Source of the DNA: Sedimenticola hydrogenitrophicus
GTDB taxonomy: Bacteria > Pseudomonadota > Gammaproteobacteria > Chromatiales > Chromatiaceae
DNA length: 64,000 nucleotides
Assembly (NCBI RefSeq): GCF_029017505.1
Contig: NZ_JAQGEI010000007.1
Coordinates: forward strand, 1 to 64,000
Direction: 5' to 3'
In this document: positions 1-64,000 of the stretch, in pieces
Layout: each line of letters opens with the position of its first letter
How positions within the stretch are numbered: position 1 is the stretch's first letter
Program-made: the position numbers and the translations under genes
Notes under the pieces: model-generated
Database searches by the model: none
Seen by the model: only the letters and a program-made list of their open reading frames with translations
Told to the model about the DNA's origin: nothing

Positions 1-92
1 CAGAAAACGGTAATGATTATACAAAATGAACTTGCAGTGATATTGCCATATACAACGTATATACAAATTCTCGGTAGATTTAGTTTCTTTTT

Positions 93-518
93 ATGCATAT
101 CACGATACTATTTCGAGCAGCCCTCGTCTGGCTAATCATCGCCATCCTCGCCATCGCTAACGGCGCACTCCGCGATCTTGTACTGACCCCACTCATCGGT
201 CCTGCATGGGCACTGCCGCTTAGCGGCGTTTCACTGTCTTTTATTATCCTTCTGGTCACCAACCTGACCCTCCGATTTCTGGGTGCCAATAGTACTACTA
301 CCCGTTGGCTTATCGGTGTTCAGTGGGTCGTTATGACCCTGGTGTTCGAGTTTGGCTTAGGCCACTACTTTACTGAAAAATCCTGGGAGGAACTGTTGCG
401 ATCCTTCAATGTGCTAACCGGTGATCTGCTCCTGCTGGTACTGTTCGTCAGCCTGATCGCTCCTTCATTAGTCGCCAGAATAAGATATAAAACAAAAACC
501 GGGACATCCAAGATCTGA
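93..518 (+). CDS. Small four-helix integral membrane protein, unknown function
   Basis: The 141-residue product is almost entirely hydrophobic. I see four probable membrane helices, at about residues 6-28, 36-60, 71-92 and 104-128, and a short basic tail ending K-T-K-T-G-T-S-K-I that should lie in the cytoplasm. A G-L-G-H motif sits near the end of helix 3. There is no signal peptide separate from the first helix and no catalytic motif I recognise. The start follows an A/T-rich stretch without a clear ribosome binding site. Only a gene scar lies downstream, so context gives no function. It is probably a real gene because the frame is clean and the hydrophobic pattern is regular. Confidence 0.65.
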   Translation: MHITILFRAALVWLIIAILAIANGALRDLVLTPLIGPAWALPLSGVSLSFIILLVTNLTLRFLGANSTTTRWLIGVQWVVMTLVFEFGLGHYFTEKSWEELLRSFNVLTGDLLLLVLFVSLIAPSLVARIRYKTKTGTSKI

Positions 519-524
519 GTATCA

Positions 525-764
525 GACAGGAATGAATCGGGCTCTTGTGTCCGAGATGGTCAGCCAGTTGATACAGGACCCTTCTGGTGAGCCGGGATCC
601 GCCCCCGTATCGTGCCAGCGGCTGGAGTCCACGGCAGCCATTTCCAGGCTATGCTTCAGCAGGTCAGTCGTGATTTCGTTTGTCAAGGTCTCCATGCCGA
701 AGTCGGTGTGGTGGATGATGAACCACTCACGGATACCTAACAGTTTGCTGGAGATTACCAACGA
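525..764 (-). pseudogene. Remnant of a beta-carbonic anhydrase (C-terminal half)
   Basis: Read on the minus strand, this stretch encodes segments typical of beta-class carbonic anhydrases: S-L-V-I-S-S-K-L-L-G, then W-F-I-I-H-H-T-D-F-G-M-E-T, then W-H-D-T-G with P-G-S-x-E-G and W-L-T-I-S-D. The functional enzyme has H-x-x-C, whose Cys binds zinc; here that Cys is Phe (HTDFGM). The N-terminal half with the first zinc Cys and the Asp-Arg pair is missing, and the frame stops soon after WLTISD, losing the C-terminus. It directly abuts an SCO1-like remnant reading the other way. Family assignment is from remembered motifs. Confidence 0.75.
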
Positions 765-766
765 TT

Positions 767-2254
<1,488 letters not shown>

Positions 2255-2263
2255 GGTTGCGGC

Positions 2264-3103
2264 ATGAAACAGATAGAGCAGATCAAGGAGTTCGGCGGCT
2301 GGCTGAACCGCTATCAACATGACTCGGAGAGTTGTCACTGCATCATGACCTTTTCCGTCTACCTGCCGCCCCAGGCGGCCACGGCGGCGGTGCCGGCGGT
2401 CTACTGGCTATCGGGTCTGACCTGTACCGACGACAATGTACGCACCAAGGCCGGGGCCCAACGCTACGCGGCGGAGTTGGGCATCGCCCTGGTGATGCCC
2501 GACACCAGCCCACGCGGCAGTGAAGTGGCGGATGAACTGGCGCGTTACGACCTGGGCCAGGGCGCGGGTTTTTATGTCAACGCCACCCAGCCCCCCTGGT
2601 CGAGGCACTACCGGATGTACGACTACGTCACCCGGGAACTGCCGACACTGCTGGAGGCGGAGTTGCCGCTGATACCCGGCTGCAAATCGATAACCGGTCA
2701 CTCGATGGGCGGGCACGGCGCACTGATCTGTGCCATCAAGGAGCCGGGCGCCTACCGTTCGGTCTCGGCCTTTGCTCCCATCTGCCACCCCACCCGGTGC
2801 GACTGGGGCCAGGGCTGCTTCAGCGCCTATCTGGGTGAGGATGGTGACGCCTGGAAGGCCTATGACGCCACCGAGTTGATCAAGGCCGGCGCCTATGGGT
2901 TACCCATGCTGATCGATCAGGGCACCGGTGACGAATTCCTCGCCGACCAACTCTACCCCGACGACCTGAAGGCTGCCTGTGAAGCGCGGGGCATCCCACT
3001 CACCCTGCGCCTGCAGGAGGGTTACGACCACAGCTACCACTTCATCGCCACCTTCATCGGCGAACACCTGGCCTACCATGCGGCCGCATTGAGGAGCCAG
3101 TAA
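2264..3103 (+). CDS. fghA: S-formylglutathione hydrolase
   Basis: A serine esterase of the esterase D family that splits S-formylglutathione into formate and glutathione, the second step of formaldehyde detoxification. The 279-residue product has the usual length. The nucleophile elbow G-H-S-M-G-G-H-G places the catalytic Ser at residue 147, and the conserved histidine lies in the C-terminal Y-D-H-S-Y-H-F segment. The oxyanion region Y-W-L-S-G-L-T-C-T is also present. It lies nine bases after adhC on the same strand and is surely co-transcribed. No FrmR-type formaldehyde repressor gene is present nearby, so control of the pair is not visible. Confidence 0.96.
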   Translation: MKQIEQIKEFGGWLNRYQHDSESCHCIMTFSVYLPPQAATAAVPAVYWLSGLTCTDDNVRTKAGAQRYAAELGIALVMPDTSPRGSEVADELARYDLGQGAGFYVNATQPPWSRHYRMYDYVTRELPTLLEAELPLIPGCKSITGHSMGGHGALICAIKEPGAYRSVSAFAPICHPTRCDWGQGCFSAYLGEDGDAWKAYDATELIKAGAYGLPMLIDQGTGDEFLADQLYPDDLKAACEARGIPLTLRLQEGYDHSYHFIATFIGEHLAYHAAALRSQ

Positions 3104-3109
3104 ATCAAT

Positions 3110-3126
3110 GGGGTCAGACTCGATTG
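3110..3126 (+). repeat. Left inverted motif flanking the RAYT gene
   Basis: The sequence GGGGTCAGACTCGATTG lies between fghA and the RAYT gene. A near inverted copy, CAATCGAACCTGACC, spans the RAYT stop codon at 3881-3895, and a related motif, GGGGTCAGTCTCGAT, occurs at 4416-4430. The left copy is embedded in a small stem, ATCAAT...ATTGAT. Sites of this sort near a Y1 transposase suggest its recognition sequence, but this is inference. Confidence 0.5.
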
Positions 3127-3182
3127 ATATTTGATTGAAGGCGAAGTATAGTGCCTGCATCAACTCTTCAGGGAGCAAGGAA

Positions 3183-3893
3183 ATGGCACGCTTACCCCGA
3201 TTTGTAATCCCCGGCCAGCCGCAACAGGTTATCCTGCGGGGCAACAACCAAACCGAAGTCTTTTGTACCGATGCCGACTACCAGTTCTACCTGGGAAAAC
3301 TCCAGTTAGCCTGCAAGGCCCACAATTGTGATCTTCATGCCTATGTACTAATGACCAATCACCTACATTTGCTGATCACCCCGCATACAGAGCAAGGCAT
3401 CTCCAAAGTCATGCAGAAGTTGGGGCGTCACTATGTCCAGCACTTCAACCATTGCTACCAGCGCACCGGCACATTGTGGGAAGGACGCTATAAGGCCACA
3501 TTGGTTGATAGTGAATCCTATTTGTTAACCTGCATGCGCTACATCGAACTAAACCCGGTTCGCGCGGGCATGGTTACCCACCCGTCCGATTATCGCTGGT
3601 CAAGCTACCATTTCAACGCACTGGGGCAACCGAATGCGCTGGTGACCCCACACCTTGAATACAGACGTTTGGGAAAAACAATTGAAGCACGGCAAGCCGC
3701 CTACCGCCAACTCTTCAAACATCGCATATCGAATGATAGTCTTAACGAAATCCGGGAAGCGACCAACAAGGCGTGGGTGCTGGGCAATGATCGGTTCAAG
3801 GCGCGCATCCAGAAGAAACTTGACCGCCGGGTAAAGCCGAAGGCCAAGGGCGGGGATAGAAGGTCCGAGAAGTACAAAAGCAATCGAACCTGA
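3183..3893 (+). CDS. REP-associated tyrosine transposase (RAYT, Y1/HUH family)
   Basis: A 236-residue protein of the IS200-like Y1 transposase superfamily, subgroup RAYT, which acts on single-stranded REP palindromes in bacterial chromosomes. The start M-A-R-L-P-R-F-V-I-P-G is the classic RAYT opening and is preceded by GGGAGCAAGGAA. The metal-binding HUH pair is H60-L-H62 in T-N-H-L-H-L-L. The probable nucleophilic Tyr is in M-R-Y-I-E-L-N-P-V-R-A-G near residue 110. The basic C-terminus (R-R-V-K-P-K-A-K-G-G-D-R-R) should bind DNA. Short inverted motifs flank the gene. It appears intact. The surrounding chromosome is rich in GTAG-bounded palindromes, which are the sort of target RAYTs use. 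Confidence 0.9.
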   Translation: MARLPRFVIPGQPQQVILRGNNQTEVFCTDADYQFYLGKLQLACKAHNCDLHAYVLMTNHLHLLITPHTEQGISKVMQKLGRHYVQHFNHCYQRTGTLWEGRYKATLVDSESYLLTCMRYIELNPVRAGMVTHPSDYRWSSYHFNALGQPNALVTPHLEYRRLGKTIEARQAAYRQLFKHRISNDSLNEIREATNKAWVLGNDRFKARIQKKLDRRVKPKAKGGDRRSEKYKSNRT

Positions 3894-3977
3894 CCTATAG
3901 ATTATAGAGAAGCTCGCGGCTGATTCCAGACATTGGGGTGAGGAACGCCCCATCGGGCTCTATGAACCGGAGTTATT

Positions 3978-4358
3978 ATGGAAACCTATAATCCAGATAA
4001 AGAAATTGATGCAGCTGCCTGGCTTTGGCTGGATGAAAACGAGAGGATTGAACTGGTCCAGCAATTTCATTTGCTCTCAGATCAAGATCTTCCTGAAGAT
4101 AAAATTCGTCTACACTCAGCTATCCACGTCGTAGTTGAAAATCAATTGGCGATGGGCGTTGAGCCAGTTCCAGAAACTATCGCAAGATTGATCAGACAGG
4201 GTTTGGATCGCCATGAAGCAATCCATGCCATAGGAGCGATAATAGCTGGCGATATATTCGATATACTGAAGGGCAATGTACAAGAATATTCACTTGTGAA
4301 ATACCGAAGAAAGCTTGAGAAGATTACAGCTAAAAGATGGCGGAAAGGTCAGTACTGA
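3978..4358 (+). CDS. Conserved hypothetical protein, DUF1841-like
   Basis: A 126-residue, mostly helical, soluble protein. The segment R-L-H-S-A-I-H-V-V-V-E-N-Q-L-A and the later R-H-E-A-I-H-A-I-G recall the paired His-rich helices of the DUF1841 family, so a metal-binding helical bundle is possible. I cannot confirm the family by search. The C-terminus is strongly basic (Y-R-R-K-L-E-K-I-T-A-K-R-W-R-K-G). The start is preceded by a weak GGAG (in accGGAGttatt). The gene is less GC-rich than its neighbours and lies between the RAYT gene and a palindromic repeat, which may mark a mobile or recently gained stretch. Confidence 0.55.
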   Translation: METYNPDKEIDAAAWLWLDENERIELVQQFHLLSDQDLPEDKIRLHSAIHVVVENQLAMGVEPVPETIARLIRQGLDRHEAIHAIGAIIAGDIFDILKGNVQEYSLVKYRRKLEKITAKRWRKGQY

Positions 4359-4376
4359 GTCCAGCCATGTAGTCGA

Positions 4377-4430
4377 GTAGCATGGGCACAAACAACGTGC
4401 CCACCCTACCCGGTTGGGGTCAGTCTCGAT
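4377..4430. repeat. GTAG/CTAC palindrome plus RAYT-type motif
   Basis: A short palindrome with arms around TGGGCAC and GTGCCCACCCTAC (4377-4409) is followed directly by GGGGTCAGTCTCGAT (4416-4430), the same motif that flanks the RAYT gene. The palindrome half GTGCCCACCCTAC recurs near 12396-12408 and 27812-27824. It lies in the convergent gap between the DUF1841-like gene and the GlxA-type regulator. Confidence 0.7.
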
Positions 4431-4473
4431 CATCAGGTCACGGTTGGGGACAGAAGATCTGGGGAGCAGATAA

Positions 4474-5505
4474 TCAATCGACCCTATTGGTTAGGGACCG
4501 ATGCAGCGCACCGAAGCGCTTGCGATAGTGTGCCGGGGACATATCGACCTCGCGCCGGAACAGCCGACTGAAATAGCCGGCATCCTCGTAGCCGACCTCA
4601 TTGGCGATGCCCTCGATCGGGGTCTCGGTTGCCTCCAGCATCTGTTTGGCCTCTTCCAGCCGCAGTGCATGGACGTACTTGAGTGGCGACATACCGGTCG
4701 CCTGTAGAAAGCGCCGCTTGAAGGAGCGCTCCGCCAGGCCTGACAGCCGTACCATCGAGTTCACCGGGTTGGGTTCCTGGTAGTGCTCGGCAATCCAGGT
4801 CTGGCAGCGCGCAATGCCGGCTTCATCCACCTGCCGGGTACAGGCGAGGCGTGCGAAGGGCTGTTGGCCGACCTGGTGCCAGTCGATAAGGTGGAGGCGC
4901 GCGACCTGCATGGCGGTCTCGACCCCCAGGGTGCGCCCGATCAGATAGAGCGCGAGGTCCAGCCAGGAGGTGCCGCCACCCGCCATGATCAGGCGCTGGC
5001 CCTTGCCGCTCGCCACCAGGGCACGCTGCCCGTGGACTCTGACATTCGGGAACCTTTCCCGCAGCACATCGCACCAGGCCCAGTGTGTCGTCGCCTCCCA
5101 ACCGTCCAGCAGACCCGCTTCGGCAAACAGCATGGCGCCCGAACAGGCGGCCGCGAGCAGGGTACCGGCTTCGTGGCGCCGCCGCAGCCAGGCGATCTCT
5201 TCGGCGTAACGCCCGGCCAGCGGCTCTCCCGGCGGCAGGTTGACCTCCGGCACGCAGACGATGTCGACGGCCGGACAGTTCTCCAGGCTGAACTGGACCC
5301 TGACAGGGACATTGTTAACGATCTCGACCAGGCCCTTTTCCCTCGCCACCAGCACCGGCCGGATAAGCTCGGGGCCAGGGCGGCCTTGGGTGATGATGCC
5401 CCAGTCCTGGCCGGCCGATTTGAGCAGGTCGTACAAACCGTACACCACGGACGCGCTGGCGTCGGGAATGACAAGGATCGCGATCTTCACAGGGATGGCG
5501 CCCAT
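4474..5505 (-). CDS. GlxA-family AraC-type transcriptional regulator with DJ-1/PfpI domain
   Basis: A 343-residue regulator. Residues about 1-190 form a DJ-1/PfpI-like sensor domain, including the nucleophile-elbow-like A-A-C-S-G-A-M-L-F. The C-terminal 100 residues are an AraC helix-turn-helix pair: F-K-R-R-F-L-Q-A-T-G-M-S-P-L-K-Y-V in the first half and V-G-Y-E-D-A-G-Y-F-S-R-L-F-R-R in the second. The start at 5505 is chosen because GGAG lies about nine bases upstream; a GTG 24 bases further out has no such signal. Relatives control carnitine, choline or amino-acid catabolism, but the ligand cannot be read here. It is divergent from the homocysteine methyltransferase-like gene at 5713 and may control it. 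Confidence 0.9.
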   Translation of the reverse strand: MGAIPVKIAILVIPDASASVVYGLYDLLKSAGQDWGIITQGRPGPELIRPVLVAREKGLVEIVNNVPVRVQFSLENCPAVDIVCVPEVNLPPGEPLAGRYAEEIAWLRRRHEAGTLLAAACSGAMLFAEAGLLDGWEATTHWAWCDVLRERFPNVRVHGQRALVASGKGQRLIMAGGGTSWLDLALYLIGRTLGVETAMQVARLHLIDWHQVGQQPFARLACTRQVDEAGIARCQTWIAEHYQEPNPVNSMVRLSGLAERSFKRRFLQATGMSPLKYVHALRLEEAKQMLEATETPIEGIANEVGYEDAGYFSRLFRREVDMSPAHYRKRFGALHRSLTNRVD

Positions 5506-5712
5506 GGGAGATGTCTCCGATATCGACACAGGATAAGTCTAGCCCAGCCCGCGGCCGTTGGCCGGTTTGTCCTATTCGTTGCACAAACGGCTTTAGTGAA
5601 GCAGCGCCGCCAGCGGTAACCTGCCACCGCACGGACCGACAGCTGCGGCGACACCAAGACCGGAGCCTGCCGCATCAAAGTTCCGTTCCCGCACCTTCAA
5701 GGAGATTCAGCC

Positions 5713-6651
5713 ATGAGCCACTACCGCGACAACCTGCCCCAGTTGAAAGACACCCTGTTCCTGACCGATGGGGGTCTGGAGACGACCCTGGTGTTCCACA
5801 AAGGCATGGAACTGCCATACTTTGCCGCCTTCGACCTGCTTCGGCACGACGCCGGGGTGGCGCGCCTGCGCCGCTACTACGAGGCGTATATCGAGATCAC
5901 CCGGCACCGCGATCTCGGCTTCCTGCTCGAAGCGCCCACCTGGCGTGCCAACGCCGACTGGAGAGTAAAACTCGGCTACGACGCCCGGACCCTGGCCGCC
6001 GCCAACCGGCGGGCGATCGACCTGATGCTCGAACTTCGTGACCATCACGAGACGCCGGAGAGTCCGATGGTCATCAGCGGCAACCTCGGGCCGCGCGGCG
6101 ACGGCTACCAGGCCACCGCCCGCATGAGCGCCGCGGAGGCGCGACGCTATCATGCGCACCAGATAGAGACCTTCGCCGATACCGCCGCCGACATGGTTGC
6201 CGCCTTCACCCTCACCTACGTCGACGAGGCGATAGGGATTGTCCAGGCAGCCCGCGAAGCGGCGATACCGGTCGCGATCTCCTTCACGCTGGAGACCGAC
6301 GGTCGCATCCCCGCAGGTGAAACCCTGGCCGGGGCGATCGCGCACACCGACCATGAGACCGACGGCTATGCCGCCTACTACATGATCAATTGCGCGCACC
6401 CGACCCATTTCATGCACCTGTTGCAGGAAGAGGGTGAATGGCGCGAACGCACTCGCGGCCTGCGCGCCAACGCCTCGAAGCGCAGCCACGCCGAACTCGA
6501 CGAGAGCCCCGATCTCGATGCCGGCAACCCAGGGGAACTGGGCCTGGAATATCGCAGGATTCGCGAGTGGCTGCCGCGGCTCAGCGTACTCGGCGGCTGC
6601 TGCGGCACCGACCACCGTCACCTGGGCGCGATCTGCGCCGCCTGCACCTGA
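5713..6651 (+). CDS. Homocysteine S-methyltransferase-family protein (MmuM-like)
   Basis: A 312-residue TIM-barrel protein of the zinc-dependent homocysteine S-methyltransferase family, which moves a methyl group from donors such as S-methylmethionine or betaine to homocysteine. The N-terminal L-T-D-G-G-L-E-T-T-L is the family signature. The three zinc cysteines are present: C227 in I-N-C-A-H-P and C296/C297 in G-G-C-C-G-T-D. The methyl donor cannot be told from the sequence. AAGGAG lies about ten bases before the start. It is alone on the plus strand and divergent from the GlxA-type regulator, whose relatives respond to quaternary amines, so a betaine-type donor is possible but unproven. Confidence 0.88.
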   Translation: MSHYRDNLPQLKDTLFLTDGGLETTLVFHKGMELPYFAAFDLLRHDAGVARLRRYYEAYIEITRHRDLGFLLEAPTWRANADWRVKLGYDARTLAAANRRAIDLMLELRDHHETPESPMVISGNLGPRGDGYQATARMSAAEARRYHAHQIETFADTAADMVAAFTLTYVDEAIGIVQAAREAAIPVAISFTLETDGRIPAGETLAGAIAHTDHETDGYAAYYMINCAHPTHFMHLLQEEGEWRERTRGLRANASKRSHAELDESPDLDAGNPGELGLEYRRIREWLPRLSVLGGCCGTDHRHLGAICAACT

Positions 6652-6799
6652 CGACAGTCAGCGCCCGAAAGTAAAAGAGTGGAGGGAGAGTGGAGGGGAC
6701 GGAGGAATTTAAAAATGAACAATTGGACTAACTGATTAAAATTTACCCCCCTACCCAAATGGCACTTTCTTAAAGCGAATTGCAGGATTTTCGTCATTC

Positions 6800-6995
6800 C
6801 ATCCTAGGTCCGTAAACGGTGCATCCATGCACCACTTCTCCGGCGCAGGCCGGACAAAAGCGCGAAGCGCGTTGAACGACTGAAAGTCGGCCCGAAGGGT
6901 GAGCGAAGCGAATCATCCAGGAATACCGCCACCATTAAGCAGTCTGGATGCCATCCTTAGGTCCGTAAACGGTGCATCCCTGCACCACTCCTCCG
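6800..6995. repeat. Two copies of a tandem-hairpin repeat in a 456-base gap
   Basis: The gap 6652-7107 holds no gene. Two near-identical 44-base units lie at 6800-6843 and 6952-6995. Each contains TCCGTAAACGG, a small hairpin, followed by GGTGCATCC(A/C)TGCACC, a second hairpin, and then ...CTCCGG. A diverged third copy lies at 36549-36590. The stretch between the two units includes GAGCGAAGCGAA-type sequence. The unit looks like a dispersed palindromic repeat of the REP/BIME kind. Confidence 0.75.
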
Positions 6996-7069
6996 GCCTG
7001 CACCGGGATGACGGTAGTTCTTGGCTTAAGTAAGTGCAATTCCCCCTCCCCTTTTTCGCTTCTTTTCCG

Positions 7070-7104
7070 AATCAGGACGGATGCAATGTGCATCCGTCCT
7101 GATT
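7070..7104. terminator. Perfect 16-bp hairpin between convergent genes
   Basis: AATCAGGACGGATGCA and its exact reverse complement are separated by three bases (ATG). The hairpin begins just four bases beyond the stop codon of the SYLF gene, between that gene and the convergent methyltransferase-like gene. It lacks a clear run of T on the minus-strand side, so it may be an mRNA-stabilising or bidirectional barrier hairpin more than a textbook intrinsic terminator. Confidence 0.6.
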
Positions 7105-7107
7105 GAT

Positions 7108-7668
7108 TTAGCGTTTGATCGGGGTAATTTTTGTTCCCTCAATTGTGACCCCTGCCATCAGTCCTTGCTGACTGAAAATAAACGCATAGGCATCCTCCTT
7201 CAGTGAGGATGTCGAAAGATTCTTCGCGATTCCTTCGTCAACCACAACAATTGTTGGACCGACGCCAATTTCCCAACCATCGGTCTTTTCAATATATTGA
7301 ACGGCCTCGTCTGTCATCAAAAACACGGCATACCCGTAGGACTGAGCACCTGCCTGCAGACCCCAGGATCCGGAAACGGAATTATAATAATCAACGACTG
7401 TTGAGCCCTTGATCAACTCTCCTTCGCCATAGCTGCCGCCGAACACCAACCCAGCCTTCACGATATTCGGGAAGACGAGTATCGCCTTGGCGGTGCGCGA
7501 AATATCCTTGGCAAGAGAATTGGATTTATAGAGCGTCTGCAGGGCCTGCCGGGAATCCTTATCCAGATCCTCAGCCGTTGCTGCGTTTGCCATATTCATT
7601 ATTCCCAGCGAAAAGATTGATAGCGTTGCAACCATCAATGCAAAGACATTGCCACGTATGTTGCTCAT
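7108..7668 (-). CDS. SYLF (YSC84-related) lipid-binding domain protein
   Basis: A 186-residue exported protein. Residues 1-29 form a signal peptide ending A-N-A-A. The rest is one SYLF/YSC84 domain: I-L-V-F-P-N-I-V-K-A-G-L-V-F-G-G-S-Y-G-E-G, then S-G-S-W-G-L-Q-A-G-A-Q-S-Y-G, then a hydrophobic V-G-P-T-I-V-V-V-D-E-G. The eukaryotic family binds phosphoinositides; the bacterial members are periplasmic and poorly understood. There is no lipobox Cys at the cleavage site. GGGAGGGGGATGA precedes the start. It is a single-gene unit, with a strong hairpin right after its stop codon. Confidence 0.87.
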   Translation of the reverse strand: MSNIRGNVFALMVATLSIFSLGIMNMANAATAEDLDKDSRQALQTLYKSNSLAKDISRTAKAILVFPNIVKAGLVFGGSYGEGELIKGSTVVDYYNSVSGSWGLQAGAQSYGYAVFLMTDEAVQYIEKTDGWEIGVGPTIVVVDEGIAKNLSTSSLKEDAYAFIFSQQGLMAGVTIEGTKITPIKR

Positions 7669-8191
7669 TTCATCCCCCTCCCTGATTGGGATTCAGAAAT
7701 CTTCGTTAGTGGTACTGGCCTACAATCGCGAGCAGTCGAAATAGTATTTTCAGGTAGGATACCGGTCACTCGACGCTGATTTTATCGCTGCAAGGCCCAG
7801 TCACCCCGTCATCTGTCGTCTAAAAGATAGTCCGCGCCAAAAAAGAATACAAGGAAGCTTAATTGCCGGAAAAAAAGTAAAGAGGGGGGAACATTAGCCG
7901 TCCCCGCTCACTCCTATCCTCCCATTTCTGGGAATTCCTCCCAATTCTGCGATAGCCAGGAGAGGTATGTCGTAACCCTGAGTTAAAGTCCCCCTGGCCA
8001 ATCCCGAATGCCCTCTCCATATCATCCTCCGGCTGATCGGAAATTATCTTTATTCAGTTGATTTTAAAGACTAAATATCACTTGACCAGAGCCATTGGCC
8101 GGCATGGGAGAATAACCATGCTTTTAATATAGTTTCTGGCTCGCATATTGCAAGTGCGTGAAGATATTGATGAAGCATTGCGAGGTGCCGC
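7669..8191. other. 523-base divergent intergenic region without a recognised gene
   Basis: This gap separates the SYLF gene (leftward) from the histidine kinase gene (rightward) and must hold both promoters. I see A/T-rich patches near 7845-7880 and 8050-8080 and no clear open frame of gene quality. I could not assign an operator or small RNA. Confidence 0.4.
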
Positions 8192-9733
8192 GTGAAATTT
8201 CAACTGGTCCGTTACTTTACAATCGCCAGTCTGGTGGTGTTTTTGATTGTGGCCTTCTCGCTCAATTTCGTGCAAAACAGGATTCAAACGGCTGCGCTGG
8301 TTGAGCAGGAGGAGAACCAGAACATCAACATGACCCGGGTGATATCCAACTCCATCTGGCCAGAGTTTGATTTCCTCATCAACAGATCCGGCACAGTCTC
8401 GACCGAGTCGTTAAAAAAACATCCGGAGATGCAACGCATCTTCGATCTCACCACGTCCCTCTTGAAAGGGTTGCCGGTGATCAAGGTGAAAGCCTTCAAC
8501 CTGGAGGGACGGACTGTATTCTCCACCCAGAACAGCCAGGTGGGGGAAGACAAGAGCCAGAACTCCGGGTTTATCTCTGCCAAAAAAGGCGTACCGGCCA
8601 GTGCGCTCTCCCACCGGGACACCTTCGACGCATTTGACGAGACCATCAGTGATCGTGACGTCGTCTCCAGTTACATACCGGTCTACAACCCGCAGACAGG
8701 AGCGCTGGAGGGGGTGTTCGAGATCTATTCCGATGTAACCCTCTTTCTTGGCAAGCTGCGCGAAACCCAATACATGGTGGTAGGCGGCATTGCCGGCCTT
8801 TTGGGACTGCTGTTTATCGCCTTGCTGGTTATCGTGAAACGGGCTGACCAGATCATTAAACAGCAGGATATAGAGAACCAGAAGTCACGTATGCAGATTG
8901 CCCAGTCGGAAAAGATGGCATCCCTGGGCCATATGGTGGCGTCGGTTGCCCATGAACTCAATACGCCGCTGGCCTTCACCCGCAGCAATATGGAACTTGC
9001 GGTAGAGGGCCTGGATAATCTGCGGCTGCCGAGCAGCTATGGCAGACAATTGATCAATTTTGCCAAATCGAGACGAAGCAAGAACTCAACCGGTATCAAC
9101 ATAAAATATACGAACAAGCTGCTCCGGGAAACCGACAGTTACGAAGAGTTGACGGAGATTGAAGATCTGATCGAAATGCTGTCACAAACACAAAGTGGCC
9201 TGGCACAGATGTCGGAACTGGTTTCTCACTTGAAGAAGTTTACCCGGATCGATCAGAACAGTGTGGCCGACTTCAATCTCAATAACTGTCTGGAAAATGT
9301 TCTCTATATTGCGCGTAGCACCATTCCGGAACATATAACCATCAATTGTGATTTTGGCGATTTACCCCTGATCGAGTGCATGCCGTCACAGTTAAACCAG
9401 GTATTCATCAATCTGATCAACAATGCCTCCCATGCCGTCGATTCCATCAACGGCACCATCTCGATACGCAGCTTCGTGGACGATGGCTATATCAAGGTGG
9501 AAGTCGAGGACAACGGCATCGGTATTCCGGAGAAAGACCTGGAGACCATATTCGAGGCTTACTACACCACAAAAGGTGTCGAGGAAGGCACCGGGCTCGG
9601 TCTATCGATATCAAAGGAGATCGTTGAACAACACAATGGTGTGATCAGTGTCAGGTCAAGCGTCGGTAAAGGCACCACATTTACGGTTCAATTGCCTATC
9701 CAGACGGTATCTGAGAACCGGAAAGCCGCCTGA
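8192..9733 (+). CDS. Membrane sensor histidine kinase
   Basis: A 513-residue inner-membrane kinase. Helix 1 lies at about residues 8-25 and helix 2 at 194-215, with a periplasmic sensor of about 165 residues between them that looks Cache-like (V-K-V-K-A-F-N-L-E-G-R-T-V-F-S-T). The H-box is S-V-A-H-E-L-N-T-P-L with the phospho-accepting His254. The ATPase part shows N-L-I-N-N-A-S-H-A-V, D-N-G-I-G-I-P and G-T-G-L-G-L-S-I. About 100 residues between H-box and N-box form a long helical insert. The start is GTG, with GAGG upstream. A receiver protein follows 30 bases later and is its likely partner. The ligand is unknown. Confidence 0.92.
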   Translation: MKFQLVRYFTIASLVVFLIVAFSLNFVQNRIQTAALVEQEENQNINMTRVISNSIWPEFDFLINRSGTVSTESLKKHPEMQRIFDLTTSLLKGLPVIKVKAFNLEGRTVFSTQNSQVGEDKSQNSGFISAKKGVPASALSHRDTFDAFDETISDRDVVSSYIPVYNPQTGALEGVFEIYSDVTLFLGKLRETQYMVVGGIAGLLGLLFIALLVIVKRADQIIKQQDIENQKSRMQIAQSEKMASLGHMVASVAHELNTPLAFTRSNMELAVEGLDNLRLPSSYGRQLINFAKSRRSKNSTGINIKYTNKLLRETDSYEELTEIEDLIEMLSQTQSGLAQMSELVSHLKKFTRIDQNSVADFNLNNCLENVLYIARSTIPEHITINCDFGDLPLIECMPSQLNQVFINLINNASHAVDSINGTISIRSFVDDGYIKVEVEDNGIGIPEKDLETIFEAYYTTKGVEEGTGLGLSISKEIVEQHNGVISVRSSVGKGTTFTVQLPIQTVSENRKAA

Positions 9734-9763
9734 TAACCCAACAATCAATAGAGTGATATCGAC

Positions 9764-10783
9764 ATGACGCAAGCCATTCAATCTGTCCTCTTCGTCGACG
9801 ATGAACCGCATATTCTGAACACCATGAGGTGGTTGTTCAAACGGCAATACAACGTATTGGTTGCCGACAGTGGTGCCAAGGCCATCGAGATACTGAAACA
9901 GCAGAAGGTTGACGTGATCGTCAGCGATCAGAAGATGCCGGGTATGACGGGTGTGGAAGTCCTGCACCAGGCAAAGGAGTTATGCCCGGCCAGTATGCGC
10001 ATTCTGTTGACCGGGTACTCCGATTTTGATGCCACGGTCGGCTCCGTGAACAAGGGAGAGATATTCCGCTTTGTACAGAAGCCTTGGGTAAACAAGGAGT
10101 TGAAGGATGTGGTCAATCTGGCGGCCGATACCGCCTCGCACACTGCCAGCGATATTATAAAAAGCTTTAAGACAATCCCCAGCGCCAACGCCGAGCGGAA
10201 TGACGCGACGACTGACATTAATGATCCGGCTGTCCTGGTGCTGGATGGTGACCGGGAGAGCAGTGTTCACATCCGCGATAGCCTGATCAATCGTAGCCAG
10301 GTGTTCTATACCCATGACATGGAAGAGGCCCTCAACCTGCTCGAAAAAAAGTCCATTGGCGTCATCGTCTCCGAGACCCGGATTGGCCGGAACGATGTCA
10401 CCTCGATGATCAAACTGCTCAAACACTACCACCCGGATATCGTCAGTATCGTTATGACCAACAGTAATGATGCCAATACAGTGATTGACCTGATCAATGA
10501 GGGACAAATCTTCCGTTTTCTGACCAAACCGGTGAAACAAGGCATGTGTCGACTCTGTATTGAGGCCGGCCTGCGCAAACATAAAGAACTGAAGGCAAAT
10601 CCCAACCTGGCGAAACGCCACATTGTCGACAAGCACACCCTGGCGGTAAGCATTACCGGCGAAACAGAAGGGGCATCTGATCGGGAACACTCAAACAACC
10701 AGGTCGCGGCATCGGCCAGCGGTGGATTTTTTGCATCGATGATCAATCGCATCAGGGGATTGCGCACCAGCCAGGTCAGCTAG
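9764..10783 (+). CDS. Double-receiver response regulator (REC-REC)
   Basis: A 339-residue protein with two receiver domains and no obvious output domain. The first (residues about 6-120) has the acidic pair V-D-D-E, phospho-acceptor D55 in V-I-V-S-D-Q-K-M-P-G, and the conserved Lys in V-Q-K-P-W. The second (about 155-270) has Glu204 in place of the acceptor Asp (V-I-V-S-E-T-R-I-G) and keeps K-P near residue 255, so it may mimic the phosphorylated state. The last 70 residues look disordered. It follows the histidine kinase by 30 bases and is surely its partner. An HD-domain protein is encoded convergently just downstream and could be the output. Confidence 0.9.
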   Translation: MTQAIQSVLFVDDEPHILNTMRWLFKRQYNVLVADSGAKAIEILKQQKVDVIVSDQKMPGMTGVEVLHQAKELCPASMRILLTGYSDFDATVGSVNKGEIFRFVQKPWVNKELKDVVNLAADTASHTASDIIKSFKTIPSANAERNDATTDINDPAVLVLDGDRESSVHIRDSLINRSQVFYTHDMEEALNLLEKKSIGVIVSETRIGRNDVTSMIKLLKHYHPDIVSIVMTNSNDANTVIDLINEGQIFRFLTKPVKQGMCRLCIEAGLRKHKELKANPNLAKRHIVDKHTLAVSITGETEGASDREHSNNQVAASASGGFFASMINRIRGLRTSQVS

Positions 10784-10840
10784 ATCCCGGCGTTGTCGGG
10801 GGAAATTCGGTCTGTTTCCGTCATCAGGAAAGTTGTCCGG

Positions 10841-12109
10841 TCAGAACAACCGCAGCGGGCTCTCCCCTGCCGCTCGATCCTCGCCCTGGGCGATCCGGAA
10901 ACAGTCATCGGCATGCCGCCCGGCAAGGGCCACCACCTCGGGGTCGAGTTTTCCGCTCCGCGCAAACTTTTCGAGAATGGCCAACACCTCGTCGATCTGC
11001 ATGCCGGCCCGGTAGGGCCGGTCCTGCACCAGGGCCTGGAAGACATCGGCCACCGCGATGATCCGCGCCTCCATGCAAAGATCCCGCTCCCGGGGATGAA
11101 AGGGGTAGCCGGCGCCATTCAGCCCCTCGTGATGGAACGCCGCCCAGTTGGCGATCTCGTCGAGCCCCTTGATGTGGCGCAGGATCTCGAAGGTCTCGTA
11201 GCTGTGCTGGTTCATGATGGACCGCTCCAGCTCGTTCAGCGGCCCCGCCTTCTCCAGGATACTGTCCGGCATGTGCAGCTTGCCCAGGTCGTGCAGCAGG
11301 CCGGCGATCTCGATCTTCTCGCACCGCTCGGCCGGCAGGCCACGGGTCGCCGCCAGATAGCGGGCCAGGGCGGCCACCCGGACCGAGTGCTGGGCGGTGA
11401 ACGGGCTCTTCTGATCGACAATATAGGCCAGGATCAGCGACAGCTGCTTGACCTGGGCGATGCTCAACGGTTGGCTGCTGCCGAACCGCCCCATGTCCCA
11501 CACGTAACGAGTCACATGCCGGTCCTCCAGGGCGATCCAGAACGCCTCCGACCGCTCGGCCTGTTGAAAAACCTCCACCAGTGACGGATCGAAATAGCGG
11601 TCGCCATAACCGGTGATGGATTTCACCACCTCCTCCCGGGCCAGCAGGATATCGGTTTCGTAATGGGCGACGGCCAGGACATCGATACGGTCGGAGAGGA
11701 AGATGAGGTTAGCCATCCGCTTGTCCCGGTCGCTGATATCCAGCCGCCGAAGCGCCTCCCAGGGTGTGTGGTGATAGAGGATGGGGGTGGCGAAGGCGGC
11801 CAGCGGCGCGAAGTCCTTCAACAGGCGGTAGCCGATCTCGCAATGGATGTGGGCATCGCTCCAGTCGAAGTGGTTGACCAGGCTGGTGTGCATCTGTTCG
11901 GTGGAGACGCCGCAGTCGTGCAACAGGCCCAGCTCGAAAGCGAACTGGATCTCCTGGTCGCTCCAGCCGAGCTGATGCGCCAGCTGACCGGCGATATAGC
12001 CCACCCGCTTGCCGTGGTTGGTATCGTTCATGCCCACTTGCGAGACCGCCGACTCGATGGCAAAAATCATCTGACGAAGGTCGATGGTCAGCGTAGCGTA
12101 TGAACTCAT
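10841..12109 (-). CDS. Dual-HD protein of the HD-GYP type (probable cyclic-di-GMP phosphodiesterase or relative)
   Basis: A 422-residue soluble protein with two HD-type halves. The N-terminal one has E-L-G-L-L-H-D-C-G-V near residue 65. The C-terminal one has A-G-L-L-H-D-L-G-K-L near residue 273 and then F-H-H-E-G-L-N-G-A-G-Y-P, close to the HHExxDGxGYP signature but with Asn for the Asp. HD-GYP enzymes hydrolyse cyclic di-GMP. The start at 12109 is chosen because AGGTG lies eight bases before it; an in-frame codon 24 bases further upstream lacks such a signal. It converges on the histidine kinase/REC-REC pair. Confidence 0.85.
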   Translation of the reverse strand: MSSYATLTIDLRQMIFAIESAVSQVGMNDTNHGKRVGYIAGQLAHQLGWSDQEIQFAFELGLLHDCGVSTEQMHTSLVNHFDWSDAHIHCEIGYRLLKDFAPLAAFATPILYHHTPWEALRRLDISDRDKRMANLIFLSDRIDVLAVAHYETDILLAREEVVKSITGYGDRYFDPSLVEVFQQAERSEAFWIALEDRHVTRYVWDMGRFGSSQPLSIAQVKQLSLILAYIVDQKSPFTAQHSVRVAALARYLAATRGLPAERCEKIEIAGLLHDLGKLHMPDSILEKAGPLNELERSIMNQHSYETFEILRHIKGLDEIANWAAFHHEGLNGAGYPFHPRERDLCMEARIIAVADVFQALVQDRPYRAGMQIDEVLAILEKFARSGKLDPEVVALAGRHADDCFRIAQGEDRAAGESPLRLF

Positions 12110-12421
12110 TACAGCACCTGAAGCAGCCCGCACAGTCAGGCTACAGTCTATCCTCCTTCGGGGATTTTGGCCGTGCTAACCGCCTAACAGTTGACCTGCC
12201 CCAAGAACCTTGTCGACAGCCGAGATTTTAGTTACGGCCGGGGAAAAAGAGTCTGCACCCGCCGCCGGCGCGGGCGTCGACAGCAGCCGGTGGGCGAAGC
12301 CTGTTCCGGAGTACCGCGGGCAGTCCGATTGTCGAGGCAGGGCTCCACTGTCAGGCTGGTTGTTATCCCGTACACGCCGCGTGGGCACAAAAAACGTGCC
12401 CACCCTACCGGAATTAACGAA
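12110..12421. repeat. 312-base gap with a GTGGGCAC...GTGCCCACCCTAC palindrome
   Basis: The gap between the HD-GYP-type gene and the AEC transporter gene holds a palindrome at about 12381-12408, with arms GTGGGCAC and GTGCCCAC and the end ACCCTAC. The same end occurs at 4397-4409 and 27812-27824. The remainder is GC-rich and open in several frames by chance; I see no other gene. Confidence 0.6.
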
Positions 12422-13306
12422 TCACAGCCCGTTCCGGGCCAGGATGTAGGCCAGGGCGAACGGGATCACCAGCAGGCTGCCGAGGTTGCCGAGCATCACG
12501 ATCGACGCCACCTTGCGTGGCTCCTGGTTGTACTTCTCCGCCACCATGAAGTTGAGTACCGCCGGCGGCAGCACGCTGAACACCAGCAGTTGGCCGTACT
12601 GCAGCGCCGGCAGGTCGAGCAAGGGGGTGATCAGCAGCACGATGATCAGCCCGGTGGCGGGACAGACCAGGGCACCGATGACGCCGATGCGCCAGTCGCG
12701 CAGATCGACCCCGGTCAGGCGCACCCCGAGCGAGAACAACATCAGCGGAATCGCCACCTGCCCCACCATCTCGATGGAGACCGACAGTACATCGGGCAGC
12801 ACCCAGCCGGTGAGGCTGAAGGCGACGCCGACCACCGTGGCCAGCACCATGGGAATGCGCAGGATGCCGATCAGCGAGGTGCGGTGATCCAGCATCTTCA
12901 TGCCGACACTGAAGTGCAGGGTGTTCTCCACGATGAACAGCACCACCGCGGCAGGCAAGGCCGCCTCGCCGAAGGCGAACAGGGCCAGCGGCAGCCCCAT
13001 GTTGCCGGAGTTGGAGAACATCATCGGCGGCACGAAGGTCTTGGGCTCGTAGTGCAGCAACCGGGCCACACCCCAGGCCAGCAGACCGGAACCCAGCACC
13101 ACCGCCAACGCCGCCAGCGCCAGTTCCTGGTAGGCCCCCAGCTCGAAGCTCTTCTGCGACAGCACATGAAAAATCAGCGCCGGCACAAAGATATCCAGGT
13201 TGAGCTGGTTGGCGGCGGCCATGTCCGGGGCGTGGCGGCGGCCGTAGAGGTAACCCACCAGCACGATGGCAAAAATAGGGAAGACGATACTGAATATCTG
13301 TTGCAT
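12422..13306 (-). CDS. AEC-family (auxin efflux carrier-like) transporter
   Basis: A 294-residue inner-membrane protein with eight to ten hydrophobic helices, beginning M-Q-Q-I-F-S-I-V-F-P-I-F-A-I-V-L-V-G-Y. The motif S-N-S-G-N-M-G-L-P in the middle is typical of AEC permeases, as are N-L-D-I-F-V-P-A-L-I-F in helix 2 and N-L-G-S-L-L-V-I-P near the end. Bacterial members carry small organic acids such as malate, malonate or lactate, but substrate cannot be read here. It is a single gene with repeat-filled gaps on both sides. Confidence 0.9.
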   Translation of the reverse strand: MQQIFSIVFPIFAIVLVGYLYGRRHAPDMAAANQLNLDIFVPALIFHVLSQKSFELGAYQELALAALAVVLGSGLLAWGVARLLHYEPKTFVPPMMFSNSGNMGLPLALFAFGEAALPAAVVLFIVENTLHFSVGMKMLDHRTSLIGILRIPMVLATVVGVAFSLTGWVLPDVLSVSIEMVGQVAIPLMLFSLGVRLTGVDLRDWRIGVIGALVCPATGLIIVLLITPLLDLPALQYGQLLVFSVLPPAVLNFMVAEKYNQEPRKVASIVMLGNLGSLLVIPFALAYILARNGL

Positions 13307-13431
13307 GGGGGGTGCGACCTGAATGGCGGGGACGGTTCTTTTTTTGAGGCGCTAGTATCCCTGTTTAAACAGCGAAAAACCAGCACCCGGACCGGGCCAT
13401 ACAAACACGCAATGCGCTTGTCCCCAGGAGC

Positions 13432-13589
13432 GTAGCCCGGATGAAGCCGCCACCTCCGAAACAGGAAAAGCTGCATGTCCTCGCAGCGGCGGAGTCCGGG
13501 GAATAACCGCTACGCAATGACACCCCGGATTCCGCCCGTGCGGATTGGTGTGTTTGTCGGGTTCCGTGGGCGGGCTTCATCCAGGCTAC
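13432..13589. repeat. GTAGCCCGGATGAAGC-type palindromic element
   Basis: This 158-base element fills most of the gap 13307-13613. It begins GTAGCCCGGATGAAGC and ends GCTTCATCCAGGCTAC, which are near reverse complements. The interior has a further pair, GGAGTCCGGGG and CACCCCGGATTCCG. The GTAGCCCGGATGAAG end is a widespread gammaproteobacterial dispersed repeat, recognised here from memory. Confidence 0.8.
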
Positions 13590-13613
13590 AAACTGAATGC
13601 ACGCGCAGCGGCC

Positions 13614-14519
13614 CTAAACCGTCATCCCCAGCAGCGACTGGATGGCGATGGAGGTGGCGGCGGCGCGATTGTCCACCTGGATCTTGCTGTAGATCTGCTC
13701 CAGGTGCTTGTTGACGGTGCGCGGACTCAACGTCAGGATCTCGCCGATCTCACGGTTGGTCTTGCCCTGTGCCACCCACAGCAGCACCTCTGCCTCGCGC
13801 TTGGTCACCGGCAGGGCCGCCTCCAGCGCCTTGGGGTCGAGCAACTGGTGCTGATCGACGATGCGCAGCAGGTGCTCGTCGGCATGTACCGTCTTGAAAT
13901 AGCGGATGATCAGGGGTTGCCGGGCGGTGTGAATAATCAGATCCTGGGCCGTTTCCCGGCCACCGATCCACTCCCTGATCTGGCCGCTGAGGACAAACCC
14001 GCCGACCGCCACCTCGATGCCGTTACCAGCCAGCAGCGCCCGCGTCTCCGGGGTGGTCCACAGCACCTCTCCCCTCTTGTTTACCGAGAGGAGGTGTTGG
14101 CGCGCGGAGTCCAGCGCCTCGCGGGCATCGCTGATCAGGTGGGCGCTACGCACATGGGCGGTGATGCGCGCGAGCAGCTCGTCGGGGTTGATCGGTTTGG
14201 TGATGTAATCGGTGCCGCCATGCTCGAACGCCTTGACGATGTGCTCGGGATCGCTCAGGCCGGTCATGAACAGGATCGGCGTCAGCGGCAGCGAGCGGCG
14301 CATCTGGCGGCAACTTTCAAAGCCGTCCATCACCGGCATCAGCGCATCCATCAGCACCACGTCGGGCTGGATCCGGGCGACGATGTCCAGCGCCTGCTGA
14401 CCATTGAGGGCCACCAGCACGGTGTAGCCACCCAGCTGAAGCGCGCTATGGATCATGCCCAAGGAGTCGGGCGAGTCGTCGACCACCAGTACGATGGGAT
14501 TGTTTCGGTCAAGCGGCAT
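13614..14519 (-). CDS. LuxR-type response regulator, probable partner of the NCS1-kinase fusion
   Basis: A 301-residue regulator. The receiver domain spans about residues 1-125 with V-V-D-D and phospho-acceptor D58 in V-V-L-M-D-A-L-M-P; the conserved K-P is in Y-I-T-K-P-I-N-P. A linker of about 100 residues looks PAS-like. The C-terminus is a LuxR helix-turn-helix with T-K-R-E-A-E-V-L-L-W-V-A-Q-G-K-T-N-R-E-I and R-T-V-N-K-H-L-E-Q-I. The start at 14519 follows GGGAG and lies inside the last codons of the upstream kinase fusion, so the two are translationally coupled. This pairing and the nearby divergent urtA promoter suggest control of urea uptake and urease genes. Confidence 0.9.
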   Translation of the reverse strand: MPLDRNNPIVLVVDDSPDSLGMIHSALQLGGYTVLVALNGQQALDIVARIQPDVVLMDALMPVMDGFESCRQMRRSLPLTPILFMTGLSDPEHIVKAFEHGGTDYITKPINPDELLARITAHVRSAHLISDAREALDSARQHLLSVNKRGEVLWTTPETRALLAGNGIEVAVGGFVLSGQIREWIGGRETAQDLIIHTARQPLIIRYFKTVHADEHLLRIVDQHQLLDPKALEAALPVTKREAEVLLWVAQGKTNREIGEILTLSPRTVNKHLEQIYSKIQVDNRAAATSIAIQSLLGMTV

Positions 14520-17500
14520 GATGGAACTCCCGAACGGTGCGGACGAGGCCCTCGAGATCACAGGCCTCGGCATGGGTCTTGAGATAGCCCAGCAGCGCGG
14601 AGCCGGCGTAGCGCGTCTCCAGCGCCTCCAGCTTCTCCAGCACGCCGTTGAGGTATCCGATCTTGGCCAGGGAGATCAGTTCGTCGAGTTCGGCTTGTTC
14701 CGGTGCGGGCTTTGGCACAGGTGCAGGCTCGCCCCTCCCCGGGTGCGGTGGTGATAGCGTTGTTTCCACGATCGTCGGTGTATCGAACACCCAGGTCAGA
14801 TCCAGGGCATTGCCGATCTTCTCCAACAAGTTTTCCAGATTGATCGGTTTGATCAGATACTCGTTGTGCAGACGGCTGGTGAGCTCCTCGCGCTGGTTTT
14901 CGATGGCATTGCCGGAGAGCATGAAGATGGGCGCCTCCACCCCCTGACCACGCAGCCGCTGCGCCAGCTCCCAGCCATCCATCAGCGGCATGCGCACATC
15001 CAGCAGATAGAGATCGATCGGCTCGCGCCCGGCGATCGCCAGCCCCTGCCTTGCGGATTCGGCATCGTGCAGGCGGAATCCCAGGGGGCTCAGGAAATCG
15101 CGGATCAGCGCCCGGTGCCAGGGTTCGTCATCCACCACCAGCAGGACCTTTCGTGGCCCGGCGTAGCCGAGAATACGCTGTCGGGTTACCGGCGGGCGGC
15201 TGGGCTTGTAGACGAACGGCAGCATGATGGAGAGGGTGAAGTCGCTACCCACGCCATATCGGCTGCTGAGGGCCAGATCGCCCCCCATCAGGGTGCAGAG
15301 CAGCCGGGAGATGGTGAGGCCCAGGCCGGTGCCGGTGACCAAGCGTGTCTCCTCGTTCTGGATGCGCTCGAACGGGGCGTAGATGCGCTCCCGGTCATCT
15401 TCCCTGATGCCGATACCGGTATCGCTGACGGTGAATTTGGCGACCTCGTTGCGATAGCTGATCTGGAAGCGCACCCGGCCGGCGTGGGTGAACTTGACGG
15501 CATTGGAGAGCAGGTTGGTGAGGATCTGCCGCAGGCGCTTCTCGTCGGTCAGGACGTGGTTGGGCAGTTCGCTGTCACAGCGGTATTCGAAGCGCAGATG
15601 CTTGGCCTGGGCCTGCACCGCGAACGTTTCGGCCAGCTGCTCGACCAGCGTGTGCAGATTGACCTCGTCGCGGTGGATGTCGACGCGCCGTGCCTCGATT
15701 TTCGAAATCTCCAGCAACCCCTCGATGACATCGGAGAGGTGTTCGCCATTGCGATGGATCACCTCGGCCGCCTTGCGATTGCGCGCCGCCAGCTGTACGT
15801 CCGCCTTCAGCAGCTGCGCGTAACCGAGCACAGTATTGAGCGGCGTACGCAGTTCGTGACTCACCCCGGACAGGTAGCGGCTCTTGGCCTGGTTGGCGGT
15901 GACCGCCACCTCCTTGGCATCCTGCAGTTGCCGTGCCGTCAGTTCATGGGCCGCCACCTCGCGGCGCAGCAGCGCGGTATGGTGCAGCGAATCCTCCAGC
16001 GCCTTGCGCTTGCTGTCCTGCGCCAGCACGTAGAGCCACACCAGCACCCCGTTGACGATAAACAGCAACAGGAAGGTCTTGCCCAGCGCCGAGCCGGCGA
16101 TCGCGGCCTGCGGCACCGACGCGTAGTCGCCGGAGTGATAGACGATGAAGAACAACCCGGCGATCACCAGGGAGGTCACCACCAGGATGACCAGGAAGTG
16201 AATCACCGTGGCGTGCAGCCGCAATCCCCAGGCCTGGGGAAACAGGCGGCCGAAGGTCTGGCTGAATTGTGCCTGCAGATGGGCCTGCGGCCGGCAGCGG
16301 TCGCGACAACTGGCATCCAGGGCACAGCAGAGCGAACAGACATCGCCACCGTACACCGGACAGGCGAGCATGTCCGGGTGCTCAAACCGGTTGGCGCAGA
16401 TCGCGCAATCCTCCGCATGCTCCTGGCACTCATGGACCGGCGACTCATACTCCCGGGCCAGGTAGTAGCGTCCCCCGGTCAGCCAGGCGATGAGCGGGGC
16501 GGTGATAAACGGGATGAACAGGGAAATGAACGGCGCCAGCGCCTTGAAGGTCGGCCCCAGCAGACCCAGTTGTCCGACCATGCCGAGCAGCGAGGCAATC
16601 GCCATGGAACCCACACCCACCGGATTGATGTCGTAAAGCCGGCCACGCTTGAATTCCATCTGCCGGGGGCGCAGGCCCAACGGCCGGTTGATCACCAGAT
16701 CGGCCACCAGCGAGCCCATCCAGGCCAGCACCAGGGTGGAGTAGGTGATCAGGATACTCTCGAACGCCTGATACAGCCCCAGTTCCATCAGCAGCAGGGC
16801 GATGGCGACGTTGAAGAAGAGCCAGACGATGCGCCCCGGGTGATGGTGGGTGAGGCGGGAAAAGAAGTTGGACCAGGCGAGCGAACCCGCGTAGGCGTTG
16901 GTGACGTTGATCTTGAGCTGGGAGATGATGACGAAGGTGGCCGCCAGCACCAGCGCCACCTCCGGATGGCTGGTGATGTAGCTGAAGGCGACCAGGTACA
17001 TGTGGGAGGGGTCGTCGGCCAGTTCCGCCGCCACGCCGTGCTTGAGCGCCAGCACCGCCAGAAAGGAGCCGGCCAGCAGTTTGAGCACCCCGAACAGGGT
17101 CCAGCCCGGTCCGGACAGGGTGAGCGCCAGCCACCATTTTCCCGAGCCCTCCTGCGCCTTGGGCAGGAAGCGCAGGAAATCCACCTGTTCCCCGTTCTGG
17201 GCGATCAGCGGAAAGATCACCGCGGCCGCAGCGCCGAACAGCAACAGGTCGAAACCGCCCTCGCTGGCCGCCTCCAGACCGGTGAACCGGGTCCATTCCG
17301 AGACCGCCTCCGCGTGATGGTAGAGGATGAACAGCAGCGGCGCGAGCTGCAGCACGATCCACAGCGGCTGGGTCCACAACTGAAAGCGGCTGATACGGGT
17401 GATGCCGTGGGTCGCCAACGGAATCACCATCAGCGCGCTGACCACATAACCCCACGCCAGGGGAATCCCCAGCAGCAGTTGCAGGGCCATGGACATGATC

Positions 17501-17943
17501 GCCGCTTCCAGGGCAAAGAAAATAAAGGTGAACGAGGCGTAGATCAGCGAGGAGATGGTGGAGCCGATGTAACCGAAACCGGCACCCCGGGTCAGCAGGT
17601 CGATATCCAGGCCCGAGCGGGCGGCGTGGTAGCAGATGGGCAGGCCGAACAGGAAGATCAGGGTACAGACCACCAGGATCGCCCACAGGGAGTTGCTGAA
17701 TCCGTACTGCAGGGTGATGGCGCCGCCGATCGCCTCCAGGGCGAGGAAGGAGACGATACCCAGAGCGGTGTTGGCGACCCGCGCATCGGACCACTTGCGC
17801 GCCCGGGTCGCGGTAAAACGCAGGGCAAAATCCTCCAGCGTCTCGTTCGCCACCCACTGGTTATAGCGGCGTTTGGTCGGGTTGATCACTGGGGGAGACG
17901 CCATCTTGTGCATCATCTCGTCGCTTATCGTTTCGCCATGCAC
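14509..17943 (-). CDS. NCS1-type permease / histidine kinase / receiver fusion sensor
   Basis: A 1144-residue hybrid. Residues about 30-490 hold roughly 12 membrane helices and resemble nucleobase:cation symporter-1 (purine/cytosine/allantoin) permeases, with N-T-A-L-G-I near residue 58 and K-I-N-V-T-N-A-Y-A-G-S near 344. Residues 506-550 carry nine cysteines. Two more helices lie at about 576-602 and 621-641. The kinase has H-box G-V-S-H-E-L-R-T-P-L (His696) and ATPase motifs L-L-S-N-A-V-K-F, D-T-G-I-G-I and G-T-G-L-G-L. The receiver has D982 in Y-L-L-D-V-R-M-P. A helical C-terminal tail follows. Transporter-kinase fusions such as CbrA use a transporter-like part for sensing. Its position, divergent to urtA, suggests sensing of urea or a related compound; that is inference. 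Confidence 0.9.
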   Translation of the reverse strand: MHGETISDEMMHKMASPPVINPTKRRYNQWVANETLEDFALRFTATRARKWSDARVANTALGIVSFLALEAIGGAITLQYGFSNSLWAILVVCTLIFLFGLPICYHAARSGLDIDLLTRGAGFGYIGSTISSLIYASFTFIFFALEAAIMSMALQLLLGIPLAWGYVVSALMVIPLATHGITRISRFQLWTQPLWIVLQLAPLLFILYHHAEAVSEWTRFTGLEAASEGGFDLLLFGAAAAVIFPLIAQNGEQVDFLRFLPKAQEGSGKWWLALTLSGPGWTLFGVLKLLAGSFLAVLALKHGVAAELADDPSHMYLVAFSYITSHPEVALVLAATFVIISQLKINVTNAYAGSLAWSNFFSRLTHHHPGRIVWLFFNVAIALLLMELGLYQAFESILITYSTLVLAWMGSLVADLVINRPLGLRPRQMEFKRGRLYDINPVGVGSMAIASLLGMVGQLGLLGPTFKALAPFISLFIPFITAPLIAWLTGGRYYLAREYESPVHECQEHAEDCAICANRFEHPDMLACPVYGGDVCSLCCALDASCRDRCRPQAHLQAQFSQTFGRLFPQAWGLRLHATVIHFLVILVVTSLVIAGLFFIVYHSGDYASVPQAAIAGSALGKTFLLLFIVNGVLVWLYVLAQDSKRKALEDSLHHTALLRREVAAHELTARQLQDAKEVAVTANQAKSRYLSGVSHELRTPLNTVLGYAQLLKADVQLAARNRKAAEVIHRNGEHLSDVIEGLLEISKIEARRVDIHRDEVNLHTLVEQLAETFAVQAQAKHLRFEYRCDSELPNHVLTDEKRLRQILTNLLSNAVKFTHAGRVRFQISYRNEVAKFTVSDTGIGIREDDRERIYAPFERIQNEETRLVTGTGLGLTISRLLCTLMGGDLALSSRYGVGSDFTLSIMLPFVYKPSRPPVTRQRILGYAGPRKVLLVVDDEPWHRALIRDFLSPLGFRLHDAESARQGLAIAGREPIDLYLLDVRMPLMDGWELAQRLRGQGVEAPIFMLSGNAIENQREELTSRLHNEYLIKPINLENLLEKIGNALDLTWVFDTPTIVETTLSPPHPGRGEPAPVPKPAPEQAELDELISLAKIGYLNGVLEKLEALETRYAGSALLGYLKTHAEACDLEGLVRTVREFHHAA

Positions 17944-17986
17944 CCTTTTGGGGCGCCCTACCCTAGGTTCTCACCAAGCCAGTGAA

Positions 17987-18006
17987 CATACGTCATTTGA
18001 CGTATG
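17987..18006. promoter_or_regulatory. Perfect palindrome in the kinase-fusion/urtA divergent promoter region
   Basis: CATACGTCA, two bases (TT), then TGACGTATG form a perfect palindrome with 9-bp arms, about 145 bases before the urtA start and about 45 bases before the start of the NCS1-kinase fusion. LuxR/NarL-type regulators often bind TACGTA-like dyads of this size, so it is a good candidate operator for the LuxR-type regulator encoded at 13614-14519. There is no T run after it, which argues against a terminator. Confidence 0.6.
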
Positions 18007-18151
18007 CCGCTGAGTGTAACGCCGCATGGCGATTCAATCGGCCCGGGGAGAGACTGGAACCGTAAAAAAACAGGCGCCGGTTACCGGGAGAGCAATTCCA
18101 GTGCCAAATCATAAGCAACCCAACATTTTCCAAGATTGTGGAGAGTCCGAG

Positions 18152-19441
18152 ATGAAAACGAGTTACCTGAAAAGCAGCCTGGTATCCATGGCCATCGCGC
18201 TCGCGGGGATGAGCGGCGCGCAAGCCGCGGAGACCATCAAGGTGGGAATCCTGCATTCCCTATCCGGCACCATGGCGATCAGTGAAACCACACTGAAGGA
18301 CACCATGCTGATGCTGATCGACGAACAGAACAAGAAAGGCGGCCTGCTCGGCATGCAGCTGGAACCGGTAGTGGTCGATCCCGCCTCCAACTGGCCGCTG
18401 TTTGCCGAGAAGGCGCGCGAGCTGCTGAGCCAGGAGAAGGTGGCCGCCATCTTCGGCAACTGGACCTCGGTGTCGCGCAAATCGGTGCTGCCGGTGGTGG
18501 AGGAGCTGAACGGCCTGCTGTTCTATCCGGTGCAGTACGAGGGCGAGGAGTCGTCGAAGAACGTCTTCTACACCGGGGCGGCCCCCAATCAGCAGGCGAT
18601 CCCGGCGGTCGATTACCTGATGAACGACATCGGCGTGAAACGCTGGGTGCTGGCCGGTACCGACTATGTCTACCCGCGCACCACCAACAAGATCCTCGAG
18701 GCCTACCTGAAGGCCAAGGGTGTAGCCGACAAGGACATCATGATCAACTACACCCCGTTCGGTCACTCCGACTGGCAGTCGATTGTCTCCGAGATCAAGA
18801 AGTTCGGCTCCACCGGGGTGAAGACCGCCGTGGTCTCCACCATCAATGGCGACGCCAATGTCCCGTTCTATAAAGAGCTGGGCAACCAGGGCCTCTCGGC
18901 CGAGGATATTCCCGTGGTGGCCTTCTCGGTGGGTGAGGAGGAGCTCTCCGGTATCGACACCAAACCGCTGGTGGGTCACCTGGCGGCCTGGAACTACTTC
19001 ATGAGCGTGGACGCCGAGGCCAACAGCGGCTTTATCGACGCCTGGAAGAGCTTCATCAAGAACGACAAGCGGGTCACCAACGATCCGATGGAGGCCCACT
19101 ACATCGGCTTCAACATGTGGGTGAAGGCGGTTGAGAAGGCCGGCACCACCGACTCCGATGCGGTACAGCAGGCGATCATCGGCGTCTCGGTGCCCAACCT
19201 GACCGGCGGTTACTCCGCCATGCTGCCCAATCACCATGTCACCAAGCCGGTGCTGATCGGCGAGATCCAGGAGAACGGCCAGTTCGAGGTGGTGTGGCAG
19301 ACCTCCGGTCTGGTGGCCGGGGATGCCTGGTCCGACTTCCTGCCGGGTTCCAAGGACATCATCGCCGATTGGCGTGCACCGCTGGCCTGCGGCAACTACA
19401 ACGTCAAGACCGCGAAATGTTCCGGCCAGAACTACGAGTAA
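18152..19441 (+). CDS. urtA: Urea ABC transporter, substrate-binding protein UrtA
   Basis: A 429-residue periplasmic binding protein of the branched-chain amino acid/amide type that captures urea. Residues 1-25 are a signal peptide ending S-G-A-Q-A-A. The mature start E-T-I-K-V-G-I-L-H-S-L-S-G-T-M-A and the later F-G-N-W-T-S-V-S-R-K-S-V-L and L-F-Y-P-V-Q-Y-E-G-E-E-S-S are typical of UrtA. The start at 18152 follows GGAGAG and gives the signal peptide; the frame is open further upstream without a good start. It heads urtABCDE-ure on the plus strand and is divergent from the NCS1-kinase fusion. Confidence 0.96.
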   Translation: MKTSYLKSSLVSMAIALAGMSGAQAAETIKVGILHSLSGTMAISETTLKDTMLMLIDEQNKKGGLLGMQLEPVVVDPASNWPLFAEKARELLSQEKVAAIFGNWTSVSRKSVLPVVEELNGLLFYPVQYEGEESSKNVFYTGAAPNQQAIPAVDYLMNDIGVKRWVLAGTDYVYPRTTNKILEAYLKAKGVADKDIMINYTPFGHSDWQSIVSEIKKFGSTGVKTAVVSTINGDANVPFYKELGNQGLSAEDIPVVAFSVGEEELSGIDTKPLVGHLAAWNYFMSVDAEANSGFIDAWKSFIKNDKRVTNDPMEAHYIGFNMWVKAVEKAGTTDSDAVQQAIIGVSVPNLTGGYSAMLPNHHVTKPVLIGEIQENGQFEVVWQTSGLVAGDAWSDFLPGSKDIIADWRAPLACGNYNVKTAKCSGQNYE

Positions 19442-19473
19442 CGTCGTACCACTGATACTTGTTATGCAAGTGT

Positions 19474-19505
19474 GACCAGTCCGGTCCAGTCGGACCGGCC
19501 TGGTC
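19474..19505 (+). terminator. Strong intercistronic hairpin after urtA
   Basis: GACCAGTCCGGTCC and GGACCGGCCTGGTC form a 14-bp stem with one mismatch around the loop AGTC, 33 bases after the urtA stop codon. No T run follows. Hairpins at this place often protect the message of the abundant binding protein or lower read-through into the permease genes, so an attenuator or mRNA-stability role is more likely than full termination. Confidence 0.6.
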
Positions 19506-19590
19506 CCGACCACCAGAGAACGCAGAAGCATAAAAACATGGCTCTATCCCAGTTAGTTGTTGGTGTTGATCAAGCTTGGTGAATCACCCC

Positions 19591-19638
19591 GTAGGAGCGC
19601 CTCTGGCGCGAAGGTTTTCGCGGCGAAGCCACTCCTAC
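19591..19638. repeat. GTAGGAGCG...CTCCTAC dispersed palindrome between urtA and urtB
   Basis: A 48-base imperfect palindrome starts GTAGGAGCGCCTCTGGCGCG and ends GGCGAAGCCACTCCTAC. Repeats of the GTAGGAGCG(G/C)C type are common between genes of Pseudomonas and related gammaproteobacteria. It sits inside the urea operon, in the gap between the urtA hairpin and urtB. Confidence 0.75.
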
Positions 19639-19700
19639 AAAAGTACGGTCCCTCATGCAACACCTTACTGGTATCTAGCTAAAAAACATTGGTGGCCTTT

Positions 19701-21350
19701 ATGAAACCCTATAACCCAGAGCAAATAAGTAGGCACATGTCACGGCTTTTAAACTGGATACTGCTGCTTGCCTGCCTCACTGCGGGTCAGCTCCCTGCGC
19801 TATACGCCGCCGAAAGCGACACGCCGCTGCATGCGGCGGCCGAATTGTTCAAGTCAAAAAAGTTCGACCAAAAATACCAGGCCATTCAACTGCTGGCGTC
19901 CGACGGCAGCGAACAGGCGAGAGCGATCCTTGTCGCCCTGATGGATAGCCGGCTCTACACGCTGAAGCGTGACCAGCGGCTGATCATGCTTGGGCGCCGC
20001 AGCGGAAGCCCCGACGCGGTCGATGCGATCACCGGCGAGTCCGTGGGCAATGTCGCCCGGGGCGCGATGAACAAAATCACCCTGAACAACCGCATGCGCA
20101 GCCAGATACGCAATGCCCTGGCGATGCTGGATCTGCGCAACCCGGACAAGACAAAACGCCTCGCCGCCGTCAACCAACTGCTGGACCGTCCCGACGCCGC
20201 GAGCGCCGCGTTGATTCAGTCCTTACTGGAACAGGAGAGCGACGGACAGATCCGTGAAGCGATGGAGATCGTCATCGCCCTGGGGAAACTGAGCTCGGGT
20301 GACAAAACCGAACGCCTCGCCGCCGTCGAACTGCTGGACGGCAATATCCATCCGGCGGTGCGCAACGGCCTGCTGAAACTGCAGCAGAGTACCAGCGACG
20401 AGGCATTCGCCGCCGAGATCAAACAGGTATTGGACAATATAAAGGCCACACTGCAGCTCTACAGCCTGGTCGAGAACATCTTCTTCGGCCTCAGCCTCGG
20501 CTCGGTGCTGGTGCTGGCCGCCATCGGCCTGGCCATCACCTTCGGCGTCATGGGGGTGATCAACATGGCCCACGGCGAACTGATCATGCTCGGCGCCTAC
20601 GCCACCTATGTCATGCAGCTGCTAATGCCGGAGCATATCGGCGCCGCGCTGCTGCTCTCCATACCGGTCGCCTTTGTGATATCCGGGCTGGTCGGCATCG
20701 GCATCGAACGGGGCGTGATCCGCTTTCTCTACGGCCGCTCCCTGGAGACCCTGCTGGCCACCTTCGGCATCAGCCTGATCCTGCAGCAGACGGTGCGTTC
20801 CATCTTCTCCCCGCTCAACCGCTCGGTGGAGGCGCCGAGCTGGATGAGCGGCAGCTGGGAGATCAACAGCGCCCTCTCCCTTACCCTGAACCGGCTCTAT
20901 ATCATCGCCTTCTGCCTGCTGGTGTTCGCCGCGCTGTTCCTGGTACTGAAAAAGACCTCGCTGGGTCTGCAGGTGCGGGCGGTGTCGCAGAACCGGGCCA
21001 TGGCCCGCGCCATGGGGGTGCGCTCGGAATGGGTGGATGCCATGACCTTCGGTCTCGGCTCCGGCATCGCCGGGGTGGCCGGGGTCGCCCTCAGCCAACT
21101 GACCAACGTGGGCCCCAACCTGGGCCAGTCCTACATCATCGACAGCTTCATGGTGGTGGTGTTCGGCGGCGTCGGCAACCTCTGGGGCACCCTGGTGAGC
21201 GGCATGGGGCTGGGCATCGCCAACAAGTTTCTCGAACCCTGGTCCGGCGCCGTGCTGGCAAAGATCCTGGTGTTGGTGTTCATCATCCTGTTTATCCAGA
21301 AACGGCCGCGCGGACTGTTCCCGCAGAAAGGCCGGGCGGCGGAGGGCTGA
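19701..21350 (+). CDS. urtB: Urea ABC transporter, permease UrtB with N-terminal periplasmic domain
   Basis: About 549 residues. An N-terminal signal-like helix (L-L-N-W-I-L-L-L-A-C-L-T) is followed by about 210 soluble residues rich in helix repeats (A-I-Q-L-L-A-S-D-G-S-E-Q-A-R-A-I-L), which is a normal part of UrtB but absent from LivH-type permeases. From about residue 250 there are eight hydrophobic helices with the LivH-like I-T-F-G-V-M-G-V-I-N-M-A-H-G-E and a transmembrane G-V-G-N-L-W-G-T. With UrtC it forms the urea channel. The start could be TTG 19689, ATG 19701 or ATG 19737; none has a strong ribosome binding site. UrtC begins four bases after its stop. Confidence 0.94.
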   Translation: MKPYNPEQISRHMSRLLNWILLLACLTAGQLPALYAAESDTPLHAAAELFKSKKFDQKYQAIQLLASDGSEQARAILVALMDSRLYTLKRDQRLIMLGRRSGSPDAVDAITGESVGNVARGAMNKITLNNRMRSQIRNALAMLDLRNPDKTKRLAAVNQLLDRPDAASAALIQSLLEQESDGQIREAMEIVIALGKLSSGDKTERLAAVELLDGNIHPAVRNGLLKLQQSTSDEAFAAEIKQVLDNIKATLQLYSLVENIFFGLSLGSVLVLAAIGLAITFGVMGVINMAHGELIMLGAYATYVMQLLMPEHIGAALLLSIPVAFVISGLVGIGIERGVIRFLYGRSLETLLATFGISLILQQTVRSIFSPLNRSVEAPSWMSGSWEINSALSLTLNRLYIIAFCLLVFAALFLVLKKTSLGLQVRAVSQNRAMARAMGVRSEWVDAMTFGLGSGIAGVAGVALSQLTNVGPNLGQSYIIDSFMVVVFGGVGNLWGTLVSGMGLGIANKFLEPWSGAVLAKILVLVFIILFIQKRPRGLFPQKGRAAEG

Positions 21351-21353
21351 GAG

Positions 21354-22454
21354 ATGGGTCTGCTGAATCTGCTGAAACAGGATCGCGGCGGCCAGCTGTT
21401 CCTGGGCCTGCTGGCGCTGGCCGCCGTGCTGGTGCCGCTGCTCAATCTGTTGCCACCCGAGGGCCATGCGCTGCACCTCTCCACCTACACCGTCACCCTG
21501 CTGGGCAAGTATCTCGCCTTCGCCCTGCTGGCGATCGCCGTGGACCTCGCCTGGGGCTACCTGGGCATACTCAGTCTCGGCCACGGCGCCTTCTTCGCCC
21601 TCGGCGGCTACGCCATGGGCATGTACCTGATGCGCCAGATCGGCGACCGCGGCGTCTATGGCGACCCGCTGCTGCCGGACTTCATGGTGTTCCTCAACTG
21701 GGACGCCCTGCCCTGGTTCTGGTACGGCTTCGACATGTTCTGGTTCGCCGCCCTGATGGTGATGCTGGCGCCCGGCCTGCTGGCGTTCCTGTTCGGCTGG
21801 CTGGCCTTTCGCTCGCGGGTGACCGGGGTCTATCTCTCCATCATGACCCAGGCCCTGACCTATGCCCTGATGCTCGCCTTCTTCCGCAACGAGATGGGTT
21901 TTGGCGGCAACAACGGGCTGACCGATTTCAAGGAGCTGCTCGGCTTCGATCTGCAGGCGGACAGCACCCGCATCGGGCTGTTCGTGGTGACCGCGCTGAT
22001 GCTGGCCCTGGGCTATATCGTCTGCCGGGCCATTGTCCAGTCCCGCCTGGGACGGGTGGCGGTGGCGATACGCGACGCGGAAGACCGCGCCCGCTTCGTC
22101 GGCTACCGGGTGGAGCATGTGAAGCTGGCCATCTTCACCTTCTCCGCGGTACTCGCCGGCATCGCAGGGGCCCTCTACGTGCCCCAGGTGGGCATTATCA
22201 ACCCGGGGGAGTTCTCCCCGCTCAACTCCATCGAGATCGTCATCTGGGTGGCCGTGGGTGGACGCGGCACCCTGTACGGCGCCGCCGCCGGCGCCCTGAT
22301 GGTCAACTATGGCAAGACCTACCTGACCGGGGCCCTGCCGGAGGTGTGGCTGTTTGCCCTCGGCGCGCTGTTCGTGCTGGTCACCATCCTGCTGCCCCGG
22401 GGGCTGATCGGCCTGATGAAAACCCGAAGCAAAAAAGGAGGCGCAGCAGCATGA
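21354..22454 (+). CDS. urtC: Urea ABC transporter, permease UrtC
   Basis: A 366-residue LivM-type inner-membrane permease partnering UrtB. I see roughly nine to ten hydrophobic helices, and the family signatures A-W-G-Y-L-G-I-L-S-L-G-H-G-A-F-F-A-L-G-G-Y-A and W-V-A-V-G-G-R-G-T-L-Y-G-A. GGAGGG precedes the start. The stop overlaps the urtD start in an ATGA junction, so the two are translationally coupled. The last residues are basic (K-T-R-S-K-K-G-G), as is usual on the cytoplasmic side. Confidence 0.95.
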   Translation: MGLLNLLKQDRGGQLFLGLLALAAVLVPLLNLLPPEGHALHLSTYTVTLLGKYLAFALLAIAVDLAWGYLGILSLGHGAFFALGGYAMGMYLMRQIGDRGVYGDPLLPDFMVFLNWDALPWFWYGFDMFWFAALMVMLAPGLLAFLFGWLAFRSRVTGVYLSIMTQALTYALMLAFFRNEMGFGGNNGLTDFKELLGFDLQADSTRIGLFVVTALMLALGYIVCRAIVQSRLGRVAVAIRDAEDRARFVGYRVEHVKLAIFTFSAVLAGIAGALYVPQVGIINPGEFSPLNSIEIVIWVAVGGRGTLYGAAAGALMVNYGKTYLTGALPEVWLFALGALFVLVTILLPRGLIGLMKTRSKKGGAAA

Positions 22455-23281
22455 ATTCACTGGACAACCTGCGAACGGTGATGCGGCGTGACCGGGTATT
22501 CGATTTCATGCTGCAGACCACCGGCCTGGAGGTGGATCTGAGCCACGGCACCATCCTCTACCTGGAGGATATCTCGGTCAGCTTCGACGGCTTCAGGGCG
22601 ATCAACGACCTGAACCTCTATATCGACGCCGGCGAGCTGCGCTGCATTATCGGTCCCAACGGCGCCGGCAAGACCACCATGATGGACATCATCACCGGCA
22701 AGACCCGACCGGACAAGGGCAGCGCCCACTTCGGACAGAACATCAACCTGCTGCAGCTCAGCGAACCGGAGATCGCCCAGGCGGGAATCGGCCGCAAGTT
22801 CCAGAAACCGACGGTATTCGAGTACCACACGGTATTCGAAAACCTGGAGCTCTCCATGGCCGGGGAGCGGCGCATCTGGCCCACCCTCACCGCGCAACTG
22901 GACGGGGTGCAACGGCAGCGCATCGACGAAGTGCTGGAGATCATCGCCCTGCAGGCACACCGCGACCGCAATGCCGGCGCCCTCTCCCACGGCCAGAAGC
23001 AGTGGCTGGAGATCGGCATGCTGCTGATGCAGAACCCGAAGCTGCTGCTGGTGGACGAGCCGGTGGCCGGCATGACCCATCAGGAGATGGAGCGCACCGC
23101 CGAACTGCTCACCGCGCTGGCCGGCGACCACACGGTGGTGGTGGTGGAGCATGACATGGATTTCATCCGCTCCATCGCGCGCAAGGTGACGGTACTGCAT
23201 CAGGGCAGCGTGCTGGCCGAGGGGAGCATGGACGAGATTCAGAATGACCCCCGGGTGGTGGAAGTCTACCTGGGTGAATAG
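22451..23281 (+). CDS. urtD: Urea ABC transporter, ATPase UrtD
   Basis: A 276-residue LivG-type ATPase that powers urea import. Walker A is G-P-N-G-A-G-K-T-T-M, the signature is L-S-H-G-Q-K-Q-W-L-E, and Walker B is L-L-L-V-D-E-P-V-A-G-M. The N-terminal 35 residues before the ATPase fold (V-M-R-R-D-R-V-F-D-F) are an extension also found in other UrtD proteins. The start overlaps the urtC stop and has the strong site AAAGGAGG upstream. Directly after its stop codon lies a 204-base palindromic element that separates it from urtE. Confidence 0.95.
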   Translation: MNSLDNLRTVMRRDRVFDFMLQTTGLEVDLSHGTILYLEDISVSFDGFRAINDLNLYIDAGELRCIIGPNGAGKTTMMDIITGKTRPDKGSAHFGQNINLLQLSEPEIAQAGIGRKFQKPTVFEYHTVFENLELSMAGERRIWPTLTAQLDGVQRQRIDEVLEIIALQAHRDRNAGALSHGQKQWLEIGMLLMQNPKLLLVDEPVAGMTHQEMERTAELLTALAGDHTVVVVEHDMDFIRSIARKVTVLHQGSVLAEGSMDEIQNDPRVVEVYLGE

Positions 23282-23484
23282 TAACTCACGGAGTGATTGG
23301 CCTGGCTTGTTGGCCGATCTTGATGGCGCCTCGAATCCGGCCCCGTTTTCAGATTCAAGCCTGCCCTTGTTTGAGCGAAGCGAGTTTGGGCAGGCGCTGA
23401 AAATGGGGCCGGATTCGAGGATACAAGCCATCGTGCGAGGCTGGCAAGCCAGGCCAATCACTTACAGACTGGGTGAGTAGTTGC
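23281..23484. repeat. Three-layer palindromic element, full copy 1 (urtD-urtE gap)
   Basis: A 204-base element, palindromic at three nested levels. The outer arms are GTGATTGGCCTGGCTTG and their complement ending GTGAGTAGTTGC. The middle arms are CCTCGAATCCGGCCCC and GGGGCCGGATTCGAGG. The inner arms are GCCTGCCC and GGGCAGGC around TTTGAGCGAAGCGAGTTT. A second full copy lies at 44402-44608 and a short copy without the two inner layers at 25070-25176. It touches the urtD stop codon, so the operon message must carry this structure. It encodes no protein that I can see. Confidence 0.9.
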
Positions 23485-23507
23485 GGCGAATAATTGGGAC
23501 AAATCAG

Positions 23508-24203
23508 ATGCTGAAGGTCGAACAAATCAATCAGTTCTACGGCGAGAGCCATACCCTTTGGGATCTGGATCTCCATGCCCCCGAAGGCCAGTGCACCTGC
23601 CTGATGGGGCGCAACGGCGTCGGCAAGACCACCCTGCTGCAGTGCGTGATGGGACTGCTGCCTTTCCGCTCGGGCGAGATCCGCTTCGCCGGCGACTCGC
23701 TCAACCGCCAGATCGCCGAGCGGCGCGCCCCGCTCGGCATCGGTTACGTGCCCCAGGGGCGACAGATCTTCCCGCTGCTCACGGTGGAGGAGAACCTGCG
23801 CATCGGCCTGCCGGCGCGCCGCGAAAAAGGCAACAGGATCCCGCCGTTCATCTTTGAACTGTTCCCGGTGCTGAAGGAGATGCTGGGGCGGCGCGGCGGC
23901 GACCTCTCCGGCGGCCAGCAACAGCAGCTGGCCATCGGCCGGGCCCTGGTGATCGATCCCAAGCTGCTGATCCTGGATGAGCCGACCGAGGGGATTCAGC
24001 CCAATATCGTGCAGGAGATCGGCGACATAATCCTGCGCCTGAACCGGGAGATCGGACTCACGGTGCTGCTGGTGGAGCAGAAGCTGCCGTTTGCCCGCAA
24101 GGTGGCGGACCGCTACTGCATCCTGGATCGCGGCCGCCACGTGGCGGCCGGCGAAATGGCCGGACTCAACGACGAACTGATTCGTCAATACCTGACGGTG
24201 TGA
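23508..24203 (+). CDS. urtE: Urea ABC transporter, ATPase UrtE
   Basis: A 231-residue LivF-type ATPase, the second motor of the urea importer. Walker A is G-R-N-G-V-G-K-T-T-L, the signature is L-S-G-G-Q-Q-Q-Q-L-A, and Walker B is L-L-I-L-D-E-P-T-E-G-I. The opening M-L-K-V-E-Q-I-N-Q-F-Y-G is the usual UrtE start; only a weak GGGAC precedes it, possibly because the palindromic element ends just 23 bases upstream. The stop codon overlaps the possible GTG start of ureD. Confidence 0.95.
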   Translation: MLKVEQINQFYGESHTLWDLDLHAPEGQCTCLMGRNGVGKTTLLQCVMGLLPFRSGEIRFAGDSLNRQIAERRAPLGIGYVPQGRQIFPLLTVEENLRIGLPARREKGNRIPPFIFELFPVLKEMLGRRGGDLSGGQQQQLAIGRALVIDPKLLILDEPTEGIQPNIVQEIGDIILRLNREIGLTVLLVEQKLPFARKVADRYCILDRGRHVAAGEMAGLNDELIRQYLTV

Positions 24204-24205
24204 AG

Positions 24206-25063
24206 ATGGCGGAACCGGCGATCCGTTCAGATGCGATGGAGAGCACCGGCTGGCAGGCCGCCCTGCGCCTCGGCTTCAGGCAGATCGCGGGAAAGACCCT
24301 GCTGGCCGAGCGCAGTCGCCAGGGTCCGCTGGCGGTGCAGCGTGCGCTCTACCCGGAGGGCGATCTCTGCCATGTCTACCTGCTGCACCCGCCCGGTGGT
24401 GTGGCCGGCGGTGACCAGCTGCGGATCAGCACCGAAGTGGCCCCCGGCGCCACGGCGCTGGTGACCACCCCCGGCGCCACCAAGTTCTACCGCAGCGCCG
24501 GTCCCTGGGCCACGCAGCGGCAGACACTCCGTGTTACGGATGGCTGCCTGGAGTGGCTGCCACAGGAGAACATTATTTTTCCGGGGGCCCGGATCGAGCT
24601 GGCGACCACCGTGCAGCTTGAGGGCAATGCCCGCTTTATCGGCTGGGAGATTCACTGTCTTGGCCGCCCAGTGATTGACGAGGTCTTCGACCACGGCGCG
24701 GCGCTGTTTCGTTTCAGCCTGTTCAGGGACGGTCTGCCGCTGCTGCATGAGCGGCTGGAGGTAAACGGACAGGCCGATCTTGGCGCCAGTGCCGGACTGC
24801 GTCACCATCCGGTGCTCGGTACCCTCATTGCCACCACCGGGGCCACCGCCGGAGATAACGGCCTGCTGGACACGATCCGCGCGCAGCTCCCGGAATCGCA
24901 ACGGAACAGGCTGGGCATTACCGAGGTGGACGGCCTGTTCATCGCCCGCTACCTGGGGGACTCCACCGAGACCGCCCGCGCCCTGTTCAGCGACATCTGG
25001 AAAGCCCTGCGACCCGCCGTGGTCGATCGTCCACCCTGCGTGCCGCGCATATGGAATACCTGA
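24206..25063 (+). CDS. ureD: Urease accessory protein UreD
   Basis: A 285-residue chaperone that binds apo-urease and, with UreF and UreG, guides nickel insertion. Typical UreD segments are L-H-P-P-G-G-V-A-G-G-D, T-T-P-G-A-T-K-F-Y-R-S, W-L-P-Q-E-N-I-I-F and R-Y-L-G-D-S. The start is either ATG 24206 or GTG 24200, the latter overlapping the urtE stop; neither has a clear ribosome binding site, so coupling to urtE is likely. A 107-base palindromic element follows its stop. Confidence 0.93.
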   Translation: MAEPAIRSDAMESTGWQAALRLGFRQIAGKTLLAERSRQGPLAVQRALYPEGDLCHVYLLHPPGGVAGGDQLRISTEVAPGATALVTTPGATKFYRSAGPWATQRQTLRVTDGCLEWLPQENIIFPGARIELATTVQLEGNARFIGWEIHCLGRPVIDEVFDHGAALFRFSLFRDGLPLLHERLEVNGQADLGASAGLRHHPVLGTLIATTGATAGDNGLLDTIRAQLPESQRNRLGITEVDGLFIARYLGDSTETARALFSDIWKALRPAVVDRPPCVPRIWNT

Positions 25064-25069
25064 TATTTA

Positions 25070-25176
25070 GTAACTACTCACCCGGCCTGCAAGCGATTGG
25101 CCTGGCTTGTTGGCCTATCTCGATCCAGCCATCGTGTGAGGCCGGCAAGGCTGGCCAATCACCCGTGAGTAGTTAC
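25070..25176. repeat. Three-layer palindromic element, short copy (ureD-ureAB gap)
   Basis: A 107-base copy holding only the outer arms: it starts GTAACTACTCACCC and ends with the near-complement GTGAGTAGTTAC, with GATTGGCCTGGCTTG and GGCTGGCCAATC inside. Compared with the copies at 23281 and 44402 it lacks precisely the stretch of about 100 bases from GGCGCCTCGAATCC to GGATTCGAGGATAC. It lies between ureD and the fused urease gene. Confidence 0.88.
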
Positions 25177-25210
25177 GATATTTGAACCTGATATTTTTAA
25201 GGAGTCATTC

Positions 25211-25849
25211 ATGGATCTCACCCCCCGGGAAAAAGACAAACTGCTGCTGTTCACCGCCGCCCTGCTGGCGGAGCGGCGCCTGGCGAGAGGCGTGAAACTG
25301 AACTATCCAGAGGCGATCGCCTACATCAGCGCCGCCATCCTGGAAGGGGCTCGCGATGGCCGGACGGTCGCCGAGCTGATGGATTACGGCCGCACCCTGC
25401 TCACCTCGGCGGATGTAATGGAGGGGGTCACCGCCATGATCCACGACGTGCAGGTGGAGGCGACCTTCCCGGACGGCACCAAGCTGGTGACGGTGCATGA
25501 CCCCATCCTACCCTCTGACAACGCCCCCGCGGACACGCTCATCCCCGGCGAGATCATCACCGCGCCCGGCGAGCGCGAGCTCAACAGCGGCCGCGAAACC
25601 GTGACCCTGTCGGTGGCCAACAGCGGCGACCGGCCGATTCAGGTGGGTTCCCACTACCACTTTGCCGAGACCAACCCGGCCCTGGAATTCGACCGCGACA
25701 AGGCTCGCGGCTTTCGTCTCGATATTCCAGCCGGCACCGCGGTGCGTTTTGAACCCGGACAGACCCGGCAGGTGACCCTGGTCGCCTATGCTGGCGAGCG
25801 CAAGGTGTACGGTTTCAACGGCGCGGTGATGGGTAACCTGGAGGGATAA
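25211..25849 (+). CDS. ureAB: Fused urease gamma-beta subunit (UreA-UreB)
   Basis: A 212-residue fusion of the two small urease subunits. Residues 1-100 match the gamma subunit ([13 protein letters not shown], and [10 protein letters not shown]). Residues about 108-212 match the beta subunit ([31 protein letters not shown], and N-G-A-V-M-G). Many bacteria encode these separately; fusion is known in Helicobacter and some others. AAGGAG lies before the start. With UreC it builds the nickel urease that splits urea into ammonia and carbamate. Confidence 0.94.
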
Positions 25850-25877
25850 TCAATGGCGATTGATCCATCACAGGAAT

Positions 25878-25951
25878 GTAGGGTGGATAAGCTTGCGCAT
25901 CCACCATCAACTGATTCAGCGTGGATGCGCCTACCGGCTTATCCACCCTAC
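25878..25951. repeat. GTAGGGTGGATAAGC...GCTTATCCACCCTAC palindrome (ureAB-ureC gap)
   Basis: A 74-base palindrome with near-perfect outer arms GTAGGGTGGATAAGC and GCTTATCCACCCTAC and inner arms GCGCATCCAC and GTGGATGCGC. A half copy lies at 41091-41123. It lies in the 175-base gap between the fused small-subunit gene and ureC. Confidence 0.85.
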
Positions 25952-26024
25952 GACACCACCGCTTTCGCGAGCATTTCCTCGATCAGGCGACGTCGTCCTG
26001 ATTAAATGATCGGAGCATTAAACA

Positions 26025-27740
<1,716 letters not shown>

Positions 27741-27743
27741 ATC

Positions 27744-27947
27744 GTAGGGTGGGCACGCTTTTTGTGCCCACGCGAATGAACGGGAACAAATACAGCGTGG
27801 GCACAGAAGACGTGCCCACCCTACCGAACTGTTTAGAAACGTAGGATGGGTGAAGGAGGAACGACGTAACCCATCAAACAGATATAGGGCGCCCCGTGGG
27901 CGCCAACCACAACACAAACAACCGCATAGGGCGTCCCGTGGGCGCCA
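27744..27947. repeat. Repeat cluster in the ureC-ureE gap
   Basis: The 231-base gap is almost all repeats. At 27744-27824 lies a GTAGGGTGGGCAC...GTGCCCACCCTAC palindrome. Then comes a GTAGGATGGGTGAAGG half element from 27841. Finally two direct copies of a 22-base unit, ATAGGGCG(C/T)CCCGTGGGC with the end GCCA, lie at 27884-27905 and 27926-27947. No gene is seen. Confidence 0.8.
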
Positions 27948-27974
27948 GCCGCACCAGGATTCAGGGAACGTATG

Positions 27975-28451
27975 ATGATCAAACTCATTGAAAAGACCGC
28001 CGGCCTCGCCGCCGTCGACACCACGCTGACCCTGCCGCTGCAGAGCCGCATCAAGTGCCGGCTGCGGGTCACCCTGGACAATGGCGTGGACGCCGGCCTG
28101 TTCCTGCCGCGCGGCAGCACGCTTGTGGACGGCGATCTGCTGCGTGCCGACAACGGCTATACGGTGAAGGTCGTCGCCGCCCGGGAAACCCTCTCAAGCG
28201 TGGTCAGTGACGACCCCCATCTTCTCGCCAGGGCCTGTTACCACCTGGGCAACCGGCATGTTCAGATCGAAATACAACCCGACCGGGTCAGTTATCCGCA
28301 TGACCATGTGCTGGACGGGATGCTGCGCGGCCTGGGGTTGCAGGTGACGGTCACCGAGGCCCCGTTCGAGCCGGAACCGGGCGCCTATGGCGGCAGTGCG
28401 GAAAACGGCCATCGGCATGCACAGGGAGCCGGTCATGGCCACCACCATTGA
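27975..28451 (+). CDS. ureE: Urease accessory nickel chaperone UreE
   Basis: A 158-residue nickel-binding protein (159 if the first of two adjacent ATG codons is used). The core shows L-F-L-P-R-G-S-T-L-V-D-G-D-L-L and Y-H-L-G-N-R-H-V-Q-I-E. The C-terminus is a His-rich tail with [13 protein letters not shown], which stores or hands over nickel. The ureF start lies 17 bases before its stop, so the two are translationally coupled. Confidence 0.94.
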   Translation: MIKLIEKTAGLAAVDTTLTLPLQSRIKCRLRVTLDNGVDAGLFLPRGSTLVDGDLLRADNGYTVKVVAARETLSSVVSDDPHLLARACYHLGNRHVQIEIQPDRVSYPHDHVLDGMLRGLGLQVTVTEAPFEPEPGAYGGSAENGHRHAQGAGHGHHH

Positions 28452-29121
28452 GCCGGATGTCGCCCGCCTGCGGCTGCTGCATCTGGTCAGCCCTTCGCTA
28501 CCGGTCGGCACCTTCACCTACTCCCAGGGACTGGAGTGGGCGGTGGAGTGCGGCTGGGTCGGCGACGAGGTCGGGTTGAAGGAGTGGCTCGGTTGCCTGA
28601 TGCACAGCGGTATGACCCAGTTGGAGATCCCGTTGCTCGCCCGGCTCTACCAGGCCAGCGCCGATAACGACGACACCGCGCTCGCCTACTGGAGCCGCTA
28701 TCTGCTCGCCTGCCGTGAGACCCGGGAGCTGCGGGAAGAGGAGCGTAATCGCGGCCGGGCGCTGGCCAGCCTGCTGCCGCACCTCGGTATCCCGGTGTCG
28801 GCAGCGCGGATGCCGATCCTCAGAAGCTGCCAGCTGGCCGGCTTCGCCCTGGCCGCGCAACACTGGGACATCCCCCTGCGCCAGGCCGCCGAGGGCTATC
28901 TCTGGGGCTGGCTGGAGAACACCACCCTGGCCGGGGTCAAGATCGTGCCCCTGGGACAGACCGCGGGGCAGCAGATCATCGCCGCCCTGACCGGCGACAT
29001 CCCCCGGCTGGTGGAGCGCGGCCTGAACCTGGAAGACGAGGTGATCGGCGCCTCCTGTCCGGCCCAGGCGCTGGCCAGCAGCCTGCACGAAACCCAATAC
29101 ACCCGACTCTACCGATCATGA
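28435..29121 (+). CDS. ureF: Urease accessory protein UreF
   Basis: A 228-residue helical chaperone that links UreD and UreG during urease activation. Family segments are [26 protein letters not shown] and [15 protein letters not shown]. The start at 28435 follows AGGGAG, inside the end of ureE, and gives the normal N-terminus. The stop overlaps the first possible ureG start. Confidence 0.94.
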
Positions 29122-29135
29122 AGGGAACAGAAACC

Positions 29136-29777
29136 ATGAACAGCACACCTCTACGTATCGGCGTCGGCGGCCCGGTCGGCTCCGGCAAGACCGCGCTGCT
29201 GGACGCCCTGTGCAAGGCGATGCGCGACCGCTATCAACTGGCCGTGGTCACCAATGACATCTACACCCAGGAGGATGCCCGCTTCCTCATTCACAGCCAG
29301 GCGCTGGCGGCGGAGCGCATCATTGGAGTGGAGACCGGCGGCTGTCCGCACACGGCGATTCGCGAGGATGCCTCGATGAACCTGGCGGCGGTGGAGGACC
29401 TGTGCGAACGCTTCCCCGATCTGGACCTGGTGTTCATCGAAAGCGGCGGCGACAACCTCAGCGCCACCTTCAGCCCGGAACTGGCCGATCTCACTATCTA
29501 TGTGCTGGATGTGGCCGAGGGCGAGAAGATGCCGCGCAAGGGCGGTCCCGGCATCACCCGCTCCGACCTGCTGGTGATCAACAAGGTCGACCTGGCCCCC
29601 TATGTAGGAGCCTCGCTGGAGGTGATGGCGCAGGACACCCGGCGCATGCGCGGGGACAACCCGTTCGTCTTCTCCAACATGAAGACCTGTCAGGGGCTTT
29701 CTGAGATCATCGCCTTCATCGAGCACCGGGGCATGCTCACGGAATCGACGCCGGAGGCCGGCCAAATCAGGTCTTGA
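29136..29777 (+). CDS. ureG: Urease accessory GTPase UreG
   Basis: A 213-residue GTPase of the SIMIBI class that powers nickel delivery. The P-loop is G-P-V-G-S-G-K-T, the nickel-binding motif is [10 protein letters not shown], and the guanine motif is I-N-K-V-D-L. The start at 29136 follows AGGGAA and gives the usual [10 protein letters not shown]; an in-frame ATG at 29118 overlapping the ureF stop is possible. It ends the urea/urease operon. Its last 11 bases overlap the convergent chemoreceptor gene. Confidence 0.95.
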
Positions 29778-31653
29778 AGGCCCCGGTCACCGCGCTCAAC
29801 TGACTCGCCTTGTCGGCGACGACACGGCTGGTGTCGGCGATGGCGCCGGTGGCCGACTGGCTGTTGGTCACCGCCTGCGCCACCTGTTCGATACTGCGAC
29901 TGATCTCGCGGATGGTGACGCTCATCTGTTCGATCGCCGTAGCGATCTGGCCGGTGCGCTCGGACGATTTGGAGGCCTGTTCCCGCATCAGGTCCATCGA
30001 CGCCTTGGCCTCCTCCCCCAGGGAGACGCCGCGCTCGGCCGACTGTTGCCCCAGTTCCATGGCCGCCATCGCCTCCCGGCTGCCGCCCTGGATCTGTTCC
30101 ACCGAGGCGGTGATCTGGGTGGTGGCCTCCACGGTCTTGGTGGCCAGGTTGCGCACCTCGTCGGCCACCACCGCGAAGCCGCGCCCGGCATCGCCGGCTC
30201 GCGCCGCCTCGATGGCGGCGTTCAGCGCCAGCAGGTTGGTCTGCTCGGCGATCTCGTTGATCACATCCACCACCACGCCGATCTGGTTGGAGCGAACGCC
30301 CAGCTGATGCACCATGGCGGCGGCATCGTTCACCACCCGGGCAATCTCCCGGATCGCCTCCTCGGTACGGGTTACCAGTTGGGTGCTGGCATCGCCCGCC
30401 TCCCAGGTCTTCTGCGCGGCGCGGTTCAGGTCATTGACCGTGTTGGCCACCTCGTTGGCGGTGACGCTCATCTCCTCGGAGGCGGCGGCGACCTGCTGGG
30501 TCTGGTCGTTGATCTGGCGATTCACCGATACCAGCTGTTCGGTGGATACGGACAGCTCCTGGGAGATTCCCACCATCTCCCGACCGGCAGCGTCCGCCTG
30601 ACGCACCAAATCGCCCAGGCTGCCGGCCATGGCATTGGCTGAAGTGGCCAACTGACCGAATTCATCCCCGTCCTTGTCATAGCCGTCCAGGCGGGCGGCC
30701 AGGTTGCCGCCGGAGAACTCGGTCAGCAGCCCCATCGTATCGCTGAGCCCGCGGTTAATGGCGCGACCGATCCAGAGCAGCAGCAACACCAGAACGGCGG
30801 CGGTGGCCACTGCCGTGGCCACCAGGGTATAGCGCGCCTGCTGACTGACCGCCTCGGCCCTGCTGCGGGCCTCGGCCAGCAGTTGCACATTGATGAATTC
30901 AGCCACCGTGGCCACCGCCCGCTCTATCTCCGGCAGTTGACCGAGCAGCTTCTGATCGAGCATGGTGAGCTGCCGATACTGCTCGTGCGCCGGCCCGAAG
31001 GCGGCCGCATAGGCATCGATCGCCGGCATGAAAGTATCCTCGAACTGCAGCTCCACGATCAGCGCCTTGAGCTCATTGAGTTCGCTTTCGAAGGGGGCGG
31101 CGTCGGTCGGCAGGCCGCCGCTCAGGCTCGCCTTCTCCACCTGGGCCACCTCGACCAGCGCCCGCTCCATGGCCGAGAAACCCTTCACCAGGGCCTCCAG
31201 GGCGGCGGCCTTCTCGCGTAGCGTTCCGGTCAGGCCAGACGCCTGATCCATGCCCAGGGTCAGGCGAATCTTGTGCCAGGCCAGGAGTTGCCGCAGATAG
31301 CCTTGCAGCGCCCCGCGCAGGCCCTCCAGGTGCCCGGTCAGGGCCGGTGAACCGAGTTCGGTGGCAACCCGTTCCAGCTGTTGCGCCTGCCGTGCCAGGG
31401 TCTGCTCAAGGCCGTCCCGATACGCCGCCTCATTGTCCTGGTTCAGTCCGCGTTTCTGCAGTGTCAGTGTCAACACCTCGGCCTGGGTACTGTCGATCAC
31501 CTGGGCCGCCTGCTGGGCCGATTCGAGCCGCCGGGAAGCGGCGTTCATCTCATCCAGCACGTTGAACGTGACCACGCCCTGAACCATGAAGCCGGCCAGG
31601 GAGATGACGATCACCAGGAGGAGCCTGGTTTTGATCGAGTGAACTTTAAGCAT
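29767..31653 (-). CDS. Methyl-accepting chemotaxis protein
   Basis: A 628-residue receptor. A first helix lies at about residues 10-30, and a helical periplasmic domain of about 250 residues follows. The second helix ([12 protein letters not shown]) near residue 290 is followed by a HAMP segment and a long signalling coiled coil. The hairpin tip [21 protein letters not shown] is intact. There is no C-terminal NWETF-type tether. The start at 31653 follows GAGGAA; a TTG one codon earlier is less likely. Encoded convergently with ureG and just after two putative sensing genes, it may respond to a ligand of that cluster. Confidence 0.93.
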
Positions 31654-31802
31654 CAAATGTTCCTCATGTCTCTTGGATCATCGGCGCCAGCCCTGGCAGG
31701 CAATCGGTGAAGAGGTACAGCTATCAGCGTTGCGTATCTCCATGTAACGGCTGATCAACATTTCTCTTAAGTGATGCGCGCGGCATATACCCTTGGCGGC
31801 GC

Positions 31803-32504
31803 TCATTTTCCCTGCATTTTACGGGTGTTTCCGAGTTGTCCACGCAACTCCCCGACCGCCCTCAGCAACAGATCCAGGTCACGGTTCCGGTTGCCGCGAA
31901 TCAGCTCGTCCAACTCGCTTTCAGAATTTGAGCAGATAGCGGCCGTGGCGCGCTGAAGCGGCACAAGCAGGTGTAGCCGGATCATCAGCAGGCTGGCGGC
32001 GACCAGCAGGGCGCCGAGCAGCAGCAGTTCGATCGCCCGCCGGCTCAATACCGTAACCAGGCTGTTGTGCATAAAGGCGGGCGAGACATGCACTACGGCG
32101 ACGCCGATCTGTTCACCCGCTTCGGTAACCACCGCCGTTTCCGCCATGATGGCGTCGGCGTCCTGTTGACTAAACAGGAAACCTGGTTTGATACTTTCCC
32201 GCCTGCGCTCGAACAGTGTCCGCTTGTCCAGTGGATCGAGGATCTCCACCGCCGCGAGGGCATGCTGGGTCATCTCCGACTCGACCGTGGAGCTGATCTG
32301 CTGCTCGTTGATCGACCAGAGCGGGGCGGCGAGCTGGCGGGACAATCTGCTGGCAGTGGCCTCGGCGACGCCGGACAGCTCCTGCTTAAGGCTGCTGCGC
32401 AGATCAAGATAGTGGATCAGCAGGTAGCCGGACAGAACCGACATCACCAGCAGGGAGATGGAGACCGCCAGACGCACTCTGGTACTGACAAAAGCTTGGG
32501 ACAT
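31803..32504 (-). CDS. Output-less periplasmic sensor-like membrane protein
   Basis: A 233-residue protein with one helix at about residues 12-30, a periplasmic part of about 125 residues, a second helix near 158-180 (I-E-L-L-L-L-G-A-L-L-V-A-A-S-L-L-M-I), and only about 50 cytoplasmic residues. The segment L-S-R-Q-L-A-A-P-L-W-S-I-N-E-Q-Q is like the sensor part of histidine kinases and cyclases that stand beside ABC_sub_bind proteins, but no kinase, GGDEF or methyl-accepting domain follows. The start at 32504 follows a strong GGAGG. It lies 54 bases after the binding-protein gene and before the chemoreceptor gene, all on the same strand. Confidence 0.72.
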   Translation of the reverse strand: MSQAFVSTRVRLAVSISLLVMSVLSGYLLIHYLDLRSSLKQELSGVAEATASRLSRQLAAPLWSINEQQISSTVESEMTQHALAAVEILDPLDKRTLFERRRESIKPGFLFSQQDADAIMAETAVVTEAGEQIGVAVVHVSPAFMHNSLVTVLSRRAIELLLLGALLVAASLLMIRLHLLVPLQRATAAICSNSESELDELIRGNRNRDLDLLLRAVGELRGQLGNTRKMQGK

Positions 32505-32558
32505 ATTTAAATCCTCCGGATGGATGGGATTAGTCATAGGACGCGATCGGGTCCCGAC

Positions 32559-33545
32559 CTATTCGATCAGGCTGCTGACACGTTCGATTTCCGTCGGCAG
32601 TGTCAGGCCGTACTGCGCCAGCCGGCTGCGGCTGAACAGGTAGCGGCCCTGTTGGGCGGTCTTCGGATAGATACGCGAGGGTTCGGTACCGGCCAGGATC
32701 TGCCGTGCGATCGCCGCTGCCATCCGTCCCTGCTCTTCTCCACTGAGTACCAGACCTCCGGCCGTCATCTCCCGGCCGACGCTGAAGTCCCAGAACGCGA
32801 ACAGCGGCACCGGGGCATGTTCGGTAGTCCAGCTCATCACCCGCTCCGCGGCGATGTTATTGCCCTGGATATCGGTGAGGGTGTGGTACAGCCCCACAAT
32901 GATGGCGTCATAACCGTGCCGGCGGGCCTCGCTAACCTGCACCTTCCACTCGACCCAGCTCCTGATCAGGCGCACCTTGGCCGCCACGCCGAACACATCG
33001 ACCCAGATATTTCCGGCGAAGGCTTCACTGACCGCCGCCCGCGCCGTGGTTCCTGCATCAAACAGCAAGAGGATTTTTTTCGGTCGGGGTTTCACTATTT
33101 TCGACAGGGAAGCGATCGAGCGCTTGAACAGCGGACGCTCCAAAACGCCGGTAAAATTTCCCGGCGCCGTATCGAAGTAACTACGCGGATTGTTGTTGAT
33201 ACCCAGATAGACTACCGGCACCGGCTCGGCTGCCAGCCGCGGACCAAGATATTTCAGCGCATTGTCATCCCCCAGAATCACCAGGGACGGTTTCAGTTGC
33301 CGATAGGCCGACCAGGCCTTTTCTGCCTGCGTCGCATGCGCCGCGACCGGCAGGCGCTTGGTATCCATCTGGAAAAAGACCAGGTTGTGTTGTTTACCGA
33401 GTTCCTCACGCAATGCCTGTGTGTAACTGGCGTCCCATGAGTAGGACTGGTGATAACTCTCGACCACCAGGATATCCGCTGCGGACACCCGGCTGGCGAG
33501 GCCTAGCAGGGACAGCGCCAATGTTATGGCTGTTATGGTTTTCAT
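32559..33545 (-). CDS. ABC_sub_bind-family periplasmic binding protein
   Basis: A 328-residue exported protein. Residues 1-22 form a signal peptide ending S-A-A-D. The fold matches the ABC_sub_bind (PF04392-like) family: I-L-V-V-E-S-Y-H-Q-S-Y-S-W-D near the start, S-L-V-I-L-G-D-D-N-A-L-K-Y-L, P-V-V-Y-L-G-I-N-N-N-P, and I-I-V-G-L-Y-H-T-L-T-D. No transporter permease or ATPase lies next to it. Instead a membrane sensor and a chemoreceptor follow, which suggests a sensing role. The ligand is unknown. Confidence 0.85.
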   Translation of the reverse strand: MKTITAITLALSLLGLASRVSAADILVVESYHQSYSWDASYTQALREELGKQHNLVFFQMDTKRLPVAAHATQAEKAWSAYRQLKPSLVILGDDNALKYLGPRLAAEPVPVVYLGINNNPRSYFDTAPGNFTGVLERPLFKRSIASLSKIVKPRPKKILLLFDAGTTARAAVSEAFAGNIWVDVFGVAAKVRLIRSWVEWKVQVSEARRHGYDAIIVGLYHTLTDIQGNNIAAERVMSWTTEHAPVPLFAFWDFSVGREMTAGGLVLSGEEQGRMAAAIARQILAGTEPSRIYPKTAQQGRYLFSRSRLAQYGLTLPTEIERVSSLIE

Positions 33546-33639
33546 CCTCTCTCCATCATGCTTGTGGTTTGTTGTTGTACGGCTTACTCGATAAAAAAAC
33601 TCCTTTCATTAACGGCGATACGACTTGGTGAACAGCCGC

Positions 33640-36468
<2,829 letters not shown>

Positions 36469-36527
36469 GCCTTACCTGCACCCCAGGATAAATAATTCAC
36501 AACCATCACGCAGGAGAAAAAACTTTA

Positions 36528-36609
36528 GCCGCGAGGAGTGGTGCATTGCATCCTCGGCTCCGTTACCGGTACATCCCTGTACCACTCCTATTGCACCACT
36601 CCTCGCGGC
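36528..36609. repeat. 18-bp perfect inverted repeat enclosing a tandem-hairpin copy
   Basis: GCCGCGAGGAGTGGTGCA (36528-36545) and its exact complement (36592-36609) flank a diverged copy of the 6800/6952 hairpin unit, seen here as CCGTTACCGGTACATCCCTG with ...TACCACTCC. It lies between the start of the D-lactate dehydrogenase-like gene and the stop of dctM. It may help end the dctPQM message, but it lacks a T run. Confidence 0.75.
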
Positions 36610-36621
36610 TGACTCTTGGGC

Positions 36622-38010
36622 CTACTTGCCGTAAGCCACCGAGGGCAACCAGGTGACCACATCCGGGAAGAAGGCCACCACCAGCAGTCCCAGCAACTGC
36701 AGCAGGATGAACGGAATAACGCCCTTGTAGATATGCATCAGCGTGATGCCCGGCGGGCAAACCCCCTTGAGATAGAACAGGGCGAAACCGACCGGCGGCG
36801 TCAGGAACGAGGTCTGCAGGGTGACTGCCACCAGCAGGGCGAACCAGACCAGCTCCGGATTATCCACCACACCATGGCCGTCGATATCCAGGCCCAGGGC
36901 CTTCACCACCGGCGCCAGCAACGGCAGGATGATCAGGCTGATCTCGATCCAGTCAAGGAAGAAACCGAGCAGAAACACTACCGCCAGAATGAAGGCGATG
37001 ATGCCGTAGGGTCCGAACGGCAGGCCGGTCAAGGTGGACTCGATCAACTGATCCCCGCCCAGCTCCCGCAACACCAGGGCGAATACCGTGGCACCGACAA
37101 AGATGGCGAAGATGTAGGCCGAGGTGTTGAAGGTGTTGATGGTCACCTCCTTCAATACCGACCAGTTCAAGCGACGATATGCGGCCGCCATGACGATAGC
37201 GCCCAGGGCGCCGATACCACTGGCCTCGGTCACGGTGGCGATACCGGCGAAGATGGAACCCAGCACCGACAGGATCAGGGCCGCCGGCGGCAGGATGGTC
37301 TTGAACACGCTCCAGACCACCGCCAGGCTGACCGGTTTGGCATCTGCTGAAAGTGGCGCGGATACCGGCTTGAAGAATGAAAACAGCAGGATATAGATGA
37401 TATAGAGAATGCCCAGGATGAGGCCCGGGAACACCGCGCCCATGAACAGGTCGCCCACCGAAAGTCCCATCTGGTCGCCCATGATCACCAGCATGATACT
37501 GGGCGGGATCAGGATACCGAGACAGCCCGCCCCGGCCACGGTACCCAACGCCAGGGTCTTGCTGTATTTCTGACGCATCATCACCGGCAGGGACATTACA
37601 CCCAGCAGCACCACAGAGGCGCCGATGATGCCGGTGGAGGCGGCCAGGATGATACCGATCAGGGTGACGGCGATGGCCAGACCGCCGCGCACCCGGCCGA
37701 ACAGTCCCTGCATGGCGTGCATCATGCGTTCGGCGACGCCGGACTTGTCCAGCATCAGCCCCATAAAGATAAACATCGGCAACGCCACCAACACCCAGTT
37801 GGTCATAATGCCGAAGATACGACCGACCGCCAGACCGAGGGTGGAGTAGTCGAGGCCGGTCATGGTGTCGAGATAGTTGTCGGCCAGATAGCCGACACCC
37901 GCAAACAGAATGCCAATGCCCGCCAGCGCCCAGGCGACCGGGAAACCGGTAAACAGCAAGGCGATGAAGCTGACAAACATCGCAATAACAAGGATTTCAT
38001 TCATTTCCAT
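36622..38010 (-). CDS. dctM: TRAP transporter large permease (DctM)
   Basis: A 462-residue inner-membrane permease with about 12 helices. Family segments are G-F-P-V-A-W-A-L-A-G-I-G, G-I-I-L-A-A-S-T-G-I-I-G-A-S-V, G-T-V-A-G-A-G-C-L-G-I-L-I-P-P-S and L-T-P-P-V-G-F-A-L-F-Y. It couples sodium flow to uptake of a carboxylate delivered by DctP. It starts three bases after dctQ ends, so they are one unit. Nearby lactate genes suggest lactate or another 2-hydroxy/2-oxo acid as cargo. Confidence 0.95.
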   Translation of the reverse strand: MEMNEILVIAMFVSFIALLFTGFPVAWALAGIGILFAGVGYLADNYLDTMTGLDYSTLGLAVGRIFGIMTNWVLVALPMFIFMGLMLDKSGVAERMMHAMQGLFGRVRGGLAIAVTLIGIILAASTGIIGASVVLLGVMSLPVMMRQKYSKTLALGTVAGAGCLGILIPPSIMLVIMGDQMGLSVGDLFMGAVFPGLILGILYIIYILLFSFFKPVSAPLSADAKPVSLAVVWSVFKTILPPAALILSVLGSIFAGIATVTEASGIGALGAIVMAAAYRRLNWSVLKEVTINTFNTSAYIFAIFVGATVFALVLRELGGDQLIESTLTGLPFGPYGIIAFILAVVFLLGFFLDWIEISLIILPLLAPVVKALGLDIDGHGVVDNPELVWFALLVAVTLQTSFLTPPVGFALFYLKGVCPPGITLMHIYKGVIPFILLQLLGLLVVAFFPDVVTWLPSVAYGK

Positions 38011-38013
38011 GAC

Positions 38014-38652
38014 TTACACTTCCTCACGCTGATCACTGCTGCTGGTGTCGCCCGCGCCCTGCTCCTGTACCCGGAACAGATGGCGAATCATGGAAACGCG
38101 CCCCGGATAGGGCTCTTCCGGTTCCCGGGCCAGATGCAACAACAGGGTGACCTCACGGATCAGACGGGCGATCGCCGCAATAAACAGCAGGGCAAAACTG
38201 ATCGGAATGACCGATTTGACAATCCAGCGATAGGGCAGACCGGTCGGGTTCTGGGAGCTCTCGCCGATCTGGTAGGAGTAGTAGACCCAATCCAGGCTGT
38301 GCAGGAAGATGACCACAATAAACGGCAGCAGCAGGAACAGCAGACCGAAGATCTCCCAGCGGTGCTGGTTGGCGCGGGAGAGACTCATGTGCACGATATC
38401 CACCCGGATATGGGAATCGTTGGTAATGGCGAAGCTGAGGCCGAACATGAAGCCGACGGCGTAGATGTGCCAGATCAGCTCCTCCAGATAAACCAGTCCG
38501 TTGTTGAAGCCATACCGCAGTACGACCTGGACAAGAATGACACCGATCAGCAGCACATTGGTCCAGGCCACGACCTGGCCGATACGCTGCACGAATCCAT
38601 TCAGGGCATCGACAATGGGTATGCGATATTCCAGATCGTTGGATTGATTCAT
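38014..38652 (-). CDS. dctQ: TRAP transporter small permease (DctQ)
   Basis: A 212-residue four-helix membrane protein that supports DctM. The motif Y-L-E-E-L-I-W-H-I-Y-A-V-G-F-M-F-G near residue 60 and H-I-R-V-D-I after it are the usual DctQ signatures. A C-terminal polar tail of about 40 residues follows the last helix. It lies between dctP and dctM on the minus strand, separated from dctP by a 120-base gap with a terminator-like hairpin. Confidence 0.93.
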   Translation of the reverse strand: MNQSNDLEYRIPIVDALNGFVQRIGQVVAWTNVLLIGVILVQVVLRYGFNNGLVYLEELIWHIYAVGFMFGLSFAITNDSHIRVDIVHMSLSRANQHRWEIFGLLFLLLPFIVVIFLHSLDWVYYSYQIGESSQNPTGLPYRWIVKSVIPISFALLFIAAIARLIREVTLLLHLAREPEEPYPGRVSMIRHLFRVQEQGAGDTSSSDQREEV

Positions 38653-38726
38653 CTCATGCCTCGATACTGTCTCAAGATGTCCCGGGCAAAAATCCGTTCA
38701 GCGGATGCCGGGGATAAATGACGGGT

Positions 38727-38760
38727 AAAAAAAGAGGGATCCCGGGACCGGGACCCCTCC
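38727..38760 (-). terminator. Terminator-like hairpin between dctP and dctQ
   Basis: On the minus strand, GGGGTCCCGG and CCGGGATCCC form a stem, followed by TCTTTTTTT. It stands 13 bases after the dctP stop codon and ahead of dctQ. A partial terminator here would let the binding protein be made in excess over the permeases, which is common for binding-protein genes at the head of transporter operons. Confidence 0.72.
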
Positions 38761-38772
38761 TCCAGCTGCGGA

Positions 38773-39858
38773 TTACTGCTCGCGCACGGTGCCCGGACGG
38801 GGCAGGAAGGCCCACTTGTTCCAGACCGCATAGTCGTTGCGGAAGCTCTCCAGGTTATCCCAGATCGCCTTGAACTCGGGGTCCTTGGTGGACTCTTCAG
38901 CTACCACCTCGGACCACTTGCCCCTGAACGCATCCAGGATCTCGGGAGACCAGTAGCGGTTCTCGACACCGTTCTTGTTGAGGTTCTCCTTCATCTGCGG
39001 GAACTGGATCGCCTCGCCCAGCGCCAGTCCGTCCAGCATGGCGGCCTTGCAACTCATCTCCACCAGGCCCTGCTGGGACTCGCCCATGCCCTTCCAGGTA
39101 TCACCGTTGATTACCAGTTCGAACAGGGTGGCCGGCTGGTGCCAGCCAGGGTAGTAGTTGAACTTGAGGATCTTGTGGAAACCGAGCAGCTTGTCGATGG
39201 CCGGCATGGAGAACTCGGTGGCATCGATGGCGCCCTTCTCCAGGGCCGGGAAGATCTCGCTGGAGGGCAGCAGGCTGGTTGAGACGCCCATCTTCTCCAT
39301 CACCAGCGCGCCCAGGCCGAAGAAACGCATGCGCACACCCTGCAGGTCCTCTGGCTTGTCGATCGGCTTGTTGAACCAGCCGGAGGTCTCGGGGGCGATA
39401 ATGCCGCAGGGAATGGCATGCACATTCAACCCCTTCTTGTCATACATCTCCTGCCACAACTTGCGGCCGTCCCCGTAATAGATCCAGGCGAGGAATTCAG
39501 GTGCATCGGGACCGAAGGGAACAGCCGAAAAGATGCCACTCTTGGTGCCGAGCACGCCGGTGTTGTAGCCCGGCGTGGTATAGCCTGCGTTGACCTTGCC
39601 GCTGGCCACCGACTCCAGGATCTCCGCGGGTGGGATCAGTTTGCCCGGCTCATAGATCTTCATCTTGACACTGCCGCCGCTGGCGACGTTCAGGTGCTCG
39701 GCCAGCCACTTGGGGGTACTGCCCAGACCGGTCAGGTGGGTGCCGAAGTAGACCGGCACCTTGAGGAGGGTTTTCTTTTCCGCCGACAGTGCAACACCGC
39801 TGGCGACACTCAGGGCCAGGGCTGCGGCGGACACTACCGAGATCAATTTTCGATTCAT
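38773..39858 (-). CDS. dctP: TRAP transporter substrate-binding protein (DctP)
   Basis: A 361-residue periplasmic binding protein. Residues 1-26 form a signal peptide (L-A-L-S-V-A-S-G-V-A-L-S-A-E). The body resembles TakP/lactate-type DctP proteins: P-A-E-I-L-E-S-V-A-S-G-K-V-N-A-G-Y, G-V-R-M-R-F-F-G-L-G-A with the carboxylate-binding Arg, and G-A-I-D-A-T-E-F-S-M-P. The start at 39858 gives the signal peptide; the frame is open a little further upstream. It is divergent from the lldR gene, with 355 bases between them. Confidence 0.93.
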   Translation of the reverse strand: MNRKLISVVSAAALALSVASGVALSAEKKTLLKVPVYFGTHLTGLGSTPKWLAEHLNVASGGSVKMKIYEPGKLIPPAEILESVASGKVNAGYTTPGYNTGVLGTKSGIFSAVPFGPDAPEFLAWIYYGDGRKLWQEMYDKKGLNVHAIPCGIIAPETSGWFNKPIDKPEDLQGVRMRFFGLGALVMEKMGVSTSLLPSSEIFPALEKGAIDATEFSMPAIDKLLGFHKILKFNYYPGWHQPATLFELVINGDTWKGMGESQQGLVEMSCKAAMLDGLALGEAIQFPQMKENLNKNGVENRYWSPEILDAFRGKWSEVVAEESTKDPEFKAIWDNLESFRNDYAVWNKWAFLPRPGTVREQ

Positions 39859-40174
39859 GGTTCTTTTCACTCCAATGGGGAAACAGGGTGACAGCCTCCC
39901 GGTCAACCGCCTTCTCTCCGGCTTTTACCCTACTCGGATCACAATCCCGAGACGGTTTGACGAGGCCATCCTGTCGCCTGACAAACTGGATAAGTGGTCA
40001 GGCCAATTAATTAATAACCCATGGAATTAGCATTGTCAAACTTTCCCGAAGTCCCCGGATACGGCCAAATACACCCTATATATACCCCGCTTACTGCGTT
40101 ATTTTTGTTGTGAATTTGGTAAAATAGCCCCCCAGGACTTCTCTTTTTCAAGAAATCAATCTAAACTCAAAACC

Positions 40175-40191
40175 AATTGGTCTTACCAGTT
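40175..40191. promoter_or_regulatory. LldR/PdhR-type operator upstream of lldR
   Basis: AATTGGTCTTACCAGTT matches the known operator pattern of LldR and PdhR regulators, ATTGGTnnnACCAAT, with one mismatched base in the right arm. It ends 23 bases before the lldR start, so it overlaps the leader or promoter. The rest of the 355-base gap 39859-40213 holds A/T-rich promoter-like sequence; I could not choose -35 and -10 boxes with confidence. Confidence 0.75.
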
Positions 40192-40213
40192 GTGAGGAAG
40201 CAGAGACCACCCG

Positions 40214-40954
40214 ATGAAACAACAACGACTTTCCGACCAGATCGCGGAAAAACTGGAGGCGATGATTGCCGATGGCAGTCTGAAGCCAGGCGAGCGACTC
40301 CCGGCCGAGCGCGAACTGGCCCAGCGACTGGAGGTTTCAAGGCCGTCGCTGCGCGAGGCGATCCAGAAGCTGAACAGCAAGGGGCTGCTCAATACCCGGC
40401 ACGGGGGTGGCACCACCGTCTGCGAATCACTGGAGCCGTCGTTTGTCAGTCCGCTAATCGCCCTGCTGCGGGAGATGCCGGAATCGCGCTATGACGTACT
40501 GGAGATCCGTCACGCCCTGGAGGGGACCGCCGCCTACTACGCGGCCTTGCGAGGCACCGGCGAGGACAAGGAGAAGATCAGGCGCTGTTTCGAGGTGATG
40601 ATAAAAAACCACGGCAGCCCCGACCCGATGGACGAGGCGCGTGCCGACGCCGACTTCCACATCTCCATCGTGGAGGCTTCGCACAACCTGGTGCTGCTGC
40701 ATGTGATGCGCGGGCTGTTTACCCTGCTGCAGAGCAGCATTTCGCACAACCTGGACAAGCTCTACACCCTGCCCCGGGTGTTCGAGCCACTCAGTAACCA
40801 GCATGAGCGATTGATGAACAGCGTGATCGAGGGCGATGCGGAGAAGGCGCGCCAGGCGGCCCAGGAACATCTGGTGTTCGTGGAAGAGTCGTTGCAACAG
40901 ATCGATCGCGAAGAGGTGCGCAAGCAGCGCTCCCTGCGCGGACTGTCGGCTTGA
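40214..40954 (+). CDS. lldR: FadR-subfamily GntR regulator, LldR/GlcC-like
   Basis: A 246-residue repressor or activator. The N-terminal winged helix shows G-E-R-L-P-A-E-R-E-L-A-Q-R-L-E-V-S-R-P-S-L-R-E-A-I. The C-terminal FCD domain has D-V-L-E-I-R-H-A-L-E-G, D-A-D-F-H and H-E-R-L-M-N-S-V-I, with histidines and Asp that hold a metal and a carboxylate. GAGGAAG precedes the start. An LldR-type operator lies 23 bases upstream, suggesting self-control. It stands between the TRAP genes and lldEFG, so lactate is the likely signal. Confidence 0.88.
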   Translation: MKQQRLSDQIAEKLEAMIADGSLKPGERLPAERELAQRLEVSRPSLREAIQKLNSKGLLNTRHGGGTTVCESLEPSFVSPLIALLREMPESRYDVLEIRHALEGTAAYYAALRGTGEDKEKIRRCFEVMIKNHGSPDPMDEARADADFHISIVEASHNLVLLHVMRGLFTLLQSSISHNLDKLYTLPRVFEPLSNQHERLMNSVIEGDAEKARQAAQEHLVFVEESLQQIDREEVRKQRSLRGLSA

Positions 40955-41004
40955 TTACTGCGGGTTATACGTTTGACTCCGTGGTAATCCGGAAACAGAT
41001 ATTG

Positions 41005-41198
41005 GCCGCGAATGAACGCAAATGAACGCGTATATTATTTAACGAATGCTTGATCCCCTTCTCCGGCGTTCAATAAATTTTTGCAGCAGGCGCGGTGGAT
41101 GCGCTGTCGCTTATCCACCCTACAACACTACGAAACTGGCTTAGCCGCTGACAGGTAATTATATTTTTATTTGCGTGTATTCGCGTTCATTCGCGGCT
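41005..41198. repeat. Inverted CGAATGAACGC repeats around a GTGGATGCGC...CCACCCTAC half element
   Basis: The 321-base gap between lldR and lldE is mostly repeats. GCCGCGAATGAACGCAAATG at the left and its near complement, ending GTTCATTCGCGGC, at the right face each other. Between them, at 41091-41123, lies CGGTGGATGCGC...GCTTATCCACCCTAC, a half copy of the element at 25878-25951. The lldE promoter should lie after the repeat, around 41205-41260. Confidence 0.8.
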
Positions 41199-41275
41199 AA
41201 AAAACGAAACCCAATCATTGTTTACAATGGTGGTAGTTTGTTAATCCTTTTGGTTTTCAGCACTCAGGAGTCTCC

Positions 41276-42058
41276 ATGTCTCTGGCCAAGCACTACCCGG
41301 ACAAACCGGACAAGGTCTATTTCTTCGGCACCTGCCTGATCGACCTGCTCTATCCCGAAGCCGGCCTCGCCGGCATGCAGCTGATCAAGCGCGAGGGTGT
41401 GCAGGTGATCTTTCCGCAGGATCAGACCTGCTGCGGACAGCCGGCCTGGAACTCCGGCTACCGCGATGAGACCCGGGCGGTGGTACTCAACCAGATCCGC
41501 ACTTTCCCCCAGGATTACCCCATCGTGGTCCCCTCCGGCTCCTGCGCCGGCATGCTGCGCCACCACTATCCGGAGGTGTTCAAGGGCCTGCCCGAGGCGG
41601 GGCTGGTGGAGGATTTCTCGCAGCGCGTCTTCGAACTGACCGAGTTCCTGGTAAACGTGCTGAAGATTGAACTGCAGGATCTCGGGGAACCGACCAAGGT
41701 AGCACTGCACACCGCCTGTTCCGCACGGCGCGAGATGGGGGTCGCCGACGAGCACGAGGCGCTGCTGCGCCAGCTCGGCAACGTGCAGCTGGTGGAGCAG
41801 GCGCGCAAGGCGGAGTGCTGCGGTTTCGGCGGCACCTTCGCCGTCAAGCACCCCGACATCTCCGCCGCCATGGTGGCGGACAAGGCGCAGGCTATCAGCG
41901 ACACCGGCGCCGAACAGCTGGTCAGCGGCGACTGCGGCTGCCTGATGAACATTACCGGCTATATGCAGCACCAGGACGTCGGCCCCCAGAACCATCACAT
42001 CAGGGGCCAGCACATTGCCAGTTTCCTCTGGGAGCGTACAAATGCAGCAGAAAGCTGA
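41276..42058 (+). CDS. lldE: L-lactate oxidation protein LldE (LutA)
   Basis: A 260-residue cytoplasmic protein with two CCG domains, D-Q-T-C-C-G-Q-P-A-W-N-S-G and A-E-C-C-G-F-G-G-T-F-A-V-K-H-P, which hold Fe-S or similar centres. The opening K-V-Y-F-F-G-T-C-L-I-D and H-T-A-C-S-A-R-R-E-M-G are typical of LldE. With LldF and LldG it forms the LldEFG L-lactate dehydrogenase found in Shewanella and Bacillus. CAGGAG precedes the start. The lldF start lies 17 bases inside its end. Confidence 0.95.
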   Translation: MSLAKHYPDKPDKVYFFGTCLIDLLYPEAGLAGMQLIKREGVQVIFPQDQTCCGQPAWNSGYRDETRAVVLNQIRTFPQDYPIVVPSGSCAGMLRHHYPEVFKGLPEAGLVEDFSQRVFELTEFLVNVLKIELQDLGEPTKVALHTACSARREMGVADEHEALLRQLGNVQLVEQARKAECCGFGGTFAVKHPDISAAMVADKAQAISDTGAEQLVSGDCGCLMNITGYMQHQDVGPQNHHIRGQHIASFLWERTNAAES

Positions 42059-43460
42059 ATTCGACCAGCGCGTACAGAAGGCGCTGAACAACCCGCAACT
42101 GCGCCGCAACTTCCGCATCGCCATGGACGGGCTGATGGAGAAGCGCAGCAACGCCTTTCCCGACAAGGTGGCGCTGGAGGCGCTGCGCGTCACCGGCGCC
42201 AACATTCGCGCCAATGCGCTGGCCAAACAGCTGGAGCTGCTGGAACAGCTGGAGGCCAACTGCACCCGCAACGGCATCCAGGTGCACTGGGCCGAGACCA
42301 TCGAGCAGGCCAACCGGATCGTCCTCGACATCATGCAGCGGCACAACGCCAGCCGCATGATCAAGGGCAAATCCATGGTCTCCGAGGAGATGGAGTTGAA
42401 CCACTTCCTGGAGGCCCAGGGCAACAGCTGCATCGAGTCCGACCTGGGCGAGTACATCATCCAGTTGGACCATGAGACCCCCTCCCACATCATTGCCCCG
42501 GCCATCCATAAGAGCAAACAGGAGATCGCCCGGCTGTTCAAGGAGAAACACCCCGATATCCCCTACAGCGAGGATATCGAGACCATGACCCGCAGCGCCC
42601 GCAAGGTCCTGCGCAGCAAGTTCTACGAGGCCGAGGTGGGGCTCTCCGGGGTCAACTTCGCGGTGGCTGAGACCGGCACCCTCTGCCTGGTGGAGAACGA
42701 AGGCAACGGCCGCATGTGTACCACGGTACCGCCGGTGCATATTGCCGTCACCGGTATCGAGAAGGTGGTGGAGAAGCTGGCAGATGTCCCACCGCTGCTG
42801 AAGCTGCTCACCGGTTCGGCCGCCGGCCAGCACATCTCCACCTACTTCAACATGATCAGTTCACCGCGCAAGCCGGGAGAACGGGACGGGCCGACCGAGG
42901 TGCACCTGGTGCTGCTGGACAACCAGCGCTCCAGGATCTATGCGGATGAAGAGCTGTTCGACAGCCTGCGCTGTATCCGCTGCGGCGCCTGCATGAACCA
43001 CTGCCCGGTCTACACCCGCATCGGCGGCCACGCCTACGGCTCGCTGATCCCCGGCCCCATCGGCTCGGTGATCGAACCGCAGAAGTTCGGTCTGGAAAAT
43101 TTCGGCGTACTGCCCACCGCCTCCACCCTGTGCGGCGCCTGCGGCGAGGTCTGCCCGGTAAAAATTCCGCTGCCGAAACTGCTGCACCGGCTGCGCTACG
43201 AGCAGGTACGCAGCGACCACACCGGCGCCACCATCGGTCAAGGCTCGCAGCGCTCAGCCAAGGAGGCACTGATCTGGAAACTGTGGAGTTGGGCCCATGC
43301 CAACCCCGCCGTGTATCGCGGCGGTACCCGGCTGGCCGGCCTGTTCCGGGGCATCATACCGAACAAGATCGGGCCCTGGACCCGGGTGCGCACGGCCCCG
43401 AAGATCGCCCCCAAATCGTTACACCAACTGGCCCGGGAAGAGGGTTTCGACAATGAGTAA
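42042..43460 (+). CDS. lldF: L-lactate oxidation Fe-S protein LldF (LutB)
   Basis: A 472-residue protein. The N-terminal LUD domain has K-G-K-S-M-V-S-E-E-M and V-A-E-T-G-T-L-C-L-V-E-N-E-G-N-G-R. The C-terminal part has two 4Fe-4S motifs, C-I-R-C-G-A-C-M-N-H-C-P and C-G-A-C-G-E-V-C-P, which carry electrons onward. The start at 42042 follows GGGAG and overlaps lldE; its stop overlaps lldG by eight bases, so all three genes are coupled. Confidence 0.95.
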   Translation: MQQKAEFDQRVQKALNNPQLRRNFRIAMDGLMEKRSNAFPDKVALEALRVTGANIRANALAKQLELLEQLEANCTRNGIQVHWAETIEQANRIVLDIMQRHNASRMIKGKSMVSEEMELNHFLEAQGNSCIESDLGEYIIQLDHETPSHIIAPAIHKSKQEIARLFKEKHPDIPYSEDIETMTRSARKVLRSKFYEAEVGLSGVNFAVAETGTLCLVENEGNGRMCTTVPPVHIAVTGIEKVVEKLADVPPLLKLLTGSAAGQHISTYFNMISSPRKPGERDGPTEVHLVLLDNQRSRIYADEELFDSLRCIRCGACMNHCPVYTRIGGHAYGSLIPGPIGSVIEPQKFGLENFGVLPTASTLCGACGEVCPVKIPLPKLLHRLRYEQVRSDHTGATIGQGSQRSAKEALIWKLWSWAHANPAVYRGGTRLAGLFRGIIPNKIGPWTRVRTAPKIAPKSLHQLAREEGFDNE

Positions 43461-44109
43461 GGCACGCGACAATATCCTGGCCCGGCTGCGCGCCAGGGGT
43501 GTGGAAAAGGCCCCGGTTGAGCTGGATCGCACACCGGCGTCCCCCGACTGGAACCGGGAGGAGCGCATCGACCGCTTCTGCAAGGCGATGCGCTCGGTCA
43601 GGACCGAGGTCCATCCGGTCAGTGCGGCCGACTGGCCGGAGAAACTGGCCGCGCTGGCGAAGGAGAAACAACTACGCAACCTGCTCTATGCGCCGGCCGG
43701 CCCGCTGGCGGAAAAGATCGAGGCCACCTGGCGAGCCCATGCCGGTCTACCGGAACTGGTCACCCGCGAGGTGGACGTGGACGGCTGGAAAGAGGAGCTG
43801 TTTTTCGATATCGATGCCGCCGTCACCTCCACCCGCAGTGCCATCGCCGAGGTGGGCGCCATGATCCTCTGGCCGACCCCGGAAGAGCCGCGCACCTTCT
43901 CCCTGGTGCCCCCGGTGCATATCGCCGTGGTGGAAGCGAACCAGTTGCACAACACCTTCGCCGATGCCATCGCCGCCGAGGACTGGACCGCTGGCATGCC
44001 GACCAATGCCCTGCTGATCTCGGGCCCGTCGAAATCGGCCGATATCGAACAGACCCTGGCCTACGGGGTGCACGGCCCGGTGGAGCTGATCGTGCTGCTG
44101 ATTGAATAG
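43453..44109 (+). CDS. lldG: L-lactate oxidation protein LldG (LutC)
   Basis: A 218-residue LUD-domain protein, the third part of the LldEFG complex. Family segments are I-L-A-R-L-R-A near the start, S-A-I-A-E-V-G-A-M-I-L-W-P, S-L-V-P-P-V-H-I-A-V-V and G-P-S-K-S-A-D-I-E-Q-T-L-A-Y-G-V-H-G-P. The start at 43453 overlaps the lldF stop and gives the normal N-terminus. Repeats fill the gap after its stop. Confidence 0.95.
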   Translation: MSKARDNILARLRARGVEKAPVELDRTPASPDWNREERIDRFCKAMRSVRTEVHPVSAADWPEKLAALAKEKQLRNLLYAPAGPLAEKIEATWRAHAGLPELVTREVDVDGWKEELFFDIDAAVTSTRSAIAEVGAMILWPTPEEPRTFSLVPPVHIAVVEANQLHNTFADAIAAEDWTAGMPTNALLISGPSKSADIEQTLAYGVHGPVELIVLLIE

Positions 44110-44163
44110 GCTTGACACGGGTTGACGGCGCCACGCCCTATCGATACGAAAATCCATATAGCC

Positions 44164-44328
44164 GTAGGGTGGGTTAGGTGCGCCCTGCGCAGGGGATGGC
44201 CGTTTGCATTGCACCGTACGCGCGCCGTAACCCACCGTTTGGCGGTCGAGGTCTCGGTGGGTTACGCGGCGCCCGACTGTTATCGTGGTCGGGAAGTGTC
44301 GTGTCTGTGCGCCGCTAACCCACCCTAC
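44164..44328. repeat. 165-base GTAGGGTGGGTTAG...CTAACCCACCCTAC element, full copy
   Basis: The ends GTAGGGTGGGTTAG and CTAACCCACCCTAC are exact complements. The interior holds GTAACCCACCG and CGGTGGGTTAC. Partial copies lie at 53109-53210 (same orientation, first 100 bases) and 55273-55398 (opposite orientation). It lies in the 576-base gap 44110-44685, which is filled by this, the three-layer element at 44402 and a CGCCAAG-type repeat. Confidence 0.85.
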
Positions 44329-44348
44329 GAACCTACCTATTGATATAT

Positions 44349-44642
44349 CTCGCCAAGACACCAAGAACGCCAAGAACGCCAAGATTTGTCATGCATTTTC
44401 TGTAACTACTCACCCGCTCTGTAAGTGATTGGCCTGCCTTGCTGGCCGATCTTGGTGGCGCCTCGAATCCGGTCCCTTTTTCAGATTCAAGCCTGCCCTT
44501 GTTTGAGCGAAGCGAGTTTGGGCAGGTGCTGAAAAAGGGGCCGGATTCGAGGAGACTAGCCATCGTGTGAGGCCGGCAAGGCAGGCCAATCACCCCGTGG
44601 GTAGTTACCATTTTCTTTGCGATCTTGGCGTCTTTGCGAGAG
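44349..44642. repeat. CTCGCCAAGAC-type repeat split by full copy 2 of the three-layer element
   Basis: CTCGCCAAGACACCAAGAAC on the left and ...ATCTTGGCGTCTTTGCGAG on the right are near complements. Between them, at 44402-44608, lies a 207-base full copy of the three-layer palindrome first seen at 23281. Its ends are GTAACTACTCACCC and GTGGGTAGTTAC, with middle arms CCTCGAATCCGG and CCGGATTCGAGG. The arrangement looks like one repeat inserted in another. Confidence 0.82.
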
Positions 44643-44685
44643 TATTCCCTAAGACACAACTGAAAAGTGGCCAACCGGAATCCGG

Positions 44686-45192
44686 ATGCTTGAAACCGCA
44701 CTACAACGGGAAGTGGAAGCCCTGACTCAACAACTGCTGACCAGCGCCGGCGCGTACTTCCGTCAGGACCCCGGGCAGGTGGTGGTCAAATTCGATCTCA
44801 CCGGCAAGGCCGCGGGGATGGCGCTGTTCCCGCACCGGGCCACCCCCGTGATCCGCTACAACGCCCTGCTGCTGGTGGAGAACCGGGCGGACTTTCTCAA
44901 GCGCACCGTGCCCCACGAGGTGGCGCACATCGTCGCCCGACGCCTCTTCGGCCACCGCATCAAGCCCCACGGCGCCGAGTGGCGCCGGGTGATGCGACTG
45001 TTCGGCGCCGAGGCCTCGCGCTGCCACAACTATGATGTGAGCCGCGCCATACGCCGCCGCCTGCAACGCTTCGCCTACCGTTGTGACTGCCGCAGCCATG
45101 AACTCAGCAGCATCCGCCACAACCGGGTGTTGCAGGGCCAGACCTATCTCTGCGTCAACTGCAAGCAACCCTTGGTGCAATCCCGCGAATAG
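44686..45192 (+). CDS. sprT: SprT-like zinc metalloprotease-family protein
   Basis: A 168-residue protein close in length to E. coli SprT. The metal site H-E-V-A-H with a later His in H-G-A-E-W is visible, and the C-terminal part has a zinc-ribbon, with Y-R-C-D-C and Y-L-C-V-N-C-K. Eukaryotic SPRTN cleaves DNA-protein crosslinks; the bacterial role is unclear. No strong ribosome binding site is seen. It stands alone between repeat-filled gaps. Confidence 0.88.
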   Translation: MLETALQREVEALTQQLLTSAGAYFRQDPGQVVVKFDLTGKAAGMALFPHRATPVIRYNALLLVENRADFLKRTVPHEVAHIVARRLFGHRIKPHGAEWRRVMRLFGAEASRCHNYDVSRAIRRRLQRFAYRCDCRSHELSSIRHNRVLQGQTYLCVNCKQPLVQSRE

Positions 45193-45354
45193 TGCCGTGG
45201 CCCGACCGGATCCAAGCGGAAGACCAGCCGCGAATGCGCAATGCCCGATCATGGTCGCTTTAGAAACAATCAAAATTCCCAAGTCATAAAACGGTAACAG
45301 CCGGAGTTTAGCCTTGCCCTGCCATACGCGATTAAAGGTAAAACAACGGCTGCC

Positions 45355-45594
45355 ATGCAACATACCCGGGAAGTGATGGTCAAGCTCTCCAACGAGATGC
45401 GGCAGGTCCATGACCAGGTGGACAAACTTTCTAAAGACAGCGTTGAGATCGAGAACATCCTCAAGGTGATCCAGGAGATTGCCGAACAGACCAACCTGCT
45501 GGCCCTGAACGCCGCCATCGAGGCGGCCCGTGCCGACGAGGTCGGATGCGGCTTCGCGGTGGTGGCCGACGAGGTGCGCACCCTGTCGACCGGT
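45355..45594 (+). pseudogene. Remnant of a methyl-accepting chemotaxis protein
   Basis: About 80 residues match the signalling tip of a chemoreceptor: [20 protein letters not shown] followed by [21 protein letters not shown]. The usual G-x-G-R-G in this loop is V-G-C-G. The match ends at about 45594 and runs on as unrelated residues. There is no sensor, membrane or HAMP part before it. It lies in the 621-base gap 45193-45813; I see nothing else there. Confidence 0.8.
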
Positions 45595-45813
45595 CGAACA
45601 AGCGGAACAGGACGCCGTGTTTACACAGCAGGCAACCTGCCTGTCCGCCTGATTCCAGGCCTCTGTCGGGTTTGATCGACTGACTCCCTGATCCGCACGC
45701 CAGCACTTTATTGGCCCGCACCGCCCTGCCCGCCGGTTGCGATCTATACTGTCAATGAGAGGTCGCCATACACCTTTACTCGCCTCTCGACAGGTTGGCG
45801 TTCCAAAGGGATC

Positions 45814-47508
45814 ATGATCAAGAACAACATTCACTTCCACCTGCGTCTGCTGGCCATGCTGACCCTGGTGACGTTTCTCGGACCGGTTACCGCCGCGGAA
45901 CCGGCGATCGATACGACGGATCTCATCGGCTCGCTGCAGGAACAACTCGCCGCGGGCGAGTCACTGCAGATCCTGCCGGCCCCGGACTGGCCGCGGTTGA
46001 GGCAGATCTACCACGACTACGGCAATCGGTTGCTGTGGCACGACCCGTCGGGCCGGATCGCCAGCGCGGGCGGCGCGCTGCAACGCTTTATCCACGACAG
46101 CGCACGGCTCGGACTTGAACCCCGCAATTATCACGCGCAACACCTGGACGACCCGCAGTTCCCGCAAATCCAGCAGGTGGTGCGTAATGACCTGCTGCTG
46201 ACCGATGGTTTCCTCAGATTGAGCCGGCACCTCGCCCAGGGACAGCTCGATCCCGGCGGCATCGATCCACTGTGGAAAATACCGGTGGAACAGCTGGACA
46301 GCACCCAGCTGCTGGATCAGGCGGTGATCAACCTGGATCCGCTCTCGACCCTGGAGTCCCTGAGTCCGCGATCCCGCAGCTATAGCCGCTTGTTGCAGGC
46401 CCTGGCGGAGTATCGCCGGATAGCCGATCGGGGCGGCTGGCCCCCCCTTCCCGACTCCCCGCTGCTACGCCCCGGGGCGCAGCACGAGCTGATACCGCTG
46501 CTGCGTCAGCGACTCATCGCCTCGGGTGACCACGGCGATGGGGTTCCGGACGACCCCGATTTATATGACCCCCCCTTGCAGCAGAGCGTGGAACGTTTTC
46601 AGCAATCCCACGGCCTCAAGCGCGACGGCATTGTCGGTCCCAACACCCGGGCCGCACTGAACGTCAGCGTGGAGCAGCGCATCGCCCAGATAGAGTCGAA
46701 CCTGGAGCGCTGGCGCTGGCTGCCGCAACGCCTGGGCGAGCGCTACATCCTGGTCAATATCGGCGGCTATCTGCTGCAATTGATGGAACAGGATGAGGTA
46801 CTGTTGGAGAAACGGACCATTATCGGCAAACCGAAGCGCAAAACCCCCTCCTTTACCACCCGCGTAACCCACCTGGTGGCCAACCCGACCTGGACTGTGC
46901 CACGCCGCATCGCGGTGGAGGACCTGCTTCCGGAGCAGCGCCGTGACTCCGAATACCTGCTGCGCAAGAACATCCGGATCCTCCAGCGCGAGGGAGAACA
47001 GTGGGTGGCTCAGGACCCGGCCATGATCGACTGGGGTGAGTACAATAAATACAATTTCCCGTTCCAGCTACGCCAGAGCCCCGGCGACGGAAACAGCCTG
47101 GGACGGATCAAATTCCACATGCCCAATCCCTATGCCATCTATCTCCACGACACGCCGGCCCGGGGGCTGTTTGAACAGCCGGTCAGGGACTTCAGTTCCG
47201 GTTGTGTGCGGGTACAGGATATCGGGGAGCTGGTTGACCAGTTGCTGACCGGCAGCGGTCTGGAGACGTCACTCTCATTTTACGACCAGTTGAAATCCCG
47301 TGAAAGCGGCTACATCAAGCTAGCGGAGCCGATCGATGTGTTTCTGGTCTATTTCACCGCCTGGGTGGACTCCAGCGGTGAGATCCAGTTCCGCCCCGAC
47401 ATCTACAATCTCGACCGTCCGCTGATCCTGAGCTTACAGCAGCAGTATCCTCCCGAGGAGAATAAACTCGCCCATCAGCAACCAGAGAATATTCCCCTCA
47501 CTGATTGA
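45814..47508 (+). CDS. L,D-transpeptidase (LdtD/YcbB-like)
   Basis: A 564-residue periplasmic peptidoglycan cross-linking enzyme. Residues 1-28 form a signal peptide ending V-T-A-A. A peptidoglycan-binding domain lies near residues 230-295 (V-E-R-F-Q-Q-S-H-G-L-K-R-D-G-I-V-G-P-N-T-R). The YkuD catalytic domain follows, with Y-L-H-D-T-P and the nucleophile C464 in F-S-S-G-C-V-R-V. It makes 3-3 cross-links between meso-diaminopimelate residues. AAAGGG precedes the start. The MepK-like gene downstream matches the E. coli ycbB-ycbK arrangement. Confidence 0.92.
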   Translation: MIKNNIHFHLRLLAMLTLVTFLGPVTAAEPAIDTTDLIGSLQEQLAAGESLQILPAPDWPRLRQIYHDYGNRLLWHDPSGRIASAGGALQRFIHDSARLGLEPRNYHAQHLDDPQFPQIQQVVRNDLLLTDGFLRLSRHLAQGQLDPGGIDPLWKIPVEQLDSTQLLDQAVINLDPLSTLESLSPRSRSYSRLLQALAEYRRIADRGGWPPLPDSPLLRPGAQHELIPLLRQRLIASGDHGDGVPDDPDLYDPPLQQSVERFQQSHGLKRDGIVGPNTRAALNVSVEQRIAQIESNLERWRWLPQRLGERYILVNIGGYLLQLMEQDEVLLEKRTIIGKPKRKTPSFTTRVTHLVANPTWTVPRRIAVEDLLPEQRRDSEYLLRKNIRILQREGEQWVAQDPAMIDWGEYNKYNFPFQLRQSPGDGNSLGRIKFHMPNPYAIYLHDTPARGLFEQPVRDFSSGCVRVQDIGELVDQLLTGSGLETSLSFYDQLKSRESGYIKLAEPIDVFLVYFTAWVDSSGEIQFRPDIYNLDRPLILSLQQQYPPEENKLAHQQPENIPLTD

Positions 47509-47656
47509 CCCCCTCCAGCGTACCCGAACGACCTTCCAGCCAACGCGTGACCACGCTCACACGGCTGGCAATCGGCGCCGGTTTCATATAGCATCTAGCG
47601 AATTTTTTGGATATAAAACAACGAACTCAGCCGAAGCTATTGGGGAACCCGGCTAC

Positions 47657-48232
47657 ATGACGGTAAAAAAGAAAACAGATCCGGGCCTCCGGACACCCAC
47701 CCTCAGTCGACGCGGATTTCTCGGCGGCTGTGCCGCCGCAACCGCCATCCTGGTAATGCCCAACGCTTTTGCCGGCATCAACAGGGCAGCGGAACGCGCC
47801 CTGGCGCTGCACCACCTGCACACCGGCGAAAGAAGCCGGGTCACCTACTGGGCCGAGGGATCTTATCTGCGGGACGGACTGCAGGAGATCAACCATCTGC
47901 TGCGTGATCACCGCACCGGCGACCAGCATAAAATGGATCCGCAACTGTTCGATCTGCTGTACCAGGTACAGGCCCGAATCGGCTGCCGCGGTGAATTTCA
48001 CATCATCTCGGGCTATCGCTCCCCCAAGTCCAACCGGATGCTGCGCAACAACAGCAGTGGCGTCGCCAAACGTAGTCTGCACATGGACGGCAAGGCACTC
48101 GACATCCGCCTCTCCGGCTGTGACATCAAGCAGCTCCACCGCGCCGCCAAATCGCTCAAGGTAGGTGGTGTCGGGCTCTACACCCAGTCCAACTTTGTGC
48201 ACGTGGATACCGGGCGGGTCAGGTACTGGTAA
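47657..48232 (+). CDS. MepK-like murein endopeptidase (YcbK/DUF882, M15 family)
   Basis: A 191-residue exported protein with a twin-arginine signal peptide (S-R-R-G-F-L-G-G at about residue 17, then a hydrophobic stretch to A-F-A-G). The zinc site is spread over S-G-Y-R-S-P, S-L-H-M-D-G-K-A-L-D-I-R and F-V-H-V-D. E. coli MepK cleaves 3-3 cross-links made by L,D-transpeptidases, which suits the neighbour upstream. The 148-base gap between the two could hold its own promoter. Confidence 0.92.
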   Translation: MTVKKKTDPGLRTPTLSRRGFLGGCAAATAILVMPNAFAGINRAAERALALHHLHTGERSRVTYWAEGSYLRDGLQEINHLLRDHRTGDQHKMDPQLFDLLYQVQARIGCRGEFHIISGYRSPKSNRMLRNNSSGVAKRSLHMDGKALDIRLSGCDIKQLHRAAKSLKVGGVGLYTQSNFVHVDTGRVRYW

Positions 48233-48319
48233 AAAGCGACAGACCGCTCCCCCAGCGGACCTTCCCCAATCTCGCCGCCTGGCCCTACCCTTTACCCACA
48301 AATGCCGATGAACACACCT

Positions 48320-48474
48320 GTAGGATGGGTGGAGGCGCGGCTCCATTGTTGACGGCAATACGCGGCGGTCGGCGCGCCGTAACCCATCTTCGGATGCGGA
48401 TGCAGGTGCACGATGGGTTGCGCGCCGGAGAGGGAGCCGGCGGAGGGTTCATGGGGGCGCTCCACCCATCCTAC
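48320..48474. repeat. GTAGGATGGGTGGAG...CCACCCATCCTAC palindrome
   Basis: A 155-base element filling the convergent gap 48233-48521. The ends GTAGGATGGGTGGAG and CTCCACCCATCCTAC are complementary, and CGCCGTAACCCATC and GATGGGTTGCGCGCC pair inside. The plan (GTAGG end, inner GTAACCCA block) is the same as at 44164 though the sequence differs. Confidence 0.8.
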
Positions 48475-48521
48475 GTCTGGATGCAGTCCGACCCATTGAT
48501 GGGTAAAGGGCAGGCCTGATC

Positions 48522-48995
48522 CTATCTCGCTGAAAACCTTGCCGTGTAGAGTTCACTCAGTCGCTCGACCCGCCTTTTGTTCACCCCCCCATCACCGTAT
48601 CCGACCCGCGAGGCGGAACGGATATGGATCTGCTGCCGGGCGCCATCCACCCGGACTTCCAGGTCGTCCACAAAGCGGAAAATAGCCGAGCTGAAGGTGG
48701 CCGCCAGGTAGTCATCACGCGCCGCCAGCACCGTCCCGCCCATCTCCTCGATCACGCTTTTCAGTATGGGCAATGCATCCGCCTGCCCGCCCGGGGGAAA
48801 CGGGAGGGGGTCTATGTAATGCGCCCTATCCTCCCCATACTCGCTACAGACGCAGTTCGGCTTGTCGGGACATTTCGCCAGGACCCCGTCGACCAGCCCC
48901 GGAGGTTCGCCCGACCAGGAGACCATGCCCAGGGCAAAAAACAGCAGCATGACCGTGGCGGCTATTGCCAATATGATGATAAACACAATTTTCAT
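48522..48995 (-). CDS. DUF1499 family membrane-anchored protein
   Basis: A 157-residue protein with an N-terminal helix (V-F-I-I-I-L-A-I-A-A-T-V-M-L-L-F-F) and a DUF1499 domain. Visible motifs are C-P-D-K-P-N-C-V-C-S, R-F-V-D-D-L-E-V-R and I-R-S-A-S-R-V-G-Y-G-D. The function is unknown, though the family is widespread in proteobacteria. The start at 48995 gives the usual N-terminal anchor; the frame is open upstream into unrelated sequence. Confidence 0.87.
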   Translation of the reverse strand: MKIVFIIILAIAATVMLLFFALGMVSWSGEPPGLVDGVLAKCPDKPNCVCSEYGEDRAHYIDPLPFPPGGQADALPILKSVIEEMGGTVLAARDDYLAATFSSAIFRFVDDLEVRVDGARQQIHIRSASRVGYGDGGVNKRRVERLSELYTARFSAR

Positions 48996-49044
48996 AGGGC
49001 CACTGCCTGTTGTGTGACGGGAGGCTTCTTCCGGGATGTTTGTC

Positions 49045-50100
49045 TCAGGGGATCTGATTGCGATCCAGCCAGGTGGCCATGGGCCTTGGCCGCTTCCAAA
49101 ACCGGCGTAGCGCGCCTCTGTCCAAGTGGTAGCTATGCCCGTTGCAGGTATAGAGCCGGATGGAATCGAGCCGCTTCGCCCAGACGGCATCTACCAGCGG
49201 TTCAAGCCAGGCCTCAAACTGCCCGACCTGCTCCCGCCAGGCGTAGGGGTCGGCACAGAGCACCGGGCGTTGCAGCCGATCGTAGCAGACCAGCGACTCC
49301 CCCGCCTGTGAATCGAGCAGCGAATCGAGTAGCGGATCGGCCTGGGCGGGGGGCCTTTTCAGCGGTTTGTCCGCGACCTCGGCCAGCCCCCGCAACAGGG
49401 GTGAATCGCCATGCAGAAACGTCAGCTCCGTCCGCAGCCGTTCGCTCAGTCTACCCCCGCCGGACAGCCAGAGCCCGTTGATCGGCCCCTTCCCTGCCTG
49501 CTCGCGCCGGGTGTTGAGATCCGCCGAATAGAACAGCATCTGGATCTCGTTCAGCACCCCGTGCCAGCGGATACCCTCCTCGCCCTCGGGCAGGAACAGG
49601 TCCATGTTGCGACCGAACACGTCGGCCAGCTCATACGTCTTGAGACGGGGAGGCGAGCCGAGCGACAGGTACCAGCGATGAGGATGCCGCACCTCCACCT
49701 GCCACCCCTCGTCGGCGAAATGGCTGTTGAAGAGTTGCGCCAGTTCATTCGCCTCATCGAGGCTCAGCTCCAGATCCTCCACGTCGAACAGCAGTAGCCG
49801 ATCCTGATCCGGTCGCAGATAGACCGGCGTGAGCTGCAGCCAGTAGCAATCATCCGGCGACGCGCCGTCGCCGATCCGCCGGTAGGCGGCGGTGGGTAGA
49901 TTGCGCCCGCCGTCGGCGCTGATGCCGAACAGCCCCAGCAGGACACTCTCCAGGTCCCGGCCGGGGTGCGCCAGGCGCTGAGCACGGGCAAACAGCCGTT
50001 CCAGCAGCTCAAAACGGACCGCTGCGCCGATCTGATCCAGGGCCGGCATCGGACCCAGCAGACCGGGAACCAGCAGATGTAGGTTTCGTATAGGCGTCAT
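49045..50100 (-). CDS. Conserved RpfE-like protein, function unknown
   Basis: A 351-residue soluble protein opening I-R-N-L-H-L-L-V-P-G-L-L-G-P. Segments such as Y-W-L-Q-L-T-P-V-Y-L-R-P-D-Q-D-R-L-L-L, H-P-H-R-W-Y-L and N-E-I-Q-M-L-F and G-L-W-L-S-G-G-G recall Xanthomonas RpfE and proteins loosely named phosphoglycerate mutase. I see no mutase active-site motif. It is alone between repeats. Confidence 0.7.
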   Translation of the reverse strand: MTPIRNLHLLVPGLLGPMPALDQIGAAVRFELLERLFARAQRLAHPGRDLESVLLGLFGISADGGRNLPTAAYRRIGDGASPDDCYWLQLTPVYLRPDQDRLLLFDVEDLELSLDEANELAQLFNSHFADEGWQVEVRHPHRWYLSLGSPPRLKTYELADVFGRNMDLFLPEGEEGIRWHGVLNEIQMLFYSADLNTRREQAGKGPINGLWLSGGGRLSERLRTELTFLHGDSPLLRGLAEVADKPLKRPPAQADPLLDSLLDSQAGESLVCYDRLQRPVLCADPYAWREQVGQFEAWLEPLVDAVWAKRLDSIRLYTCNGHSYHLDRGALRRFWKRPRPMATWLDRNQIP

Positions 50101-50218
50101 AATGTTGCGAGGATGGAACTGTCAGTGGCGTGGAGTAAATAAGCGTAGCGCATCCACCCGGCGTTGTAACCGTCCTGGCGGTCCGACCCCAGGTAAACAC
50201 ACAACCGCTGGTGAGAGT

Positions 50219-50319
50219 GGATCTGACTGCTTGATTGGCGGGTGTCCGCGGCCATGGATGGCCGCGGCAAGCCCCCAGGGATGGGTTTACGGCGTCCCGG
50301 TAAGCAAGCAGTCAGATCC
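50219..50319. repeat. Two-layer palindrome with 15-bp perfect ends
   Basis: GGATCTGACTGCTTG (50219-50233) and its exact complement (50305-50319) enclose a second perfect palindrome, CCGCGGCCAT/ATGGCCGCGG, at 50246-50267. It lies in the 308-base gap 50101-50408. No other copy was seen in this window, and there is no gene in the gap. Confidence 0.75.
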
Positions 50320-50408
50320 TCGTCCCGCTCAGCGTTAAGATGATGTCGTCCTGGGTCCGACCCGGCCGGAATCGCGGCAGGGGCGCTTGCTCCCAGCACG
50401 GCGCGATA

Positions 50409-51722
50409 TCAGCCTTCCAGCGTCTCCATGCGGATGCGCATCACCGGACCGGTCACCGAGGGCAACGCCTCGATCCGGGCGATCGCCTCGTTCATCCGCC
50501 GCTCCAGCACCTCGTGGGTCAGCATGATGAGGGAGACCTGGGGATCCCCTTCCGCCGGCTCTTTCTGCTTGATCGCCTCAATGCTGATACCACAATCCGC
50601 CAGGATGCGGGTGATCTCGGCCATCACGCCCAGTTTATCCGCCACCTGCATGCGCAGGTAATAAGAGGTCTCCACATCCGCCATGCCGAGGATCGGCAGA
50701 TCGGAGAGCTTGTTGGGCTGGAACGCCAGATGAGGCACCCGGTTCTCCGGGTCGGTGGTCAGGGCGCGCACCACATCCACCACATCCGCCACCACCGCGG
50801 AGGCGGTCGGCTCGGCGCCGGCGCCGGCGCCGTAGTATAGGGTCGGACCCACGGCGTCGCCCTTGACCAGCACCGCGTTCATCACCCCGTCCACGTTGGC
50901 GATCAGCCGCCGCTCGGGGATCAGCGTGGGATGCACCCGCATCTCGATGCCCTTATCCGTCTTGCGGGCGATGCCCAGGTGCTTGATCCGGTAACCCAGC
51001 TCGCCGGCGAAGGCCACGTCCTGGCGCTCGATGCGGGTGATCCCCTCGGTGTAGGTCTTGTCGAACTGCAGCGGGATACCGAAGGCGATGGAGCTGAGGA
51101 TGGTCAGCTTGTGGGCGGCATCGATCCCCTCCACGTCGAAGGTGGGATCGGCCTCGGCATAACCGAGCGCCTGGGCCTCGGCCAGCACATCCTCAAAATC
51201 CCGGCCCTTGTCGCGCATCTCGCTGAGGATAAAGTTGCCGGTGCCGTTGATGATGCCCGCCAGCCATTCGATCCGGTTGGCCGCCAGCCCCTCGCGGATC
51301 GCCTTGATAATGGGGATGCCGCCGGCCACGGCCGCCTCGAAGGCCACGGTGACCCCCTTGGCCTGGGCGGCGGCGAAGATCTCGTTGCCGTGCATGGCGA
51401 TCAGCGCCTTGTTGGCGGTGACCACGTGCTTGCCGTTTTCGATCGCCTGCAGCACCAGTTCCCGGGCCGGGGAGTAGCCGCCGATCAGTTCGATGACGAT
51501 CTCGATCTCGGGATTATTGACCACGGCGAAGGCGTCATCGGTCACCTCGATCTGTTCCAGGCCGCTGATCGCCTCGGCGTTGTATTCGCGCGCCGCCGCC
51601 TGGGTGATGCGGATACCCCGGCCTGCGCGACGGGCAATCTCCGCCGCATTGCGGGTCAGCACATTGACCGTGCCGCCACCGACCGTACCCAGACCCAATA
51701 ATCCTACCTTGACCGCTTCCAA
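50409..51722 (-). CDS. hom: Homoserine dehydrogenase
   Basis: A 437-residue enzyme that reduces aspartate semialdehyde to homoserine in the threonine/methionine route. The NAD(P) site is G-L-L-G-L-G-T-V-G-G-G. The catalytic region shows E-A-A-V-A-G-G-I-P-I-I, G-I-I-N-G-T-G-N-F-I and E-A-D-P-T-F-D-V-E-G-I-D-A-A-H-K. A C-terminal ACT domain (Y-Y-L-R-M-Q-V-A-D-K-L-G-V) gives feedback control. The start is TTG, supported by GGGAGAGAG upstream. The thrC gene that often follows is absent here. alaC lies upstream on the same strand. Confidence 0.96.
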   Translation of the reverse strand: MEAVKVGLLGLGTVGGGTVNVLTRNAAEIARRAGRGIRITQAAAREYNAEAISGLEQIEVTDDAFAVVNNPEIEIVIELIGGYSPARELVLQAIENGKHVVTANKALIAMHGNEIFAAAQAKGVTVAFEAAVAGGIPIIKAIREGLAANRIEWLAGIINGTGNFILSEMRDKGRDFEDVLAEAQALGYAEADPTFDVEGIDAAHKLTILSSIAFGIPLQFDKTYTEGITRIERQDVAFAGELGYRIKHLGIARKTDKGIEMRVHPTLIPERRLIANVDGVMNAVLVKGDAVGPTLYYGAGAGAEPTASAVVADVVDVVRALTTDPENRVPHLAFQPNKLSDLPILGMADVETSYYLRMQVADKLGVMAEITRILADCGISIEAIKQKEPAEGDPQVSLIMLTHEVLERRMNEAIARIEALPSVTGPVMRIRMETLEG

Positions 51723-51776
51723 ACTCTCTCTCCCACAATGCTGTTTACTTCAGGGCATACCATGCCCGGAAAATGC

Positions 51777-52985
51777 CTATTCTACCGCTAGTTTGGCGTC
51801 CTTGCGGATCATCTCGCGGATGCCGCGGATCGCCTGCCGGGTACGGTGCTCGTTCTCGATCAGGCCGAAGCGCACATAGTCATCCCCATGCTGGCCGAAA
51901 CCGATGCCCGGGGCCACCGCCACCTTGGCATCCTTCAACAGTTTTTTCGAGAACTCCAGCGAGCCCATGGCCAGGTACTGCTCGGGTATCCTGGCCCAGA
52001 CGAACATGGTCGCCTTGGGTCGCTCCACCGGCCAGCCGGCGGTGTTCAGGCCGTCGCACAGCACGTCGCGGCGGCGCTGATACATGTCGCGGATCTCGCG
52101 AACACACTCCTGCGGCCCTTCCAGGGCCTGGATGGCCGCCACCTGGATCGGCGTGAACATGCCGTAATCCAGATAGGACTTCATGCGCGCCAGGGCCGCC
52201 ACCAGCACCTGGTTGCCGCACATGAAGCCGACCCGCCAGCCGGGCATGTTGTAACTTTTGGAGAGGGAGAAGAACTCGACGGCGATATCCTCCGCGCCCT
52301 TCACCTGCAGGATCGAGGGGGCCACGTAGCCGTCGAAGGCGATATCGGCATAGGCCAGGTCATGCACCACCCAGATGTTGTTCTGGCGGGCGATCTCGAT
52401 CACCTTCTCGAAGAAGTCCAGCTCGACGCACTGGCCGGTGGGGTTGCCCGGGAAATTGAGCACCAGCATCTTCGGCTTGGGCCAGGAGTCGACGATCGCC
52501 TCCTCCAGCTTGTCGAAGAAATCCACTTCCGGCACCAGCGGCACGTGGCGGATATCCGCCCCGGCGATCACGAAACCATAGGGATGGATCGGATAGGCGG
52601 GATTGGGCACCAGCACCGAATCGCCCGGCCCCAGACAGGCCAGCGACAGATGCGCCAGGCCCTCTTTCGAGCCGATGGTGACGATGGCCTGGGTCTCCGG
52701 ATCCAGCTCCACATCGTAGCGCTCCTTGTACCACTTGGTGATGGCGCGACGCAGCCGGGGGATACCCCGCGACATGGAGTAGCGATGGGTGTCCTTGCGC
52801 TGCGCCGCCTCCACCAGTTTATCCACGATATGCTGGGGAGTGGGCTGATCGGGATTGCCCATGCCGAAGTCGATTATATCCTCGCCCCGCGCTCGCGCCG
52901 CGGCTTTCAAATCGTTGACGATATTGAAAACATAGGGCGGCAGGCGCTTGATTCTAGGGAACTCTTCCATCTCGGGCGTTGACAC
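51777..52985 (-). CDS. alaC: Alanine-synthesising aminotransferase (AlaC-like)
   Basis: A 402-residue class I/II aminotransferase using pyridoxal phosphate, likely glutamate-pyruvate. Visible are [11 protein letters not shown] near the start, N-F-P-G-N-P-T-G-Q and the PLP Lys in [17 protein letters not shown]. The start at 52985 is GTG with AGAGG close before it; ATG at 52970 is a weaker option. It lies 54 bases ahead of hom, a pairing seen in many gammaproteobacteria. Confidence 0.94.
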
Positions 52986-53108
52986 AGGGGACCTCTTGAC
53001 TGCACTGATTCAGTGGCTGGAAAAAAGGGTTTAACGTAACCGAGCGGTTACAGCCATGTCAATGTAAAAACCCGGTATCAAACGGCGCACGTGATCCCGC
53101 CCCGGCTC

Positions 53109-53210
53109 CCAGGGTGGGTCAGGCGCACCTTGCGCAGGGGATGGACATTTGCATTGTGCCGGGCGGGCGCCGTAACCCACCGTTGGCGTCGAGGAAATGG
53201 TGGGTTACGA
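53109..53210. repeat. Partial copy of the 165-base element
   Basis: CAGGGTGGGTCAGGCGCACC and onward matches the first 100 bases of the element at 44164, including GCGCAGGGGATGG and GCCGTAACCCACCG, then breaks off after TGGTGGGTTACG. It lies in the gap between the divergent alaC and the Mth938-like gene. Confidence 0.8.
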
Positions 53211-53280
53211 GTGGAAGGGGTCGGACGGGCGATCGGGATTCTCTTTGCAGGGAGTGGCGCGGACTGCTATCTTTGCCCGC

Positions 53281-53652
53281 ATGAAATTCTCTGTTGCAGA
53301 CCAGTCGAACGGCAATACCATTCACGCCTACACGGATGAGAGTGTGGTGGTACGTGGCGTCACCTTTTCCAGCAGCCTGGTGATCATGCCCGACCGCATC
53401 ATCTCCGACTGGCGCCCGGACTCCTTTCAGGCGTTGGACGAGGCCGACTTTGCCGCCCTCCTGGAGCTACGCCCCGACCTGGTGGTGCTGGGGACCGGCC
53501 AGCAGCAGCGCTTCCCGGACCCGCGCCTCTATCGCGCGCTGATCGAGGCCGGCATCGGCATCGAGATCATGACCACGCCGGCGGCCTGCCGCACCTATAA
53601 CATCCTGACCTCGGAGGGCCGGCGAGTGATCGGTGCCCTGCTGTTCAGTTAG
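53281..53652 (+). CDS. Mth938-like domain protein (NDUFAF3/AAMDC family)
   Basis: A 123-residue single-domain protein. The motif L-V-V-L-G-T-G-Q-Q-Q-R-F-P and G-I-E-I-M-T-T-P-A-A-C-R-T-Y-N-I-L are the family signatures. The mitochondrial relative NDUFAF3 helps complex I assembly; the bacterial role is uncertain. The frame is open upstream, but the start at 53281 gives the normal length. Two genes of acyl or carbonyl metabolism follow. Confidence 0.88.
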   Translation: MKFSVADQSNGNTIHAYTDESVVVRGVTFSSSLVIMPDRIISDWRPDSFQALDEADFAALLELRPDLVVLGTGQQQRFPDPRLYRALIEAGIGIEIMTTPAACRTYNILTSEGRRVIGALLFS

Positions 53653-53706
53653 ACCTTGAGCTCCGGCAACTCCGCGCGCGTCCCTTTACGACTGACTGGA
53701 ACCACG

Positions 53707-54318
53707 ATGCAATCCATCCTTTTTGAGCAGCGTCCGATCACCCCGTCCAAGGTGGTCTGTATCGGCAGAAACTATGTCGATCACGCGAAAGAGTTGAACA
53801 ATGAAGTCCCCTCCTCGCCGGTCATCTTCATCAAGCCCAACTCCGCCATCAGCAACGAACTGTATGCCGGCACGCTACAACCCCTCCATTACGAGGGCGA
53901 GATCGCCCTGCTGATCATGGACGGCGCCATTGCCGGGGTCGGCTTCGGCCTCGACCTCACCAACCGGGAGATCCAGACCGAGCTGAAAGCCAGGGGACTG
54001 CCCTGGGAGCGGGCCAAGGCGTTTGACCGGGCCGCCGTGTTCAGTGATTTTGTCCGGCTGGCGGACCCGGTTGAGTCACTGCGGCTGGAACTGCGCATCA
54101 ACGACAGCCTGGCCCAGCAGGGCGGCTATGAGCTGATGATCTTCAAGCCGGATTTTCTGCTCGAGGAGATCGCCCGCACCTTCACCCTGGAGGACGGCGA
54201 TATCATCCTCACCGGCACCCCCAAGGGGGTCGGCACCTTCAACCGGGGGGACCGGTTCATTGGCACCATCCTCTCCGGCGACAAGACGCTGGTCTCGCGG
54301 GCGTGGACCGCGCTGTAG
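53707..54318 (+). CDS. Fumarylacetoacetate hydrolase-family protein (YcgM-like)
   Basis: A 203-residue metal-dependent hydrolase or acylpyruvase of the FAH family. The opening V-V-C-I-G-R-N-Y-V-D-H-A-K-E-L, F-I-K-P-N-S-A-I and the metal ligands H-Y-E-G-E-I-A-L-L-I are visible, together with I-I-L-T-G-T-P-K-G-V-G near the end. The start at 53707 gives the usual length. It lies 54 bases after the Mth938-like gene and is followed by two thioesterases. Confidence 0.91.
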   Translation: MQSILFEQRPITPSKVVCIGRNYVDHAKELNNEVPSSPVIFIKPNSAISNELYAGTLQPLHYEGEIALLIMDGAIAGVGFGLDLTNREIQTELKARGLPWERAKAFDRAAVFSDFVRLADPVESLRLELRINDSLAQQGGYELMIFKPDFLLEEIARTFTLEDGDIILTGTPKGVGTFNRGDRFIGTILSGDKTLVSRAWTAL

Positions 54319-54344
54319 GAAACCACGAGAGGAACCCACGGGAC

Positions 54345-54806
54345 ATGTCCGCCGACGAAACAACACGCTATCCGCTGGACACCATCCGCACGATCCTGGA
54401 GCGGCTGCCGCATGTCGAGGCGCTGGGCATGACGGCCATCGAAATGCACCGGGGTTCCTGCCTGTTCGAGGTGCAATACGCCCCCCACCTGGTGGGCAAC
54501 CTGGAAACCGGCGTAATCCATGGCGGCGTCATCACCACCCTGATGGACAGCGCCGGGGGCGCCGCCGCCTTTTCCGTGGTCCCCGCCGGCGCCTCGGTCG
54601 CCACCCTGGACCTGCGCATCGATTACCTGAAACAGGCAGAGCCGGGAAAGGCCATCCGCGGCCACGCCGAGTGCTACCGCCAGACCCGGCATGTGGTGTT
54701 TGTGAAGGGACACGCCTATCAGGACTCGACGGATGATCCGATCGCCCATTTTGTCGCCAGCTTCATGGTTGGCTCGGTAGGATTCGCACCCGATGCACAG
54801 CAGTGA
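54345..54806 (+). CDS. PaaI-type hotdog thioesterase 1
   Basis: A 153-residue hotdog-fold acyl-CoA thioesterase. The motif G-V-I-H-G-G-V-I-T-T-L-M-D-S-A-G-G has the HGG and Asp typical of PaaI enzymes, and A-T-L-D-L-R-I-D-Y-L-K follows. AGAGGAA lies before the start. It overlaps the second thioesterase by 14 bases, so both are made together. The substrate is unknown. Confidence 0.9.
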   Translation: MSADETTRYPLDTIRTILERLPHVEALGMTAIEMHRGSCLFEVQYAPHLVGNLETGVIHGGVITTLMDSAGGAAAFSVVPAGASVATLDLRIDYLKQAEPGKAIRGHAECYRQTRHVVFVKGHAYQDSTDDPIAHFVASFMVGSVGFAPDAQQ

Positions 54807-55242
54807 TACTTCGCTATTTGAAAAAATCATGCACCTGAAAGCGGCCGGCGAGTTCGCCGCCATCAGCGCGCTGATCCCCTACAGCGCCTTCGTCGGTCTG
54901 GAACTGGTCTCGGATGAAGGGGGCCTGCTCACTATCCTGCGCGGCAAGCCAAGCAATATCGGCAATACCACCATCCCGGCGGTCCATGGCGGCGTGGTCG
55001 GGGCCATGCTGGAGCACGCCGGGGTGATGCACATCATCCATGAGTGCGACATCGCCCGCTTCCCCAGGATCATCAATATCTCTGTGGATTACCTGCGCCC
55101 CTGCATCGGCAACCGGGATACCTTTGCCCGGGGTTACCTGATCAAGCAGGGCCGCAGTGTGTCGAATGTGCGGGTGGAGGCATGGCAGGACAACCCGCAG
55201 CGACCGGTGGCCGCCGCCCATGCGCATTTCATGATGGGTTGA
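54793..55242 (+). CDS. PaaI-type hotdog thioesterase 2
   Basis: A 149-residue paralogue of the preceding thioesterase. It has P-A-V-H-G-G-V-V-G-A-M-L-E-H-A-G in which Glu replaces the usual catalytic Asp, then I-I-N-I-S-V-D-Y-L-R-P. Both Asp and Glu occur in hotdog enzymes. The start overlaps the first gene. The pair may form a mixed oligomer, which is inference. Confidence 0.88.
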   Translation: MHSSDTSLFEKIMHLKAAGEFAAISALIPYSAFVGLELVSDEGGLLTILRGKPSNIGNTTIPAVHGGVVGAMLEHAGVMHIIHECDIARFPRIINISVDYLRPCIGNRDTFARGYLIKQGRSVSNVRVEAWQDNPQRPVAAAHAHFMMG

Positions 55243-55272
55243 AGTTGACACTCCGGCAAAGACCGTAGGTCC

Positions 55273-55620
55273 GTAGGTTGGGTTAGCGGCGCACAGGCAC
55301 CGCGCATCCAGGCCACGACAAGGCAGAGCGCCGCGTAACCCAACGCATCCGCGGTCGTCAAACGGTGGGTTACGGTGCGCGCACGGGGCACGGCAATATG
55401 CATTCCCACGCAGAGCGTGGGAACGAGGAATGGGGTGAGATTTATTGCGCCAGGGTGGGGCCGATCGTGTAGGTTGGGGTGAGCTTGCGAACGCCAACAT
55501 GAGCGATGGACAGAACCGCCGTTTGTTGGGGTTCGTTCCGGTCATCACCAATCTGTGGTCGCTTTTGGCATTGGGTGTGGCTGTCGGTTACGCGGGGCCG
55601 ATCTGGTCACCCCAACCTAC
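55273..55620. repeat. Two palindromic elements in the 410-base gap before purF
   Basis: 55273-55398 is an inverted partial copy of the element at 44164, from GTAGGTTGGGTTAGCGGCGC to GGTGGGTTACGGTGCGCGC, its tail replaced by TTCCCACGCAGAGCGTGGGAA, another small palindrome. 55469-55620 is a different element with ends GTAGGTTGGGGTGAG and CACCCCAACCTAC. No gene is seen in 55243-55652. Confidence 0.8.
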
Positions 55621-55652
55621 TCGCTATTCCGCCCGCCGCGTCCGTAAAGGTG

Positions 55653-57167
55653 TTACTGGTTGTTGTGCAACCCGATCACCACATCGGACGACGAGTTTTC
55701 ACCCTGTTTGGCCGAGTCGCTGCGAATCAGCTCCAGCTGTTCCAGGTACTGGGGACTGACATCGCCGGTGACGTACTGGCCGTCAAATACCGCCGTGTCG
55801 AACCGCTTTACCACGGACTTGTCCTCTTTCTTGACGGCGGAGATGAGATCCTCGATATCCTGGAAGATCAGCCGGTCGGCGCCGATAATCTCCTGCACCT
55901 CCTCCACGCTGCGGTTGAAGGCCACCAGTTCGTGGGCCGAGGGCATGTCGATGCCGTAGACATTGGGGTGTTTCACCGGTGGCGCGGCGGAGGCGAAGTA
56001 GACCTTGGCGGCACCGGCCTCGCGGGCCAATTGCACGATCTGCTGTGAAGTGGTGCCGCGCACGATGGAGTCATCCACCAGCAGCACCCGCTTGCCCTTG
56101 AACTCCGAATCGATGGCGTTGAGTTTCTGCTTGACCGATTTCCTGCGCACCTGCTGCCCCGGCATGATAAAGGTGCGGCCGATATAGCGATTCTTGATAA
56201 AGCCCTCGGCATACTCCACCCCCAGCGCGGTGGCCAGGGCCAGCGCCGCGGTGCGGCTGGTATCCGGTATCGGAATCACCACGTCGATATCGTGATCGGG
56301 CCAGACCCGTTTGATCTTGCCGGCCAGCTTGGTGCCCATGCGCGAGCGCGCCTTGTGGACGAAGATGTTGTCGATAATGGAGTCGGGACGGGCGAAGTAG
56401 ACAAACTCGAAAATGCACGGGGTGTGCTCGGTATGGGCGGCGCAGACGCAGCTGTGCAGCTTGCCGTTCAGGTCGATGAAGATCGCCTCGCCCGGGGCCA
56501 AGTCGCGCACCAGTTCGAAATCCTGGGAGTCCAGCGCCACGCTCTCCGAGGCGATCATGTATTCGGTGCCCTGGTCGGTCTCACGCTTGCCGAAGATGAT
56601 GGGGCGTATACCGTGGGGATCGCGGAACGCGACCATACCGTAGCCGATGATCATGGCGACGGCGGCATAACCACCGCGCGAGCGCCGGTGCACCGCGGCA
56701 ACCGCCTTGAATACATCCTTCTCGTCGATGCGCAGTTTGCCCAGGCTGTGCAGTTCATGGGCAAACACATTCAGCAGCACCTCGGAATCCGAAGAGGTAT
56801 TGATGTGGCGCAGATCCTCGCGGTAGAGGTCCCCTTTCAGTTCATCGGCGTTGGTCAGGTTGCCGTTATGCGCCAGGGTGATGCCGTAGGGGGAGTTGAC
56901 ATAGAAGGGTTGCGCCTCGGCCGAGGAGGAGCTGCCGGCGGTGGGATAGCGCACATGGCCAATCCCTATGTTCCCCTTGAGGTTGATCATGTGTTCGGTC
57001 CTGAACACATCCCGCGCCAGACCGTTGTCCTTGCGCAGATGGAGTTTCCGTCCATCCATGGTGACGATTCCCGCCGCATCCTGCCCGCGATGCTGCAACA
57101 CCAGCAGCGCCTCGTAGATCGCCTGATTTACCGGGCCGTAGCCAAAGATTCCGACAATACCGCACAT
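55653..57167 (-). CDS. purF: Amidophosphoribosyltransferase
   Basis: A 504-residue enzyme that starts purine synthesis by joining an amine from glutamine to phosphoribosyl pyrophosphate. After removal of Met, Cys2 of M-C-G-I-V-G-I-F-G is the glutaminase nucleophile. The phosphoribosyl site is [14 protein letters not shown]. Length and N-terminus are standard. It is the last gene of the run from truA to purF and follows cvpA by 31 bases. Confidence 0.97.
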
Positions 57168-57198
57168 GATCTGCCTACCCTTGAGAGTCTTCTGATCG

Positions 57199-57687
57199 TT
57201 AAATAAATTTAAACTTTTCGCCGATATCCGCAGGTAGCAGCTGTTTCAACCAGACTGCAAGATCCTGGAAATATCCGATCAATTGTGACTCCTTCCACCA
57301 AGGATCGTTTGGAAAGGGGGTTAACCCTGCCAAAAGTACCAGTATTGCTACCAGTATAGCTCCCCGTGCTGCTCCAAACAGAATGCCAATGAGCCGGTCC
57401 GTCCCACTCAGGCCGGTCTTGTCGACCAGTTGGCCCACCAGAAAATTTACCAGCGCGCCCAGCATCAGGGTCGCTATGAAGAGAATAAGAAAGGCGGCCC
57501 CCAGCCGGACCGAGGGAACCGTGAACCAGTCCAGTTGCAGGGCCAGTTCACGAAAAAAGGTCCAGGCGACCCAGAAGGCGAGCACCCAGGCAGCCAGCGA
57601 CAGCGCTTCGCGCATGAAACCGCGGACCAGACTGATCACCGCCGACAGGCCGATAATGCCGATAATGACGTAATCAATCCAGACCAT
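57199..57687 (-). CDS. cvpA: CvpA family membrane protein
   Basis: A 162-residue inner-membrane protein with four helices, opening [22 protein letters not shown], then [18 protein letters not shown]. CvpA is needed for colicin V production in E. coli and is linked to envelope homeostasis. It stands just before purF, as in most gammaproteobacteria. Confidence 0.95.
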
Positions 57688-57826
57688 TCAGGACAGCGCA
57701 ACCGTGCTGGGAATAGACGTTAAATTCATAATCGGATTTTTGTCTTGGAAAACGCGAAATTTTAACAGAGGCATTCCGCCAGCAGAAGCGAATAATGCCA
57801 CAGCCGCTAATGAAATGGGGGTTAAC

Positions 57827-58462
57827 TCAGGGATAGGATCTCACCGTGCCCTTTAGATTCAACGGCTTGAGGTCTTTGTTCAGACTGACCAGCATCTTGT
57901 CGGCCAATTTACGATCGACCTCCGGCCCGACCTTGACCCGATAGACGGTCTTGCCGTCCACATCCGCCTGTTCCATGAACGCGGCGTATTTCATCTCGCG
58001 GATCTGCTGCACCAGCTTCTCGGCATTCTCCCGGCTGGAGAAGCTGCCGACCTGAATCACCCAGGCAGTCAGGCCGACCCGCGGCTCAACGGCGGGTGGC
58101 TCAACCGCCGGCGGCTCAACCGCCGGCGACTCAACGGCCGGCGACTGGGTTTCCGCCTGTTCGAGGTTATCGGCCGGGGCGGATGGCGCGGTTTTCTCCG
58201 TAACCGCCGGGGCCGGCGGCTGCTTCAGCGGCACGATCTGCGGGCGGTGCGAGGCCGGCGGGATGGCAAGTTGCTCGTCCTCGGAAGGGATCACCCGGGA
58301 GGAGAAGTCGCGCTCGGGTTTGGGTGGGATATTGGTCTTGTAGATGCCGGTCTCGATCACCGGTTCATCTTCCAGCAGCATCGGCACGAAGATCACCACC
58401 AGCGACACCAGTACCGTCGCCCCGACCAATCTTTTTTTCAATCTCTCATCCACGTCGCACAC
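57827..58462 (-). CDS. SPOR-domain protein (DedD-like)
   Basis: A 211-residue cell-division-type protein. One helix lies at about residues 12-29 (V-G-A-T-V-L-V-S-L-V-V-I-F-V-P-M-L-L), followed by a low-complexity proline-rich linker with several P-A-V-E-(P/S)-P repeats. The SPOR domain (residues about 130-211) starts A-W-V-I-Q-V-G-S-F-S-S-R-E-N-A and binds denuded peptidoglycan at the septum. It holds the position of dedD between folC and cvpA. Confidence 0.92.
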   Translation of the reverse strand: MCDVDERLKKRLVGATVLVSLVVIFVPMLLEDEPVIETGIYKTNIPPKPERDFSSRVIPSEDEQLAIPPASHRPQIVPLKQPPAPAVTEKTAPSAPADNLEQAETQSPAVESPAVEPPAVEPPAVEPRVGLTAWVIQVGSFSSRENAEKLVQQIREMKYAAFMEQADVDGKTVYRVKVGPEVDRKLADKMLVSLNKDLKPLNLKGTVRSYP

Positions 58463-58563
58463 CTTTTGCCGATTCCGAGGTTGCCCCCATTATAGGGATG
58501 GTTGCCGCCGCCATTCCAGACCTCAGGGGAGAATTGTCGCGCGGTATCCACCAGCCCCGGCGT

Positions 58564-59826
58564 TCAAACCAGCTTTGCCACGTCACCCACCGCATAGAAC
58601 GAGCCGAACACCACGATCCGATCCCCCTCCCCGGCAGCGGCGCGGGCGGCCGTAAAGGCGGCGGCGACATGCTCGAAGCGGTGCCGCCGGGACGCCTCGA
58701 CCCCCTGCTCCCCGAGCACCTGTTCCAGTTGCGCGACGGGTGCCGCCCGGCCGGCATCGATCTGAAACAGATACCACTCATCGATTCGCGGGGCGAGGAT
58801 CTTGACCACCTGATCGATCGCCTTGTCCGCCAGCATGGAGAATACGGCGAGGGTCCGGCCGTGGCAGAACATGTCCCCGAGATTGTCCGACAGCGCCCGC
58901 GCCGCCTGGGCATTATGGGCCACATCCAGGATCACCAGGGGATCGCGGCCGAGCACCTGGAAACGCCCCGGCAGTTGCGCCTCCTGCAGGCCGAAGCGTA
59001 CCGCCCGCTGATCCAGCGGCAGTTCGTCGCGCAGCAGTTCCAGCACCATCAGCGCGGCCGCGGCGTTCTGCAACTGGAAGGCACCGCGCATATTGGGCAG
59101 CGGCAGCGAATATCGCGGGTGCTCCGCCTGCAACCACTCCCAGCCCTGCTCCTGGCGGCGCCACTGGTAATCCTCTCCGGCCCGCAGCAGCCGGGCGCCC
59201 AACCGCTCCGCCGCCTCACCGATCGAGGCCGGCATGTCGCTGCCGGCATAGACCACCGGCCGGCCCTGACGCATGATACCGGCCTTCTCCCGCCCGATCT
59301 GTTCCCGGTTGTGGCCCAGCCAGTCGGTGTGGTCGATATCCACGGTGGTGATCAGGGCGACATCGGGATCGATGATATTGACCGCGTCCAACCGCCCCCC
59401 CAGACCCACCTCAAGCACCACCACATCCAGTGCGGCGGCGGCGAACAGATCCAGCGCCGCCAGGGTGCCGAATTCGAAATAGGTCAGCGGGGTGTCGCCG
59501 CGCGCCCGGTCAACACGCTCGAACGCCTCACAGATACTCCGGTCGGATTGCGGCTCGCCGTCGATCACGATGCGTTCGTTATAACGCACCAGATGGGGCG
59601 AGGTGTAGCAACCGACACGATAGCCGGCGGCGCGCAGTATCGCCTCCAGGAAGGCGACACAGGATCCCTTGCCGTTGGTCCCGGCCACAGTGATAACCTT
59701 GCAGCCGAGCGGCGCCGGGTGGAGTTGCCGCCAGACCTCGCCGACCCGCACCAGACCAAGCTCGATCTCTCTCGGGTACAGCGTGCTCTGCCAGTTCAGC
59801 CAGTCATCGAGGTTGTCAAAGCGCAT
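58564..59826 (-). CDS. folC: Dihydrofolate synthase / folylpolyglutamate synthase
   Basis: A 420-residue cytoplasmic ligase that adds glutamate to dihydropteroate and folates. The ATP loop is V-A-G-T-N-G-K-G-S-C-V-A, with Y-T-S-P-H-L-V-R-Y-N-E-R-I after it and D-V-A-H-N-A-Q-A-A in the C-terminal domain. It lies between accD and the SPOR-protein gene on the minus strand, the normal order for gammaproteobacteria. Confidence 0.96.
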   Translation of the reverse strand: MRFDNLDDWLNWQSTLYPREIELGLVRVGEVWRQLHPAPLGCKVITVAGTNGKGSCVAFLEAILRAAGYRVGCYTSPHLVRYNERIVIDGEPQSDRSICEAFERVDRARGDTPLTYFEFGTLAALDLFAAAALDVVVLEVGLGGRLDAVNIIDPDVALITTVDIDHTDWLGHNREQIGREKAGIMRQGRPVVYAGSDMPASIGEAAERLGARLLRAGEDYQWRRQEQGWEWLQAEHPRYSLPLPNMRGAFQLQNAAAALMVLELLRDELPLDQRAVRFGLQEAQLPGRFQVLGRDPLVILDVAHNAQAARALSDNLGDMFCHGRTLAVFSMLADKAIDQVVKILAPRIDEWYLFQIDAGRAAPVAQLEQVLGEQGVEASRRHRFEHVAAAFTAARAAAGEGDRIVVFGSFYAVGDVAKLV

Positions 59827-59882
59827 AGTGGTATCTGTCTGCTGGGATCGACTGGGTCGGAGTCATACCCGGACCGCCAGCC

Positions 59883-59916
59883 GTAGGTTGGAGTTCGCAG
59901 GCTCACCCCAACCTAC
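59883..59916. repeat. Short GTAGGTTGG...CCAACCTAC palindrome between accD and folC
   Basis: GTAGGTTGGAGTTCG and CACCCCAACCTAC form a 34-base hairpin unit in the 112-base gap between accD and folC. It has the same ends as the elements at 55273 and 55469 but hardly any interior, so it may be the smallest member of the GTAG-bounded family. Confidence 0.75.
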
Positions 59917-59938
59917 GGTCATGCGAAATCCGCGCCGT

Positions 59939-60841
59939 CTACTCCTCCGTAATGGCGGGGATTTCGACTTCGCCCGCGACGGCCGGTTTGGGCTGATGGG
60001 TCAGGATACTCAGCAGGCCGGCCAGCTTGTCGCGCATATCGCGCCGGTCGATGATCATATCCAGGGTACCGTGCTCCAGCAGGAACTCACTACGCTGGAA
60101 CCCCTCGGGCAGGGTTTCGCGTACGGTCTGCTCAATCACCCGGGGACCGGCGAAGCCGATAAGGGCATTGGGCTCGGCCACATTCAGATCGCCCAGCATG
60201 GCGAAGCTGGCGGAGACGCCGCCGGTGGTGGGGTCGGTCATCACCGAGACATAGGGGACGCCCTGTTGGCGCATCTTCTGCAGTGCGGCACTGGTTTTGG
60301 CCATCTGCATCAGGGAGAAGAGCGACTCCTGCATACGCGCACCGCCACTGGCCGAGAAACAGATGAAGGGGATACGCTGCTCCAGGCACACGTTCACCCC
60401 CCGAACGAACTTTTCACCCACCACGGAGCCCATGGAACCGCCCATGAAGCTGAACTCAAAGGCCGCCGAGACCACGTCCAGCCCCTTCAGGGTACCCTGC
60501 ATGACGATCAGCGCATCCTTCTCCCCCGACGACTTCTGCGCCTGGGTGATGCGATCCTTGTACTTTTTACTGTCCTTGAACTTCAGCGGATCGGTGGGTG
60601 ACAGATCGGCGGCCAGTTCCCGCCCGGAATCCGCATCGAGGAATGCCGCCAGGCGCTTGCGCGCACCGATCCGGTTATGGTGGCTGCACTTGGGGCAGAC
60701 ATCCAGGTTGCGCTCCATCTCGGCGCGATAGAGGACCGCCCCACAACCGGGGCACTTGGTCCAGAGCCCCTCCGGAACGCCCCGCTTGTTGCCGCCTTCC
60801 GTGCGGATACGGCTCGGCATCAATTTTTCAAACCAACTCAT
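59939..60841 (-). CDS. accD: Acetyl-CoA carboxylase carboxyltransferase beta subunit
   Basis: A 300-residue subunit that, with AccA, moves the carboxyl group from biotin to acetyl-CoA in fatty-acid synthesis. The N-terminal zinc ribbon has C30, C33, C49 and C52 (C-P-G-C and C-P-K-C). The crotonase-like core shows [12 protein letters not shown] and [12 protein letters not shown]. It stands 64 bases after trpA. The last residues (A-I-T-E-E) extend a little beyond the core. Confidence 0.97.
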
Positions 60842-60905
60842 GGTTAAATCCCGTTTTTTCTCTTTAATCCTGGCGGACCGCTGCCCGTGTCGGCAGCCGT
60901 CCGCA

Positions 60906-61712
60906 TCATATCAAATCAATCGCCTGCCGCATGGAGGAGAGGATCATGGCGATGGCCGGGGCGATCTCATCCGGTGTTTCGCGCAGCTCCTCAATCCGTT
61001 GCACCAGGACGCTGCCGACGATCACCGCATCCGCCACCTGGGCCACGGCCTGGGCGGTATTGGCATCCTTGATACCAAAACCGACGCCTACCGGCAGGCG
61101 GGTGTGTTTGCGGATCTGCGCGGTCTTGGCGGCGACATCGCCCACCGCCAGATGGCCGGCCCCGGTGATCCCTTTCACCGACACATAATAGACAAATCCG
61201 CTGGCGGTATCGCAGATGTGCTGCATGCGCTCATCCGTGGTGGTCGGCGCCATCAGGAAGATCGGATCGATATTCCGCGGCCGCAGGGAGGAGAGCAGAT
61301 CGTCCGCCTCTTCCGGCGGCAGGTCCACAGTCAGCACGCCGTCGACACCGGCCTCCGCGGCGGCCAGGGCGAAGGCCTCGTAGCCCATCACCTCGATGGG
61401 ATTGAGGTAGCCCATCAGCACCACCGGCGTGGCCTCATCCCGTTCGCGGAATTTCCGCACCATGCCCAACACATCCCGCAGGCAGACACCCTGTTCCAGG
61501 GCGCGCTCGCTGGCACGCTGGATCACCGGCCCGTCGGCCATCGGATCGGAAAACGGCACCCCCAGTTCGATAATATCGGCACCGGCCTCCACCATGGTGT
61601 GCATCAGTGGCACCGTCACGGCAGGTCCGGGATCGCCCGCGGTCACGAACGGAATCAGCGCCACCCGCCCCCGCTCTTCAAGCTGTTTGAAACGATCACT
61701 GATTCTGCTCAT
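60906..61712 (-). CDS. trpA: Tryptophan synthase alpha chain
   Basis: A 268-residue TIM barrel that splits indole-3-glycerol phosphate to indole. The catalytic Glu is in [15 protein letters not shown] and the Asp in [11 protein letters not shown]. The phosphate site G-V-G-F-G-I is present. Its ATG overlaps the trpB stop in an ATGA junction, giving coupled synthesis of the two subunits. Confidence 0.97.
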
Positions 61713-62926
61713 ATCTTTAATCCATCCCGTGCCGCCACGGTGTGCATGTCCTTATCACCCCGGCCGGAGAGATTGACCAGAATGGTCTGTTGCTCATCCA
61801 TCTCCCGGGCCAGCTTGAGGGCGTAGGCGACGGCGTGGCTCGACTCCAGCGCCGGGATAATCCCCTCGACCCGGGTCAGGGTATGGAACGCGGCCAGCGC
61901 CTCATCGTCGGTGGCGGCCACGTAGCCGACGCGTCCCACATCCTTCAGCCAGGCGTGTTCGGGGCCGACCCCCGGGTAGTCCAGTCCGGCCGAGATGGAG
62001 TGGGTCTCGATGATCTGGCCGTTCGGATCCTCCATCAGATAGGTGCGGTTGCCGTGCAGTACACCGGGGGTACCGGCACACAGCGGTGCGGCGTGGCGCC
62101 CCGAATCGAGCCCGTCACCGGCGGCCTCGACGCCGTACATGGCGACCGACGCATCATTCAGGAAGGGGTGGAACAGGCCGATGGCATTGGAGCCGCCGCC
62201 GACGCAGGCGACCAGGGCATCGGGGAGCGCGCCGGTCTGCTGCTGCATCTGCACCCGGGCCTCGCGGCCGATCACGGCCTGGAAATCCCGCACCATGGCG
62301 GGATAGGGGTGGGGACCGGCGACCGTACCGATGATGTAGAAGGTGTTGTCGATATGGGTCACCCAGTCGCGCATCGCCTCATTCAGCGCATCCTTGAGGG
62401 TCTTGGAGCCGGACGACACCGACTCGACCCGGGCACCCAGCAGTTTCATACGATAGACGTTGGCCTCCTGGCGGGCGATATCCACCTCCCCCATATAGAC
62501 CACGCACTCCAGTCCCAGCCGGGCCGCGACCGTGGCGGTCGCCACACCGTGCTGACCGGCCCCGGTCTCGGCTATGATGCGGCGCTTGCCCATGCGCTTG
62601 GCCAACAGCGCCTGGCCGATGGTGTTGTTCACCTTGTGCGCGCCGGTATGGTTGAGATCCTCACGTTTCAGGTAGATCCGCGCCCCGCCGTTCTCGCGGC
62701 TCAGCCGCTCGGCAAAATAGACCGGCGAGGGGCGTCCCACGTAGTTGGCCAGGTCGGCGTCCAGCTCGGCCAGGAAGTCGGCGTCCTGCAGGTATTTTTC
62801 GTAGGCATCACGCAACTCCTGCAGCGGCTCCATCAGCGTCTCGGAGACGAACAGGCCGCCATAGGGGCCGAAGTGCCCGCGGGCATCCGGCATGTGGGTG
62901 AAATCAATCGGTTGTTCGCTTGGCAC
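61709..62926 (-). CDS. trpB: Tryptophan synthase beta chain
   Basis: A 405-residue PLP enzyme that joins indole with serine. The PLP Lys is in [12 protein letters not shown], the phosphate-binding loop is [10 protein letters not shown], and [10 protein letters not shown] is intact. The start is GTG at 62926, supported by GAGGAG upstream, and overlaps the trpF end by 23 bases. Confidence 0.97.
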
Positions 62927-63536
62927 GCTCTACTCCTCGCATGAATGCCCTGATTTTCTCTTCATCCTTGATACCTTTCTCCTGCTCCACGCCACCACTC
63001 ACATCGACGGCATAGGGGCCGATCCGTTCAATGGCGGCCGCGACATTGTCCGGGGTCAGGCCGCCCGCCAGAATGATCCGGGCCCGCATCGGTTCAGGTA
63101 TCCGTCCCCAGTCGAAGGGGGCGCCCGTGCCACCGGGCTTGCCCGGCTGATAGCTGTCCAGCAACAGGCCCGCCGCGCTCCGATACTGCCTGTCCAGAGC
63201 GGGCAGATCCACTTCCGGACGCATCCTCAGGGCCTTGATATAGGGGCGGCCATGGCCTTCGCAGGCCGCCGCGGTCTCATCTCCATGAAACTGCAACAGA
63301 TCCAGCGGGACGTTTTCCAGCACCTCCGCCACCGCTTCGGCAGTGGCATTCACAAACAGTCCGACGGTGGTGACGAAGGGAGGCAGCTCGCGGATGATCT
63401 GCGCCGCCCGGGACGCCGTTACCGCGCGTGGGCTGGGCGGATAGAAGACCAGACCGATGGCATCCGCTCCGGCCCTGACCGCGGCCATGGCATCTTCAGG
63501 ACGCGTAATACCACAAATTTTGACCCGGGTTCTCAT
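62904..63536 (-). CDS. trpF: Phosphoribosylanthranilate isomerase
   Basis: A 210-residue TIM barrel that performs the Amadori step of tryptophan synthesis. The catalytic Cys is in [12 protein letters not shown] and the Asp in A-V-D-V-S-G-G-V-E. The start at 63536 gives M-R-T-R-V-K-I-C-G, as in relatives; the frame is open 54 bases further upstream, and neither start has a strong ribosome binding site. Confidence 0.96.
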
Positions 63537-63635
63537 AGAACAGATAACGATACAGGATAGTGCCTGAATGCGGAAGATTTTACCCCGCATACGAACCGAA
63601 AGCAGTGAAAAAAATTGCCCTCTCCAGTCCCACCG

Positions 63636-64000
63636 TCACTCCTGGATAGCCACGGCAGCAGGCGCAACAAATTCATCGGGATAACCGACATGAACCAGAT
63701 AGAGCCCCTCCGGCGGGGCGGTGACTCCGCCCAGGGTGCGATCCCTGAACTCCAGCACATCCCGACTCCAGGTCACCGGCTGTTCACCCTTGCCGATGCT
63801 GATCAGCACACCGGCGATATTGCGCACCATGTGATGCAGGAAGGCGTTGGCCGTCACCTCGATCACCACCCGGTCATCCTCCCGGCGCACCAGCAGCCGG
63901 CTGATGGTTCTGACCGGGCTCTTGGCCTGACAGCCGACCGCCCGATAGGAGGAGAAGTCATGGGTGCCCATCAGGTGCGTCGCCGCCACCTGCATGCGTT
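63636..64000 (-). CDS. truA: tRNA pseudouridine synthase A, C-terminal part (runs off the window)
   Basis: The last 121 or so residues of TruA, which makes pseudouridine at positions 38-40 of tRNA. The family segments G-T-H-D-F-S-S-Y-R-A-V-G-C-Q-A-K-S-P and F-L-H-H-M-V-R-N-I-A-G-V-L are clear. The catalytic Asp lies in the N-terminal half, beyond the end of the window. The frame is open to base 64000. Confidence 0.95.
   Translation of the reverse strand, partial: RMQVAATHLMGTHDFSSYRAVGCQAKSPVRTISRLLVRREDDRVVIEVTANAFLHHMVRNIAGVLISIGKGEQPVTWSRDVLEFRDRTLGGVTAPPEGLYLVHVGYPDEFVAPAAVAIQE

Follow-up and report, generated by a model that had tools for sequence, protein, structure and literature searches.

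Organization of the locus

The gene under study lies on the minus strand at positions 14509-17943 of the window, i.e., the whole 64,000-nucleotide stretch of Sedimenticola hydrogenitrophicus DNA that was analysed. Its open reading frame (ORF) is intact, begins with GTG and encodes a permease-kinase-receiver protein of 1144 amino acids (aa). From the N-terminus, and all on the minus strand, the protein consists of an NCS1-like permease domain (residues 24-499, positions 16447-17874), a segment with eight cysteines (C513-C550, 16294-16407), further helices that in the AlphaFold model would join permease to kinase (about residues 572-685, 15889-16230; Pfam matches in this region are weak membrane families only), HisKA plus HATPase_c (residues 686-906, 15226-15888) and a receiver domain (residues 935-1043, 14815-15141). 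Pfam assigns HisKA to residues 686-751, HATPase_c to 799-906 and Response_reg to 935-1043, and the phosphoacceptor H696 and the receiver D982 are both present. The first-pass annotation of this DNA had described a permease, a complete histidine kinase and a receiver in one protein, which the ORF, the Pfam domains and these two residues confirm; its domain list left out the eight-cysteine segment, the extra helices and the gene of a LuxR-type regulator next to the kinase gene. This response regulator (13614-14573, minus strand) carries a receiver (D76) and a LuxR-type HTH according to Pfam. In its longest form the ORF shares 65 nt with the kinase gene; counted from a later ATG at 14519, the shared stretch is 11 nt. 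The features of a hybrid kinase are all present (HisKA, HATPase, receiver and an adjoining regulator gene), and the two proteins presumably form a pair.

The kinase gene is divergent to urtA (18026-19441, plus strand), as had also been noted earlier; the assignment is confirmed by a TIGR03407 match of 570 bits against a cut-off of 493 bits. Judged by eye, the true urtA start is likely at 18152, ahead of a signal peptide. The genes urtB, urtC, urtD and urtE follow (19689-24203, plus strand), so that UrtA-E, all above their NCBIfam cut-offs, adjoin the urease genes ureD, ureAB (fused), ureC, ureE, ureF and ureG (24200-29777, plus strand). Among the latter, ureC was identified by NCBIfam and the rest by position and the same order in relatives (ureD had no NCBIfam match). 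Urease gamma and beta look fused in a 212-aa ORF (25211-25849, plus strand), whereas at many other loci the two subunits matched separately. Beside ureG ends the gene of a methyl-accepting chemotaxis protein (29767-31656, minus strand; Pfam MCPsignal), through which urea might be connected to taxis. Positions 8192-12133, close to the kinase locus, encode another histidine kinase, a protein with two receivers and one with an HD domain.

Relationship of the permease half to NCS1 carriers

Residues 1-499 gave only a chance-level Pfam match at E<=10, and a PF02133 profile search of the whole own genome returned zero matches, the window protein included, so the label "NCS1-type" cannot be derived from Pfam. 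Nothing relevant emerged from the PDB either, when its sequences were searched with the window domain or with a 22-row alignment (fusions plus two stand-alone permease relatives). Profile and structure comparisons were more informative. When a 57-row alignment (the window plus 56 of the 80 loci most similar to it; L083, with a stop, and L090 were dropped) was compared with 14 canonical NCS1 proteins by hhalign, the probability was 98.5% (E 2e-15, 391 columns), and a profile of the same 14 proteins matched the window domain with a score of 66 bits (E 5.6e-21, for 50 sequences searched). An AlphaFold model of residues 24-685 (pLDDT 85.9, pTM 0.86) was searched with Foldseek: the top five PDB matches were to CodB and Mhp1, with TM-scores of 0.66-0.78 by target length, and NCS1 proteins ranked above SLC5 ones. 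One stand-alone relative, L021, passes PF02133 (31.9 bits, cut-off 23.5 bits). On the strength of these profiles and of the predicted model, the first half is read as an NCS1-fold domain from a remote branch that Pfam largely misses. The earlier "NCS1-type" label is thus upheld as to kinship, with the qualification that the relationship is remote and that Pfam misses the window protein.

Residue roles in NCS1 proteins (TM3, TM6 and the TM8 Na2 site) were taken from the relevant passages of PMC9379551, where two aromatic residues that sandwich the base are said to be conserved. Where most NCS1 carriers have the TM6 aromatic, both hhalign and MAFFT place residue L246 of the window protein; the canonical rows L231 and L232 (two of the eight shown) also lack it. 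The TM3 Trp, present in all eight canonical rows shown, aligns with Phe/Leu (profile/MAFFT) or with Thr (hhalign). We had considered a loss of both nucleobase-stacking aromatics and rejected it: the loss holds for TM6 alone, where two canonical rows are also without the residue. The Thr-Thr pair of the Na2 site in TM8 aligns with K344-I345, N346 being kept, and some canonical rows also lack the threonines. Since the pair aligns with Lys-Ile, sodium coupling of the permease half appears doubtful. We read E146 as the position of Mhp1 Gln121. Taken together, the aligned pocket residues may give a weak hint against a heterocycle ligand.

E146, K344 and N346 are invariant in the 22-row alignment, and E146 also in the 57-row alignment. 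The invariance of the three residues, shared with the two stand-alone relatives, would suit a protein whose permease half combines signalling with the transport of urea or amides, as has been proposed for CbrA and histidine; in the relevant parts of PMC7096432 and PMC13022988, CbrA is described as both transporting and signalling. The Lys-Ile at the Na2 position speaks against such a dual function, with which it is nevertheless compatible, and we regard transport by the kinase as unlikely, if the most serious of the alternatives considered here.

The eight cysteines are invariant across the 57-row alignment. They could be taken to mean that the protein senses metal or nitrogen status through this segment and that the gene linkage described below reflects the need for a metalloenzyme. 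The segment is, however, also found in stand-alone permease relatives (all eight cysteines in L027, about half in L021), and such sensing leaves the division of the permease tree between amide and urea types unexplained. Of all the explanations considered, we give this one the least credence.

Distribution of the kinase family

In a set of relatives the kinase was found in 6 of 55 genomes, the own genome included. At E<=0.001 it was detected in 20 of 369 genomes of a class sample (G061 and G153 weakly, G071 as a short piece) and in 59 of 398 genomes of a phylum sample. The phylum sample contained 57 rows of at least 500 bits, namely the window and 56 loci in 51 other genomes (L159-L213 and L127; from 58 rows, the distant NCS1 protein L214 and L215, which belongs to the class draw, were left out); the samples share ancestry, and locus counts from them are non-independent events. 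A contig search gave at least 597 pattern matches, of which at least 578 were confirmed, and the best 80 were taken on. On plasmids, relatives of the kinase reach E<=1e-60 in 537 of the 72,556 records (340 of the 537 bear a Klebsiella name), and the annotation under the match is "ATP-binding protein" in 26 of the 30 plasmid matches listed. The K. quasipneumoniae plasmid pHNLW22-1 (L253) and the Chelatococcus plasmid pCO-6 (L254) carry a kinase relative, annotated in both records as "ATP-binding protein", beside urtA-E and a formamidase gene.

Neighbouring urea and amide genes

Loci were labelled by the nearest match among urtA, fmdD, fmdA, amiE, ureC and ureAB at >=55% identity within fetched stretches of 20 kb. 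In the phylum sample, 37 of the 56 loci were of the amide type, 17 of the urea type and two had no label, so that urea or amide genes are close by at 54 of 56; the two exceptions (L173 and L207) are cut by a contig end and have almost no upstream sequence. None of 20 canonical NCS1 loci examined as a control was near such genes. The best 80 of the at least 578 confirmed loci, ranked by similarity to the window, comprised 62 amide, 10 urea and 8 unlabelled loci; among the last, L029, L083, L088, L100 and L105 are short or start at a contig end, and L089, L098 and L099 have full flanks in which no urea or amide genes were matched. At L099, whose 10-kb flanks gave no such match, a TrkH-like gene (by eye) separates the kinase gene from a LuxR-type regulator gene. 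In the class sample outside the own genus (16 genomes, G140 being shared with the phylum draw) the proportion was lower, with a label in 9 of 16 genomes (5 amide, 4 urea, 7 none). Two unlabelled class loci (L113 and L114) have little upstream sequence, and a third (L124) has a UrtA-like operon at about 49%, below the 55% threshold; no urea or amide genes were matched at L116 (5 kb upstream), L121, L123 and L126, nor at a second locus (L215) of genome G170.

The commonest partners, found at the 37 amide-type loci, are formamidase (FmdA), aliphatic amidase and a UrtA-like ABC transporter of the amide type. NCBIfam confirmed one representative each of FmdA (749 bits, cut-off 500 bits), an FmdB-type zinc ribbon and aliphatic amidase. 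FmdA exceeds its cut-off in 39 of 398 genomes, 38 of which have the kinase (the exception is G046), a co-occurrence with a Fisher p of 3e-40 that ignores kinship between genomes; 14 kinase genomes of the phylum sample, the own genome included, are without FmdA. UrtA exceeds its cut-off in 135 of 398 genomes; most of these are without the kinase, and urea use therefore does not need it. The UrtA model does not separate the amide from the urea type, as the amide-type relative L077 passes it too. The regulator gene accompanies the kinase at 52 of the 56 phylum-sample loci by blastp and at 50 by a stricter tblastn; by blastp it was not found at L182, L183, L211 and L212, and the kinases at L211 and L212 lack the receiver.

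The linkage of the kinase to urea and amide genes is real and broader than urea. An association with urea genes in other genomes, the absence of which would have refuted the first-pass annotation, was found at 17 of the 56 loci, and its description of a "urea operon" is valid there and in the window; amide genes are the commoner neighbours, and urea is one of two uses of the receptor family. Not supported is the earlier proposal of a sensor for a heterocycle (purine, pyrimidine, allantoin or hydantoin) that is broken down to urea. The NCS1 fold is in its favour. Against it, amide genes predominate among the neighbours, the 20 ordinary NCS1 loci had neither urea nor amide genes close by, inspection of 15 cluster representatives by eye revealed no allantoin or pyrimidine genes, and the TM6 aromatic is not kept (a point weakened by the two canonical rows that lack it as well). 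We consider sensing of such a heterocycle very improbable. The likeliest ligand would be urea or a short amide; there is no sign of allantoin, uracil or hydantoin in that role.

A urtA or fmdD gene is present at 47 of the 56 phylum-sample loci, mostly divergent from the kinase gene. This separate ABC uptake system counts against transport by the permease half of the kinase, though the two are compatible. The same arrangement could suggest that the signal enters the kinase through the solute-binding protein UrtA/FmdD and not through the permease pocket. Kinases beside urease genes without urtA or fmdD found nearby (e.g. L127, L191 and L205) argue against this route, which we hold to be improbable. 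Binding of urea or an amide by the permease half of the kinase itself is the reading that we prefer.

The intergenic region between the kinase gene and urtA

A 7-2-7 palindrome, TACGTCA-AA-TGACGTA (read on the minus strand), lies at 17989-18004, 45 nt from the kinase GTG and 147 nt from the likely urtA start, and is the proposed site of the regulator. At two mismatches or fewer, the 5.13-Mb genome holds no second site; since the pattern read backwards, as a control, had 2 matches, the occurrence of a single site is in itself no proof that it exceeds chance. Conservation between the divergent genes is the stronger argument. Among 73 intergenic regions in which both gene starts could be placed, the palindrome occurs with up to two mismatches in 25 of 53 amide-type regions and in 14 of 20 of the urea type; the window and its own genus account for 5 of these 14, and the urea-type count without them is 9 of 15. 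When each region was shuffled once, none of 73 came within two mismatches and the best was never under four. Of 155 genes, 69 are preceded by a looser 7-2-7 form (urea 11 of 35, amide 55 of 106, unlabelled 3 of 14; shuffles 0 of 155), many of these genes being Bradyrhizobium near-copies. The palindrome is absent or divergent at many loci, e.g. L175 and L176.

A pattern match at 18092-18106 (minus strand), aimed at the kinase gene, is presumably a sigma-54-type site, a name that we give it from the -24/-12 consensus. It is weak on its own, as at least one exact match arose in 19 of 100 shuffles of the window. Such sites point toward the kinase gene in 18 of the 73 regions and away from it in 3 (about 0.9 and 0.5 expected, from shuffles that kept single-base content only); the 18 include 5 regions from the window and its genus and 6 Bradyrhizobium rows of identical sequence. 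The sites are suggestive of a kinase made mainly when nitrogen is short.

Variants and the permease tree

Five genomes have two strong copies of the kinase. In four of them (G540, G627, G759 and G606) one copy is at amide and one at urea genes, and in G477 both are at amide genes. Stand-alone permease relatives occur in similar surroundings: at L122 the kinase gene is divergent from such a relative (48%), behind which lie fmdA and amiE and no gene matching urt, and at L128 a stand-alone relative adjoins urease genes. In a further form the permease is joined to PAS-GGDEF-EAL, according to Pfam, at L019 (the same locus as L126); in genome G170 (L026/L215) the permease module likewise has PAS-GGDEF-EAL in place of the kinase, the Pfam domains having been read on L019 only. 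No urea or amide genes were found near these two loci.

A tree of the permease half was built from 157 rows reduced to 109 at 88% identity (L083, L207 and L214 were dropped). Operon type follows this tree, since 5 changes suffice among the 96 labelled rows, unlabelled rows not being counted. The root is the midpoint, which does not fix the direction of the amide/urea switches. By eye, the urea rows form four clades: a gammaproteobacterial one with the window; L103/L196/L206; L104/L197/L208/L210; and L087/L127/L191/L194 with their kin. The stand-alone L128 is a further urea row outside them. Alignment columns such as 459, 335, 409-412 and 245 differ between urea- and amide-linked rows and were considered as specificity residues; the independent-pair test comprised four pairs, and no specificity residue is claimed.

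Comparison with known systems

Fusions of a transporter fold to a kinase are already known, namely CbrA, CrbS, RpuS and Ks-Amt5 (relevant parts of PMC13022988, PMC9100948 and PMC5764959). The SLC5/STAC kinases (CbrA, CrbS, RpuS) resemble the window protein in having a transporter-fold sensor fused to the kinase, and the two members of this group in S. fredii are described in PMC9100948 as hybrids with a receiver, which have LuxR-type regulators. They differ in that the sensor half of the window protein is NCS1-like and not SLC5 (there is no SSF match in Pfam), that a cysteine segment stands where those kinases have STAC (residues 501-681 gave no STAC match in Pfam, which may contain no STAC model), and that the window family is found at amide and urea genes in place of a link to acetate, pyruvate or histidine. 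In the ammonium sensor kinase Ks-Amt5, as described in PMC5764959, an uptake carrier has likewise been reused as a kinase-fused sensor, with a different fold (Amt), ligand (ammonium), organism and architecture. CodB and Mhp1 share the fold and weak sequence homology with the permease half; unlike them, the window protein is fused to a kinase, keeps neither the TM6 aromatic nor the Na2 threonines and lies below PF02133 detection. Bacterial NCS1 proteins characterised earlier carry N-heterocycles, as stated in a paper on a metformin carrier (PMC13390362).

The amide-type Urt operon is also in print: a formamidase/amidase operon with a UrtABCDE-like transporter has been described in Bradyrhizobium (PMC3098086) and P. 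veronii (PMC13209695), and, from those accounts, is the same kind of operon as the amide-type neighbours of the kinase. In their main texts, PMC3098086 has no instance of the word "kinase" and PMC13209695 none of "histidine kinase". A table in PMC2907700 places a 1131-aa histidine kinase and a 308-aa receiver protein of Dechloromonas aromatica next to UrtA, with urease genes further on; the kinase is printed there as a generic histidine kinase, and from this entry we infer that it belongs to the window family. "NCS1" has zero occurrences in the main texts of PMC13022988, PMC9100948 and PMC5764959, and the formamide review PMC10781810 contains neither "two-component" nor "sensor". No description of the NCS1-like permease-kinase family was found in open-licence PMC papers, in agreement with the earlier suggestion that an NCS1 kinase with a urea regulon may be little described.

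Proposed function

We consider it likely that the protein is a receptor kinase derived from an NCS1-fold permease, with urea as its signal here and a short-chain amide in most relatives, and that it activates the neighbouring operon via the regulator. The ligand would bind in the former transport pocket of the permease half, and the resulting change would reach the kinase by way of the cysteine segment and the helices behind it. Phosphate would then pass to the LuxR-type regulator, either via the internal receiver or directly, and the regulator may bind the palindrome at 17989-18004 and turn on urtABCDE and the urease genes, activation being assumed rather than repression. The kinase itself may be made mainly under nitrogen shortage, from the sigma-54-type site. 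On balance we also lean towards a wider reading: a branch of the NCS1 fold may have specialised on urea and short amides, its stand-alone carriers, hybrid kinases and PAS-GGDEF-EAL form sharing one receptor module, and the kinases may have moved more than once from one operon type to the other, amide or urea, with little change in the operator palindrome.

A permease-derived sensor thus probably switches the neighbouring urea or amide genes on. If so, the family would supply many Pseudomonadota with a regulator of their amide and urea operons, and would add a further carrier fold, beside SLC5 and Amt, to those turned into kinase sensors. The paralogue pairs linked to amide and urea genes would be natural material for mapping ligand specificity, and an annotation as "urea ABC transporter" can conceal an amide system.
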